A DNA stretch of 64,000 nucleotides. Source: Owenia fusiformis (taxonomy: Eukaryota > Annelida > Polychaeta > Sabellida > Oweniidae). A program made the position numbers and the translations under genes. Location: NCBI GenBank assembly GCA_903813345.2, contig CAIIXF020000001.1, positions 48,749,885 to 48,813,884 of the forward strand. Direction: 5' to 3'. Below are positions 1-64,000 of this stretch, piece after piece (position 1 is the first letter of the stretch; the number at the start of each line of letters is the position of its first letter). The notes below the pieces were generated by a model that was not told the origin of the DNA, searched no databases, and worked only from the letters and a program-made list of their open reading frames with translations.

Positions 1-2268
1 AATGTATTTCCCTTGTGGTTCTGTGTTCGACTATTTGACATTTATCTATAAGCTTGCCTGACTGATCTAGCAGAATGCAGCAACCGTCAGATGTGTTTTA
101 CATTCATAAATGAGCTAATGATCCAGCCGTGAAATGTTGAGATACAAATCATACATTTGCTGAAATCGATATATTTATGATCTATGGAGCGCATTAGACC
201 AGATCTACTAGCCTTTGAGAGATGTTTCGGAGATTAACCTCATAATTTTGTTACTTATGTTGTTACTTATGTATTTACGATATCACTGGTTGACCAGCGC
301 TCATTTTAAACTATGTGTTCAATTTTCCAAATGAGCTGATGTGATCTTCGTTCATGTCTTTTGAATGATTAACCTGATCCACTTCACAATTCACACTTAC
401 CTTTTGTGGGACACTCGAGTCCATATAATTAATAGCATTGTACGCTTTGAGCTCCTTAGCTAGAGAAAGTATACGAAATTAAATCTAGAAGCTAAAACCG
501 TACATTTAGGAACTGTCAATATCATCCTATAAAACATAAATTTTGGGCATATGTAGAGGTAATACTAAGAGAGTGACCGTACGTTGGATTTATCCTGAAA
601 ATTAATATGATAGTCTACCTGAGGGTTAATCTCGATATGAGGACTCTTAATAAATTAATTAAAAAGAATATATTTGAGAAAAAATGTTTCGATAAAATTA
701 ACAAAATATTCGAGATGAACACCCACCTCATCTCTGTGGCCCAAGCCATCTCTATGAAATCAGCACGCTTGTTTGCTCGTTGCTTATGGTGAAGCCACCC
801 GTCTACCCCTGATTTCGTCAATCATCCTGTCCGTGCAGTGTGTACCTGGAAAGATAAAAAATAAATAAATAAAAACCTACATACCTGAAAAATAAAAAAA
901 TAACTGTACCACATCAATTTTCTTGAATTATGCATCCTGATTCCTGATAACACGAGATGTCATCGCTTAATTTCGTCTAGGAGCAAAATGATATATTTCG
1001 TGCTCATAGAAGTTGACTGCTCCTAGACGTCAACCAGAGTGATCCATCAAGGTATTACATATGACTGAAGGAATACACTGGTTTAACAGTATGGAATAAG
1101 TATAAGTAGCTCTTGGATTAAAAATAATTTGTTTGAAAATCTTGAGATTTATATTTAGACAACCTGCACATAAACGTTCCAATTTCTCCCGTGGATAATC
1201 ATCACATATTTTTGTTTTGCAACTAGCAACATTTTTCTAGAATAGAATTATCTCTCGTGACCCTAGACAATTGCTGTGTAAGATGCATGTCTTTAAAGAA
1301 GACCATCAAACTTATAATCATAAAATACTGGCTCACTAATGATGCAGAACTTAAAAACCATCATCCATCTAGCCCCAAAACGTGTATGTAGCGTTTTGGA
1401 GAGGGACGTAGTCTGATATCGTTAGACGAGAATTCGTTGAGATGCTTTGAAAGATACCATCACCTTATGAGTTCTGATTCGAGCCCTCTTCCCATTCCTC
1501 AAAGTGGATGAATCAAGATTGACGCATTATGCCCAATAAATGTGGGCATATGAGAGCTAGCCTAATTTGTTTTCAGACTAAAACGTTTTGAATTGCTCGT
1601 TGCTAATGCGACTGTCAGTCTCGAAATCATATTATATTAAAGGTTTACGTCGATTTTTAACTTAGAATTCAGTCTAGGGCATGAACGGTTTTGGAGAACT
1701 TGTTACACTGCTGTTTTGATACATCGACGGCTGATTTAATAAAAGCAATAAGAGTTTCTCGAATCGAAATTGGTCCCATGGTTAAAAAAGAATCTAGCTA
1801 CATGCTCTTGAGAGAAAATTAATTTTAATAGCGAAACCTTGATGAAAGTCGTTAATCACAATGGGAAGTATTCATGACGCAAAAGTTGAATATTCCATTT
1901 CAACCCCAAAATCATACATCTATACTGTAAATTTGCCATAGACCGTGTCAATTAGGTAAATTCCCTCTAAATCGAGTAAATGATGACAAATGACTAAAAT
2001 TTCCTTCATATGTTCGCCATCTTAATTCTTGAAGTTTTTGCTCTGAATATGTAAATTGTCTTGGAGGATTCATGGCGTCAAGCTTTATGTCACCACCAGG
2101 CAGGTGTGACGGGGTGGGTGGGTTGCGCTCAGCGTCTGTAGCAGGGTTTGTAGCTGCACTAAATTATATACAGTGACCATTAACAATGATAGTGATGATA
2201 TTTTGTTAAATTTTAATGCTTTGTCTACATTTGCTGGAATAATGTTTCTCTATACACTCTACTTGCAG
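1..2268. other. Intergenic or intronic DNA, no gene seen
   Basis: AT-rich sequence without a convincing exon, RNA gene or intact mobile element. Short open frames near 0.6-0.8 kb exist on both strands over the same bases and have no recognisable protein character. Positions 1061-1093 share about 30 bases with 21641-21671 (core GGTTTAACAGTATGG), so a small dispersed repeat is present. Positions 2086-2115 contain a TGTCACCACC fragment related to the larger elements at 12.8 and 52.7 kb. Confidence 0.5.
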
Positions 2269-2483
2269 GTCTAAACTCTTCAGCAGCCTTAATCATTTAT
2301 TTGGTGGCAGTGGAGTATTCCAACTTCACAGATCGTTCATATGGAGTTGGCTTCATCATGGGCTGGTTCACTTCAATATCATTCTACATATCTGCCACGT
2401 GCATGGAGCTGGACGAATTGGTCCGGTATTATAATAAAACCTGCACCCATTGCTGTAGCAGGGGTGGAGTGCAACACGTGTAG
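2269..2483 (+). CDS. Candidate terminal exon of a PMP22/claudin-like four-helix membrane protein
   Basis: After a plausible acceptor (acttgcag, ending 2268) an open frame runs to TAG at 2481-2483. It reads as the end of one helix (AALIIYLVAV), a short polar loop with an N-glycosylation-like NFT, then a second hydrophobic stretch (GFIMGWFTSISFYISATCM) followed by a charged tail and a cysteine-rich end. A Gly-Trp inside the last helix followed by small residues is common in the fourth helix of PMP22/EMP/claudin-type proteins, which is the reason for the call. No upstream exon was found, so the gene, if real, starts outside the window or in exons too short to see. The last residues run into sequence just before a 22-bp minisatellite. 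It could be a chance open frame or a pseudogene fragment. Confidence 0.33.
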
Positions 2484-2505
2484 CTCGTGTTTCATGATAG
2501 GAGAA

Positions 2506-2593
2506 TTATTGCAATTGTTTCGCATAATAGTTGTGATTGTTTGGCAAAATTATTGTGATTGTTCAGCAGAATCATTGCGATTGTTCAGCAAAA
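2506..2593. repeat. 22-bp minisatellite, four copies
   Basis: Four consecutive 22-base units (consensus near TTATTGTGATTGTTCAGCAA plus AA) with a few substitutions each. The copies directly follow the candidate exon at 2.3 kb. Confidence 0.8.
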
Positions 2594-5500
2594 CAATCGC
2601 CATAGTTGTATATATCTGATGTCGGAGGGGCGTCTCACATGTGTATATATAATCAAGTATGTCTTCCTCTTGGTGACGGGTGGTGTAATCGTAATGGATG
2701 ACACGACGCAATGGACGACTGTTATGAATTCCATAACAATGAGAACTCCCTGAATGACTGCAAGATCCTTCATTGCATTTAACCTGGGAGACGATCTTTA
2801 AGCAAATTAACTGAAAGGATTACCCCCTACCATCCAATTATCGCATCGTAATCGCAACGACAATTGGAATTGCTTCGTGGGCAGCTATTACTTTCACACG
2901 ATGATTTAGCCTCTGACAATCAGTCTTTACCGGTTTTCAGACCTGGTTTCCTTTGTTTTCTGGACACTAATAAAGGATACTAATGAACTACAAATAATAT
3001 AAATCATTCAAACAATTGAAAAGAACGATTTAGAGTATCCTACATAAGACGACTAGATTGTTGATCCGACTCAATTGATATCCGTAATCCGAGATCGTAT
3101 CCTATGCAAGGGCTATGCTCTCATTTAATTTATCAATATGTGCCCTTTGCTTTTCAAAGTAACTTCTTGATTCATAAGGTTTCAGTCGTTTTAACCTCCT
3201 ATACCTTTCAAAGTCGAAGATATCAAACTAGTGGACGATTGAATAATCCAAGATATAAATGTTGTCTAGGGACAACAAATGTGCACAATGATAGCCACCA
3301 TTTCCATTTTAAAAACCAAAATAGGAATTAGATTTTTAAGAAGTGAGTTCGAAGATTTGATTAGGGCCTACTATACCAGGGATAATGGCAATATTTCCCA
3401 TTTTGGGGACACTTGGAAAGGCACGTTAACCATAATAGTAGTATACTTGTCGAGGTAATATATATTTTGGGATGGAAGACGCATTCTTGAAATATATTGT
3501 GTCATTAAACGTCTTTATCATGTTTTTGAGACTGAATCATTTTCGTTGAAAACTAGTTGGCTAAGTATTTTCACAGATATTTCATAAATATTTCAAAACT
3601 TAAATAAATAGTTAGTCGAAATATTGAGGTGGTAAAATAGTTTTGAATGTAGTGAATCAAGTAAGATTTTCATTATTTGATTGATTCAGTATTTGAACGA
3701 TAAACAGGTCAGAGTGTTATACTTAAACAAGTAGCTGATGAACTATCAGTGTTATGGAAATGGTACATTGTGTGCACACGCGAATTCCCTTGATAAGTTG
3801 CGGATCTACTTTTTATATTAAAAAATCACACGTTTGGGTTGTGATTAGTTTGCCTTTGTGCTTGCGGGTAATGCATGATGGATTTTCATCAAATGGGAAA
3901 TACTGGTAATGGACCGAGATTCATAATTGAATCCTTGCATATGCGCATACGACACCTCAAATTCTATGGAAATTCTCGGAAATTAGTTAATTTCAGTTCC
4001 CGCCGGAGATATGATTTGAAGTAATATTGAAAAAACATTCATAGTATAGGATATGACTTAAGAGTGAGGTATTGTTGCATGACTAAATCTCCAATGGAAA
4101 ATAAACGATATTATCATCAAACTAGATCATGATTCATGAACTTAAGCTGTCTGCCGAGAAACTTCATTCTTGATATCCAAATGTATTCTACAATTGAGGC
4201 ATGAACAACTGTTCGTTATTAATTAAATGGATTTTATCAAAATGAAATGAAATAAATATCCATTTGTCATTATATAAATCATATTTTTCTGTTAATCGTT
4301 TTTGCTGCTGTTGTGCAAGAGCTAGGGAGATGGGCTCACGTTTCTTATGGTGTATCCATCATTTCAGTTTGATCCATGTCTGCGTTATGTTAAAATGCAA
4401 CTTTTTATAAAAACAACACTCCGTTCGTATTTGAGTTATACACATGATACTTTATTCAGTTCAGAAAGTAATAGCGAACTATTGTTAATATTTGGAATCA
4501 TGATAAGTTCCAGGCAGTGGGTCTTGAAAATAGTCGAGGGGCTCCATGAAGCTTTTGGAGTGTTCCTTCGCCTTTAACATTGCAACAGTCGTTTGGGACT
4601 CCGTGAGACTTTGTCCATGAAACTCCTTAGGACCTGATTGGACTTCATAGGACCTCTTTTGGAAAGTCTCGACCCGGTGTCAACGTTTATATAGACCGTA
4701 CTAAATATGGACTTTTAGACTATATAGTCCTGGGATATATTGATTACCAATACAGAAAATATGGTCCAGTATCACAGTGGGTATATGCAGGGAGACTATA
4801 TTTACTCTGACACCGGGTCCCCTGGATTCGCTCGAAAAAAGGCTATGGTTTCACGAGACTCGCTTGAAATCTGTTTTCACATAATTCTAGCTTCGAGACC
4901 CATTACTCTGGGGGCCTCAATGAGCAAAAGAAATAAGGTCCCGTGTGAAATTAAATTGGAAGAATTCATTGTGACTTATCCGTTATAAGATGCAAGCTTC
5001 GTATACCAAGAGGGTTAACTCATCAATATGGTGAACTGAATTCAACAATGTTTTTCTCTTAAACCAATTATTGAAAACATTCTGTAAAAAACACGGTCCT
5101 TTGTGTAATGTTGACTGATTGCCACCAATTTAATGCAAAAATTATTTACATATATTTTATATAACTGTTTTTGTTAACATTTTTTGTTTTTTTAGTGCAA
5201 TTGTTTTTGTGCCTTTCTACCAATTCTTGAGAATGAAATAAAATGTCTTTCCGAACCTTGTTGGAACAAAATAGCATATACAGCATTTTCTTAGACCTCT
5301 CAATATTATAGTAATACGAAGGAAATTTTGATTGATTTAACAAAAAGTATGCAAAAACTTAAAAAAGACCCCCCCCCCTAAAATAGATAAAAAATTAAGA
5401 TAACCCTTTTATTTCAATAACAAGATACTTTTTTAAAATCAACCAAACGTAACTTTGTACAATTACAATACTGAAAGACCTAAACACGTTGTTCCAATGA

Positions 5501-5637
5501 GGTTCGGATAGATGTTTCATTTCATTCCAAACATATGATACCAAGAACGAAAGAAGTGTCTGATGTGTTTTCTAAAACAATATAGAGAAAAGTAAATACA
5601 CAAAGTGACCTCATAAAATGATATGAAATAAAGTTTG
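2594..5637. other. Gene-free stretch
   Basis: No exon with acceptable splice sites and protein character is visible on either strand. The open frames of 60-80 codons here are of the length expected by chance in AT-rich DNA and have no family signature. A poly-C run lies at about 5371-5380. Confidence 0.5.
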
Positions 5638-5828
5638 TACAGGGTGACCCAAAAAGGAACCCTCTAAAAATATCTGTCCTACCAATGCTTTATATGCATA
5701 AACTAGATAGAATCTATGGATAATATGATATTAAGGTTGTTGCATAAAATTGATTATCCTAAACTTAGTGTACTAAATGTATAATAACATTAAAAAATAA
5801 ATTTGATATTTATTGGCAAAGTGAATAA

Positions 5829-5927
5829 CCGGAGGATATCGTAACGATATACTCCGGGCGGAGGATATCATGACGATATACTCCGGAAAACCCAATATGC
5901 GGAGGATATTGTGACGATATACTCCGC
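5829..5927. repeat. Three near-palindromic 28-29 bp hairpin repeats
   Basis: Three units at 5829-5857, 5859-5886 and 5899-5927 each read GGAGGATATC-n-GATATACTCC, so each can fold on itself with a short apex. They differ at the apex (GTAAC, ATGAC, GTGAC) and at the outer base pairs. They sit at the middle of the mariner-like element. Confidence 0.85.
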
Positions 5928-6030
5928 TTGTTGATTTCCCGCCAAATTGACTCTATTTGGCATGAAATTCATTTTGCAATGATATTATACATTTAGTACA
6001 CTTCTTGTAAGTGTAGGATAATAAGAACAT

Positions 6031-6162
6031 CCTATGATTTTTTTCAGAATATCATTTTAATCTGCTCGGTGATATTGATATATCCACTCGTTCGCTTTGC
6101 TCTCTCGTGCAGATATCAATATCACCTCGTAGATAAAAATGATATTCCTCAAAATCATAGGA
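6031..6162. repeat. Hairpin with about 50-base arms
   Basis: Left arm 6031-6084 (starting CCTATGATTT) pairs with right arm 6111-6162 (ending AAAATCATAGG) with few mismatches. The loop is about 26 bases (CCACTCGTTCGCTTTGC region). It is nested inside the mariner-like element. Confidence 0.8.
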
Positions 6163-6859
6163 TATCCTATAATTATTTGTGATATCATGGATCATGTAAG
6201 ATTGTGTCCAATCATCGGGAAATCAAAATTGAGACAAAATTATATCTTGAGGTCGGAAATTCAAAAGGAAATTGCAAGGAAGACGTGAAATTAATGTCTC
6301 ATTTAATATTCTAATTAAAATTTGAAGAATAGGCAATGGCAAAACAACACCTAACAAAAAATCAAATGACTGAAATTCCTGGCATCTGAGCACTGAACAC
6401 CTCAAACGCTGCGCAAATTCCATTGGATGAATTCTCAAGAAACCATAAGACAGGAGAATGATCAGTCAAGACCATTGCATGACATGTGATACACCTGAAA
6501 ACACCGTGTGAGATTGCATTGAACGTATTTTCAAAATATCACTCAGAACGTGCAGTCATACCTAAAGATGCCTTTACAAAATGCAGCTTGACAAGAAGTA
6601 AAAAGAATACGATGGGTTCAAAACAAACAAAGTGTGACCCTTTGGATGACACGAAAATCTAACATTTTCTTTTTTTCAAAAGTTGGCACTTTTCTCATTG
6701 GCCATTGCAAGAAGAATATTGACTGTTATGTAAAGAAATTGGTCTCATATCGTCATCCATAGATTGCAGTTTCTGTACATTGATGAAAAATGAAGCTGAT
6801 TAATAGTTATTAAAGAAATTATTCCAGTTTTGGAGGGTTCTGAATCGGGTCATCCTGTA

Positions 6860-8810
6860 TATATGATTGTGCGTATCATTAAAAATGTTTTCAGTTGATT
6901 TACTTGTTCAAGGCATACAGTATCACTACTTCCATCTATTTATCATAAGCAGTAAGTCATCTACAAATACAAATGAAGAAATCGTGGTCTCGGGTATACT
7001 GTATATACTCTGGTATATACTGTTACAATGCAACCAGAACCGAGCCATGGCGGAAGAGTTTAGACCCAGGAGTTTAGATACCACTGTATCCACTTGAAAC
7101 ATTTGTTATTCCTCAAATCCGAAAAATCCTGAAAATCAGAAACTGAGGGTTGTCATCACCTGATCACAGGGCTTCAAAATCCAGAATATACATGTATTCT
7201 TGGATTCTGGATACCTGCTTAGGAGGATGAGGGTTGTAGATTTCATATTTTCTGTAAAAACTGAATATTCTGTGTACAGTTTCTACACATATTGATAAAA
7301 ACAGAAATCAGGGCCATTTCTGGACATGAATGCATTTAAATGACAAGATATGATAAATGGCATACTCTCCTTCGACTGGCAGCTCCACCATTTCTCGTCA
7401 CGTGCATCGTTCCTGTCTACTCTTGGTTCAGACATAGACATGATTCAAATATCTGTTGATCACAATATCCAAGTGATGCTTACCAACCCTTCGATATAAT
7501 TGTAAACGAAGGGGCACATGTGGGAAGTTCACAAAGTTACTGTATTTAGACACAGTAGGAAGAATTAAAGAGGAATTAAAGAGGAAACACTGTAAAGTGT
7601 TGGAAGCAATATTTTAAAAAATTATGCCAATCCTTGTCTTACAATCCTAATTTTTTTGTATAAAGAATAGAGATATCTGATCTGATATTGAAAACTCCAA
7701 ATTTATTAGACTTGAATAAAGGTTATGTCGCCTCATATAATCTATTATCTACAATCCCTTAGAAATCAAAGGCTTGTCCAGAAATATAAAGCAAAACAAT
7801 GAATTGTCAAATTGTGACGATTTCCTTTCAAAAAACCCATTTCTATTCCTTCTAGTGTTTTTCAACGGCAGCACGCCCGCCATTATCTGATGTACTCGTG
7901 AACAAATGAACGAAAATATCTTATAATATTCCATTAGCATTGTAACTGTCTTTAGTTGTACACACAGAATCCACACCCCGGGAATCCAAAAGAAGATATT
8001 TAATAATGATGTCAAAAAATTAATTAATTGTATGAATAGTATAACTTATAGTCAATTAATGATTGCAGACATGTATCAAATTGTTTATTTTAATTGAATA
8101 TTAAATACTCCATGTTTTAAAATATTGTTGTTGTTTTGGTTTTTCTTAATAGTCGTGGTTCGATTTGTTTAACGTGTTTTAAATAACAAACTTTGTTTTT
8201 TATTTGTTTGGGCGATCAACTGCTTAATTGCATTAATTTGGGTAATAAGGAAGACATAGAATTATAAAGAGCAATAACAAAATGGAATTAAAACAACAGT
8301 ATTTGTGGGTGGCATCGCGGGGTACTTTGAATATTTTGTATGGTTAACATATTGCCAACTACACTGTGAACTAGAGCGAAGCTACTGATACAGACCATGA
8401 TTTCTCATGATACTGAGACCGTGATGCTCCAAGTGTGATATTGCAGTTGTTTTAATTTCTACTGTGGTTCTCATCGCGCTTTGCCCTAATTTGAAAAAAC
8501 AACATTATTATGCCATCATGACATCTCATTTCTTCTCAGCCCTGAGATGGTGAAACAGAAAGATGCCATGAGTACCAGAATGTTATTATGCTATTTGACA
8601 GTATATTCAACTCTAAATGTTTTATGAATTGTCTGCTAAGTGCAGCCTAAATATCCCCCACCCCCTCCACCTTGACAATTTTCATTTCAAGCCCCGCAGA
8701 AGACAGAACGAGCTAAATTATCATTTGACATCTTTTTTGCGATTAAAGCGACACTGTTCATATATAATATGAAGACCCCGATGAAGACATGACAAAAAAT
8801 GGTATTACGG
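6860..8810. other. Gene-free stretch
   Basis: AT-rich DNA with no convincing exon or RNA gene. Open frames at about 6.9 kb (+) and 7.75-8.0 kb (-) have no splice context or family resemblance. Confidence 0.45.
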
Positions 8811-9469
8811 TAAATATTGGTAGAGATTAAAAGGTGGATTGGATCGAGTGGATTGGATTCATGTAAAAGGTGGATTGGATCGGTAATCTTCAAAATGTGG
8901 AATTTCTTATAAAAAAAATTCCGTTGATCTCCCACTAAACAATTTCCCTCTACAGTATTACAGGTCCTTTTGAGAAATCAGAACAAAGCAATGACAAATA
9001 CATACTCCAATTAGTTCATGGACACTCTTAAGTATTTAACCGCTTTCCCTTGTAAATCAACTTTTGTAAGACATAGATCTTTAGAAAAAGAAAACCTGTC
9101 ATTCAAATTGATGTGTGAATGTTCACAAAACATTTTTGGTATGTTCAGTTTGGATTGAAAACAGATGATATGGATCTTCAAACCAGTCTGCCTTATGATT
9201 TATGAAATGTCTCAAATTACACTTGGAATGAATAAGATTGTGTATCAGAAGGCGGGTACCAGGTCATCCTCCTAGCCCACCCAAGCAAAATAATATTACA
9301 TCTATTATTTGACATTGTGCAAGTGAAGAGAGCACTAATCTTCCTAAAGGGAGATCAATAGAATTTTTTAAAGGAAAAACCATATTTTGAAGATAGCCAA
9401 TCCAATCCACCTTTTACATGAATCCAATCCACTCGATCCAATCCACCTTTTAATCTTTACCTAAATATT
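8811..9469. repeat. Foldback element with 60-90 base terminal inverted repeats
   Basis: Left arm 8811-8899 contains GGTGGATTGGATCGAGTGGA; the right arm 9381-9469 is its inverse complement, beginning near AGATAGCCAATCCAATCCAC. The inner 480 bases hold no gene. The open frame that crosses the left arm on the - strand is a by-product of the repeat. Probably a MITE or foldback transposon; I could not fix its target duplication. Confidence 0.75.
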
Positions 9470-9543
9470 AGTCCCGGGGGAGTTCCTTTCTCTATGTCAA
9501 GACAGAGACACAGCATTTAAAAATGTGATCAAATATCAGTCCC

Positions 9544-9619
9544 TACCCTTTGTATTCGTTCGACTTCGCTTCTTTAAAGAGAGCTTCGTCTTCAGGTAGT
9601 TTCGACTGCGTGCAGGGTA
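9544..9619 (-). mobile_element. Tiny (76 bp) MITE, internally deleted copy of the 24-kb element
   Basis: Starts TACCCTTTGTATTCG and ends TGCAGGGTA. In inverse complement it matches the two ends of the 371-bp element at 23779-24149, with the middle missing. It is flanked by ATCAGT on both sides (9535-9540 and 9620-9625), consistent with a partly decayed 8-bp target duplication. Confidence 0.65.
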
Positions 9620-10041
9620 ATCAGTATTACATTGAACATAAATTTCATTTTTCATTAAATTATTGAATGATAGAGGTCAGTCTAATTCGCTATCTTGAGT
9701 CACTTCCACTTCCTATCTCAGTTGTAAACAAGTATATCCCTACGCGCTAATTGACAAGAATATAATCCAGATTTGAAACAATTGACATCATTGATTTGAT
9801 ATATTGTCGTGGCGTTTAATGAGCACACAATGTACATTTGATTATATTCTTTGTATTGGTTGATATGAATATCTTCTGAATGATCACGTAACTGATGTTA
9901 TACTAGCGGATTAATATTCATTAAGGAAAGTAGTTCGTCGTGAGAAATACAAGTAAAGACAACACAAAATTTTTCGTGTCATTGTTGGATTTATTACACC
10001 GATCTGGACTAACACAGTGTATCATTGGACATAAGAGTATA

Positions 10042-10110
10042 ATGTATACTCAATACTTTATCTTGGTGCTCTGTTTATTATTATTAGGTGGCTCCAATTC
10101 AGCAAAATCG
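10042..10110 (+). CDS. SDC: Syndecan exon 1, signal peptide
   Basis: Encodes [20 protein letters not shown] and AKS, then donor gtaagt (phase 0). The run of ten hydrophobic residues after a short polar start and the small residues GGSNSA fit a cleavable signal peptide. The frame is open upstream to about 9940 without another ATG, so this ATG is the only likely start. Confidence 0.85.
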
Positions 10111-13100
10111 GTAAGTTTTTACAACTTTGAAACTTTTATATTTCAAGATGGCTGCCCATAATATTGCATGTGAAAACTTTCTTTGTAATTCGTGTTCATT
10201 CTTCTCAAATCAAGCATTTATACGCGCTGTTGTACTTGGATTATCTACCCAAAACATCATCAACTTTCTATAATGAAATTCATCTTGGATTTGAATCCTT
10301 ACTTTGTGTTCATCTCCATACAGTACTCGAATTTTAGGGTCTTGGTGATAGTAAAAGGAAGTGATTGTAGGATATCCATTGCTATTTGGATAATTGGTTT
10401 CACAACCTTGTTTCAGAATTATGTGAACATATCAGTGATCAGGAAATAAGTGATACAAAAAAAAAATTGGTCAATAAGGCCAAAAAAACAAATGTGTGTC
10501 ATCTTCTTAGTCAAAATCAAAATTTGAGTAACAACTCTGAATCTAAAAAATAACAATATGTGGAAAAAACACATGTACCTGAATAACTTTTGTATATTTT
10601 GGTTTGTTTTGTAGTTTAGCTTTCATTGGCCTTTATTATTTTGATGTTTTTCTGAAACTCCCTAAATTACAAAAGGCCAAAACTTCACTGTACATTATGT
10701 ATAACTATTTGACTTTTACAAAAGGTACATATGTTTTTGTTTTTCCAAATAATGTTGCAATTTGGTCCTTCCTTCGTTTTAGATTCAAAGTTGCTACTAA
10801 ACTTTTGACTGTAGAAGACTGAAATAGATTGGGCTGACAAATGTTGCATATAGTGATACACAAATTCTCTTCAATGTATTTTTGGGTTTAGCGTTGATGA
10901 GAGTACATATAATATTTGACAGTATCAAGCTATTTGTTCAATCTTCCATAACCCTCATCAATGTGGCCTTTAGGTTGCTGTTAAACTTTAGAGATCGCAA
11001 ACATAATTTTATAGAATCAGCTATAGCAAATAATCACCGTCAAAATTTATTTTGGTCAGACAGATCAGCTGTGGTTGTCATCCAGAAAAATCTCCTTGAT
11101 ATCTTGTTTAGTTTATTAGAAGCCACTAACAAACTATATGCTTGATGTGACACTTGGCTACATATGAATCAAATTCTCTAAATATTTTTTTCGATTATGA
11201 AGCCATTTATATATGTATGACATTGTACTAAAGAACACAGGGGTTCCTCTTGAGTACCAGAACGATGACAAATGTCATCTGCACTCTAACACTGATTAGA
11301 CCTCACACAAAGGTCCCTTATTGAGATATTCACATAATAACAAACATCTGACTAAGACTGAAAACAATTTGATTTTGTAAAATATAAAAAAATATTATTT
11401 TGCTTCAAAGGTGACATAGTTCTGCATATATACTATAAATGAAAGAGCCAAGTGGAATGTAACCTTTCTTATTGTATTTATTCATGCTGGCTCTCGTATA
11501 GAACCACTGGTATGAAAACTTGGTATGGCGGATATATGGACAAAGAGATCATGAATGAATACAATACAAAGTCTGTAACTAGCAATGGGATCACGCCACT
11601 TTTACAGAATACAAAGTTATGATAAATACAATAAATCTATAGAGTTTTGAAAATATTGACATGTTCATTATACCCACTGCCACGATTAAGTTACATCATG
11701 GTTTCACTGCTATTGAAGACTTCCGTCCCATAAGGAGTGTTTTTAATATTTAATTTATTATTTGAAGTATTTTAGATAATTTCATGTACAGTATATATGT
11801 ATATGAATGGTCATATCAGTTTGAAACATTTAGTGTAGATATTTCATCTTGACTCGTAGGGACTCAGTTATTTAATGTTTGGGAGACAGATACTGACACT
11901 GAATCCCTTTCTTCCCCCTTATTTGATGACTTCATATCACATCCTTACTTGTTTATTTAATCCTCAAAAGTGATCACTATCATATTTTACAAGAATTTCA
12001 AAATGATTCACCATTGAGCAATATAGTTCCTTATCTGCACTTCCACTTTGCTAACAATTATTTAACTTGAAGTCGTCAACATTCCTCTACCTGACCTGTG
12101 TACTTTAGAATTGATAGTTCCTCTTATACCTTACAGTACAGGTATTTTGCCAAAATAATACGTCAGTGAGATTTCCGATATGGTTAAATGTCAGTTTTCA
12201 TGTTTCAACTCCAGGACAACCCGCTTAATAGAAACCATCCCTTTTATTGTGGAATGCGTTCACTCTCCATGTGGCCTGCATATGTATGTTTGTTTACTTT
12301 ATGTGGCTGCAAACTTAGATTTGATTTATTAGGTTTTTTTTGTGTTCAGTATATGTATTTTATTTTATATAAGATGCCACTTGACTGTCACTTACCCCCC
12401 CCCCCTCTTTGTTTTGTATTATTTGTTAAATATGGGATTGTTCAATATGTTATAGACACTATATGATGTCTGCTGATTTCTTCTGTAAAGGCAATAATAA
12501 GAAATCTTAACAAGCAGAATCTACTCCTAATGGCTTTCTCTCACATGATATTGGTTTCGTTCATGATGCGGAAAGTACCTTTTAAACAAAGTGTGTGACA
12601 TTTGAGATTTATGTCACTCAAGCAATGCTTTTTAACTGTTTTTTAAGAAGCCAGTAGAAGTGTCAGGCACTATTGACAGAATGTTATATTTAACTAAAAG
12701 TTTGAATTATCTAGTACACGGTGATAGAAAATTATATTCTAAAGATGATATTAGAAAATATAAATCTTGGATACTCAGTCTCCAACTTTTTTATGTCACC
12801 ACCAAAAAGTGGTGACATATTGTTGTGGTGTCCATTTTTTGTGGCAGCGGTTGGCATCTGTAACAAATTCTCAAAACTTGCAATAACTTAACAAATACTG
12901 TTTACATTACTTTACATTAAGATTTCATCTTCAATGACCTTCTCAGGTTCAAAAAAGGTCTTATTTCAACCTGCTTCAAATTGACTAATTTTTTTTCAAA
13001 ATCATCTACACGTTCTCAGAAATTCAATATCATGTGCAACTAGGTAGTGACATTTTAATGCCTTGTTGTGGATGGTGTTCAGTATGCGGCAGTTGGTGTT

Positions 13101-16100
13101 CAACATCTGTAACAAATGGCTGGTGATGACATTTTGCATATTGATGCCTTGTTAATATTTTATTCTAATGTGAACCAAATATGACCAGTAACTGACTAAA
13201 AAGGGTAAGGAGAATGATGACCTCATTCATTAGAAAATTCTAAATCTTACATATCGCCTTAGGAACCTTTTCCTCTTAGGTAATAACTTACTAGATCACC
13301 TTGTCCCTGATTTATGATAGTGATTACATATACATTGAGACATGAATTCTTGATTCGCCAAGTAATGAAATCTATCATTACGTAAAGGGAGTATTATTTC
13401 AATCCAAGGAATGGCCTATTGAATCATAATCAAATCACTAGCAACCAGACAAACTATTAATTGTAGCAATCCAAGTTAATTCCTACCAATGTAACTCTCG
13501 AGTTTGATTCTTGTTTGCAGTTGATAATGTTGCCTGGAAGTAATCTGTCTATCTATAAGATGCATGCAAAGCATTTCATTACTGAGACCATCTGCTTCAA
13601 AAATCAGCTCAATTTTTGTTGTTGAACTTGAAATAATTGTTAATGATGAATTCAGGATTGCTATTTTAGTATATATTATCCAGTGTTTGAGTCATTTCTC
13701 ATTCGTATTTCTCCCTGAGTGGCTATAAAAGTCTTGTTCCCCCAAGAAAGTAACTGTCTTTTACCTTAAATAATTGACCATCTTGTATGATGGAATGAGA
13801 TCAGTGGGACCTTATATCAAGTATTGGTTTGGTAAGTATTACAATGGACTATCTCAGTTCCAAGAATATACCATGTCTATATTGATTTTATTTGTCGTAA
13901 GATGTTAAAAAGGACATCATTGCTCCTGGATAGCACATGCCAAGAAAATAATTGAAATGAAGGTAGATGAAGTACAGGACTTTAAGTTAATGCCACTTTG
14001 CATTGCAAATGTTGAACTAAGGATGGAGATCTTGTCTATCAATTTTGCATTTTTTTTGCACTTTGCCAAAATTCAAAACTGCTCCCTCTTTCACTCCCCA
14101 AAAATATCATGTATTGCATGTGCAATATTGACATGCTATTTTTTATTTTTTCCTTTATAGCGAGACAGGGACAATGGATGGGAAAAAAGTAACACAATGT
14201 CCAGGGAGAAGGGAGAGCACCATAAAGAAGTGAAAAAACAAGAAATTTGGATTGATGATGAGGTATGGCAATTTAACAATGGCATCTTATATGGATTTCT
14301 TCAATCATACCTTATGGTTTATTACTACAGTAGATATACAGTCATCCTTATACTTTCCTATTTTGACAATTTTAAATCTAAAAAATAATGATTGAAGGAC
14401 TACATTACAAGGAAATAGACAATATACATACCTTAATGTGACTTTTGTATATTTTGATGTTTTTCTGCCATGTTATTCTTTCAAAATTAACATGGCTGAA
14501 GTATTACCTAACTATCTGAAATATATACAAAAGTTAGGGGGGGATATATACAATGTATGCTTCTATTCTATATTTTGATGTTTTTCTGCCATGTTATTCT
14601 TTCAAAATTAACATGGCTGAAGTATTACCTAACTATCTGAAATATATACAAAAGTTAGGGGGGGGATATATACAATGTATGCTTCTATTCTTCCATATGC
14701 TGTTGCAATGTGGTCTTTAGATTGCTTATTTTTGGATCCAGAATTGTGAGGAAGACTGTGTTCATTTATGAGATAGAACAGTGAGGCTTTAGTATTGTGC
14801 TTAGGCTTATCACTGTTATGACCTGCTATAAATCCACAGTATAGTCTTGCATCAAGTTCCCTAACTGTATATTTTTTCTCAAGAAAGTGAGGATATGTGG
14901 AAGAGGATATAGGGGGTTGATGCAAGTTTATTTGTACAAATATCAAGTATTAAAATGATTACATGAACTTGTTTATCATTTTTTATTTCCTTTAGGTTTT
15001 AAAACCTTGTTTTTCTTGTTTAGCAGGATATCACGTAGGTTCAATAGTCCTTGACAGGGTACACAAGTAGATATACCTCATTTTTTATTTTATACAGCCT
15101 CTGAATTACTGTTTCATCCCATGTATGAATTGTTGCATTTGTTTCAATTCTATCAACATCAAAACTGTTGGTGATTTTTAAAATTGGATAAAAGTAATGT
15201 TGGCATTGGGGTACTGAAATACTATATAATTTAGGCTTACACATAAGTTAATGAAAATAGATGCATATCCACATTGAATCAATCTTAGCCAATCCTAATT
15301 TTCTGGATGTCTGTTTTATGATTAAATTCCATAAAACAGCCAATGATTAGGTGCAGCATAGCTCCTATTTTCAATCACAATTTTCGAGGTTAGAATATTT
15401 GTTCTACTCGGCTAACTGCATAAGGTGGTGGTCATGGTGATTAATGAGAAAATGCAATCATACCCTTGAACAAAATACCAAGAGGTTTCCATGATACATT
15501 GAATTCACCAGAAGATGATGGATTAACTAAAGAATTGTATATATTAAATCATTCTTGTATTAGCTATGGGAGTATTTGATACTTGGTTTATGATAAGAAC
15601 TGGGAGTGCTTGAAGAGTCTGAAGTTAGAAAAACATAATACCAAGAAAGTATAGTATCATGGGGAGATCACTGCTAATGCATGCTCAAAATGTCTGAATA
15701 TCAGATACTTTATTCACTTTTTAAGAGAAAGTGAACCTGATGTTTATCTAAGGATGTGAGGCCATTGAGATCATAGATTGTACTGCGTTGTGCAGTGGTT
15801 TGTTCTGACCATGCACTGACTCATTTATATTTTAGCCTATAAGCTGCTGTGATTTGTCATCTTGCCTCATTTAAATTAATAACAGTTGAATACCTCTGGG
15901 AGAACACCATCCATCATGGTACATGTTTCAGTTGTAAATTCGCCCAATCGATACAGCATACATACATATATATATAGAGAGAATAAAACCTATGCTTGTG
16001 TTGTAAGGTTTTTGCTTGCCTATTGAGTAACGATATTACAGAATTGTTCTATTGTCTCCTGACGGAGCCTTCCTTGGGGACCAGACTTATCAAATTCTGG

Positions 16101-19100
16101 CTATGGTTTATTTCCTGACATATACAAGATTACCCTTTATATCTCTATTAGTCATACTACCCTCTTACTGTTATAGATGATTTCTGGGTCAACAGTCTTA
16201 ATCATCTCAAATGAATGAAGTACATCTAATTTATTTGAGTTTTTATGTTACAAGTAAAATGTTAGCATTAAATGTTTCTGGAAATGGAGTCTGATTGGAT
16301 AGAAGCTAAATTGAATGAGTATATTGGAGAGTATATGCAAAGCTAAATTCTTGTAAAGGGTATAATGGATCACTCTCTCTTATTGTCAGGTACAGCTCTG
16401 TTACAGTTTATATACCATCAATAATATAGTGAATGCCCCTTGTGGAATAGCTGATCTCATTATTGCATTAAATGACTCATGTTAACAGACTACTTGATAA
16501 TATTAGCCACAATAGGCAAATTGGAACAAAACTGAAAGATAAGGTGGTTATGAAACTACATCTAATAATGATAGTCTGGGTGTTAAATAGTCTGGGTGTT
16601 AGGTGAATCAATTTCCTAATAGAACAAACTCTAAATAGGGAAATGAGACAAGACATTATTTTGTACTGTGCCAAATGGTGTATTATCTCTTGAAGCCAAA
16701 GGTATTTGGTATGTACAGATATATAATAGGATGTGATCTGTAGTTTTAACTCAATCATAACATAGAGGATTGGCAAGTTAAGTATTGAATAAGCATTGCT
16801 GCAAATTGATTAAATATACTAGATGTTTTAAGATGAATTACCATGGAGATATTTAGATCATTTACTCAAATGTTTGGGATTTTGAGGAATATTATAATAC
16901 AACACTGACAGTCTGAGCCCATGTTGTATCAAATCTCAATCTTTTGTTACCTTGTCACATTGTCAAATACAAGGTCCAAGTCCGATGTTTTGAGATCTTC
17001 GAATCAGCTGTGTCTACTTCTGTCTGATATATACTGATTGATCAGGAAGTCCACAACTTTAAGTACTTACCCTGAGGTCATTAACTGGAATACTTCCCTC
17101 TGAGGTAGAGTAGTCACTTAACAGTTTTGTATTCCACCTATCATAAAGTACAGCAGAGCCTATCTTAAATGAATAACATATATGAATATCTGTCATTGAT
17201 GGATATCAGACTCTTTCCAATGGTTCGAAACTGTTATCGTTAGAGTGTAAGAACATGTATGAAAGGGTAATATTGTTATGTTAGATGTCAAGTCGAGGAC
17301 TTTGTTTATGTTGATTTGCATAGGCCATCATTATCTATGTGATAGGTAACTTAGAATGTTTCAAGTGAATATTAAGCTAATACTGAACAAGCTGCCATAT
17401 CTTGTACTGTGTAGCATTAAGGGTCAGATCAAAAAGTAAACATTCTTGGTTATGAATGAAATTTATAATGGCATTACATTCTGAAAATGATGGTTACCCC
17501 AATACCCCTAGCAGATATAATTCATTAAATCATAACTCATGTACTGGGAATTATTATTTTTATCCAACAACTGAAGTAGTTCTGAAAATGATGGTTACCC
17601 CCTCGCAGATTAATTCATTAAATCATAACTCATTTGCTAGGCATCATTGTTTTTGTCCAACCCCTGAGGTAATTCTGAAAATGATGGTTACCCCCTAGCA
17701 GATATAATTCATTAAATCATAACTCATTTGCTGGGCATCATTGTTTTTATCCAACCCTTGAGGTAGTTCTGGAGTGTTGTCTTGTGTTAGAGAATTGCAA
17801 TAGCAGATAATCATGACTTCTAAACCACTCATTTGATTTAATACAGGGGTCTGGCATTTGTTTCACTTGCTCTAATGTAATATCCTGAGCTATGTAGGTC
17901 TTGTTTGAATCTTAAGGTTTCATGTCTTGCTTTCGTCTAATTTGTTATTTTTCACTGAAGAAAATACCATGTTATATAATACTGCAGGCCTGTTGCAAGC
18001 TTTTTCCAAGGGGGTTCACTTTTAGAAAAAATCCAGGAGGCTTCATATTTATATTTATTTGACTTTGGTCCACAGTTATTTGAAAAGTGCTCAGATTAGA
18101 AAACTGCATGGTTTTGAAAGAAATTTTGGATAGGGGTACTGGTTTTCAGTAACATTATGAACCTGTATACTCCATTTTTGAATTTTTTAAACATTAATAC
18201 CCTGATTGTTAATTTACCAGAGACCTGGGGAATTGAGATATGAAAATATAATAGTAAATTTAAATGCAATTAATACAATTCACATTACCATAAATTGAGG
18301 GTCTCATTAGTTTTTATCCATGTATAATTGAGCCAGCCACTAAGGGAAATAGCTAATATAGTTTGCTTTTTTGCTTCACACTATTATGAAATGTGATTCC
18401 TCTTGAGGTACAGTATTATAGCAGGGAACCGGATGATTGCAATTGATGCCTTACCATAAGCATCAACTATTCATTGATTTCCTATCAGGTTGCTCATCAT
18501 TACGATCCATGATCTATGCCCGGTTTATAGATTTGGGGAATGAGGCTGAAAATGAGACTGTTGCATCATGGAATTGTTTGTTATGATTGATTAATTGGTG
18601 TAACGTGGCAGGAAAAACAGTGAATTATTCACTTTTTATTGTTCGATATGATGACTCATAGGAAGAATTACCCAGGCAACCATGACTCACAGAAGGAACT
18701 ACCCTGGTTTCCAAGGTAGCATATGCCGATTCACCTTTTGCTGCAAGCTCTTACTTATATTGCTACAGAATTTGACATGAAATTTTATATAATCGCATGT
18801 CTTAAAGATGTGTGTGTATAATTTTGAATTCTCATTTTTCAATGCAGATTTATGAGACAGTCTTTTAATTCTAAGCTTCTCATTATTTTCTCTGGATATG
18901 GTGAGAGACAGTACTTTATGGTACAATGTATTTACAAAGAAATGAGTTAGTTCTTTAGGGAGTTCATATAAACTTCCAATAGAAATTAATAAAACTAATC
19001 CTGTCTGTCCAGAACTTCTCCACACTGAACTTTCAATAATGTTAACATAGTGATTGAGTCTTGGCTGGTCTTTTATACAGAGAATATCAACAGTGAATTC

Positions 19101-22100
19101 TTGCTATGGCTGCAACATTATATAGGATACAATTTTGATATACTGGTTGCTATAGTGATTTGAGAGTGCCCTTTAGGTTCAGTACCTTTTGAAAGACATT
19201 TTAGCACATAAATGAAAAACATTTGTGATATTTTAAGTCACTGTGAATCTGTAATTTTGTAAAAGCTTTCTAGTTGATAGAAAGTGAAACTACAATAGTC
19301 AGAGGATATTGAACTAGTGGTTTGCTCAGGGTAAAAAATTGTAGCAATGTGATTTAGATACATGTACTGAAATAGAGCTGATACGTTGTTACACAATGTA
19401 TTGGTTAAAAGAGTGCAAGAAAAATAACAAGATTAGGGCCACTTAAAGTGTTAGAAATGAGAATCCAGCTGGTACTTTACTGATTAGTACCAAAAAACAA
19501 GAACTCAACATTCAGCACGTCCAAACTCTTACATTCTGGTCATATTCTGGGTCATGGTTGTTTCTATCATTTCCTCTGTAAAGAACAAAGACATAAAAGA
19601 TATTTAAAGTATTCATTTAAACATGAACATGTTGTTATAATTGAATCATATTTTTGTACTTATCTCAATAAAGAAATTGTTTTTCCATTTTGCAGGATGG
19701 AATGCATTACCATTTTCCTTGAGTGAATAGTCCTTCTAGTTATCTAAGTATCCTTCATTGATCTCTTAATTCTTTTCTTCAGAAAGTAACTAAGAGACCC
19801 CGATGGTCTTTCCTCTACAGGCTCAGCTATTATGAATCTTCAAGTAGCGGTGATGATGGTAAAACAATAACATTGAAAATGCATCAACTAGAACCTCATC
19901 ATACCTGGAGGGTTCAATTTTGTTTTCATATACACACAGACAATGTCATACATGTTATTATGAAAGACCCCTCACTACTTTTGTATACGATAAGAATAAC
20001 CCCAAACCTTATTTTATTTATATTGCTGGTAAATGAATTCAACAATGTTACTTTCAGTTTTTGAAGGTTTGATCATTTTTTCGTATCACTTAAATAAGTC
20101 TTATCCTGAAAAGAAATTTATTTTTTAACTGAGAGCCCTTAAAAAACGTGTTTCTCTTCACTTTTATATTTAATTGGCACACTTTAGTTGAGATATTTGA
20201 TGAGTGAATCCTCTAGGGTGAAGGCCATACATATGATAAGCTTCTAGTGGTGCATTTAAATGTGACTTAATTTTGTTTTTTATTCATTTCTCCATTACAT
20301 ATTTCTAGATTAAGATGGAATGCAGCTGTTAAGGGAATGACTAAATACACTAAAAAGTGTATTGAGATCATTTCTTTTAATCGTTATTGTATCATTTTTG
20401 AATATGTTTCCAGTATGTTGATTTATTTTCAGGCATGCCATATTTGTTTATTTTTTGTTTCTGTTAGGTATTTTCCCATGTAACTAGATGCTGAAAATAT
20501 GTAATTTTGGCAGAAAGTGATTTCCACTTTTGCCTCTTGGGCAACTTCATTTATTGACGCAGCAGAAGTTAGGATTTTATTAGATTTGGCCGAAACACAA
20601 CTACTGTAGAGAGATCTGTTTTATACCTCCCAAGACTCCGTATCAAAATCAGTAAATCTGGAATCCAGCTCATCTAAAAATAAGTTCATAGTACTAAGTT
20701 ATCTAGTTTCTTATCTCATTTATGAGTTATAATCATTGATTTTGGAAGTATAGGAAACAGAAATGGGGTTTACCACTTAGCTTGGTATTTGAATGCAGCT
20801 AATTCTATGAATGTCCTTGATGCAAATGAAATATTTGATTCGTAGAAACAAGGTTGTATTAAGCTTCATTATTAATCATTATCATTGTGATTTATTCATG
20901 TTTTCATCCCTAGCTTTTTATTATGAATTTCGCCAAGTTAAGCCCATTCATAAGGCATGACCCACCACTGCATGTTGTTGTGTTTATTTGCAATATTTAA
21001 GCATTATGTTCTGTTGGTTAGGATGAGGGAAGTGGGCCAGATGATAGAGTAGATCCTACCACAGATGACGAGGACATGTGGGATGAAGATGGTCCTTCAG
21101 GTCATGGTATGAATGATGATGAAGAAGGAGATATGGGCTCAGGAAAAGGTATGCAGTTATATGATATTTTGTTGTCTATATGTAATACAGTATGATATCC
21201 TCTTCTGGTGGTGTTTTCTGAAATAATTATGCTAATTACAAGCTAGGTTTAGTGTGTCACCACATGTATCTCTCACAGTATCAATATCATAGGTAGCATC
21301 CACGTGATCAAAGGCGCATGCTATGATGCCTATATCAGTGGCTGTTTTTTACTTCAAAATGTGCCAATTTCTCATTTTCAAGTGAGAACAAATTAGTTTT
21401 CAAGTGGCTGTAACCCAATTTTCAAAACCTCAAGTAGACCCAGCATCCACTTTTTAATGCCATGGAGATCACTACTATATTTATTCTGTATTGCCAAATT
21501 CTGATACTGTCAGACTGAGCACATAGTATAATAGCTACAATGAGGGCTGTACCATGTGTTATTCTGTTCACTTATTTTGTATTGTCAGATCGTGGTAGTA
21601 CTATCCGGTGTGGCATACCATCGTTACTTGATCCATGGCTGAAAGAATACACCGGTTTAACAGTATGGTAGCATACAGTATGATGCGTATAGCAGGCCTT
21701 TGACCTATCATGGATTCTACCTATGTATTTTCTGTGAAGAACATCGTAATGATTATATGGAAATTATACACGGAATTATTGATCAAGTCAAGTCTTAGAT
21801 GGATCATGTCAAATGATATGACACATCATGAAAACTTGTTGCTAAATTTATCAGAATGGGAACAAGATGATACCGTGCTAATTAGTGTTATAAACTAGGG
21901 AGATAATGTCAATTACACCCCTGGGAAGAAAAGTTCTTGGTTTACACCTAGCTAGATCACACCTAGGTGTATACCAGGGCTGGATATATCTCCCTAGATA
22001 AATGCTTACGCTGGATTTAGAATCATAGGATAATAATTGTTGTATTCATGGGAAGGCATTCTACAGTTCCACATCTGTTATTGAAGATTTTGTAGTGAAA

Positions 22101-25100
22101 AATCAGTGGTCAGGCAATCAATCAGTGGTCAGAGATAATCAATCGGAAGTCTGAAATTTAATCATCGTTCATATCAAATTCAATAGATGAATTCTGTCTT
22201 TCTTTGGGAAATATTTTCTGCTTTAACTTTCTCGTTATTTTTGGCCCAAATGTAAGAGCTTCACTTCTTACATGTACATGAACATGATGACTTTCAAAAA
22301 TGAAAAACAAACATTTTATCATTCTTAACACTATGATCAATTAGTCAAGTCTGCTAAGCTCTCAAAGTCTGCAAATCTTCTTTAACATTTGTGGAAGATA
22401 TAATGTGCATGAATCTTATAGTACTTTTATGTGTACAATTTGTGTGATGGGGAAAACATCAAAGGTATCACCATGCTTTACACCAAGATGCTCTCCCAGT
22501 TAGGTTAAGATATTCACTTTGAACTAAAGAGTCGGTTTAATACATGGGATTAGAAACCTTTTAAAGGCTTCATATTGGTTACATACAATGGTATCAGAGT
22601 TAGGGAAATTCCAGAAAGAAGACCATCTTATCAATATATTTATCTATTCCGGGTCAAGAATAAACGGATTCAAAAAAGATAAGTCTGAAGCTTTGAGAAT
22701 AACAGCATTTTCAGCAGATGGGAACGTCTCCTGATATTGAAGCATCTGTAATGTAGACATCTCTTTGTTATATTTTCTATCATATTCTCCACTTTAATAT
22801 GAGATATCAAATGACAATATCACATCTCAACTTTGAAAGACCTCTTGTATATTATATACAATATAAGATATTGAGTTTTAGCATTGTAGCCTGGAGTTTT
22901 AGCATTGTAGCCTGGAAATCAAACTTTGATCGGCTCGTCTCAAGAAATATCAGGTTCTCGGTTTATTAATGTGAGTATAATTATGACTAAAACCAGCTAA
23001 GCAAACCTCAGATATCAGATTATATGAATTATTGGAAAAGATCTAAGTTGCGGCTCTGTGTTTAGATTGGAATGTCTACACAGTGTTGTTACAAATGATA
23101 TATTATGAAATAGTACCTCATACCCAATACCAATATACAACTTGGAATTAATAGAAACATACTAACATGGAGTCCTATGAAATGTCATATTGCAACTGGA
23201 AGAGTCGGCTAGCTCTTATGTTCCAGAAATGTTAAGTTTCAAGCAGTATATCTTGATATACACTATATAGGATACTCTATAGAGAGCAATAGAAATTTAA
23301 TTATTTATATTATATCCTTTTCTGAACGTGTTTACTCTGTTATTGGTTCAGTTAAAACACCTTACTGATAAAAAGCCTATGTTGCGCACACCTTACCAGC
23401 AAACATCTCTTGTAAATACCTTACCAGCGAACATCTCTTGTAAATACCTTACCAGCAAACATCTCTTGTAAATACCTTACCAGCGAACATCTCTTGTAAA
23501 TACCTTACCAGCAAATATCTCTTGTAAATACCTTACAAGCAAACATCTCTTGTAAATACCTTACAAGCAAACATCTCTTGTTAATACCTTACCAGCGAAC
23601 ATCTCTTGTAAATATCTTACCAGCAAACAACTCTTGTAAATACCTTACCAGCAAACATCTCTTGTAAATACCTTACCAGCGAACATCTCTTGTAAATACC
23701 TTACCAGCGAACATCTCTTGTAAATACCTTACCAGCAAACATCTCTTGTAAATACCTTACCAGCAAACATCTCTTGTAATACCCTGCATGCAGAGTCTAG
23801 TTAAACTACACTCTGCCTAGTAGAGACCATATTACAGTTTAGTAGCTTATCCCCCACGACGGGTACCGGTGACAGTTTGGGTAAAATTGACATACGCGCT
23901 GACCTTTCTTCCACCAATCAGCGAGCTTGATGAAACATACGCCAAATGCGTTCTAATTAAATATGCGCGTGTCATTGGTCAATTCCGGGCTCAAGGATGA
24001 CGTCAGAAGGAATGACCATATATAGAACGTCGGTCAAATTTGGCCGACGAACACTGATCAGTGCGGTGAGTTCACAGGTTTATTTTAGTTTGAAAGAGTG
24101 AAGACGAAGCTCTCTTTGAAGAAGTGAAGTCAAACGAATGCAAAGGGTACTCTTGTAAATACTTTACCAGCAAACATCTCTCATTTCATTAAATGATATG
24201 TACCAGATGCACAAATATTACTCAAAGAGAATCATATTAAAAACAAAATTATATGTTATTACTGATCCAATTGTGTCACAAGACAATTTTTAAAGGCTCT
24301 ACTGAATGCACATGTAGTTTGATGTACCCATTCATTCTCTGTTGATCTGAATACCAGGTGAAACTAAATGTTGATTTCAACTTTCATTTATCTATCGCCA
24401 TATATCATACTGACGTTTATATTAAGCTTCTCTGTGTACTTTGGTTTTAATAAGTGCTCATGTTTTTACTTTAACCTAAAACTAAAAGGTTCTTAGTTTT
24501 GCATTTAATTATGAAAAATCAGAGAGAGAAAATGATAAAAACAGAAAATGTAAATGTTATTAGAACATGCTTATGATTCTAAATCATTCAGGAAACAGGA
24601 AATAGTTTTCTTAAAATTTTTGAAAGCAAATGGATATAAATAAAACATTTCCTATAATGGCATTTTCAGTTTAAGAAGGACATGTTTTGATTATACACAT
24701 GTCATTTGAAAAGCTCTGTTTAAATCTACCTACGCTAGTTCAAATGATTGATTTCAGTTTTGAAGAGAATGTATTAGGCCACTATATTTTGGCTTAGATT
24801 TTTGTATCCTATGAAAAGAAATATATTTTCAAAACAATCTACATATTATATATTACAATGTAATTCCTATTTTCAAAAATGTCTACAAGTCTTCAGTCAT
24901 TTAATTCAATTTGTCAGTGTGTGACTGTTTGTGCAAGTTTGGCTCAAATTTTGGTCTAAACTGAGGCAGAAGCGTGTAAATTGAGTCTACTATTTCAAAA
25001 TTTGAAAGGTCGCAAGAACATTGATATCCATATTAGTCATCAGTCTTAGCATTCACATTTTATCATTTCCGTTCTCTGTAGTTTTCTGTCACAGCATGCT

Positions 25101-28100
25101 TAAGAATAAAGACATTCTTTGGTTCAAAGCTACACAATGCGAAAGAATAAAAATACATAAATCAACTGATTGCTTCAACACTTCTATAGAGAATCACATG
25201 TGTGAAGGACATTAATGGTAAACTCTTTGCCATGTATTCTCCTGGTTCTAATAGCTGACTAATAAGAGGTGTAAAGGAGTGAACCTTTGCCCTATCAAAC
25301 ACAATCTTTAATATGTTGAGCTTGTTACCTCTTATCACTCTTAATTCCATGTATTCCCCTGTTTAACAACTCCTTTCCTTTATTCCTGGGATTTCTATAT
25401 GATTTAGAGTATTGCAACTTCATTATCAGAAATTAATGTATTCTGCTCTAATTGATTTCCCGTTATACATTATTTTAGTGAGATAAAATATCACCATCGT
25501 GACATTTTGATAAGCATTAACACTGTGTTGACAATATACCATAGAAATGAACTTCCCTTTCCCTTATGAAATGCCAATATACCAAAATAGAAAGTCATTT
25601 GATATAAGAAAAATATGGTGAACGGGAAAACCTAATGAAGCTCTCAGGTAACACCTGAGAATCTATTATTTAGTATCGGAAAAAACAAAATGAATAAGCT
25701 ATTATTACCATCATTGAATGTTTCCTTTCATCTGTTGTTTTAGAACGAATAAAAGTACTTCACATTCGAATAATTCTCTTTGGTTTTTGTATCAAACCAA
25801 GCCTGATTCAGATTATTTAGTCTATGGTATTCATTATGTTGTTATTCGGCAAAATTGCTCGAACAGAAATGTTATGTTAAGTCAAATCTAATGGTTACAA
25901 AGTACAGTAAAAAACGCTAATAAAATCAGGCTATAATTTGGTCATCTGAAAGCTTCTATTATTTCCGAAGGACCTGACCTGAATTCATTATAACGTTATT
26001 GGAATGAACTGTGGGGTTAACCACAATCTTTTCAGTATACTGGACAGGAATATTCATACAGAAAGACAAATTGACAATGCATATTAGAGCTATACTTTCT
26101 CCAAGATCTTTTAGAATATTGATAATGCATATTGTATTAGAGCCATACTTTCTCCAAGATCTTTTAGAATATTTTTCTCTTGTTACATCGTTTTCTGCCA
26201 ATGTGATTTCATATCTACGTTATTATTTTTCTATAAGGAACAGAGTATAGTACTCGAGTATTCTATAGTTAGCTCCAGGATGTGTGTTTTGACCATGACA
26301 TAATTGACCTAACATGATGTGGGATGTTAAACTAAACCCCATGGTGACTTTAGCATATGGCAAATTATCAGTATTGCATACATAAATTCTCATTGCTATT
26401 TTTGTTGTTGATGATATTCGGCATCATATTTTGTTAAGTAAGTGTATCAATAAGAGTCCATGGGGTAGAGTAAAAGGCTGATAATTGGTATGGCGATAAT
26501 TACTGACCTTAACAAGTACTTCTTGAGACATATCTTCTATATTCGAAGTCGTAAACTCCAAAAGTTAATTAATATCTGACAATTTTATTTGTAAATTGTA
26601 TTTCAAATGTCATGAGCATCAAATTAAAGCAAATTGAATGAGACAACTGTTTAATCATTAATGCTATGGGGAAATTATTTCATGTCACTGCAGGGTATTT
26701 GTTCAAATATAACCTTTTACTCCCCACACAAACCCTTCCTGACTGGGAGAGCATAATTTTTACCCCACGTACCCTTCCTGTCTGTGGGAGAGCATAAGTT
26801 GTAGAACATGGTGTAAACAGAATTTTATGATTTTTGTGCAAATAGTATTACAATTAAGCAGTCTTACGTATAAGGTTGAATAATTGCTCATAAATTGATG
26901 TTGAGAGGCAATTTTTCACTTTGGATGTAAGACTGTTGTCAGATCAGATCTGTCATATATGCTTGTGAGTACCATGACCCAAAATCGCTTTAATAGTACA
27001 AGATGTAGTCTTTTATCAAGTCTGTGTTATTCCATCCCTTGAAAGTAGACCCCAAAAATAGGAAAAATCTGTCAGTCAGAAAATCAACATTTGGAAACCA
27101 AAACAAAATTAATTAAATTTTTCCATTGGTGCCATTTAGACAATAGTATCCATTATCATTGATGATATACAGTTTGGCAGTAACTTTGGATCTCAATTTA
27201 TAGAAGTAGATATGTATTTCAGAAATCTATAAATTGATTTCCAATATTTGTAAATCTCCTTTACCTTACCAAGTCGATCATGTAAGTTGGTAATGATAAC
27301 TGACATGTTCTGGCAAACAGATACAGTCTTGATGCAGACCTACATGACATGTTATTGCATGGGGTGCCTAGGTAATAGTTGTTGTTTATTATATTCTAGA
27401 TATGAGTTCCAAGCCCACCGATGATGAAGATATGTTTGAAGGATCAGCAGGTGAGAGACTTATAAGGGTTGTGATCGGGAAATACAATGTACATTCATGG
27501 GACAGTCAAATTAAGTTGCTCCTGGTACATGGTGGAATGGTCAAATTAGCCCTCTGTTTCTTCATTGTGACACACCTAAGAGCTTGCTAAATTTAACACC
27601 TGTTTTTAAGGAAACCTATTTATTGTTTTTCTTCAATTTGACTGCCTTGAATTCCGAGATATCCTCAAATAATAAATTTGTTATTAACTGTATATGTATG
27701 TTTACCATATAACCATGTAGTATCAAGCTAACAGCAAGGGGTTCTCCATATTAGTTTACTTCTGCCTTGATTTCACATTATAAGACATGGTAGGGTGTTT
27801 GCTGTAGTTCGAATATTTCTTCAATATTATTCTCAAGCGTAGATGGTGTATTTATTTGTGGTTCAAGAGACAATGTACAGGTTGTTTGCTTTGCCTGTTT
27901 ATGCTCAGTTTTAGACTTTGCGGTCAAATTCCAGAATGGGTTGGTTTGAGATAAGTAACCATAGAGATTAGTTTCTGTAATTCCTGGTTTGGTGTGGCTT
28001 TGGGTTTTATTTTGAAATTGATGAAACTCAAAATAACTTTTTGATCAAAACGTTACAATTGCATCCTGTTGATGAACCCCTGGTGATTTACATAAACTTA

Positions 28101-31100
28101 AGCTAAATTAAATATGGAATATTTGAGGATATCTCACTTTAAGCCATGTAAAATACTGTTGATGTCTAAACTTTATCTGTATGTCATCTATCTCTTAATG
28201 TTTGAGATCAGGGAAGACAATAGGGAAACCTGGATCAACATGAACCAGGGGGACAAAACGTGTGGATAACATTTCTCATTTGAATAATATTATTGCAATT
28301 AATTATTAAATAACAAATTAGACTTTCAAAATACAATGTTATTATTGGGGAACAAATGAAAATCCATTGTGCCCCAGGTTCGTCTATTTGTAAATAAGGA
28401 CTTACATCACTATTCTTTTCCATATATCTCTGTTTAAGTCATTTATGTTCGTTTTTCTGTAAGCGTCAAAAGTCAATGTACTATGAAGCTTTGGATTCTG
28501 TCTTGCATATAACCTCAAAAGAGCTGTCAAGACTGTTATTGCATATTGATCTCTTCAAGATTTACTGTTACATGTTGTATTTGGGGAGATATGCAAATTG
28601 CATCATACTTAAAGGCTCTACTATGTAGGGTTAAAGTTGCCCTTAATCCCAACAATATGCATCAGTTCAATGAGATATACTGTTATTTTGAGGATAAATG
28701 TAAGACAGTAAATGTAATCATTCTCTACTGTAATATAAGATGTTTGCATGGGTGCATTAGGCAATAGCTGTTGTTGGTTGTATTCTAGGCACAGCTGATG
28801 ATGAAGACAGTTCAGAGGGTTCTGCTCTGGGTGCAGGTAAGAATTGAAGTCATTGGAAACAATGGAAACGTATAGCTTCCTAGTTATCAGTGGTGGCATT
28901 ATGTTTAAATTACCTGTGAATATTTTCAATATAGGAAGCTTAAATAGGCTCAACTTGCAGTTGCCCTACTAAGAATGCACGGAAAAAATTAATAAGATCA
29001 AAGCAACCTGTAACCAACCCTATAGTCTTATATCTATTCCCAAGTAAATTATATTTATACAAAGGTGATTTTGTGTACTAATTTCAAGAAATGTGGGAAC
29101 ACTATTAAGATGTATGTATTAAGCATTTTGATTAATTTGAGACTGAAGCCAAGAAGGCAAAGGTGAGTTTGTCTTGGAACATTTTTATCAACAATTTATT
29201 GTTCAGTTTTGCCCTTCCTGTTGTTTAATCATCTTTGTTCGGCATGGTTTATTTGTTTTCATCTAGTAAAACATTCTACTTGATTTTTGCGCTCCTGGTA
29301 GGTTTTGAGACCTAAAGTGGTCAGCAAATATATACTTCAAGTTTAATTTGAAGTTTGTACATATTATACCTGTACACTTATTTTCAATACTGCATCAATT
29401 TGTTCACATTCAAGTACTTCTTGGCATGAATCAAACTGATCAAAGGATATGATTTTATAAAATGCAGCACTCAATATGACCATTTTTCACTTGACCTAGT
29501 TTTGACAAATTAAAATCATGTTTTCCCTCCCTGTAAATGTGCTGCTTAATGGAACAGTAAATTAAATATTAATACTCTTGGTACAGTACATTTCTAGAAA
29601 TGTGTTTTTATTGCCGTATTTGACATTTGAAAGAATAATAAAATAGAGTTAATATGATAACATGTATGCATAATGAATGACAATATCCTTCTTAACAATA
29701 GTGATGTAACTATTAACAAATACAGTTTGTGAGTAGTCTAAATCGTCCTTGTGGTCATGTTCTCTTCCTTCTAAAAATTAAAAATTGAGATATTTTAAAA
29801 ACAAAGACAAACATAGAGAAAATTATATATAGAAATGAATCTGAAACTTCATTGAAGTTTGAGAGATCAAGAAACTGGGAAATGAACTTGACAACAGCTC
29901 AGAAATTAACATGTTTATTGTGAATGTAAATGCATGCTGGTGACTCTAACTTGCTTTCTGTAGACTTACTGTCTGACTGTCTCCAACTTCAACTTGATGT
30001 CCAGCAGCGAGGTCTCCTAGGAGCATACAAACCTGACTGTACTGAAAATGGAGAGTTTGAGAAAATTCAGTGCCACGGTAGCGTGTGTTGGTGCGTAGAT
30101 AAACAGGGGCGTGACATCACAGGCACTCGGGGACAAATTGGAGAAATACAATGTGAAGAAGGTATGGTTTATGTATTAACATAACCCTTTAGTGAAATTC
30201 ATGTTTAGGTGATGGTAATTCACTAGTGCATGTACATGAATTCCCAATCTAAGAGTCTTACCAAAGGAAAAGCTAATAATGCTGTGAACGTTTTGATTGA
30301 TTAATCTATTAATCCATGTTGATCTATCTTTGTCTGAATGAAAACACATAGAACGTGGGATTTCTGAATATTTTAGTCTTTTGTGAACCTATTGGAATTT
30401 TACCGCTATGTTAGAAGTTTAATTTCTTGAATACAGCCAAGTTTTGTGTTTTCCTATGGGATTTTGCATTTGTTTAGAGGAACAATATTATTTTCTTTGC
30501 AAAGCTGCCAAATAAATAGGTCCTTTTGCCAAATGTCTAAAGTTCATAAAATAAATGTATTGAAATTATATCCTTTTGTTGGCCAGTTGAATGATATTAA
30601 AGGCCCACGATCACATTGAAAGTGTCAGGATATCTAATGTAAAGTCAGTTTTATGAATGCTTAATGTCTGTATAGAGGTCATATTGTGGTTTATGTTCTA
30701 TTGGGGTCCTGTTTTAGTACATTCTTAAGACTTCTTTGTCCGATCAAGTCAACTGTAAAACAACCCTGTATATAGGATATTACTTTGTATATAAAGGAGG
30801 TAACTGTCCACATGCTATCCATATGAAAAAGTCCTTATGTACACATATAGTACATGTATGTGTACTCTCCAAATCTGGACAAATAAAACGGATTGACAGA
30901 TTGGATTGAAAGTCAAATACCTATGCTAACACGGTAGTTCAAATAGGTACACCGTTAACTAGCATATATGCTACATGGCTGGCGTTTAATTTTAAAATGA
31001 AAGAAATCTTCTGAGGCATTATTGTCCTTGTAAATTACCCAGTGGACTTTAACCTTTTATTAGAAAGAGTCTGTTATTAATCTTTTACAAGATACTGTAC

Positions 31101-34100
31101 TGGCTTTGACGTAAAGGAAAATTATAAATGACATTTTCCAACTGTATGTTTATCATCACTTCATTTTTATCTTGAGGTCTTGATATTTGTCTGATACTCT
31201 CTGATACGCCATTCATTTAGAAAATTCTCTAACAGTTTTATTTTTGTCATTGTGTATATCTGATTGAAGTCATAATGTTTCATACTTTACATTGTTATGA
31301 CTGAATGCTTTAAATGCAAATATACAATATACTGGCAGCAACATGTGCCATCCATATTGTATGGTTCCCACTAGTTTTGGGTATTATGGTCAAAATCCAG
31401 ATATACTAAAAACAATACTGTCTTGTGTTTTTGTTAAAACACTAATAGTTGTGGATATGAGCCTTACTTAGACTTGGACATGCCAAGGGTATATGGATAT
31501 TCCAAATTGAATTAAAACATGTTATGTTATTTTCTTTTGTCACAGGAGAATATCTCTAATAAGTCTACACTGACCATTGCTCTGGATATTGCCTTTTGAC
31601 ACCTTTATTTTCTGATTCACAGGTGTTGTTCCAATAGGTGGTAAAGGAAACAAGGACAGAATAAAGCCAATCATAAAGCAAGGAGGAGGCATGGATGGCA
31701 ATGAACCCAAAGATAAGGTATGTGTATTGTTATGTCGCATATTGAAGGCATCATGATTTATGGTTAAGTCAAAAAGTCTGAGGGGCCAATAGGGCATAAG
31801 ATAGTGATGGTAAACATGTATTGAAACTAGTAAACACATTTTTATTTATTTATGAATATCATTGGTTTACAATGAGCTCTGTTGTAAAAGTGACACTTAA
31901 AAAAGATAAACATGTCTTGCTAACCTTTAGTGCATGAAGTATGAAGCCTTATTTTGGGGGGGGGGGGGCACTTCACAATATCTATTTTTGTGGCAGTAAT
32001 ATTTTAAGGTGAGGGGAGGGCCAGTAAAACATTGAAATTTAAAAAATAAGCAACATTTTTAATTATACATGTCCATAAGCTCTTGTGAAGAACATTGATG
32101 TTGACCTGGTTTCCTTGAGTTTAGCAAATTGTGTATATGAAACGTATTGTGTTGTAGGATCAGGATGAAGAGAACAGAGATGATAATGACATTGGATATA
32201 ATATAGACACACCTACTGGGGAAACAAGTACAGAAGTTAATAATGCTATACCTGTCATCCCAGGTAAGATAAATAGCCATTTTACATAAGGTACAAAATT
32301 GCGGAGGAAAAGGTGGGGGGGTAATCAGTATGTACTATTGTAGTATACAGCCTTCAATTTTTCCAAAAAAGATCAGGTTTAAAAGGATTACATCCACAAA
32401 TGATATTTTCCAGTTTGATATACATAATATTATGATTTGGTTTTATAGAATTCTCCAAAAGTAATATTCTAGGATAGTTGCAAAAATCTATTAATACAGT
32501 GGAAATGATGAATCGTTACCTCTGAAATAACCACAGCAAGTGTTATTCAGTATTTGTATATTGGGAAACGTGCTATTTTGTTGAATTTTGAGATTAGTTT
32601 ACAATGTGTTAAAATGTACTGATAAACAAATGGGCAGCCATCCAATGGAATTTAGTATTCTATATCCACTGCAGAAGTAGCTTAGTAAAGTTTGTATTGA
32701 AATTGAATATTCCAAGATCAAACATTTTAATTAAAATTGTTTTAATTAATATTCTTGTGTTTTTGGCTCACACAGTGAGCCTATGGGATTGACCAGGCGT
32801 CCGTCCGTCCGTTGGTCCGTCCGTCCGTTGGTCCGTCCGTCCGTCAACATTGGCTGCACAAATTAAAACTGCTATTCGGATTGAGTCATATCCACATTCA
32901 TTTTATGCATATCCATAATGCCTATTTGACCTATCATCGCCATTTCCCAAGTTCGTCTGGTTTCCGAGAAATTGCGGATTTTGACGTCAAAAAGTCAACT
33001 TTTCTGTAAATACTAGACACTTTGTTGAAGTAGAACTTTCAAATAACTTTTAGTAGTTGGTGTATATGCAACTTATGTCCTCTGAAGATTTCAAAGCTCT
33101 TGGAATTACGGTTTTTGGTGTTTACTCTATAAAATTTGAAAAAAAGTAGGACTTAGTCATTTTCAGGAAACTTTCTCATGTATAAAGTCAATGGCAGGTT
33201 TTGTGATTGACAAGATTCTTAAAGTTTGCCTTATACTTGATCATTTCCTGCAATAAATTACATCATTAATAGATTTAAGCATTCCCTACATATTTCTCAA
33301 TATATGTCAGCATCAAATTTTTACTGTTTTTGAAATATTTGACGTCAAAAAACAGTGAAAATAAGTTATTTTTCAACTTGCTTCAATTTGACTGATTTTT
33401 TTTTTGAAAATCAACTACAAGTTGCCAGGAGTTCAAATCTGACATTAGTTTTAGGATTTGACCTTTACTTGACCTTCAGTGACCTTCGAAAAGTTGATTT
33501 TTCAAATTGATTTTTGGATGTAAATTTTGGTCAGCTTAATCACAAAAGACCTTACTGAGCTCTGAATGAGTAGAATTTTCAAGGTCAAAGGTCATCAAAC
33601 TAGGTCACATAACTATGCTATCTAAGTTTCTCAAAGTTCGAGACTACAAATCCAAATCAATATTTTTGTTTTAAAGTCAGGATATAAATTCCTCTGAAGG
33701 TTCCAAACTGTGTGAGCATAGGACCGTGGGTCCTTCATTTATTCAATATGGTCGATCTGTGTGTATTATTACAAGGGCACTTGAAGGAGTACAGTATATG
33801 GCATCACTAGGATGAAGTTGAACAAATTCAGTTTGGTTGTTTCAGGCCACAATATCATTGATTTGCTAAATGGTTTGAACTTTAAAGAGCTTAAAGGCCC
33901 ATGCCAGGATTTCCTATGTTTATTTATTTTGATGCCAAGAACACTCATTCATGTTACAACAATAACAAGACATTCTCATATCCAATAGGTGGCATGATTT
34001 ACTTAAATTTCATTTGGAATAAGGGAGTTGCTAAATAGCTGAATAAACCTGAATAAATAGATGTCAGCACTTGTTTTTTTTTGTTTCTGTTGTGACAGAC

Positions 34101-35059
34101 TGCCATAGACTTAAATAGTAAAAGTTTACAATAGTCACTTAAATGATATTTCAAACAAAAATTGGTTGAATCTGTCCAAAACTCGATTGGCATACTATGG
34201 GATCTTGTTAATGTACATATTGTGATTAATCATGAAATTTTTTGTTGTTGAACGAATAAACCAAGGTTGTAAAGAATTTTAATATTGCATCAATGGAGAT
34301 TTGGCACACGCTTCTTTTAGAAAAGATTAAAAAAGTCATGGAAAATGATAACTATATGTATATAAAGTATCTTTGTAGAAAACTTTCCACTGAATTTAAA
34401 TATGCTTTTAAAAAGAAGGAAAGGTCATTAGAGGTTTAATATGCAAATCTCTTAAAATCTCACAAAAAAGAGAATAAGCGAGATTTTAAAGCTATATAGA
34501 AACCACTTTATTCCAAAGCATTACTACTTGTAATACTTGTAACTTGTAATACTTGATGAATAACTTTCAAGATTGTTTGCATTTAAAGTACTAACAGATA
34601 ATGGTCAATATCAAATATCTATGTGTGTGTATTTCAGAGGAAAAAACTACTAAACCTGAAGAAAACCCTGACTTCATGGAGAAGAAGGGGGATGATGTGG
34701 GTGCAGCTGCTGTATTGATTGGCTCACCAGGTATTTTAGCAGGTAAGGTTTGCCAATACAATACTCAGTGATCTCCCCTGCATTAAAGCAAGTGGTTATT
34801 TATATACTATGTATTTTAGTTTTCATTGAAACATTCCTTTATAAGTGGTAGCAAACTTTGCATATTAACAAGTATATCTCTTTTTCCAGGAATAATAGGT
34901 GGTGCTGTAGTTGGCCTCCTTTGTGCAGTCCTACTTGTTATGTTTATCGTCTATAGGATGAGGAAAAAAGATGAGGGGAGTTATCCACTGGATGAGCCTA
35001 AAAAGACCACGCCCTCACATTCATATCAAAAAGCACCCACTCGGGAGTTCTATGCATGA
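10042..35059 (+). CDS. SDC: Syndecan with a thyroglobulin type-1 domain in its ectodomain
   Basis: Single-pass cell-surface proteoglycan core protein, whose family carries heparan or chondroitin sulfate on Ser-Gly sites and signals through a short conserved tail. Ten coding exons join in frame (69+102+127+51+48+198+95+106+105+170 bases) into 356 residues. Order: signal peptide 1-21; basic/acidic linker; Ser-Gly exon (S61, S83, S97 beside acidic residues); two short acidic exons; thyroglobulin type-1 domain about 133-198 with Cys 138, 158, 169, 174, 176, 196 and a CWCV core; linker; membrane helix about 298-322 with a GxxxG; C1 region [10 protein letters not shown]; variable region; C2 region [11 protein letters not shown] ending in the PDZ-binding EFYA. 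The last 34 residues make the family call secure. The thyroglobulin domain is absent from the syndecans I know of in vertebrates, flies and nematodes. All junctions obey GT-AG with matching phase. An alternative exon at 19783-19858 is described separately. Confidence 0.93.
10584..10810. repeat. Dispersed repeat family, diverged copy in syndecan intron 1
   Basis: Shares the order of blocks seen at 14.45 kb and 46.3-46.9 kb: ATTTTGATGTTTTTCTG, a complementary second half, then TTGCAATTTGGTCC and a T-rich tail. Strongly diverged. Confidence 0.5.
12790..13080. repeat. TGTCACCACC element, short copy
   Basis: Starts TATGTCACCACC and an immediate GTGGTGACATATTGTTGTGG (a small hairpin). Ends ACTAGGTAGTGACATTTTAA with ATGCCTTGTTG. 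The same start and end bracket the 1.1-kb element at 52.7-53.8 kb. Lies in syndecan intron 1. Confidence 0.7.
14161..14262 (+). CDS. SDC: Syndecan exon 2, charged linker
   Basis: 34 codons, phase 0 to 0, preceded by tttcctttatag and followed by gtatgg. Reads [11 protein letters not shown] then [19 protein letters not shown] and IDDE: strongly charged, ending in acidic residues that lead into the Ser-Gly exon. Identified from splice sites, phase and composition, not from similarity. Confidence 0.72.
14441..14735. repeat. 121-bp tandem duplication of a dispersed repeat
   Basis: Two almost identical 121-base copies (14450-14570 and 14571-14691), each starting TATTTTGATGTTTTTCTGCC and containing CATGTTATTC...AACATGGCTG. 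They belong to the family also seen at 10.6 and 46.3-46.9 kb. Near identity implies a recent duplication. Lies in the intron after syndecan exon 2. Confidence 0.85.
17478..17770. repeat. Roughly 95-bp tandem repeat, three copies
   Basis: Copies begin TTCTGAAAATGATGGTTACC at 17478, 17580 and 17672. They share ATTCATTAAATCATAACTC. An 80-codon open frame across them is a repeat by-product. Confidence 0.85.
19783..19858 (+). CDS. SDC: Possible alternative syndecan exon 3a
   Basis: Strong acceptor (tcttttcttcag) and donor (gtaaaa) surround 76 bases open only in phase 0. They read [19 protein letters not shown] then SSSGDD, ending in a Ser-Gly next to acids as in glycosaminoglycan sites. It goes from phase 0 to phase 1, exactly like exon 3b at 21022-21148. 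Using both in one transcript would shift 3b out of frame into an early TGA, so they could only be alternatives. It may be a chance exon. Confidence 0.42.
21022..21148 (+). CDS. SDC: Syndecan exon 3b, glycosaminoglycan-attachment exon
   Basis: Reads [12 protein letters not shown], then an acidic run and [19 protein letters not shown]; phase 0 to 1, acceptor ggttag, donor gtatgc. Three Ser-Gly pairs with acidic neighbours (S61, S83, S97) are good candidates for xylose addition and sulfated chains. Composition fits a syndecan ectodomain. Confidence 0.88.
22873..22914. repeat. 21-bp direct duplication
   Basis: Two adjacent exact copies of a 21-base unit beginning GAGTTTTAGCATTGTAGCCT. Confidence 0.85.
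23389..23778. repeat. 28-bp minisatellite, about 14 copies
   Basis: Unit of 28 bases beginning ACCTTACCAGCAAACATCTC and ending TTGTAAAT, with one to three changes per copy (CAAAC against CGAAC). Located in the syndecan intron between exons 3b and 4. One further partial unit lies beyond the inserted element, at 24150-24184, showing that the array was split by an insertion. Confidence 0.95.
23779..24149 (+). mobile_element. 371-bp MITE with 8-bp target duplication, inserted in the minisatellite
   Basis: The element starts ATACCCTGCATGC and ends GCAAAGGGTA, so the ends match as inverted TACCCT. CTCTTGTA is present on both sides (23771-23778 and 24150-24157), and the minisatellite unit resumes exactly after it. 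An 8-bp duplication is the hAT signature, although TACCCT is not a standard hAT end, so the superfamily is uncertain. The interior is much less AT-rich than its surroundings and carries promoter-like motifs (next entry). Confidence 0.85.
23911..24065 (+). promoter_or_regulatory. Promoter-like cluster inside the MITE: CCAAT, CRE, TATA, splice donor
   Basis: In order on the + strand: CCAAT (in CACCAATCAGCG), an inverted CCAAT (TCATTGGTCAA), a full CRE TGACGTCA at 23998-24005, TATATAG at 24019-24025, then about 40 bases later GCG followed by gtgagt at 24066, a good splice donor. Order and spacing fit a compact polymerase II promoter pointing the same way as syndecan. Activity is inferred from motifs only. 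Confidence 0.4.
26076..26174. repeat. About 48-bp tandem duplication
   Basis: AATGCATATT...ATACTTTCTCCAAGATCTTT...AGAATATT occurs twice in a row with a few differences. Open frames on both strands over this site are by-products. Confidence 0.8.
27400..27450 (+). CDS. SDC: Syndecan exon 4, acidic exon (duplicate of exon 5)
   Basis: Phase 1-1 exon reading [17 protein letters not shown]. The acceptor region (ttatattctag) and the 50 bases before it are clearly similar to those of exon 5, and both peptides share DDED and EGSA, so the pair arose by tandem duplication. EGSA resembles a glycosaminoglycan site but has Ala in place of Gly. Confidence 0.85.
28789..28836 (+). CDS. SDC: Syndecan exon 5, acidic exon (duplicate of exon 4)
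   Basis: Phase 1-1 exon reading [16 protein letters not shown] with acceptor ttgtattctag and donor gtaaga. Length is a multiple of three, so skipping it would leave the frame intact. Confidence 0.85.
29964..30161 (+). CDS. SDC: Syndecan exon 6, complete thyroglobulin type-1 domain
   Basis: 198 bases, phase 1-1, encode one whole thyroglobulin type-1 module: Cys, then [29 protein letters not shown] and a final Cys. All six cysteines, the CWCV core and the GTR are present, so the fold should be intact. In other proteins such modules bind or inhibit cysteine proteases, or act as extracellular-matrix binding units; which applies here is unknown. A symmetric one-exon module is the classic unit of exon shuffling. 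It is joined to its neighbours by phase-matched canonical splice sites. Confidence 0.92.
31623..31717 (+). CDS. SDC: Syndecan exon 7, basic linker
   Basis: Phase 1 to 0. Reads [19 protein letters not shown] then [14 protein letters not shown] glycine- and lysine-rich linker after the thyroglobulin domain; the lysines could be protease sites for shedding, which is speculative. Confidence 0.82.
32158..32263 (+). CDS. SDC: Syndecan exon 8, acidic linker
   Basis: Phase 0 to 1, acceptor gtgttgtag, donor gtaaga. Reads [19 protein letters not shown], then a Thr-rich stretch [16 protein letters not shown]. Acidic, disordered-looking ectodomain with possible O-glycan sites. Confidence 0.83.
32765..33733. 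repeat. Interspersed element with CACAGTGAGC ends and a GTCC array
   Basis: Begins GGCTCACACAGTGAGCCTAT followed by repeats of GTCCGTCCGTTG, and ends ACTGTGTGAGCATAGGACC. The interior shares CTTGCTTCAATTTGACTGA and TTCAAATCTGAC blocks with the 52.7-kb element, so the two are related inside but differ at the ends. Lies in the syndecan intron between exons 8 and 9. Confidence 0.6.
34638..34742 (+). CDS. SDC: Syndecan exon 9, juxtamembrane exon with two in-phase donors
   Basis: Phase 1-1. Reads [20 protein letters not shown] then [15 protein letters not shown]. Two donors lie 12 bases apart in the same phase: gtattt at 34731 and the better gtaagg at 34743. The shorter form would drop four residues (GILA) at the outer edge of the membrane helix. 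The acidic juxtamembrane sequence is where syndecans are normally shed. Confidence 0.85.
34890..35059 (+). CDS. SDC: Syndecan exon 10, transmembrane and cytoplasmic domain
   Basis: Phase 1 start to TGA at 35057-35059. Encodes [20 protein letters not shown], then [18 protein letters not shown], a short variable region and [11 protein letters not shown]. The C1 and C2 regions are nearly identical to those of all known syndecans, and EFYA binds PDZ proteins such as syntenin and CASK. This exon alone identifies the gene. Confidence 0.97.
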
Positions 35060-38000
35060 ACATAGCCATAGAATTCAACACTATTTTATTTATTATTTGA
35101 CACTGTTATGGGCAGTGCTCCCATATATGGTCGTTGTGCCTTATGTATGGGAACTCTGTTTATGACGCCATTTGATTTACAGTACACAAACGTCAGCTTC
35201 ACCACATTACCTCATTTAAAGGATTTATGATTAAATAACAGTGGCACAAACTTTTAGTAGAATTGATCCTAAGTTCGTTCAAACTTGCCATGCTCATTAT
35301 CTGGGTTTTGATCCGATGTTTTTGTGTCAATCATGGCCTTATTTGGAGTGTGGCGTAAAATATTAAATATGAAAAACATGGCTGGGATTGAGTGATTTAT
35401 GGTATGAGTGTTTGATGAGTACATGAATGATTGAGTGAATGAAATGAAAAAAGACAGCCACTTTTAAACAACATCGAATTAGAAGCAATTATATGTATGT
35501 AGCATTGTCCCCTATCTTAAAACAAGTAAAAACTTATGATCTACTACTGCTACTAGGACATTTAGCTTGTTAAGAAGGGAAAACAATCATTTTATAAAAC
35601 ATACATAAGTTTCGGGGAACCAATTTGCCAAACATCATAGAATACAATGTATATATAAATGAATGGAAACAGTTCTATGTGCAAATTGGAGATAGAATTG
35701 GAACAAGTATGGAACTGGTGGACAATTATGAATAATATGCTCACGACATATTATGTTTTAAGTAGCTATCTCAAGTTTCAGGATAATCAGTGTAGTATAT
35801 AAGCCACCTTGGCAGAAGCGAGTAAATCTACCTACCGCGGGTATATATAGGTACAATATTTGTATATAGGCATGTAATTGATATGATGAAATATGGATCT
35901 GCACATAAGACTTGTATATTGGACACATAAGCTTTAGATGTACTTATTTGCTGCAGAGTCACTTAATGTGTCTTAAGTAATTTGTAATAGGGAAATGACC
36001 ATTGCAATTCCCTCACACAAGATGATTTCATTTTCAATACATTCTCAATTCTTATATATTTCAAGAATCCTCGAGCTTTGAATTATTGGCATCAGATATT
36101 TTGTTGATTCTTTTCATAAATACCTTTCAAAGACAAATAATAATTTATGATTAATTAATAAATTATCTATTTATGGAAATATGATGTTTGTACATGGGAA
36201 AAACTTTCAGTCAATTAGAGAATATTGTAAAATTGATGTGATCTCTGTTCATAGAAATGAAATTTTGCAAAATGTCAATGAGCAAGAGTTGTACAATGTA
36301 CATTACCATGTGGCATCGTTCAATACAATGTTTCTTTGTGTACAGTAAATCCCTTGTAGAATGAACACTAAATGAGAGTATTGGTGGGCAAAGTTCTGGA
36401 ATGTATTGTCCATAAGGTGTGTTCAAATTGAGGGGTGCTAACTTTACATAATGTGTTTAATTCTCAACTATAACGTTCATGTTTCCTGTTAAAGGGTCGC
36501 AATGTGTTAGAACTGAGAATTTTATGACTCGTGCTAAAAGAGCCATGAGTATGCCAACATTTTTGTATTGTAGTATAAAATAAGTTGCTTAAATTTTACC
36601 TGGCATTTCTTTTCATTGTAAATTTATCTCAATTTTGGCGTACTGTTTTAGTCAAAATCAAGAGGCTTGAATTTGTTTCGCTTATATTTGAAATAATTAC
36701 TTAATAATGGTTCAATTTGATTGTACTTATTTCTGTATAGAGGATCTCCTGGTATGGTACTACATCTTGGTTCTATATTTAGCACACAAATAATATGTAT
36801 AATCAATGGTAACTGTAACCCACTTGTAAACAATTGAAGATTCTCAGATATTTTTGTAACAGACTTACTTGATTGTATGTAACTGTGTAAATGTATGATA
36901 TGATATATTGTAATCATATACACTATGATATGATATATTGTAGTCATATATACTGTATGATATAATATATTGTAGTCGTATATACTGGTTGTCATAGGAT
37001 TTTGATTGCTTTATACAACATTACAGATATATGTATAATCAGTAGGAAAAATATTTCATGAATTTAAAATAGTTTACACTGTATAAAGTATTGACATTTT
37101 GATAATATAATAGGTTTGTACATAAAGTAGATGGTGTCTGTCGAATTTTGTTGTTTCGTTGAACTGTTCAATTTGGCAAAATATACGCTTATGATTTTGT
37201 CTTCATATATTGAATTAATAATACTAACACCGTCCAATGTTTTAAGGAAATTTTATCCATATTTCACTTTTAAAGATTTTCAATGAACTGGGTCAATCAA
37301 TTGGGTAATTTCCCATTGAACATTTTAGCAGCCGTGAAATCCCTTGGGTTATGATTTTAAGCTTTCTGATATCTGCTTCAATGTCCATTTCATCGGCAAG
37401 GGACTGAACTAGTAATTTCCAATAATTTTATACTTTTTACTCTCTTCCCCATTTCATTTTCTGCTTTATTTAGCAATGGATATTACTTGCCCTGAAGTGG
37501 AGATTCGAGGAAATTGAGAAAAAATTTCTTTTGGATTTCCCCTAAATTCTGTTCCTTTGTCATATATGTAGCTTAAAAATTCAGCTGTATTTTTCTTGTA
37601 TTTCTTATTCAGTATAATGTATTCAGCATAAAAAGTAGGGATTCATGCAATGATTAATCTTGTAATGGAAGGTTCAACAGTGATTTACCTCGAGAGACTT
37701 TATTTATCATTTTAAAAGTTATAGTGACACAAAGAACCAATATATTTACTCTCCAAAAGTTTTAACAATTTATGAAATTGGAGAGAATTATCCGATATAA
37801 AGGTTCCCGTTCATGTCATATTATAATTTTTTAGTTCACGCTTCATACCGAATGATACATTGAGAAGTCACTGCACTGAATCGCTAGGACAATGTAAGAT
37901 ATTTTGCATTTTTAATCTGAAGCTGCTTTTAACTCTGTTAGGCCATATCTAAGGTAGGGACCATGATTGCATAATCAGCTATATGTTTTTCGAGAAATTA

Positions 38001-38380
38001 TGCAATGTTTTTGAACAGTTTAAAGTAAACTGGCCATTCAATTTCATGTAAAAATTTATGTGTTCTTGTGTATGATGATTTGTTTGTACAGTTTAAAGTA
38101 CATGTATAAGTAATTCTTACGTTCTTTAAATAAATATACATCTCTGGTTTTTGTTAGGAATTCTATAGGCTAATTCAGCATGCTACTATTTATCAAACCT
38201 TTAATTTATGAAAACATATTTATTGTTGGTCATTAATCTTCCGCTGAAAAATGTCTTGTACAGTATATAAAGGAGAACTTACAGTCTGTGGGAAATTATG
38301 AGTGGAATCATTTGTTTTTGTTCTTGGCAACATTTTATGATGTAAAACTAATGTTGTATTCTCCTATATAAATAAACTAC
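35060..38380 (+). other. SDC: Probable long syndecan 3' untranslated region and downstream DNA
   Basis: No gene-like frame follows the syndecan stop for 6 kb. AATAAA signals at 36157-36162, 38129-38134 and 38371-38376 are possible polyadenylation sites; none can be chosen from sequence alone. A 34-36 bp repeat in three copies (36895-36985, GATATGATATATTGTA core) lies inside. Confidence 0.35.
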
Positions 38381-38655
38381 ATTTATACGAAGAGATTGTT
38401 ATGTTCAATGTACGTCATTAGACTCAACAAATTGTTGGATATTACAAATATTACGATTAAGTGGCAGATTTATCAGGCTTTTGTATACTCATTGATATAA
38501 TTTCAGTATTACACTGAGCACTGTCTTATGAGTGGCCATTGAGATTTATTAAACAATCACTGTATATCACACATTTTATTACAAAATTGAAGGTCATATC
38601 AAACTAAGGCCCTTATAAATCGGTTGTCTTTTTGGTCTCATCATTGCAGTTTTGC

Positions 38656-38893
38656 AATAGACCTTTCCAATAAATCCTGCCACCTTTTGGTATATCGAGG
38701 AAGCTGTGATTGGCTATTGATGATGTCATTGGTTTTACATGTACTTATTCAGGATTAGCAATTAGTTAATATTATTAAGTCTATTTTTGCTTTGACAGAT
38801 TGCTACCTCCAACCTGAGACATCATCAATCTAGCTTATATATCATCGCTTTCTTGATCTTCCAAAAAGTGGCAGGGTTTATTGGAGGTCTATT
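38656..38893. repeat. Foldback element, about 35-base arms
   Basis: The left arm AATAGACCTTTCCAATAAAT with CCTGCCACCTTTTGG pairs with the right arm CCAAAAAGTGGCAGGGTTTA with TTGGAGGTCTATT. The interior contains inverted CCAAT boxes (GTGATTGGC and TCATTGG). Confidence 0.8.
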
Positions 38894-39962
38894 TCGATGC
38901 AAAATAAAGTCTAGTAACCAGGTCCTTTCAAAAAATTCAAAAATAAGTCAAGCTTAACAGGCGATTAACTTGTGGGATCCTAATGCAAATAATTTGGAAC
39001 AACAATCTTCAATTGGAACAACTTTACCCTTCTAAATTATATCATATTTCATACCTCTACATCACCAATGGTCCTCTCTTATCAAATTATGGGAACAATT
39101 TAAATGCACTAGGGGTGTGTATGCAAACTTTCCAGGGACAGGATAAAAGTTGATCGAACAATTTTACTATCAGAAATATCTCGACACAAATAAAAAAAAT
39201 ATTCAACCCTCCAGAAGCAGTTGGTCAGGAGAAACCTATCTGTAAGGAAATCTGGTCAAATATCCTTAAATAAAATCAGCGAGGTGGTACAATGGTCCAC
39301 AAAGTTTATGAGACTTGTACTTATGACTAAATCTAGTATCTGGCTCATCATCCTGTCATCAACTGAACATTTTCCTCACTATTTTTTGAAAACTAGTTCT
39401 ATTTTTGCTGATGTTGTTAAATCAGTTCTTTGAATCTTCAAAATGTGTCTAAGTACACATGTATATTCCCATTATTCTAGTTTCAACAGAAATGAGAAAT
39501 ATACAAATATGTACTCATCAAGGGCATTAAGGGCAACAAAGGTTGGTTTCCAATTTGAAGGATCAAATCAGACCTAAATTGTTTAAATATTGGGGTATTC
39601 TTCTGTCTGTATGCATTTAAAGATAAATTAATGCCAATTTACACATTTTACCTGAGGGAACATTTCTTAATTTCTCTTCCAAACTGTTTTAAAGGTGATT
39701 TGAACTTAAAGTTGAATGACAGTCATTTCTATTAAAGGCTGCTTAGAAGGACTAATAAGCAAGTAAACCTGTATATGAATGATAATATAGCATATAACAA
39801 AAATGTACACTAAACTAGCTAATGCATCATCTATCCTCTTGAAGTGATTCCTTTGTGGCTTCAATAATAGAGTACCATGTAGGAAGATACTCATTCATTG
39901 TATATTAACAGCTGTCAACTGTCATATCAGTTGTTCTGTGTCATGTCATATCGTAAGAGTTG

Positions 39963-40214
39963 TTATAACATACCTATGATGATGTATAGTGCAAAGTGTA
40001 CACAAGACAGCGGGCCAATATAAGTTTTGAAAAGCCCGCGCCCGCTAACTTTCTGATTGGTCAAGGCACTGACGTCATAACCAATCAATCGAAGATAAAA
40101 CTGCGCGAGCAATTTTTCTAAACTCATTTCAATCATTTTCAAACCATTTGTTTGTCAATTCTATAAGAAAATGGTGCTCTCTGACCAGTCTACATCATCA
40201 TAGATATGTTATAA
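39963..40214. mobile_element. MITE-like element with 24-base inverted ends, carrying CRE and CCAAT motifs
   Basis: Ends 39963-39986 and 40191-40214 are inverted copies differing at one base (TTATAACATACCTATGATGA against TTATAACATATCTATGATGA). The GC-richer interior holds GGCCAATATAA, inverted CCAAT (TGATTGGTCAA), a CRE TGACGTCA and ACCAATCAATC. The same motif set occurs in the 24-kb MITE. Confidence 0.7.
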
Positions 40215-40217
40215 ATC

Positions 40218-40334
40218 GTTTATGTCACTATCGTGGCACATATGCCCTCGGTTCTCAGAGATCAATGTCCCTCCCAAGGTCGGGCCATATATCACTGAGA
40301 CCTCGGGCATATATGCCACGATAGTGACATAACC
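40218..40334. repeat. Hairpin with about 32-base arms
   Basis: Left arm 40218-40251 (GTTTATGTCACTATCGTGGC) and right arm 40303-40334 (GCCACGATAGTGACATAAC) are inverted copies. The loop itself holds a weaker inverted pair (TCTCAGAGATC, ATCACTGAGA). It abuts the MITE-like element. Confidence 0.85.
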
Positions 40335-41193
40335 TCTAATTATTGTTTCTCTTGTCATATATTGCATTTCTATGAGCTGATGATGTAAGGGTTGTGTAAT
40401 TATAAAAGCGATGGGATGGATTTGTTTGGCTTCAGCAACAGAGAAGTTCATTATGGAATTCATGTGATATAACAGCTATGTTTTTGCTTTTAGTAATTTG
40501 TTATTCAATTCAGTTAGACATAATATATGTGGTCTGTCCCTCTGGTGCCATTCTTTCCTAACAGTGTATAGTTATGAGTCTGCAAGTTATTTGTCTATTT
40601 TGCTATAAATACATGACAAAGACAAACAACTGTGGATTTACAGACCACTAAGTTTACAATGTCAAGATTTAAACATAAATTTTGGAGATATTGTTAAATA
40701 ACTAATACATCTTATTCATGATGCTTTTGTGAATATGGTTCAAGATGATGGAACAATTAAATTATTGTTTGTGGGGAAAATAATATGCAAGTGAGATGAT
40801 AATACTGATTAAAGATGGCAGAATAGACAATCTGAACAAAAATCACATTTTGATAAATATTAACAATGTATATGTATTTTTCTAGTCTTTGAGTACACAC
40901 CCATTAAATTCAAGCTATAGAATATCTGATTTTAAGTGTCATGATAAAACTATTGAGAGCTACAGTCTGTACAATTCTAAATTTCTTTTTGGTACATATA
41001 ATACATGTACTTTACAATTAGCAATTTTGAAATCTAATGAAAAGATGGCAGCACCAATCAACAGTTCAGTTTTCAAAACAACACTGATTGATTGGGTGAC
41101 AAAATGTCTCAAATATGTATGTAAAGAGCAAATGCATACACCACACTGCAGTCCATGACAATAATAATTAAATTAACCTAAATTATCTTGTAG

Positions 41194-41331
41194 TTAAGTT
41201 TTCGCAGCAGTGATCTTAGGAGCTGTGTGTGGTGCATACTGGCTGAAGTTCCAGGAGTCTGGGGGTGGGGCTGGCTTATAGGGAAGTCCTTTCTCCTTCC
41301 TCACAGCTTGCATAATCCAGTGACGTTCTTG
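41194..41331 (-). CDS. NDUFS5: NDUFS5 third coding exon
   Basis: Acceptor ccctttgcag; reads QERHWIMQAVRKEKGLPYK, then PAPPPDSWNFSQYAPHTAPK and ITAAKT, stop TAA at 41194-41196. Confidence 0.9.
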   Translation of the reverse strand, partial: QERHWIMQAVRKEKGLPYKPAPPPDSWNFSQYAPHTAPKITAAKT

Positions 41332-43496
41332 CTGCAAAGGGAATCAGATGTTAACTGATGAAGTAGTACAGCCTTTATAGAACACAATTAATAAGACTCA
41401 GATTTAATTAGCAATGAGAAAGTATTGGATCTGTCTGTTAACAAAATGCCCGTTGTTCTGAGGATTTAGCCTCAATTTTTGAGCTTGCCTCATGTTGAAT
41501 TCTATTGAATTTTTCCGGTTAGAGAATGTGCTACCAACATTTCACCTGTGGAATACATGTAACTTAAATGCTGTCATAATAAATAATTGCAATCTGTTAG
41601 TCAATTTTAGATGCAAGTTGAACTAAAATTTTATCCACGTCATTTCTAAACTGCAATCATCCCCCTCTTGTTACCTTGCTATATAAAGATGGTAGCATTG
41701 TCCAGTCTCATATCCATGTATAATTCATTAATTAAACCCCTTGTTTTTCTTAAATTGGATTGATACTTTAAGAATAATGTTTGAAACTTTTCCATTGTTT
41801 TGTACATTTACGGTTACCTATATGCAATGACATGAAGTACTTTCGATTCTTTAATGAAGTTCAATTGTTGCATTTAAAAACTTACATTTAGCTTGGATGA
41901 CACATGACATATTCTTTATATAAAGATTCAATTGTTTAAATATTGTGCTTTGAGTATTTACTATGGTAACCATGCAAAATATCCATACTTGTTTCATTTT
42001 AGTGGCACATTCATAGAAATCCTGATATTCCCTCATACATTCTTTCTGGGCACGTTGTACTCCAATTGTGGCAGCGCATCTAAAACAAAATATTTTTCAT
42101 TAATAGCTTGGGCCCATTGCAGGTTCCTAGCCAGGGGGTTCGGGGGTTTGAGAGAACTACATCCCTCCCCCCTTGGCAAAAGCTGGCTATGAGTCTGCAT
42201 TGGTAAACCAAACATCCCAGTCAAAAATGACAACTTGTAGGAAAAAGAAGCATATTCTTGTTTTATTCAGATTCATTTCACCCTATGCAGACAGAGCCTG
42301 TGGGAAATATTGGGTGCGGCGCAAATGAGCGGAGGGTGCGGAGCTAACGGTCATTTTTGAATTTAAAATTGGGATATTTCTGAAACTAAGCCGTTTTGGG
42401 ACTTCAAATATACCAAGATATGTGTATTTGACACCAAATATCAATAAAATTGTGAAAATAGTAACTGCAATTCATTTTATAGCGACGCAGTATGCCTTAA
42501 ACATTTCCCAGACTTATATATTTTGAGACTATCCTTTTAATACTGCGTCCCCAGCATTCATAAAAAATGGTGTTCAAGATACACTACCCATGCAAATTAT
42601 TTTTGCATCTTGGAAGCCAGGCAGTATCTGTGTGATTTTATAAAAATTCGAAAATGTTCTTCAGATATGAGCCCCTCTAAATATTGGGTGCGGAGCTACG
42701 TTTATGGAGCTGCTCCGCACCCAATATTTAGAGGGGCTCATATCTGAAGAACATTTCCGAATTTTTATAAAATCACACAGATACTGCCTGGCTTCCAAGA
42801 TGCAAAAATAATTTGTATAGATAGTGCACCTTGAACACCATTTTTTATGAATGCTGGGGACTCAGTATTAAAAGGATAATTTCAAAATATATAGGTCTGG
42901 GAAAGGTTTAAGGCACACTGCGTCGCTATAGAATGAATTGCGCTACTATTTTCACAATTGTATTGATATTTGGTGTCAAATACACATATCTTGGTATATT
43001 TGAAGTCCCAAAACGGCTTAGTTTCAGAAATATCCCAAATTTAAATTCAAAAACAACCGTTAGCTCCGCACCCTCCGCTCATTTGCTCCGCACCCAATAT
43101 TTCCCACAGGCTCTGTCTGCATAGGGTGCATTTACCCTCAGATATATTTTAGGGAAGAAAAAGAATACAGAACATGTTTTTTCCACAATGGAGCTTTTTT
43201 ACAACATATGTCTATGGTTCAAGCCATTCATCACTTTTTGATATAAATTCGTATTTTTGCCAATTTCTACTCGAGCTTTTACATGTATGTTGATCAAATT
43301 ATGATGTTTATTCTATTGTCTAGAGTAATCAGGTAATGTATGAATGTGCTAGGAAAAAAAATCATTTCAAATAACCATATATGGTAATTTACCTATTAAA
43401 GTCCTTCTCTAAGAATGCACATTCACTATGTTGGTGGCTGAGCCAATGTTCTGTAATACGAGTGAATGGTGTATCAAATATGGGTGGGACCGACAT
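41194..43496 (-). CDS. NDUFS5: NADH dehydrogenase (ubiquinone) iron-sulfur protein 5, complex I twin-CX9C subunit
   Basis: Accessory subunit of the membrane arm of mitochondrial complex I, on the intermembrane-space side. Despite its name it binds no iron-sulfur cluster. Three coding exons (104+91+138 bases) give 110 residues, close to the 106 of the human protein. Two CX9C motifs are present: C-AFLEKDFNR-C and C-MREYQDFYE-C, separated by AATIGVQRAQKE, which is the same 12-residue spacing and the same pattern as human NDUFS5. Such pairs form two disulfides through the MIA40 import route, and there is no cleavable presequence. The C-terminal half is basic then proline-rich (KGLPYKPAPPPDSW), as in orthologues. 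Phases match at both junctions. The gene runs head to head with cystinosin. Confidence 0.9.
41989..42079 (-). CDS. NDUFS5: NDUFS5 second coding exon
   Basis: Acceptor gttttag, donor gtatgg. Reads (R)CAATIGVQRAQKECMREYQ, then DFYECATKMKQ. Contains the last Cys of the first CX9C motif and the whole second motif. Confidence 0.9.
42279..43128. mobile_element. 850-bp inverted-repeat transposon with 5-bp target duplication
   Basis: The two halves (42279-about 42700 and about 42715-43128) are near-perfect inverse complements over more than 400 bases, with a spacer of only about a dozen bases. Outer ends are CACCCTATGCAGACAGAGCC and its complement, flanked by CATTT on both sides (42274-42278 and 43129-43133). 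No protein is encoded. It lies in NDUFS5 intron 1, so the pre-mRNA would carry a very long double-stranded stem. Confidence 0.92.
43393..43496 (-). CDS. NDUFS5: NDUFS5 first coding exon
   Basis: ATG at 43496-43494, reading MSVPPIFDTPFTRITEHWLS, then HQHSECAFLEKDFN and two bases of an Arg codon; donor ggtaaa reads as AG|gtaaatt. An acceptor (gatttccag) lies seven bases before the ATG, so the 5' untranslated region is probably split and begins further right. Confidence 0.88.
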
Positions 43497-44136
43497 CTTT
43501 TTCCTGGAAATCAAAGCACAATGGTGTTACTTGATTTGAAATTTGTTTCACAGTTTATTTCTCTTTGATATTCTGCTTATGCTTCATGGTAGACAAAACT
43601 AAGCTGATAGGGTTCATTTCTGAATGTTTATCGATTTAATCGCCAACAATTTCTTTTTTGCAATTGCATGTTGGCCAAATTGCTTTGGAGTTGGATCTTC
43701 TAGGCTCAAAGAATAAACCGGAAAATATGACACCAAATTGGATAATTTCAAAAAAAGTGACCACTCTTCAAAATGTTCCTTAAACAAAGTGGTACCTGCT
43801 TCCCCATGACAGATCTTGCACTTAATTTATAGCTGAGATCATTTATCTTTCTATTTCCACTTGTTTGGTTTGTGTAAATAAGCTATGGACGCAGTAATTT
43901 AACTTTGAATACGGCAAAAAAATTTCAGTTGTTCCGGGCTCTTGTGTGTCCAAATATCATTGCTGACATCACATTTCTGGAATCAAGGGAGCACCATTCA
44001 GATTTGGACAGACAAGAGCCCGCAGATAAAATATCACTATTTTGACCTCTTATCAACGCAGAATTGCTTGAATACCGTTCAGTAGTGATCAAAAAGGTAA
44101 AGAATAACAAGACGCTTCAAATGAGGTAGGGGAAAT

Positions 44137-45262
44137 GGTCCTATCATCGCACGGGTACTCTGGAAGGCTACTGACAGTTTCAAAAATGATAACTTCTTCT
44201 ATAATTTAAATTGTGTTTGAAATTTCTCAATCTCTGAAAGCTAACACTTTAAGACCCCTTAGACTCGCATGTGTGGTGGTCCTAATTATCGCACAGTCAT
44301 CCTAATTATCGCACGCTTGTGTTTTGAGTGTTATTTCATGATACTGGATACATTTCACTGTTAATAATAGGTGTATACATATGCTATAATCATTTTTCTA
44401 TCAGTTTTCGTGTAAACAACTATCAACAAAATCTACATAATTCACTTACTTTTCTGTCTTTATTTGGAGGGGGTCAAACTTTGTCAGATGAATTTCACTT
44501 CTTGCGCAATCGCATTTATGACAATAGCAGAAGTAAATAATTTTCAAAAATGAAGAGATATTTCTAAATATATTTATAAATCATGAAGATTGGAAGATTG
44601 GTGAACATAAATAATTACTAACACTAGGAAAAAGACATTCTATCACATGTCATAAATTCTTACCTCAGTGAATTGAGTGCTCTATTTTCTCCATCCCAAA
44701 ACGTACAAATATAGAGGAATTTGTGTCCATAATGAAAAATAGGAACTTAAAAATTTGAAGCAATATTCACATGTGAATGCCGACTCTTCAAATGTTGAGG
44801 TGATTTTGGTGCCCGATTACACCAAGGAGGATTGGCTCCCAGAATGCAACATGACACGTGCAAGCTTTCAAAATGCTGTTCCGCCATTTTGAAACCTGTC
44901 ACGAGTAAATAAGGTTAACTGATGTTGCATTCTGGGAGTCAATCCACCTTGGATCACAAACATGGCGATCCATGAAAACATTCGTTCGATTTGGTAAGAA
45001 TTTGGTAAGAATTTATCCATCATTTGCAGGTATGAAGATTTGGATTCATTTATTGTGCTACTTAAAGTGAACGGGAATTATATTTCTCTACCGCTTGGGA
45101 GAGTTTGAGACATGAAACTTAGAATTTAGCTCATTGTGACAACTTTTGATGGTTGAGGTTTATCAATGTCTCCCACTGTAATGGTGTTGAGCTGGTACCA
45201 CTGGTTTAAAAGATGTATAGTGCATTTTTAGCTACTTAGGGCAATTGTGCGATTATTAGGAC
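44137..45262. repeat. Possible element bounded by TCCTAATnATCGCAC motifs
   Basis: GGTCCTATCATCGCAC at 44137 and two direct variants at 44277-44316 (CCTAATTATCGCAC) face an inverted copy at 45247 (GTGCGATTATTAGGACTC). Another element (44650-45178) is nested inside. Boundaries are uncertain. Confidence 0.35.
44650..45178. mobile_element. Diverged copy of the TA-flanked MITE at 46969-47542
   Basis: Runs parallel to the 46969-47542 element from TAAATTCTTACCTCAGTG to TCCCACTG at 45178, followed by TA. The left end is lost or too diverged. The copies share an inner inverted pair around CCCAGAATGCAACAT and ATGTTGCATTCTGGGAG, with smaller insertions or deletions. Confidence 0.75.
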
Positions 45263-45691
45263 TCACCCTAAATAAGACACTCTTTGTTGTTTTGAATTTC
45301 CCTTTAAATTGCCCAGTATTCTTATTTTTATTGATGTAAACATAATAAACTCACCTTCATTGATCATTACACGCAGTCCTAGTTCATACATTCGTCTACT
45401 TCGCAGGATATTTATTCACAAAAGAGTTAAAAATAAAACTGAAAGAAATATTTTACAACAAGCTTCCATCTTGACTAAATTAGATCTAGGACCGTTTTCC
45501 CTATGATTTGTCTAATAATTTTCTAAATTGGCTGCACAATCGTCATTTTGAAGTATGCAATTTTGTAAGTTGACATATCTTCTGGATTATTCTTTGAGCT
45601 TCTGATCCTACTACAAAAGAATCTGGACGGGTTTTATGGTATAGTCTAGATTCTAGAAGGGGCTAGCAAAGGAAGGCTAGAAAAAATGAGC

Positions 45692-46962
45692 CTAGAGTCC
45701 ATTTCACTGCTTCATTCGTCAGTAGAACGGCAAAAATAAGAAATTGGGAGACCATTGTGCAATAATACTGTAGATTAGGTTAATTTGGCGCCCGCTTTAA
45801 TTTGGCGAATTTGGCGAAATTGAAAAAGTCGCCAATATAAATCTTCGCCAAAATTTAGAATGAATCCCCGGGAATTATCCAGGGTATTTCGTCCAGTGTA
45901 TTTAGGTCACTTCCGGTTTAGTTTTTTCCAAAAATATGAAAAATATCTCATAAATTGGCTCAGAACTGGTCAGTCACCCATTAATACTCGGGGGAAAAAC
46001 TAAAAAGGAAAAGCGCGGTATAGTAGCAGCATCGATCGAGGTGCAAAATGTAAAGGATGATCTCACAAAAATGTACAAACATGGTGAATATCGCCAGTGG
46101 TCCTCAAAAGAAAAAATGAACATAGCCAAACATGCCCAATTTTTTGCATACATGTATCCGCCAAATTAAATAGCCGCCAATATGCCAAAAATGGCAAAAT
46201 CGCCAAATTAAGTAGCGCAAAATTAACCCAATCTACAGTATATGGAAAAGTATATTCATAATGTACATGAATGACATTTGTATATTTCAGATTTTTTTAG
46301 TTTTTTGTGCAATAAGCCTGTGCCGTCTTGTAATTTGAAGAATTTCAGCCATGTTAATCTTATTGAAAATAACATGGCAGAGAAACATCCAAATATAAGA
46401 GGCCACACACTTTAAAAGCCAAACTAGAGTCCATTTCACTGCTTCATTTCATCATTAGACATGTTAGAACGGCAAAAATAAGAAATTGGGAGACCATTGT
46501 GCAATAATATATGGAAAAGTATATTCATAATGTACATGAATGACATTTGTATATCTTGGATTGCTTCTAGTTTGGCTTATAAAGCGTGTGGCCTCTTATA
46601 TTTCGATGTTTCTCTGCCATGTTATTTTCAATTAGATTAACATGGCTGAAATTCTTCAAATTACAAGACGGCACAGGCTTATTGCACCAAAAACTAAAAA
46701 ATCTGAAATATACAAATGTCATTCATGTACATTATGAATATACTTTTCCATATATTATTGCACAATGGTCTCCCAATTTCTTATTTTTGCTGTTCTACTG
46801 ACGAAATGAAGCAGTGAAATGGACTCTAGAAGCAATCCAAGATATACAAATGTCATTCATGTACATTATGAATATACTTTTCCATATATTATTGCACAAT
46901 GGTCTCCCAATTTCTTATTTTTGCCGTTCTACTGACGAAATGAAGCAGTGAAATGGACTCTA
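45692..46962. repeat. Repeat complex: four partial copies in both orientations
   Basis: A unit containing AGAGTCCATTTCACTGCTTC, AAATTGGGAGACCATTGTGC and ATTCATAATGTACATGAATG occurs at about 45692-46430 and 46425-46560 forward, and at about 46566-46817 and 46835-46962 inverted. The CTGCCATGTTATTTTCAAT core ties this family to the 14.5-kb and 10.6-kb repeats. The first copy is interrupted by the MITE at 45778-46238. Confidence 0.8.
45778..46238. mobile_element. 461-bp MITE with TA duplication and visible empty sites
   Basis: Ends CTGTAGATTAGGTTAATTTG and the complementary CCCAATCTACAG, about 25 bases inverted, flanked by TA (45776-45777, 46239-46240). Related copies of the surrounding repeat at 46499-46514 (CAATAATATATGG) and, inverted, near 46750 and 46880 lack the element and show the unfilled TA target. 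Short GCCAAATT/AATTTGGC motifs recur inside. Confidence 0.92.
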
Positions 46963-46968
46963 CACATA

Positions 46969-47542
46969 CAGTGGGGATCATAAAGAATTGCAAAAGCTAT
47001 GAAAATTACATGATGTCGCACATGTAATAAATTCTTACCTCAGTGTATTCAGTGCTCTATTTTCTCCGTCTGAGTAAGTCCAAATATAGTGGAATTTGTG
47101 TCCCTAATGACAAATAAGAACTTCAAAAGTTGAAGTGGATATTCACATGTTATGCCGACTCTTCAAATGTTGAGGTGATTTTGGCGCCCGATTGCGCCGG
47201 AACGGAGGATTGGCTCCCAGAATGCAACATGACACGTGCCAGCTTTCAAAATGCTGTTCCGCCATTTCGAAACCTGTCATGAGTAAATACGGTAACTGAT
47301 GTTGCATTCTGGGAGTCAACCTTCCTTGGATAACAAACATGGCGATTCATGAAAACATTCATTCGATTTGGTAGGGATTTATCCAATTTTTTGCAGGTAT
47401 GAAGCTTTGGATTCATTTATTGTGCTACTTTAGTGAACGGGAATTATTTTTCTACAGCTTGGGAGAGTTTGAGACACGAAACTTTGAAATTAGCTCATTG
47501 TGACAACTTGTGAACGTTGACTTTTATTTTTGTCCCCCACTG
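46969..47542. mobile_element. 574-bp TA-flanked MITE, Tc1/mariner type
   Basis: Begins CAGTGGGGATCATAAAG and ends TCCCCCACTG, with TA on each side (46967-46968 and 47543-47544). No transposase. A diverged sister copy lies at 44650-45178. Confidence 0.8.
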
Positions 47543-48096
47543 TATGTACAGTAAACAGAAAATCTCTGAGAAAATAATTTGATCTTCATCATCCAAACAC
47601 GTATGCATAAAAAAGAAAAAAACATGAAATTTCTATGCAATGCCGCTTTGAATGTTCTACATGCAGATCATGGTAATACTTACAAAAAGATCTGAAGTTC
47701 ACTTTCTAGTTCTTCAAATCTGAAATCAAAGATGGTGGACTTTGACCATGAATTATTTCAGTTTCTCAAAAACTGATAAAGTTTCTTTGATCAAGTATGA
47801 ATCCATTCAAGGATGGTCATTTACAAAATAAAAGTAAAAAAATTAACATATATGACATAGGCCAAAACATTGTTAAACTTACAAATTCTGAACTAAATTT
47901 TAGAGACGTTTGACTCAGAATTGTGGAAATTCTAAAATTAATGCTCTCCAGTTAAGGTGAAGGTCACATGAAAAAGAAAACACGAACACGGATTTTTGAT
48001 TCTCTCCTGAATTTAGTCGATTATATGACTAAATATGTATATAAGGACGTAAAATGCGCAGTGAATCACACACAGATTCATTACGCTCATTCCAAT

Positions 48097-48235
48097 ATGC
48101 AGTTTGACCCATTTTCCTTCAGGAAACCGGGACTGGTTTATAGTTTAGTTTCTGGATTTGTTTTGTTGGCTTCTCTCATTGGATGGCTATGGTGGAGTCC
48201 AATCTGGGAAGATAGTTCAACCATACATCAGACAG
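48097..48235 (+). CDS. CTNS: Cystinosin exon 1, N terminus with hydrophobic segment
   Basis: From ATG at 48097: [12 protein letters not shown], then about 22 hydrophobic residues to WLWWSP, then [10 protein letters not shown]. Donor gtaaga after one base of the next codon, phase-matched to exon 2. The frame is open upstream to ATG 47968 (MKKKTRTRIFDS...), which would put 43 mostly basic or polar residues before the helix and make it a membrane anchor. A possible acceptor (ttttccttcag, ending 48122) means the true first exon might lie elsewhere. This is the least certain part of the gene. Confidence 0.6.
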
Positions 48236-51200
48236 GTAAGACTTAATATTTTCATTTACACTGTATAAACAGATGTCAGTGGAAATTAAGAATCATCCTT
48301 ATAATTCCCCTAACAATTTTGGCCCCAAAAATAACAAATTTAGATAGACTACCGGCCAATGTCTAGATCTACCATTTAGTTCAACAACATTAAACTCAAT
48401 AACAGCGTTCTTTACTATTTGGAATTTTCTTGATAGCCATTATTGAGTTTAACCTCCTTACTATACTTTTCCTAGTCACAAGTTCTGGATCTATCAAAAC
48501 CAATTTTCCTCGATATGTAACTGATACTTGACAATAATATAAAAACACATAACATCAAGCGATTTCACACAACATTATTGCATTAAATCTCCATTTAAAC
48601 TAGTAAAATTTATAGGTTAGAGACTTCAAAAGAGTTTCCCATAGATGAACATTATAACATTTTACCCTCTATCTTCTTAACAGTTAGTATCTAACCCTAG
48701 TGCAACATACCACAGTGTTCGGGAGAGACTTGCCTCGTCTGCTATAACAAACTTACCATAGGTTGTCCATCGAATTTTTAGATTTCCCACTGAACTTTGA
48801 CATGTTTTCAGATAAATTAGGACTTACCTTACAAATATTAAGCCCCGATTCACTTTCCAAATGCCAGATGGCGCTCCAATGGGGTAGGGAAGGAGAAAAT
48901 GACTTTTTATACAGAAAACCAAATCACTAGCAGGACTATATCCTAATAGTAAACTGAATTAGTAAATGTTTTCTTGCAACATGGTTATATTAGCATTTTG
49001 TAGGCATGAGGCATTATCCCGATCACAATGGTATATAACAATGCTATATTTGAGAAAATGCACGGGGGAAGAATCAATCCTTATCGACACAGGTCCTTTT
49101 AGCAAAATTCAGGAAATTTGATTTTGAGATCTCTTGAAATCTCTTTGGGGTAGGGGTACACCTTACAGATTGCATCACAGATTGAGTACACCCTGATTCA
49201 CTTCCCAAACGCCATATGGCGCTCCAATGGGGTAGGGAAGGAGAAAATGTCTTTTTATACAGAAAACCAAATCACTAACGGTAACCGCTAGTATTCTTAC
49301 GCAGGACTATATCCATACGCTAAAATTAAACTAGAAGCAAAATGAAATTGTTGTCAAATAAATTGATAAATATTATAGCGATTATTGCAAACCTACCATT
49401 TGTTAATTCAATGTCATTAATGACGGTATATTTCTGATACGATTTGCCATAAGACAGGTCAGATAAGAAACGTGGCCCCAGACTAGGTCTAACGTTGTTG
49501 GACTACTTACTAGTATCTTGCGATATATTCTTTGATGCCTTAGGTTGTGAAACCCCAACAAACATGATAGTGGAGACTTTAACTTCGTTTTTACTGTTGT
49601 AATTCAACACATCATTGCAGATCCTTTATATATCAATATGTCAATTAGAAGACAACATAAATTAATAAATACCCTAAGATAATGTCTTCAAGAAAGTTGA
49701 TTTTGAATAGCCTGAGTGGCTTCAGCCACTCTCCTTCAATATTGGACATTGATTTCCAGGGGTGTCCTCTTCTATACTCTGTTGCAAATGTCCGCAAAAC
49801 ATGAGTAAAGATTGAGTTTTCTTTGCTGTTTGAACAGTTTATTGTAAAATATATTTACTTATTTATTTAATATTTATCAAATGGGCAGCTTTTGTTCTTC
49901 AGGATACTAAAAACTGGGATCTATTTCTTGTGCTTTTCCATGATTCTAACAAAAAAAACTTATTTATAAACAATAACTTATGACAAAGCTCTATCTCTTT
50001 GTCCAATGTACAGTTTTCGGTTGATCTCCAGTATAGTAAAACCTGAACATCCCTAAGGTACTCCTCTCTGCAAGGAAAAATTTCAACAGATTCAAATATT
50101 TTTTAACTTGTTAATGACCTCTCTGTAAGGAATACCTGTTTACTGGAAACAAGGAACAGTGTTTTAAGGCAATATTGAATTCACCTGTCCACATAAACAA
50201 TCGGTTACACTGCACATCCTATTGTTTTTAGATGTGTGAATGATTGAAGCCAATATCTGATTCTAATCAGCCTAGATTAAAATAAATAAGATAACGATAA
50301 GCCAATTATTAAAAGGAAGTAACATACCACCTACTGTTGATTGCCCCAATATTTTGGAAAATCATAATAATCTGTTATTAATTGAGATTACACTTATGCT
50401 TTTTAAACAAAGTTTCAGGTTTTCAAAAAAAAAAAAGATTCAGGTTTCATCTAGAGTTAATAAAAATATTTTGAAGATTCATGTTAATGGATAAAATTGG
50501 GTATCAGTGTGAAATAGAGATGTCTTTGCATAATGCAAAGTCTGTTCAAAACAATTCAAAAATTTTAATTTTTGACATCATTTTATTTTAGTTTAGTACC
50601 AGTATGACCTCAAAAGGTATAGCTGAATATATTTGGGAGAGAAAATAATATACCCATTGCATGGAATAAGTAATTTTCTTTGGTATAATGAAACATCAGA
50701 GTAAAATAATTATTGAATTTTTCTTTGTGTTTTTATGAAAAATAGCATGCTCCCTCACGCCAGACAAATCTTTCTAATCCAACCCGTGAAAACATTGTTT
50801 CACTCCAAAGTGAAATGTACCATTGTTAACTGTTCTAAAAAGTCTTCTTTGTAAACCCCAAGTTCTAAACAACATCTTTCTACATATTTATCAGCTTGTA
50901 AAGGTTAATGCATTTTCTGTTCTTTTCTCTGTTTTAGTTATCATAGAAAAAAGATAAGACATCAAAAACAATAAACATTATGCATGTACATATTCTGTTC
51001 AACAATTTTGATGTGTTGTTTGGAGCAAAACATAGACCTTCTCTGTGAAGGAGATTTGTTTCCAAGGGATGCTTTCACCCAGTAACACACAGAGAGTGTT
51101 CCCTGTACACAATTTTTGCTATAATGCTACGTTTGTAGTAAACCAATCATAACTTGCCAACACGGTGTGAAGTAATCCATGCATAGAGCGATTTACTCTT

Positions 51201-54200
51201 AGTAGAATGAACAAATAGATAGAAATAATCATGTTTTATTTGTAATATTCAAATAACACAACATAATTTCATTTCTGATATCTGTATTGATTTACTTTAC
51301 AAAGCCTTCATCGTAATAGATAGTAGATACATTGTTACTCATGATCATCATTCATTAAAACATAATATTATGAAGCATTTTAAAGAAGCCGAGAAATAAA
51401 ATTATTATTATTATTGTATCTTCTTTCTTACTTTCGATATAGTCTTATAAAGAGAAGGATAAGTGTTCACTTTTAAATGGGAATTTATCTACAATGTTGT
51501 TTTATTTACAGATATAACTATATTATCCAACTTAATTTAATATTATTTTGCATGATAACAATTCAAGGTTTTTTTGATTATAGGAAATAGGGATGATTCC
51601 TCCCACCTAATAAAAATGAGGGGTTTTGTAAAAGGCAGCAAGCAGGGTTGCGATATTTATCAAATTCAACTCCTCCAGTCTAAATCCCCTACAGTAAAAT
51701 CAAAAATGTACATGGAAATCATTATTGTTGATAAACTATACTATATAATATCACTAAAGAATTCTCAATTGTTATTTTGTGTTTTCAGAGAGTCCACTGA
51801 TCATATCCTCTAAAGATGTCATCTTCCAAGTTGGTTCTGGGGGCTACCTCAGCATAAGGCCAAGGTAAGCACTGCTACTAAATTAGTAAAAACCTGACAT
51901 GAATCATTGACTAACAGTGTAGTTAGCCTTTTACTTGTGTCTCAGTGTTGTATAATCTCTCATACTTTATTATCTCCAATAGACGCACACCCGACTTTTC
52001 CAAGAAAGACTGGCAACTTGAGTAACAAAAATCAAGAAAAAATAAAATTTATTCGAAAATCTGACTGAGCGATAATAGGGTTAATATTGAATAATTCACT
52101 TCAATCTGACTGAAGCTTATCGATCTCCATTTGACACCCGCAGTGCATCATGGGAGTTTTGATATTTCTCCACCATTTCCCATAAACAAACATTCAATCC
52201 TTAATGCTCGGAAAGATTGAAGTGGATGTTTTATCATCGATATTCACTTGTATCTCAATTAATCCACAGAACACATTCAGCAGATCAATAAATGGATGAG
52301 GAAAACCTGAGTTATGATATTATAAGTTATTGAATGATTTGAAGTGCAATATAGGATATATTCTGTTCGAGAAATTTTGTATTGGAACGAGACGAAGTCG
52401 AGTGCCAATACATAATATCGAGAGCAGAATATATCCTGTATTGCACTTCAAATCATTCAATAACGTTTTTATCGTGTGCTCTTCTGGATTGCTACTGAGA
52501 TTGTCCCTCCGTACCAATATTTTCTGTATTGCGACGGAGATGATCAACGGGGACAATCTCAGTAGCAATACAGATTGGTACAGCACAAGAACTGACCAAT
52601 CAGAGGGCTTCATTTTACAGATCATACGATAATATGTTATACAGTCCAGTTTTAAAGAGGAAAATCATGATACACCCTATTATCGCCCATATATTTATTA
52701 TGTCACCACCAAAAGTGGTGACATATTGTTATGGTCTCCGTTTTTTTGCGACGGCGTCCGGCGGTTGGCGTCCGGCGTCTGTAACAATTTCTTACAACTT
52801 CCTATAACTTAACAAATACTGTTTTGACTGACTTCAATTTTTTTCTAAATCATCTACATGTTCTCAGAAGTTCAAATCTGACTTTAGATTTGACATTTGA
52901 CCTTCAATGACCTTCTCAAGGTCAAAAAGGTATTTTTTCAACTTGCTTCACATTGACTAAATTTTTTTTCAAAATCATCTACATGTTCTCAGAAATTCAA
53001 ATCTGACTTTAGATTTGACATTTGACCTTCAAATCTGACTTTAGATTTGACATTTGACCTTCAATGACCTTCTCAAGGTCAAAAAAGGTCAAAAAGGTCT
53101 GTTTTCAACTTGCTTCAAATTGACTAAATTTTTTTTTCAAAATCATCTACGTGTTCTCAGAAATTCAAATCTGACTTAATATTTGACTTAAGATTTGACA
53201 TTTGACCTTCAATGACCTTCTCAAGGTCAAAAAAGGTCAAAAAGGTCTGTTTTCAACTTGCTTCAAATTGACTAAAAAAAAATTTCAAAATCATCTACGT
53301 GTTCTCAGAAATTCAAATCTGACTTTAAATTTCACTTAAGATTTGACATTTGACCTTCAATGACCTTCTCAAAGTCAAAAAAGGTCAAAAAGGTCTTTTT
53401 TCAACTTGCTTCAAATTGACTAAATTTTTTTTTCAAAATCATCTACATGTTCTCAGAAATTCAAATCTGACTTTAGATTTGACATTTGACCTTCAATGAC
53501 CTTCTCAATGTCAAAAAAGGTCAAAAAGGTATTTTTTCATCTTGCTTCAAATTGACTAAATTTTTTTTCAAAATCATCTACATGTTCTCAGAAATTCAAA
53601 TCTGACTTTAGATTTGACATTTCACCTTTAATGACCTTCTCAAGGTTCAAAAAGGTCAAAAAGGTCTGTTTTCAACTTGCTTCAAATTGACCAAATTTTT
53701 TTTCAAAATCATCTACATCTTTTCAGAAGTTCAAATTTGACTTTACAAGTTCTCAGAAATTCAAATCTGACTTAAGTTTGAACTCATAATATTGTGAGCA
53801 ACTAGGTGGTGACATTTTGTCATGTTAATGCCTTGTCTTAGAATTTGGTCGATGCACGGTGCGTTTATTAGAGAGAATATGGTATTTGTGTTATAACTAT
53901 TCTATTTACCATTGTAAAAAGCATGCTAATCACAAGTGTTTCCCACATTTTTATCTATGTCGGAAATCAATCAATGAAGAGAATTCTTTTTATTTCAGAG
54001 AGCCACTTCTTGAAGAAGCTGAAATAAAAATAGTGTTTGATGATCCAGAAATCGTAGACACCATAGGAACATTCACAATCCCACCTGCCTCACTTAGGGA
54101 AATATTCGTGCCTTTACACTCCAAAAATGGAATTGCCGGACATTGCGTTATGTCCCTCCAGACTAAAAATAAAGAAATCAAGAATTTATATATGATTAAA

Positions 54201-57200
54201 GTGAAGATTCGTGTAGTGCAAAGTGTTCTGTTTGGATATTTGAGCGTCGCACTTGGTTGGCTGTATTTTCTTGCTTGGAGCATTTCATACTATCCACAGA
54301 TCACGAAAAACTATAGGCGTAAATCTGTTGTGGGATTCAGTCTTGATTATGTGTTCCTAAATCTTATGGGACATATATTTTATGGCATCTTTAATGTGAA
54401 TCTATACTGGAATACATATATTCAGGTAAATTTTTGTTATTTTATAATAGTTAGGTATTTACACAATCTCAGGGCCTTATAAACAACCACAAGGAAAGGC
54501 AAATTTCTGGGATCTTCCGTTTACATATATATAAATTGTAGTATATCAGTTGTATTATGTATTGTTTAGGCTATGCTTTTAATTGATTAACCATATACGT
54601 ACTTGTACCAGCCTGACTTATAGGTTGAATTATTTGAATTAGTGTTTTATACAAGTCCCTGTATTGTATATCCCCTCCCCTCATCCCATTTTCTTATGTG
54701 ATGAGAGGTGTAGAGAGAATACAGTTGATGTAGAACAAGCTAAATTAATGTCAATCAGAACACTCTACATTACATCAATGAGTACATTGACTATAATTCA
54801 TGTTTTGGATTTTATTTCAGAAACAATATGCCAAGCGGCACCCAAGAGGTGACATTCCTGTGCACTCCAATGACTATGTGTTCTCTCTGAATGCTGTTCT
54901 CATGATGACAATATTAACAATCCAGTGTGCAATATATGATAGAGGGGACCAAAGAGTAGGCCGGGTTAATCTATGTATTATAGGTACAGTGAATTCACAT
55001 TTTTCTCTTATTTTTGGCCATATACAAATTACCATTGTTCTTACACACAGTGACACTTTGTTGTTTTTTGTTCCTCTTCTTGGTGATACCCTTGATTTTC
55101 TGCTTAAAAATAAGGGTACAACTACAAACTAGCATGATTCTCTTGAAATTTACAGTATGGACAATTTGTAATTGCAAACCTTCATTTCTTTATTATGCTT
55201 TAATAACTTCAACATTTTGTATTACAAGCCTGAGTTAAACAAGATAGACATTGACTTATAATGCTATAAACAAAGCAGCTACAAATCATACAAATGTTCA
55301 TGTTTTTAAAATTCTATAAATAATAAAAAATGTATTTAAATATTTTATGCTACATTACAGGTGTGTGTTGTTCAGCTACATTGTTTGGTTTATTCAGTGC
55401 ATGGACAGGCCACACTCCCTGGCTAGACTTTCTATATTTCCTGTCATATGTTAAAGTAGCCACAGTGCCTGTTAAATTCATACCACAGGTGAGTTAAACA
55501 TTGCCTGTTAAATATATACAGTAGAACCTGTGTACATGGATCACCCTTGGGACCACAAAAAGTGTTCCACTTGTGAGGTGTTCCACTGACAGAGGTTCAT
55601 TTAACATGGAGTCAATGGGCTACATGATTTTTAAAAACCTGTTCTACTTGTTGGGTGTTTCACTTACAAAGTTGTTCCATTTAGCAGTTTCTACTGTACC
55701 TCAGATGAGTTAAATATTGCCTGTTAAATACATTCATGTCTATTAAATGTATGCCTTGAGTGAATAATGTTGTCTGTATTGTATGAGACGGAAAACTATA
55801 TTGACCGTGGGTAAAAGGGATATTCAAAGAATAGGATAAAAGTAAGAAATTATTTTAATTTGAATGATTTAAATTGACACAATTACTGGGATTAAAATTT
55901 GGCTTTAAGTTTTTATGCAGTTATAATTTCCCTATGTTAATTCATATTTATGTTGTAAAATTGTAATAGAAACTATGCTGCATTATTAATAGGGTTATAA
56001 TTGCGCAACCTGCACATTTTATTTATTTAGCTTTTGGATTAAACTAAGTCCATTATCTTAAAATGCGGAAAGCAACAAATTGACTTCATAAAATATACAT
56101 GCAGGTGCTATCTTTGTACGCAACAGGTGTTTCCCTTAATATTAGATACATGTCATTAAAAAGCCCTCATCACTACTGTGAATATATTAATTACATGTAT
56201 TGAATGCTAATAATCCTAATCTTTAGTTGGTGTATTCATTAAAAGCTCAATGATAAAGATGAATTAATAGAAAGTCAAGATTCCATTAAGTAAATGGTAA
56301 ATTTCACATGATTTGACATTTCACTTGATGTTTTGTGATACTCTCAAAGTCTCACACTGAGTTGATGAATATATTTTATGTGCAAAGTTTTGTCAACCTA
56401 TAAGTTATTTTATATCCAATCAAATTGGTGATTTTGACTATTATTTCAGTAGGGTATATACAGGGTGGGCCAAAAAGAAAAGAACCAATACCCAACTTTA
56501 AATCAGAATGAAATAGCTATGTTCAATATGATACATTGACTTATATATCATTTTAAAGGTAATACATTTTCGAACAATTTATTATAACACCATGTCGTGA
56601 AATCAATATACAGGGTGGTCCAAAAAAAATTGGAACATTTGTTAATTGAACACAAAACCTTTATTTTTCCTCTAAAATGCACCAAAATTTTACTGAGCAT
56701 AGTTCAGTCACTTATCTCTCTGATGTAAAGTTTATAGATGCAAACCACAAAGTTAATGCATTAAACTAGTCAATGTTTGATATGGCCCCCTTTTCTTAAA
56801 TATACACTTGTCAATTTCGCAGCTACTTTTTCAAGTATTCTTTATTTTAAAGCTTTAATTAACATGTTGATTGCTATACAAATTTTATAAAAATCATATT
56901 TAGTTGACATGAGGTATTAACATCTATGGTTTACTGAAAAACTATTGTATTATTGTCAACTTAAGAATACCCCAAATCATTATTTTTTATTTAAGAGTAG
57001 GAAAGAAAGAACATGTGAGTGATTGCATACCCATACAGCTACTAAACTGACAAAATCATTGTTTCCACTTTCCAGTAAAGGGGAAACTGACCAGTTATTT
57101 ACAAGGCTTTATTAAAGACCACCTCTAAACACATATAATATAATATATCATTTGTGTTCTGGGAAACTCCTTTATAATATTGATATACTTATATTGATAT

Positions 57201-58538
57201 ATTCAATGAAAATTATTTATATTAGAACAAGAAAGGGGGGGGGGTCATTTACCAGTCAAAACAGACTGCTCTGGCCTCTTTCTGGAGAATATTCAATCAG
57301 TAATATATCCAACAATGGCCATCAAAATATTCTTGATACCCATCAATTTGGTTGAAAAATGTTGAATATGTTCATATATTTGATCTTCCAAGGCAAACAT
57401 TTAAGCAGTTTGTTCAAGCTGAATTTTTTAATCAAGATGGCTTGGACAAACAAACTAATTGACAAACAAAAAGCAAAGTGAATGAATCATTTCAAATCTG
57501 AGTCCAGTCCTCTGTAATTCAGGAGAAGAGGGGTCATATCAAACATTCTCTAGTTTAATGCATTAACTTTGTTGTTTGCACCTATAAACTTTGCATCAGA
57601 TGAATAAGTGATTGAACAATACTCTGTAAAATTTTGGTGCATTTTAGAGAAAAAATAACGATTTCGAGTTCAATTATCAAATGTTCCAATTTTTTTTGGA
57701 CCACCCTGTATATGTAAGTCGATGTACCATATTTAATGTAACTATTTTTATCCTGATTTAAAGTTGGGTATTGTTTTTTTGGCGCACCCTGTATATATGT
57801 TAAATGCTGTATGTTGTAGGTGTATATCCAGTACAAGTTAAAGAACACTGATGGCTGGTCCATTAAATCCTCCCAGTTAGACATAGTTGGCTGTGTAGCT
57901 AGTTTCCTACAGATGATTGTAGATGCCTTCAATAATGGTGAGATATTCATCTGAATTTAATACATGATTAGTTATTAATGAAAACGCAGAATGAAATCAT
58001 TTGCTTCAATGTGGGTGGGTATCACTGTATATATGATTGAAGTTAAATGGGCCATGTACATGTATATAAAAATGTCAAACTCTTGTTTTTATGAATTCTG
58101 TGTAAATTATTATTACAAAATTGTGTATCTTTTGCTTTTCACACACAGAAAACTGGAATATATCAGCTGTGTATCTTGCAAAATGAATGTAATGACATTT
58201 GCATTATAAATGATCAATATTGACATACCAAAACAAATTCCCGTGTTCAAGAGAAAAATGGGCTTGCAAGGAGCATACATCCATTTGATTAAAAATCTGA
58301 TTTCTAAGTGTTATTCGTTGCAGATGACTGGGATGGAACCTTTGGCAATCCTGGCAAAATGATGCTTGCATTCGTCAGTCTCTTCTTTGATCTGATTTTC
58401 TGCATGCAACACTATATACTCTATCCTAAATCTCAAGCCACCAAAGTCCCAAAGTCACCTTTAGTAAAGACAGAGTCACCATTTCAAGGATTTTCTGTGG
58501 GAACTGTTCACAAGCCAGGCAGCATATATGATCTCTAG
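48097..58538 (+). CDS. CTNS: Cystinosin, lysosomal cystine/proton symporter
   Basis: Exports cystine from lysosomes together with protons; seven-helix PQ-loop family. Seven exons (139 from this start, then 76, 427, 163, 128, 118 and 215 bases) join in frame to 421 residues. An upstream in-frame ATG at 47968 would give 464, against 367 in human. The chosen start places a hydrophobic, signal-peptide-like stretch ([20 protein letters not shown]) near the N terminus, as in known cystinosins. Then comes a lumenal domain of about 110 residues, then the transporter core. The first PQ-loop ([20 protein letters not shown]) and the second ([20 protein letters not shown]) match the human protein almost residue for residue. 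Aspartates in FSLDY, SQLDIVG and LFFDLIF match those known to matter for proton coupling. Differences: no N-glycosylation sequon in the lumenal domain, and a C terminus ending SIYDL instead of the human GYDQL lysosomal sorting motif. Confidence 0.93.
48846..49310. repeat. Direct repeat of about 95 bases, 350 bases apart
   Basis: TGGCGCTCCAATGGGGTAGG, GAAGGAGAAAATG and TTTTTATACAGAAAACCAAA occur at 48846-48942 and again at 49195-49310. The second copy carries an extra 20 or so bases before GCAGGACTATATCC. In cystinosin intron 1. Confidence 0.85.
51789..51864 (+). CDS. CTNS: Cystinosin exon 2, lumenal domain
   Basis: Acceptor gtgttttcag, donor gtaagc, phase 1 to 2. Reads [19 protein letters not shown], then YLSIRP. 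Beta-rich lumenal sequence; low similarity is normal for this part of the family. Confidence 0.85.
52066..52688. repeat. Composite foldback element with two inner hairpins
   Basis: Outer ends GCGATAATAGGGTTA and ACCCTATTATCGC are inverted. Inside, 52328-52365 pairs with 52425-52463 (TTGAATGATTTGAAGTGCAA and complement), and 52489-52509 pairs with 52549-52570 (GATTGCTACTGAGATTGTCC and complement). About 100-codon open frames on both strands are mirror images created by the hairpins. In cystinosin intron 2. Confidence 0.75.
52697..53840. repeat. TGTCACCACC element expanded by an internal tandem array
   Basis: Starts TATGTCACCACC, ends GGTGGTGACATTTTGTCATG with ATGCCTTGTC. The interior is about six diverged tandem units of roughly 140-150 bases, each with TTCAAATCTGACTT, TTGACCTTCAATGACCTTCT, several AAGGTCAAAA runs and CAACTTGCTTCAAATTGAC. 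A short copy without the array is at 12790-13080. In cystinosin intron 2, ending about 160 bases before exon 3. Confidence 0.85.
53999..54425 (+). CDS. CTNS: Cystinosin exon 3, rest of lumenal domain, helices 1-2 and first PQ-loop
   Basis: Acceptor ttatttcag, donor gtaaat, phase 2 to 0. The lumenal part begins [18 protein letters not shown]; the first helix is [22 protein letters not shown] falls at residues 214-215 of the long form. [12 protein letters not shown] and [11 protein letters not shown] follow the human order. Confidence 0.95.
54821..54983 (+). CDS. CTNS: Cystinosin exon 4, middle helices
   Basis: Phase 0 to 1. Reads [20 protein letters not shown], then [20 protein letters not shown] and [14 protein letters not shown]. 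The PVxSND and SLxAV patterns and the Q-C-x-x-Y-x-R-G segment are cystinosin hallmarks. Confidence 0.95.
55361..55488 (+). CDS. CTNS: Cystinosin exon 5
   Basis: Phase 1 to 0. Reads [20 protein letters not shown], then [20 protein letters not shown] and PQ: one helix and the start of the second PQ-loop helix. Confidence 0.95.
55519..55696. mobile_element. 178-bp MITE, CAGTAGAA ends, TA duplication
   Basis: Ends CAGTAGAACCTG and TTTCTACTG flanked by TA. Inner repeats of GTTCCACTTGT and GTTCCACTGAC. In cystinosin intron 5. Confidence 0.75.
56461..57791. mobile_element. Outer mariner-like MITE in cystinosin intron 5
   Basis: Ends CAGGGTGGGCC and GGCGCACCCTG, TA on both sides (56459-56460, 57792-57793). 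The inverted arms run about 85 bases, including CAATACCCAACTTTAAATCA and complement. It was itself split by the inner element, so it is the older insertion. Confidence 0.88.
56621..57708. mobile_element. Inner mariner-like element, about 190-base inverted arms
   Basis: Ends CAGGGTGGTCCAAAAAAAAT and the complementary TTTTTTTTGGACCACCCTG, TA at 56619-56620 and 57709-57710. The arms pair for roughly 190 bases (for example AAAATGCACCAAAATTTTAC with its complement). The 700-base middle has no transposase frame. CAGGGTGGTCCAAAA is a classic mariner terminus. Confidence 0.9.
57820..57937 (+). CDS. CTNS: Cystinosin exon 6, second PQ-loop
   Basis: Phase 0 to 1, acceptor tgttgtag. Reads [20 protein letters not shown], then [19 protein letters not shown]. 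The exon lies only 28 bases after the end of a mariner-like insertion. Confidence 0.95.
58324..58538 (+). CDS. CTNS: Cystinosin exon 7, last helix and cytosolic tail
   Basis: Reads [20 protein letters not shown], then [14 protein letters not shown], then a 34-residue tail rich in Lys, Pro and Ser ending GSIYDL, TAG at 58536-58538. The tail is longer than in human, and YDL at the very end is only a partial match to a YxxO sorting signal. Confidence 0.93.
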
Positions 58539-58623
58539 TAGAAGCAGTGAAAGGTCCAATATTGCGTGATAATCGAGATAACAATGATCTTATATGTTTC
58601 AATGCCAATTCATGAGATGTACA

Positions 58624-58860
58624 GTGATCTAGATTATAGTGCTCTAGCATACATTGCTCAAGGGTACAGTTCTTTTGGGTACAGTGCTCTCATGTGTGAG
58701 TACAATTCTCAAGGGTACAGTTCTCTAGAGTACAGTTCTCTAGGGTACAGTGTTTTGGAGTACAATTCTCTAGGGTACAGTGTTCTAGATTACAGTTCTC
58801 TAGGCTACAGTGTTCTAGCATACAATCCTCAAGGGCACAGTTCTCTAGCATTGAATGCTA
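58624..58860 (+). repeat. 15-bp minisatellite, open as a pentapeptide repeat
   Basis: About 15 units of 15 bases (GGGTACAGTTCTCTA type) just after the cystinosin stop. Because 15 is a multiple of three, the forward frame 58566-58880 (104 codons) reads repeats of GYSSL, EYSSL, GYSVL. Probably cystinosin 3'UTR or flanking DNA; nothing shows it is translated. Confidence 0.85.
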
Positions 58861-58950
58861 CAGAGTTGGTTGAACCTTAGATAAAGGGTAAAGGTCTTTG
58901 GAGATGTTTGGTTGCCTATATATCTTTATTTTTCTAATCAGCGTTCCTAG

Positions 58951-59399
58951 TAGTGTTGTCGCGATTAATCGATACATCGCGATATACATCGCCAAAGCTG
59001 ATTCTGGCGATGCATCGATGTCTGAAACAAAACATCGATGTTTTAAAAAAAAATTCATTTGCTAAAAATCACCCTTTCTTATCTTATTTTGACGCAAATC
59101 GCTTAACTTTCTCATGTCTTATTTCATTTCCCAATGTTTTCTGATATTATTTCGCCTTAAAACTGTTTTAGCTAGTCGAAATGAACCATTAATCTAAAGA
59201 AAATTACTTTACTTTCATTTCACCATTACTAGAAGTTCCCGGATGAACCAGCGTTCTGTATTTTAGTGCATTAGCGTTCGGTATTTCAGTGCACTTTTCT
59301 CGGACTTTTTCTCGATGTACATCGCGATGTGCATCGATGTTTACGACTGAAAATTGCCGATGCATCGATGTACGATTATGGCACATCGCGACAACACTA
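58951..59399. mobile_element. 449-bp hAT MITE with perfect 8-bp target duplication
   Basis: Ends TAGTGTTGTCGCGATTAATC and GGCACATCGCGACAACACTA; GTTCCTAG is duplicated exactly at 58943-58950 and 59400-59407. Many CATCGATG and CATCGCGATG motifs lie near both ends, typical of subterminal transposase-binding repeats. No transposase. Confidence 0.95.
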
Positions 59400-59608
59400 G
59401 TTCCTAGACTACAGGTTTCCGACCTTTATTGAAAAAGATGTTACCTCAAAATGTATCTTATATGGTATTGAATCATTCAACATTCTAATTTTTGAGTGGT
59501 TTTAACAATACATGTAGAATTATTCTGGATGAGATAAGGGTGATTTACTCACTTCGAGAGCCATGTTAGATTTTGAAACTTATGGCTCTCAAACAGGGAA
59601 ATGGACAG

Positions 59609-59803
59609 CTGAATAATAGTGACCTTTCAAACACGAATTAAGTCGATCAGCGGCCTACTTTTGTTCTCTAACTATCGAAAAAGAAGTATTTCAGCGCTCC
59701 AATACTTGCACGGATTGATGATACTGATGTAAGACACAGTTAGAGACCAAAAGTAAGCCGCTGAAATCTTTATTCATATTTTAAAGGTCACTATTACTCA
59801 GCT
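59609..59803. repeat. Foldback element with about 66-base arms
   Basis: Left arm 59609-59676 (CAGCTGAATAATAGTGACCT) pairs with right arm 59738-59803 (AGGTCACTATTACTCAGCTG). The loop is about 60 bases. Confidence 0.85.
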
Positions 59804-60977
59804 GCCCAAGTGCGCTGTGGGAAAGCTATTGTATCAAAATCCACATAGCTTTCGCAGGAAGTAAAGGGTGATATTATCAAAAAAATTGTTTCTAATGCAT
59901 ACACCTTTTAACTTGTTTTAAGTTTCATGAAATTCAAGGTACAAAAAACCTTATTTACACTTGCACTCCACATTATTGATTAGACTCCACAAATTATGTA
60001 AGGGCTCATTCCATAGGGTTTGCATTAAATTGTTTGATTTGTTGAAAAGATAGGTCTTAAAGGCTGTTTCTATGTAAAAAGAGCAAAATCTTTGCAATGA
60101 CCCCTTATTTAGAAATATGTATTATTGAGCCAATTTTAGCCTCTTTATTAGCAATTTTTGGCTTTTTACATCAACTGCTGGGATAAATTATTAACCGAGT
60201 CATATGTACATATGTAGTACATTACTAGTCGTATGTACATATGTAGTACATTAAAATGCTCAACATGTAAGAGAATAGAAACTCCACTTTTGCAATTATA
60301 TTCACCAAACTCTTCTATCTACCAGGGTGCAATGTAAGCACAATGAGAACCTCAGAACTAGTTCGTTGTAATCTGGGCCAGCTGATGTTTTAACATGTGT
60401 AGGAAAACTATTGCGCACCATGACTCTAACATATAAAAAGAGAAAAGGCTAGCATGGCTTACAGTGATGCCTTCAGGTTTCTTTCTCAATATGGTGCTTA
60501 ATCACTTGCTTTTGTCAAATCATCTGTTTGACAGGCTGCAAATATATTTTCAACAGGATGACAATAGCAACCGATTGCTCTATTGCTTGGGAGATCACTG
60601 GAATAGCCTAGCATAATAATGAGACTACGCATACTCAACATTGTATATTCTAGTATTATGCCACACAATAAACATTGTAATCTCATCCAACATTAACTTG
60701 CCACACGTCTCGTTTATTAGTTCAGGGGATATAAAGAAATACCAAGCAAGTCAAACATGAGAGGTAGTTTTGCCACTGTATTATGGGTAATTTTAAAGCA
60801 GCATCATACATGTCATGCATGTATTTGTATATATTAACTATTTTTATCTGGATAAAATATTCAAATTGTATTGTTTTTAAGGTTTAACTTATAGTGAAGA
60901 TTATGTGCAGTTTTGTTACAGCAATTAAATGTTATATTCAGTATCAAATCATGCAGTTGCAGCATATTGTATTGTTA

Positions 60978-61055
60978 TAAGGTCAAGGTCACTGCATCAA
61001 GGGTACAAATTAAAAGGTCAAGGTCACTGCATCAAGGGCTTTGTATTACAAGGTC
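60978..61055 (+). repeat. Duplicated AAGGTCAAGGTCA block
   Basis: AAGGTCAAGGTCACTGCATC occurs twice 35 bases apart, followed by one more AAGGTCAAG. TCAAGGTCA is the extended half-site recognised by monomeric nuclear receptors (NR5A and ERR type). No gene is attached, so a regulatory role is only possible. Confidence 0.6.
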
Positions 61056-61430
61056 AAGCTTGCACATGTATATCACTTATATTTGTTTTAAAAATAACTT
61101 CAGTGAATCTCTACTGCAGGTGCTTTGTGTCTTTATTTTGCCCAAATTGATATTTTCTTTGCAACTTTGTATAGAAAGGGGCTGTTTGTAAGGGATTGGG
61201 TATATGTATTCAAAATCCAAAGAAACCCACTCTTTATACTGAATTTTATGATGCATATAAATGTAGAAACAGTATTTTGATACACAAATGCATGAGCCAC
61301 ACTTTAAATGATGTATCATCATTTTATCTGGCACAATGATCCAATTGTACATAATCATGATGCGAAATACATAACATTTTAAAAATTGCACACTATATAT
61401 TATATTTAGAATGTATAGAGGTTATCATAT

Positions 61431-61461
61431 TAGTTTAGTTTAGTTTAGTTTAGTTTAGTTT
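61431..61461. repeat. (TAGTT)n microsatellite
   Basis: About six uninterrupted copies of TAGTT. Confidence 0.9.
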
Positions 61462-61711
61462 ATCTCAAACAAAGAAAAGACCCCAGGCACATATTTTACA
61501 AAAATAATACGATATATGTTTACATCAGTTTAGCAGCTCCGGTCTTTGGTTAGATGCTATAGCAGAAAGTTGAAATGGAAGAAAAGAAATGAAATGGAAT
61601 TCATTCTCCAAACTTTATGCCTTGGTACAATTAACAAAGAGGACATATGCGATATGCCTTTAACATATTCTGATAGTGATTCAGTATTAGTCACTATGTG
61701 TCACCAATGCA

Positions 61712-62755
61712 TGCTGTATCATATGTGCTGTACCATGTGTATGTGTGCTGTATCATGTGCTGTACCATGTGTATGTGTGCTGTACCATATGTGCTGTTCC
61801 ATGTCTATGTGTGCTGTATCATATGTGCTGTACCATGTGTATGTGTCCTGTACCATATGTGCTGTACCATGTGTATGTGTGCTGTACCATGTGTATGTGT
61901 GCTATATCATATGTGCTGTGCCATGTGTATGTGTGCTATATCATATGTGCTGTACCATGTGTATGTGTGCTGTACCGTATGTGCTGTACCATGTGTATGT
62001 GTGCTGTATCGTATGTTCTGTACCATGTGTATGTGTGCTATATCATATGTGCTGTACCATGTGTATGTGTGCTGTATCATATGTGCTATACCATGTGTAT
62101 TTGTGCTGTACCATATGTGCTGTACCATGTGTATGTGTGCTGTACCATGTGTATGTGTGCTATATCATATGTGATGTGCCATGTGTATGTGTGCTATATC
62201 ATATGTGCTGTACCATGTGTATGTGTGCTGTACCATATGTGCTGTACCATGTGTATGTGTGCTGTATCATATGTGCTGTACCATGTGTATGTGTGCTGTA
62301 TCATATGTGCTGTACCATGTGTATGTGTGCTGTACCATATGTCCTGTACCATGTGTATGTGTGCTGTACCATGTGTATGTGTGCTGTATCATATGTGCTG
62401 TACCATGTGTATGTGTGCTATATCATATGTCCTGTACCATGTGTATGTGTGTTGTACCATATGTGCTGTACCATGTGTATGTGTGCTGTATCATATGTTC
62501 TGTACCATGTGTATGTGTGCTGTATCACATGTGCTGTACCATGTGCATGTGTGCTGTATCACATGTGTTATACCATGTGCATGTGTGCTGTATCATATGT
62601 ACTGTACCGTGTGTATGTGAGCTGTACCATATGTGCTGTTCCCTGTGTATGTGTGGTGTATCATATGTGCTGTTTCATGTGTATGTGTGGTGTATCATAT
62701 GTGCTGTACTATGTGTATGTGTGCTGTACCATGTGAATGTGTGCTGTGCCATTTG
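61712..62755. repeat. 34-bp minisatellite, about 30 copies, open in all three forward frames
   Basis: The unit combines TGTGCTGTACCATGTGTATG and TGTGCTGTATCATA-T, with copies that skip or alter the second half. Since 34 is not a multiple of three, each frame reads the same Cys/Tyr/Val-rich pattern in rotation, giving stop-free frames of 396, 291 and 208 codons. That makes these frames an arithmetic result of a stop-free unit, not evidence of a gene. Confidence 0.95.
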
Positions 62756-64000
62756 TATCAAAATGTATACATATATACTATTAAAGTTTGTAAATCATAT
62801 AGAATAGGATATCCTCCCCTTTATTTTTTCCTTCCATTGGATGTGGGGTTATTTCAGGAGGGTTTAATGTAATACTAATCAGCATATACAGGTGTCTGAT
62901 TTACAATATGATTTTTCGAAAAGTGTATTATTTAAATCCAATCAGATTAAATACTGTAAAACATTGGATCAATTAAATAAACATGATAGATTACTTGTAC
63001 CTTTATTTTTCATGCTTAGCTGTTTAAAATAAGTTTTAGATTTTTTGTCGTAATCAGCAACATGATGTGCAATGTAGCAGTATTTTCTTCAACTCTATAT
63101 AACAAAAACAAGATAATTTGCTAAAAATTGATTCAAATGTGGCATTCAGTAGAGTACTTGGAAAGAAACAATCAATTGTCATTTTTAATCCAATATATGT
63201 GTATACCCAAAACTGAATATCAGGGGTATTGTGGCTTTATAATACATGTAATAAGCAAGAAATGATATATTTTCTTTGTTATCACAGGCTCTTAGATGTT
63301 ACAAGGACACTGTGATTTTAATTCTTGATTTTAACTTTTCATATGATTTTCTCTCCAATATTTCACCAAAGAAATGTATGAAACCTACATTCCTCACTTT
63401 TGTATGATGGCACTACTATTAAGTTACTAGTACACAAGTTGCTTTCCAAAGGCAAGGCACAAACTATCACAAGGACATCTGTATCTGACTGCTCATTGCA
63501 ACACAAAAGTGTCCTTGTAACATTAGCAATAAAAAAGAGGAATCTCTGTCACAAAAGTGAGGAAATTGCATTGTGGTAAAACTGTTTAAATTGGGAATCC
63601 AAATTATCACGCTAACAGAACACCATCCATGATGTAACAAGAACATATTGTCCTCATAAAGAGGAAGATATATTGTCCGCATAGCATATTAAGACCCTTG
63701 TTTTAATAACAGAATGAGACCAAAAATACTGTGTTAAGAATAGTGTATCATTCACAGTTAGGTTATCAAATTGTAGATATTGGTTAAAAATTTATCATAT
63801 ATTTAAAGAAAGTTAGTATATTTACAGTACCATTGTATATGTTATATATTTTATGCGCTCACTGCTCAGTATTGAGTAAAATATCTGATATCACCACGGA
63901 CAAATGTGGTCATCTATGTACACTGGATGTGATCAATGTACATGTAAAATACAGTTTCTATGAATTAAGTTAAGACAGGGATTCCTAGATATCGATTTAA
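62756..64000. other. Gene-free stretch
   Basis: AT-rich with no exon recognised. A small inverted pair, ATGTTACAAGGACAC near 63296 and GTGTCCTTGTAACAT near 63509, suggests another foldback element. Confidence 0.45.

What the first reader, a model, noticed from the sequence alone, without database searches (positions are those of the whole stretch)
29964..30161. Syndecan carrying an intact thyroglobulin type-1 domain
The sequence shows a complete six-cysteine thyroglobulin type-1 module (CWCV, GTR) in one phase 1-1 exon, spliced in frame between syndecan acidic exons and the syndecan membrane/EFYA exons. Known vertebrate, fly and nematode syndecans have unstructured ectodomains without such a module; thyroglobulin modules do occur in other proteoglycans such as testicans. 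A symmetric exon is the expected footprint of exon shuffling. Inference: this could be a membrane-bound, glycosaminoglycan-bearing protease inhibitor or matrix-binding receptor, possibly released by shedding.
Basis: partly seen in the sequence, partly recalled or inferred. Interest (0 to 1): 0.8.

Follow-up and report, generated by a model that had tools for sequence, protein, structure and literature searches.

The report
Syndecan with a protease-inhibitor-type domain exon
In what is probably the genome of the marine worm Owenia, the gene for syndecan (a sugar-bearing cell-surface receptor) appears to carry one extra, neatly packaged exon for a thyroglobulin type-1 domain, a fold that in some other proteins blocks protein-cutting enzymes; transcripts and relatives still have to confirm it.

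Summary
Exon 29964-30161 is 198 nt, phase 1-1, and encodes one complete six-cysteine thyroglobulin type-1 (Tg1) domain (PF00086, E 1.6e-14). It lies on the same strand, inside a chain of phase-compatible predicted exons that ends in a textbook syndecan membrane/cytoplasmic exon (E 1.2e-23). All three Ser-Gly sites lie N-terminal to the Tg1 domain, and every ectodomain cysteine lies in it. It is the only syndecan the genome search found; the other PF01034 match reads as a neurexin-type tail. The exon is frame-neutral: the protein stays in frame with or without it.

Best reading: a membrane-anchored proteoglycan with a Tg1 cassette, working like CD74 p41, where a Tg1 exon adds cathepsin inhibition to a membrane protein that can carry chondroitin sulfate. 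Gene structure about 0.88; inhibition about 0.4, untested.

It is a new variant of a known kind. No transcripts and no other animal genomes could be searched, so expression and lineage breadth are unknown.

The parts
10042..10110 (+). Exon 1 (predicted): start codon and signal peptide ([23 protein letters not shown]), phase-0 donor
   Evidence: one of 3 signal-peptide-like starts with a usable donor among ATGs in 1-29900; its phase fits exons 2 and 3; donor in the top 0.5% of window GT sites.
14161..14262 (+). Exon 2 (least certain): charged linker, phase 0-0
   Evidence: splice sites in the top 0.6% both, open frame; no domain match; the model stays in frame without it (322 aa).
21022..21148 (+). 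Exon 3: acidic ectodomain with the three Ser-Gly candidate GAG sites ([18 protein letters not shown]), phase 0-1
   Evidence: SG at residues 61, 83, 97 of the model; 40% Asp/Glu; acceptor top 4.0%, donor top 1.0%.
27400..27450 (+). Exon 4: short acidic exon (..[12 protein letters not shown]), phase 1-1
   Evidence: donor top 0.1%, but acceptor weak (top 19.1%); tandem duplicate of exon 5 (46 columns of upstream intron 82.6% identical, E 7.6e-6).
28789..28836 (+). Exon 5: short acidic exon ([15 protein letters not shown]), phase 1-1, duplicate of exon 4
   Evidence: acceptor top 7.5%, donor top 0.2%.
29964..30161 (+). Exon 6: complete thyroglobulin type-1 domain, 198 nt, phase 1-1 (the finding)
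   Evidence: six Cys, CWCV; E 1.6e-14 in the genome search; acceptor top 1.6%, donor top 0.8%.
31623..31717 (+). Exon 7: basic/glycine linker ([18 protein letters not shown]), phase 1-0
   Evidence: splice sites top 0.4% / 0.5%; phases bridge exon 6 (ends 1) and exon 8 (starts 0).
32158..32263 (+). Exon 8: acidic/Thr-containing stalk, phase 0-1
   Evidence: acceptor top 7.5%, donor top 0.2%.
34638..34742 (+). Exon 9: acidic juxtamembrane stalk, phase 1-1
   Evidence: acceptor top 7.2%, donor top 0.1%.
34890..35059 (+). Exon 10: transmembrane helix and syndecan cytoplasmic tail (C1 [12 protein letters not shown]2 EFYA), stop
   Evidence: PF01034 E 1.2e-23 in the genome search; acceptor top 0.2%.

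Best explanation
It is the syndecan gene of this animal (probably the annelid Owenia fusiformis), with one Tg1 domain inserted as a phase 1-1 cassette exon between the GAG-bearing N-terminal part and the juxtamembrane stalk. Shown from sequence: the intact Tg1 exon, the intact syndecan exon, same strand, compatible phases. Predicted: the splicing. Inferred: GAG chains attach at the three N-terminal Ser-Gly sites, and the disulfide-bonded Tg1 module is held near the membrane. There it works like the Tg1 exon of CD74 p41, as a selective inhibitor or ligand of papain-type cathepsins. Neighbouring GAG chains tune it, and the activity is released when the ectodomain is shed. The exon's symmetry means the cell could include or skip it without disturbing the membrane anchor. 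Probability: one gene joining Tg1 and syndecan about 0.88; that plus cathepsin inhibition as the main role about 0.4.
For: Tg1 and syndecan matches are both far above their cut-offs. The exon chain is in frame for 356 residues; donors all lie in the top 1.0% of window GT sites, while acceptors range from the top 0.2% to 19.1%. The Tg1 exon has phase 1 at both ends, as do the exon ends it would join. No signal-peptide exon with a phase-1 donor was found upstream and no other Pfam domain on either strand nearby. The exon lies between the signal peptide and the membrane helix, where an extracellular disulfide module belongs. The six cysteines outside the signal peptide and membrane helix are all in the module. 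The loop-1 pattern G-x-Y-x-P-x-C is shared with saxiphilin domain 1 (alignment), and saxiphilin inhibits papain and cathepsin L (PMC7863939, passages). In the tick thyropin a loop-1 Gly and Pro are proposed recognition residues (I did not align them to the window), and GAGs lowered its inhibition of cathepsin K, raised that of V and hardly changed that of L (PMC10889554, passages). CD74: alternative exon 6b encodes Tg1, and the protein can carry chondroitin sulfate (PMC12731121, passages).
Against: No transcript seen. Several Tg1 proteins (nidogen, IGFBPs, TROP2) have no demonstrated inhibition (PMC7863939), so inhibition cannot be read from the fold. GAGs can weaken as well as strengthen a thyropin. 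The single-sequence AlphaFold model is weak (mean pLDDT 66.6) and found no structural match at E<=0.001; it shows a helix and a hairpin in the expected order but does not prove the fold. Exons 1, 2, 4 and 5 are short predictions without domain support, and the acceptor of exon 4 is weak. No spliced copy of the gene was found in the genome to show the spliced form.
Confidence: 0.4

Rival explanations
1. Same gene, but the Tg1 domain is a ligand- or matrix-binding module rather than a protease inhibitor, for example tuning BMP/growth-factor signalling next to the heparan sulfate chains, as SMOC does in trans.
For: The two Tg1-like domains of SMOC are needed for its BMP inhibition; Pent, its fly orthologue, binds the HSPG Dally, and SMOC is modelled to act through HSPGs such as syndecan-3 (PMC5360445, passages). 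SMOC-1 EC-domain cell adhesion is ascribed to cell-surface HSPGs, syndecans or glypicans (PMC3578922, passages). The closest own-genome match by E-value is a SMOC-like Tg1 exon (36% identity, 37 bits).
Against: Bit scores to thyropins in the PDB are similar (p41 37.2, saxiphilin domain 36.2; a different program, so only roughly comparable). No follistatin or EC domain is present.
Confidence: 0.33
2. The Tg1 exon is a structural spacer or protease-resistant plug that protects or positions the stalk and sets the shedding site; it has no ligand of its own.
For: Syndecan ectodomains change fast in sequence (PMC1464127). Some echinoderm syndecans carry an SEA domain instead (PMC10381214). Exon 7 directly after it is basic and glycine-rich, a plausible cleavage region (inference).
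Against: All six cysteines, CWCV, GTR and the loop-1 pattern are kept, more than a spacer needs; but a stable core alone would keep most of these.
Confidence: 0.17
3. The exon belongs to a separate gene nested in the syndecan intron, or is a dead exon not included in any syndecan transcript.
For: No RNA evidence either way. Nested genes in introns exist (general knowledge).
Against: Of 3 signal-peptide-like starts with a usable donor in 1-29900, none has the phase-1 donor that the Tg1 acceptor needs (weaker signal peptides or donors could be missed). No other Pfam domain on either strand around it. Intact 66-codon frame with good splice sites in 33.6% GC sequence. Phases match the host gene at both ends.
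Confidence: 0.1

Closest known systems
Syndecans (Chakravarti and Adams 2006, PMC1464127, passages seen)
   Same: Signal-like exon, acidic ectodomain with Ser-Gly sites, one membrane helix, C1 [10 protein letters not shown], the conserved V-region Leu and Tyr, C2 EFYA, and one syndecan match in this genome.
   Different: Carries a folded, disulfide-bonded Tg1 module, encoded by one symmetric exon, in an ectodomain otherwise of low-complexity acidic kind.
Echinoderm syndecans with an SEA domain (PMC10381214, passages seen)
   Same: A syndecan with one folded module in the middle of the ectodomain.
   Different: SEA is a different domain, often self-cleaving (last point recalled); the passages report no Tg1 in them.
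CD74 invariant chain p41/p43, exon 6b (PMC12731121, passages seen)
   Same: A membrane protein that can carry chondroitin sulfate, with one Tg1 domain encoded by one exon in its luminal/extracellular part.
   Different: CD74 has its tail at the N-terminus (type II), is trimeric and an MHC class II chaperone, and has no syndecan tail. Alternative use of the exon is known there and only possible here.
Testicans (SPOCK) and SMOCs (BM-40 family; PMC9797564 and PMC3578922, passages seen)
   Same: Tg1 domains linked with proteoglycan biology; testicans carry a CWCV Tg1 domain and GAG sites. The two SMOC-like Tg1 exons in this genome are also best read as phase 1-1.
   Different: Secreted, with follistatin and EC calcium-binding domains, neither of which is seen here; no membrane helix or syndecan tail.
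EpCAM / TROP2
   Same: Membrane proteins with a Tg1 domain (type I topology recalled; PDB sequence matches).
   Different: No GAG sites and a different tail (recalled); for TROP2 no protease inhibition has been demonstrated (PMC7863939).

Membership tests
Syndecan | C1 ([10 protein letters not shown]) and C2 (EFYA) cytoplasmic motifs with V-region Leu and Tyr (C2, Leu, Tyr as given in PMC1464127; C1 letters recalled) | tested here: met
   [34 protein letters not shown]; PF01034 E 1.2e-23; definition seen
Syndecan | Single membrane helix before the tail | tested here: met
   Helix [21 protein letters not shown] in exon 10
Syndecan | Signal peptide at the N-terminus | tested here: inconclusive
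   Hydrophobic signal-like exon 1 with fitting phase; judged by hydropathy only and joined by prediction
Syndecan | Ser-Gly GAG attachment sites in acidic context | tested here: met
   SG at residues 61, 83, 97 in exon 3
Syndecan | GAG chains actually attached | not testable with these tools
   Needs biochemistry
Syndecan | Usual ectodomain without a folded module (common, not defining) | tested here: not met
   Tg1 domain in exon 6, if spliced as predicted
Thyropin (MEROPS I31) | Tg1 sequence pattern: six Cys, CWCV core, one complete domain | tested here: met
   by sequence
Thyropin (MEROPS I31) | Tg1 fold in three dimensions | tested here: inconclusive
   Model mean pLDDT 66.6; 0 Foldseek matches at E<=0.001
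Thyropin (MEROPS I31) | Inhibition of papain-type cysteine proteases | not testable with these tools
   Loop-1 G-x-Y-x-P-x-C shared with saxiphilin domain 1 is a lead only
Testican/SMOC (BM-40) | Follistatin-like and EC calcium-binding domains (PMC3578922) | tested here: not met
   Pfam scans of the + strand 1-58 kb at E<=0.01 show neither
CD74 p41 | Cytoplasmic tail and membrane helix at the N-terminal end | tested here: not met
   Helix is C-terminal, in exon 10; the likeness is in how it may work, not in descent

The most novel reading that the evidence does not exclude
A syndecan whose core protein is itself a GAG-tuned, membrane-tethered cathepsin inhibitor: a frame-neutral Tg1 cassette lets one gene make a plain co-receptor or a co-receptor plus protease inhibitor. 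Shedding would turn the second form into a soluble, GAG-carrying thyropin. It would be an independent counterpart of the CD74 p41 exon, possibly old within annelids or lophotrochozoans.
Probability: 0.28. Interest if true: 0.75.

Novelty: new variant of a known kind. Interest (0 to 1): 0.55.

Why it matters
Syndecans are known for conserved tails and fast-changing ectodomains that act as co-receptors through their sugar chains (PMC1464127, passages). A syndecan with a Tg1 module would be a clear case of exon shuffling into this family. It would give the core protein a specific protein-binding or protease-inhibiting job, and would link two pericellular systems, heparan/chondroitin sulfate co-receptors and extracellular cathepsins, in one molecule. 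Because the exon is symmetric and Owenia (if that is the animal) has published developmental RNA-seq (PMC9977687, passages), inclusion can be tested at once.

Tried and rejected
Nested-gene reading: scanned for signal-peptide starts (only ATGs in 1-29900, hydrophobic ten-residue mean of at least 2.3, donor score above 3.5) and for other domains on both strands; nothing compatible. Second syndecan: the C8 match reads ...KDKGSYKIDES...KEWYV, a neurexin-type tail (family name recalled), so not a paralogue. Spliced retrocopy as proof of the transcript: searched with 224 residues from exon 6 to the end; nine matches, five being exons 6-10 themselves one by one and four being Tg1 or neurexin-type paralogues. 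Structure: single-sequence AlphaFold of exon 6 has mean pLDDT 66.6; Foldseek against PDB gave 0 of 299 matches at E<=0.001, so I put no weight on it. Relatives as contaminants of prokaryote or viral collections: 521 and 12 pattern hits, none confirmed (with the membrane/tail exon, with the Tg1 exon). SMOC or the two-domain Tg1 loci as a recent donor of the exon: identities of the six other matches 36-46%, so no recent copy is visible.

Literature for a reported syndecan+Tg1 protein: 3 papers; 2; 34, 25 listed; 93, 25 listed; 64, 15 listed; 47, 15 listed; 5. None of the listed titles or abstract starts describes one. I looked at passages, not whole texts, in PMC5360445, PMC3578922, PMC10326224 (all 3 papers), PMC10381214 and PMC4448532 (both), PMC9797564 and PMC1464127; none joins the two in one protein. 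The library lacks most subscription papers; the Tg1 evolution paper by Novinec is not held.

The exon listing was filtered for polar/acidic composition and shows only the best-scoring candidates, so exons of other composition could be missed. Searches used an end or start one base off for some exons (27401, 34891, 34743); one search has the corrected bounds. Pfam was not run on + 58-64 kb, - 1-26 kb or - 56-64 kb.

Full report
What is there. The window is bases 48,749,885-48,813,884 of contig C1 in a 498.26-Mb genome of 525 contigs. Of the 20 contigs whose lengths I saw, 12 are longer than 30 Mb and 8 are 0.66 Mb or less; the other 505 I did not look at. Owenia fusiformis is published as 505.8 Mb in 12 chromosome-scale scaffolds (PMC9977687, passages), so I take the animal to be Owenia or a close relative. 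This is inference from size and chromosome number, not from a sequence comparison.

The exon. Positions 29964-30161 are bounded by ...ttctgtag and gtatgg, 198 nt, with intron phase 1 on both sides. The translation holds one complete Tg1 domain with six cysteines. In the genome search PF00086 finds five exon matches among 13 candidates scored; this one has 62 bits and E 1.6e-14. Its splice scores lie in the top 1.6% (acceptor) and 0.8% (donor) of all AG and GT sites in the window. No other open AG..GT segment of 150-260 nt on either strand does as well on both sites (generic splice weights from memory; the thresholds were the exon's own scores, so it passes by construction, and the result is that nothing else does).

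The host gene. Exon 34890-35059 encodes the syndecan helix and tail, with C1, the V-region Leu and Tyr, and EFYA, features that PMC1464127 describes as conserved (passages). The genome search gave one further PF01034 match, on C8, whose tail ends KEWYV and reads as a neurexin (name recalled). So this is the only syndecan that the search found, as PMC1464127 leads one to expect of an invertebrate. The donors all lie in the top 1.0% of window GT sites. The acceptors are less even, from the top 0.2% (exon 10) to the top 19.1% (exon 4), with exons 5, 8 and 9 at 7-8%. Exon 2 (14161-14262) is the least certain; without it the frame also holds and the product has 322 residues (1071 minus 102 nt). Exons 4 and 5 are tandem duplicates including their upstream intron ends (46 columns, 82.6% identity, E 7.6e-6), which also supports exon 4 despite its weak acceptor. 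This ectodomain thus grows by copying symmetric phase 1-1 exons, and a phase 1-1 Tg1 exon fits the same logic.

One gene or two. The predicted exons between the signal peptide and the membrane helix are on one strand and in compatible phase. A nested gene would need its own signal peptide exon with a phase-1 donor. Of 3 signal-like starts with a usable donor among ATGs in 1-29900, none has phase 1 (10042 phase 0, 21540 phase 2, 29244 phase 0; weaker signals could be missed). Pfam scans at E<=0.01 show only Syndecan and Thyroglobulin_1 on the + strand of 20-38.2 kb and nothing on the - strand of 26-36 kb. By sequence alone I put the single-gene reading at about 0.88; RNA would settle it. A spliced retrocopy would also have settled it, but none was found.

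Where the domain came from. The other Tg1 matches are two SMOC-like exons on C8 and two related loci, on C6 and C1, that look like proteins with two Tg1 domains. Identity to the window's exon is 36-46% for the six other matches. PDB relatives (single thyroglobulin repeats, saxiphilin, CD74 p41, EpCAM, IGFBP6) score 30-37 bits per stretch, about like the best own-genome one (37 bits, another program). No recent donor is visible, so the insertion is probably old (inference). The two SMOC-like exons are also best read as phase 1-1, a usual state for a shuffled extracellular module (general knowledge).

How it may work. Three Ser-Gly sites (residues 61, 83, 97) lie N-terminal to the Tg1 domain (133-198). 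About 100 residues of stalk, starting with a basic glycine-rich exon 7 and then acidic, separate it from the helix. The nearest working model is CD74: its alternative exon 6b adds a Tg1 domain that inhibits selected cathepsins, and the protein can carry chondroitin sulfate (PMC12731121, passages). In a two-domain tick thyropin, GAGs lowered inhibition of cathepsin K, raised that of V and changed that of L little (PMC10889554, passages). A Tg1 domain held beside GAG chains on one core protein would be placed to use that effect, in either direction. Against this, Tg1 proteins such as nidogen, IGFBPs and TROP2 have no demonstrated inhibition (PMC7863939, passages), and SMOC needs its Tg1-like domains for BMP inhibition and is thought to act through HSPGs (PMC5360445, passages), so the binding-module rival is nearly as likely.

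Novelty. I found no report of a syndecan with a Tg1 domain in seven text searches. I saw listings for all of these and passages of seven of the papers, in a library without most subscription papers. The kind of thing is known: an SEA domain sits in some echinoderm syndecans (PMC10381214). I therefore call it a new variant of a known kind. Lineage breadth was not testable: the searchable genome collections are prokaryotic or viral, and two tries there found nothing.

Limits. Structure prediction from one sequence was too weak to use (mean pLDDT 66.6; 0 of 299 Foldseek matches at E<=0.001). The splice weights are generic. Exons 1-5 and 7-9 have no domain support of their own. Pfam did not cover + 58-64 kb, - 1-26 kb and - 56-64 kb.

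Noticed in passing
L006 (C6:2255500-2262000, - strand) and L005 (C1:19458500-19462000, + strand): Two related loci with Tg1 domains, one domain apparently split by a phase-2 intron and a second in one open frame; in L006 the first follows a signal-like stretch, so it looks like a secreted two-domain thyropin-type protein (inference).
   Followed up: partly
L003 and L004 (C8:7.211-7.224 Mb, - strand): Two Tg1 exons about 9 kb apart, best read as phase 1-1, of SMOC type by resemblance (gene name inferred).
   Followed up: partly
27264-27490 and 28641-28865: Tandem duplication of a short acidic syndecan exon together with the end of its upstream intron.
   Followed up: yes
34743-34889: Retention of this short intron would end the protein just before the membrane helix (..[13 protein letters not shown] stop), giving a soluble ectodomain without shedding.
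   Followed up: no
41989-42084, - strand: Match to NDUFS5 (PF10200, E 1.3e-5), probably part of a neighbouring gene on the other strand.
   Followed up: no
54240-54413 and 57823-57933, + strand: Two PQ-loop repeats (PF04193, E 2.6e-19 and 2.2e-5), probably one PQ-loop transporter gene.
   Followed up: no
23390-23783 and 61712-62732: A 28-bp tandem array of 14 copies inside a predicted syndecan intron and a 34/68-bp array near the window end.
   Followed up: no
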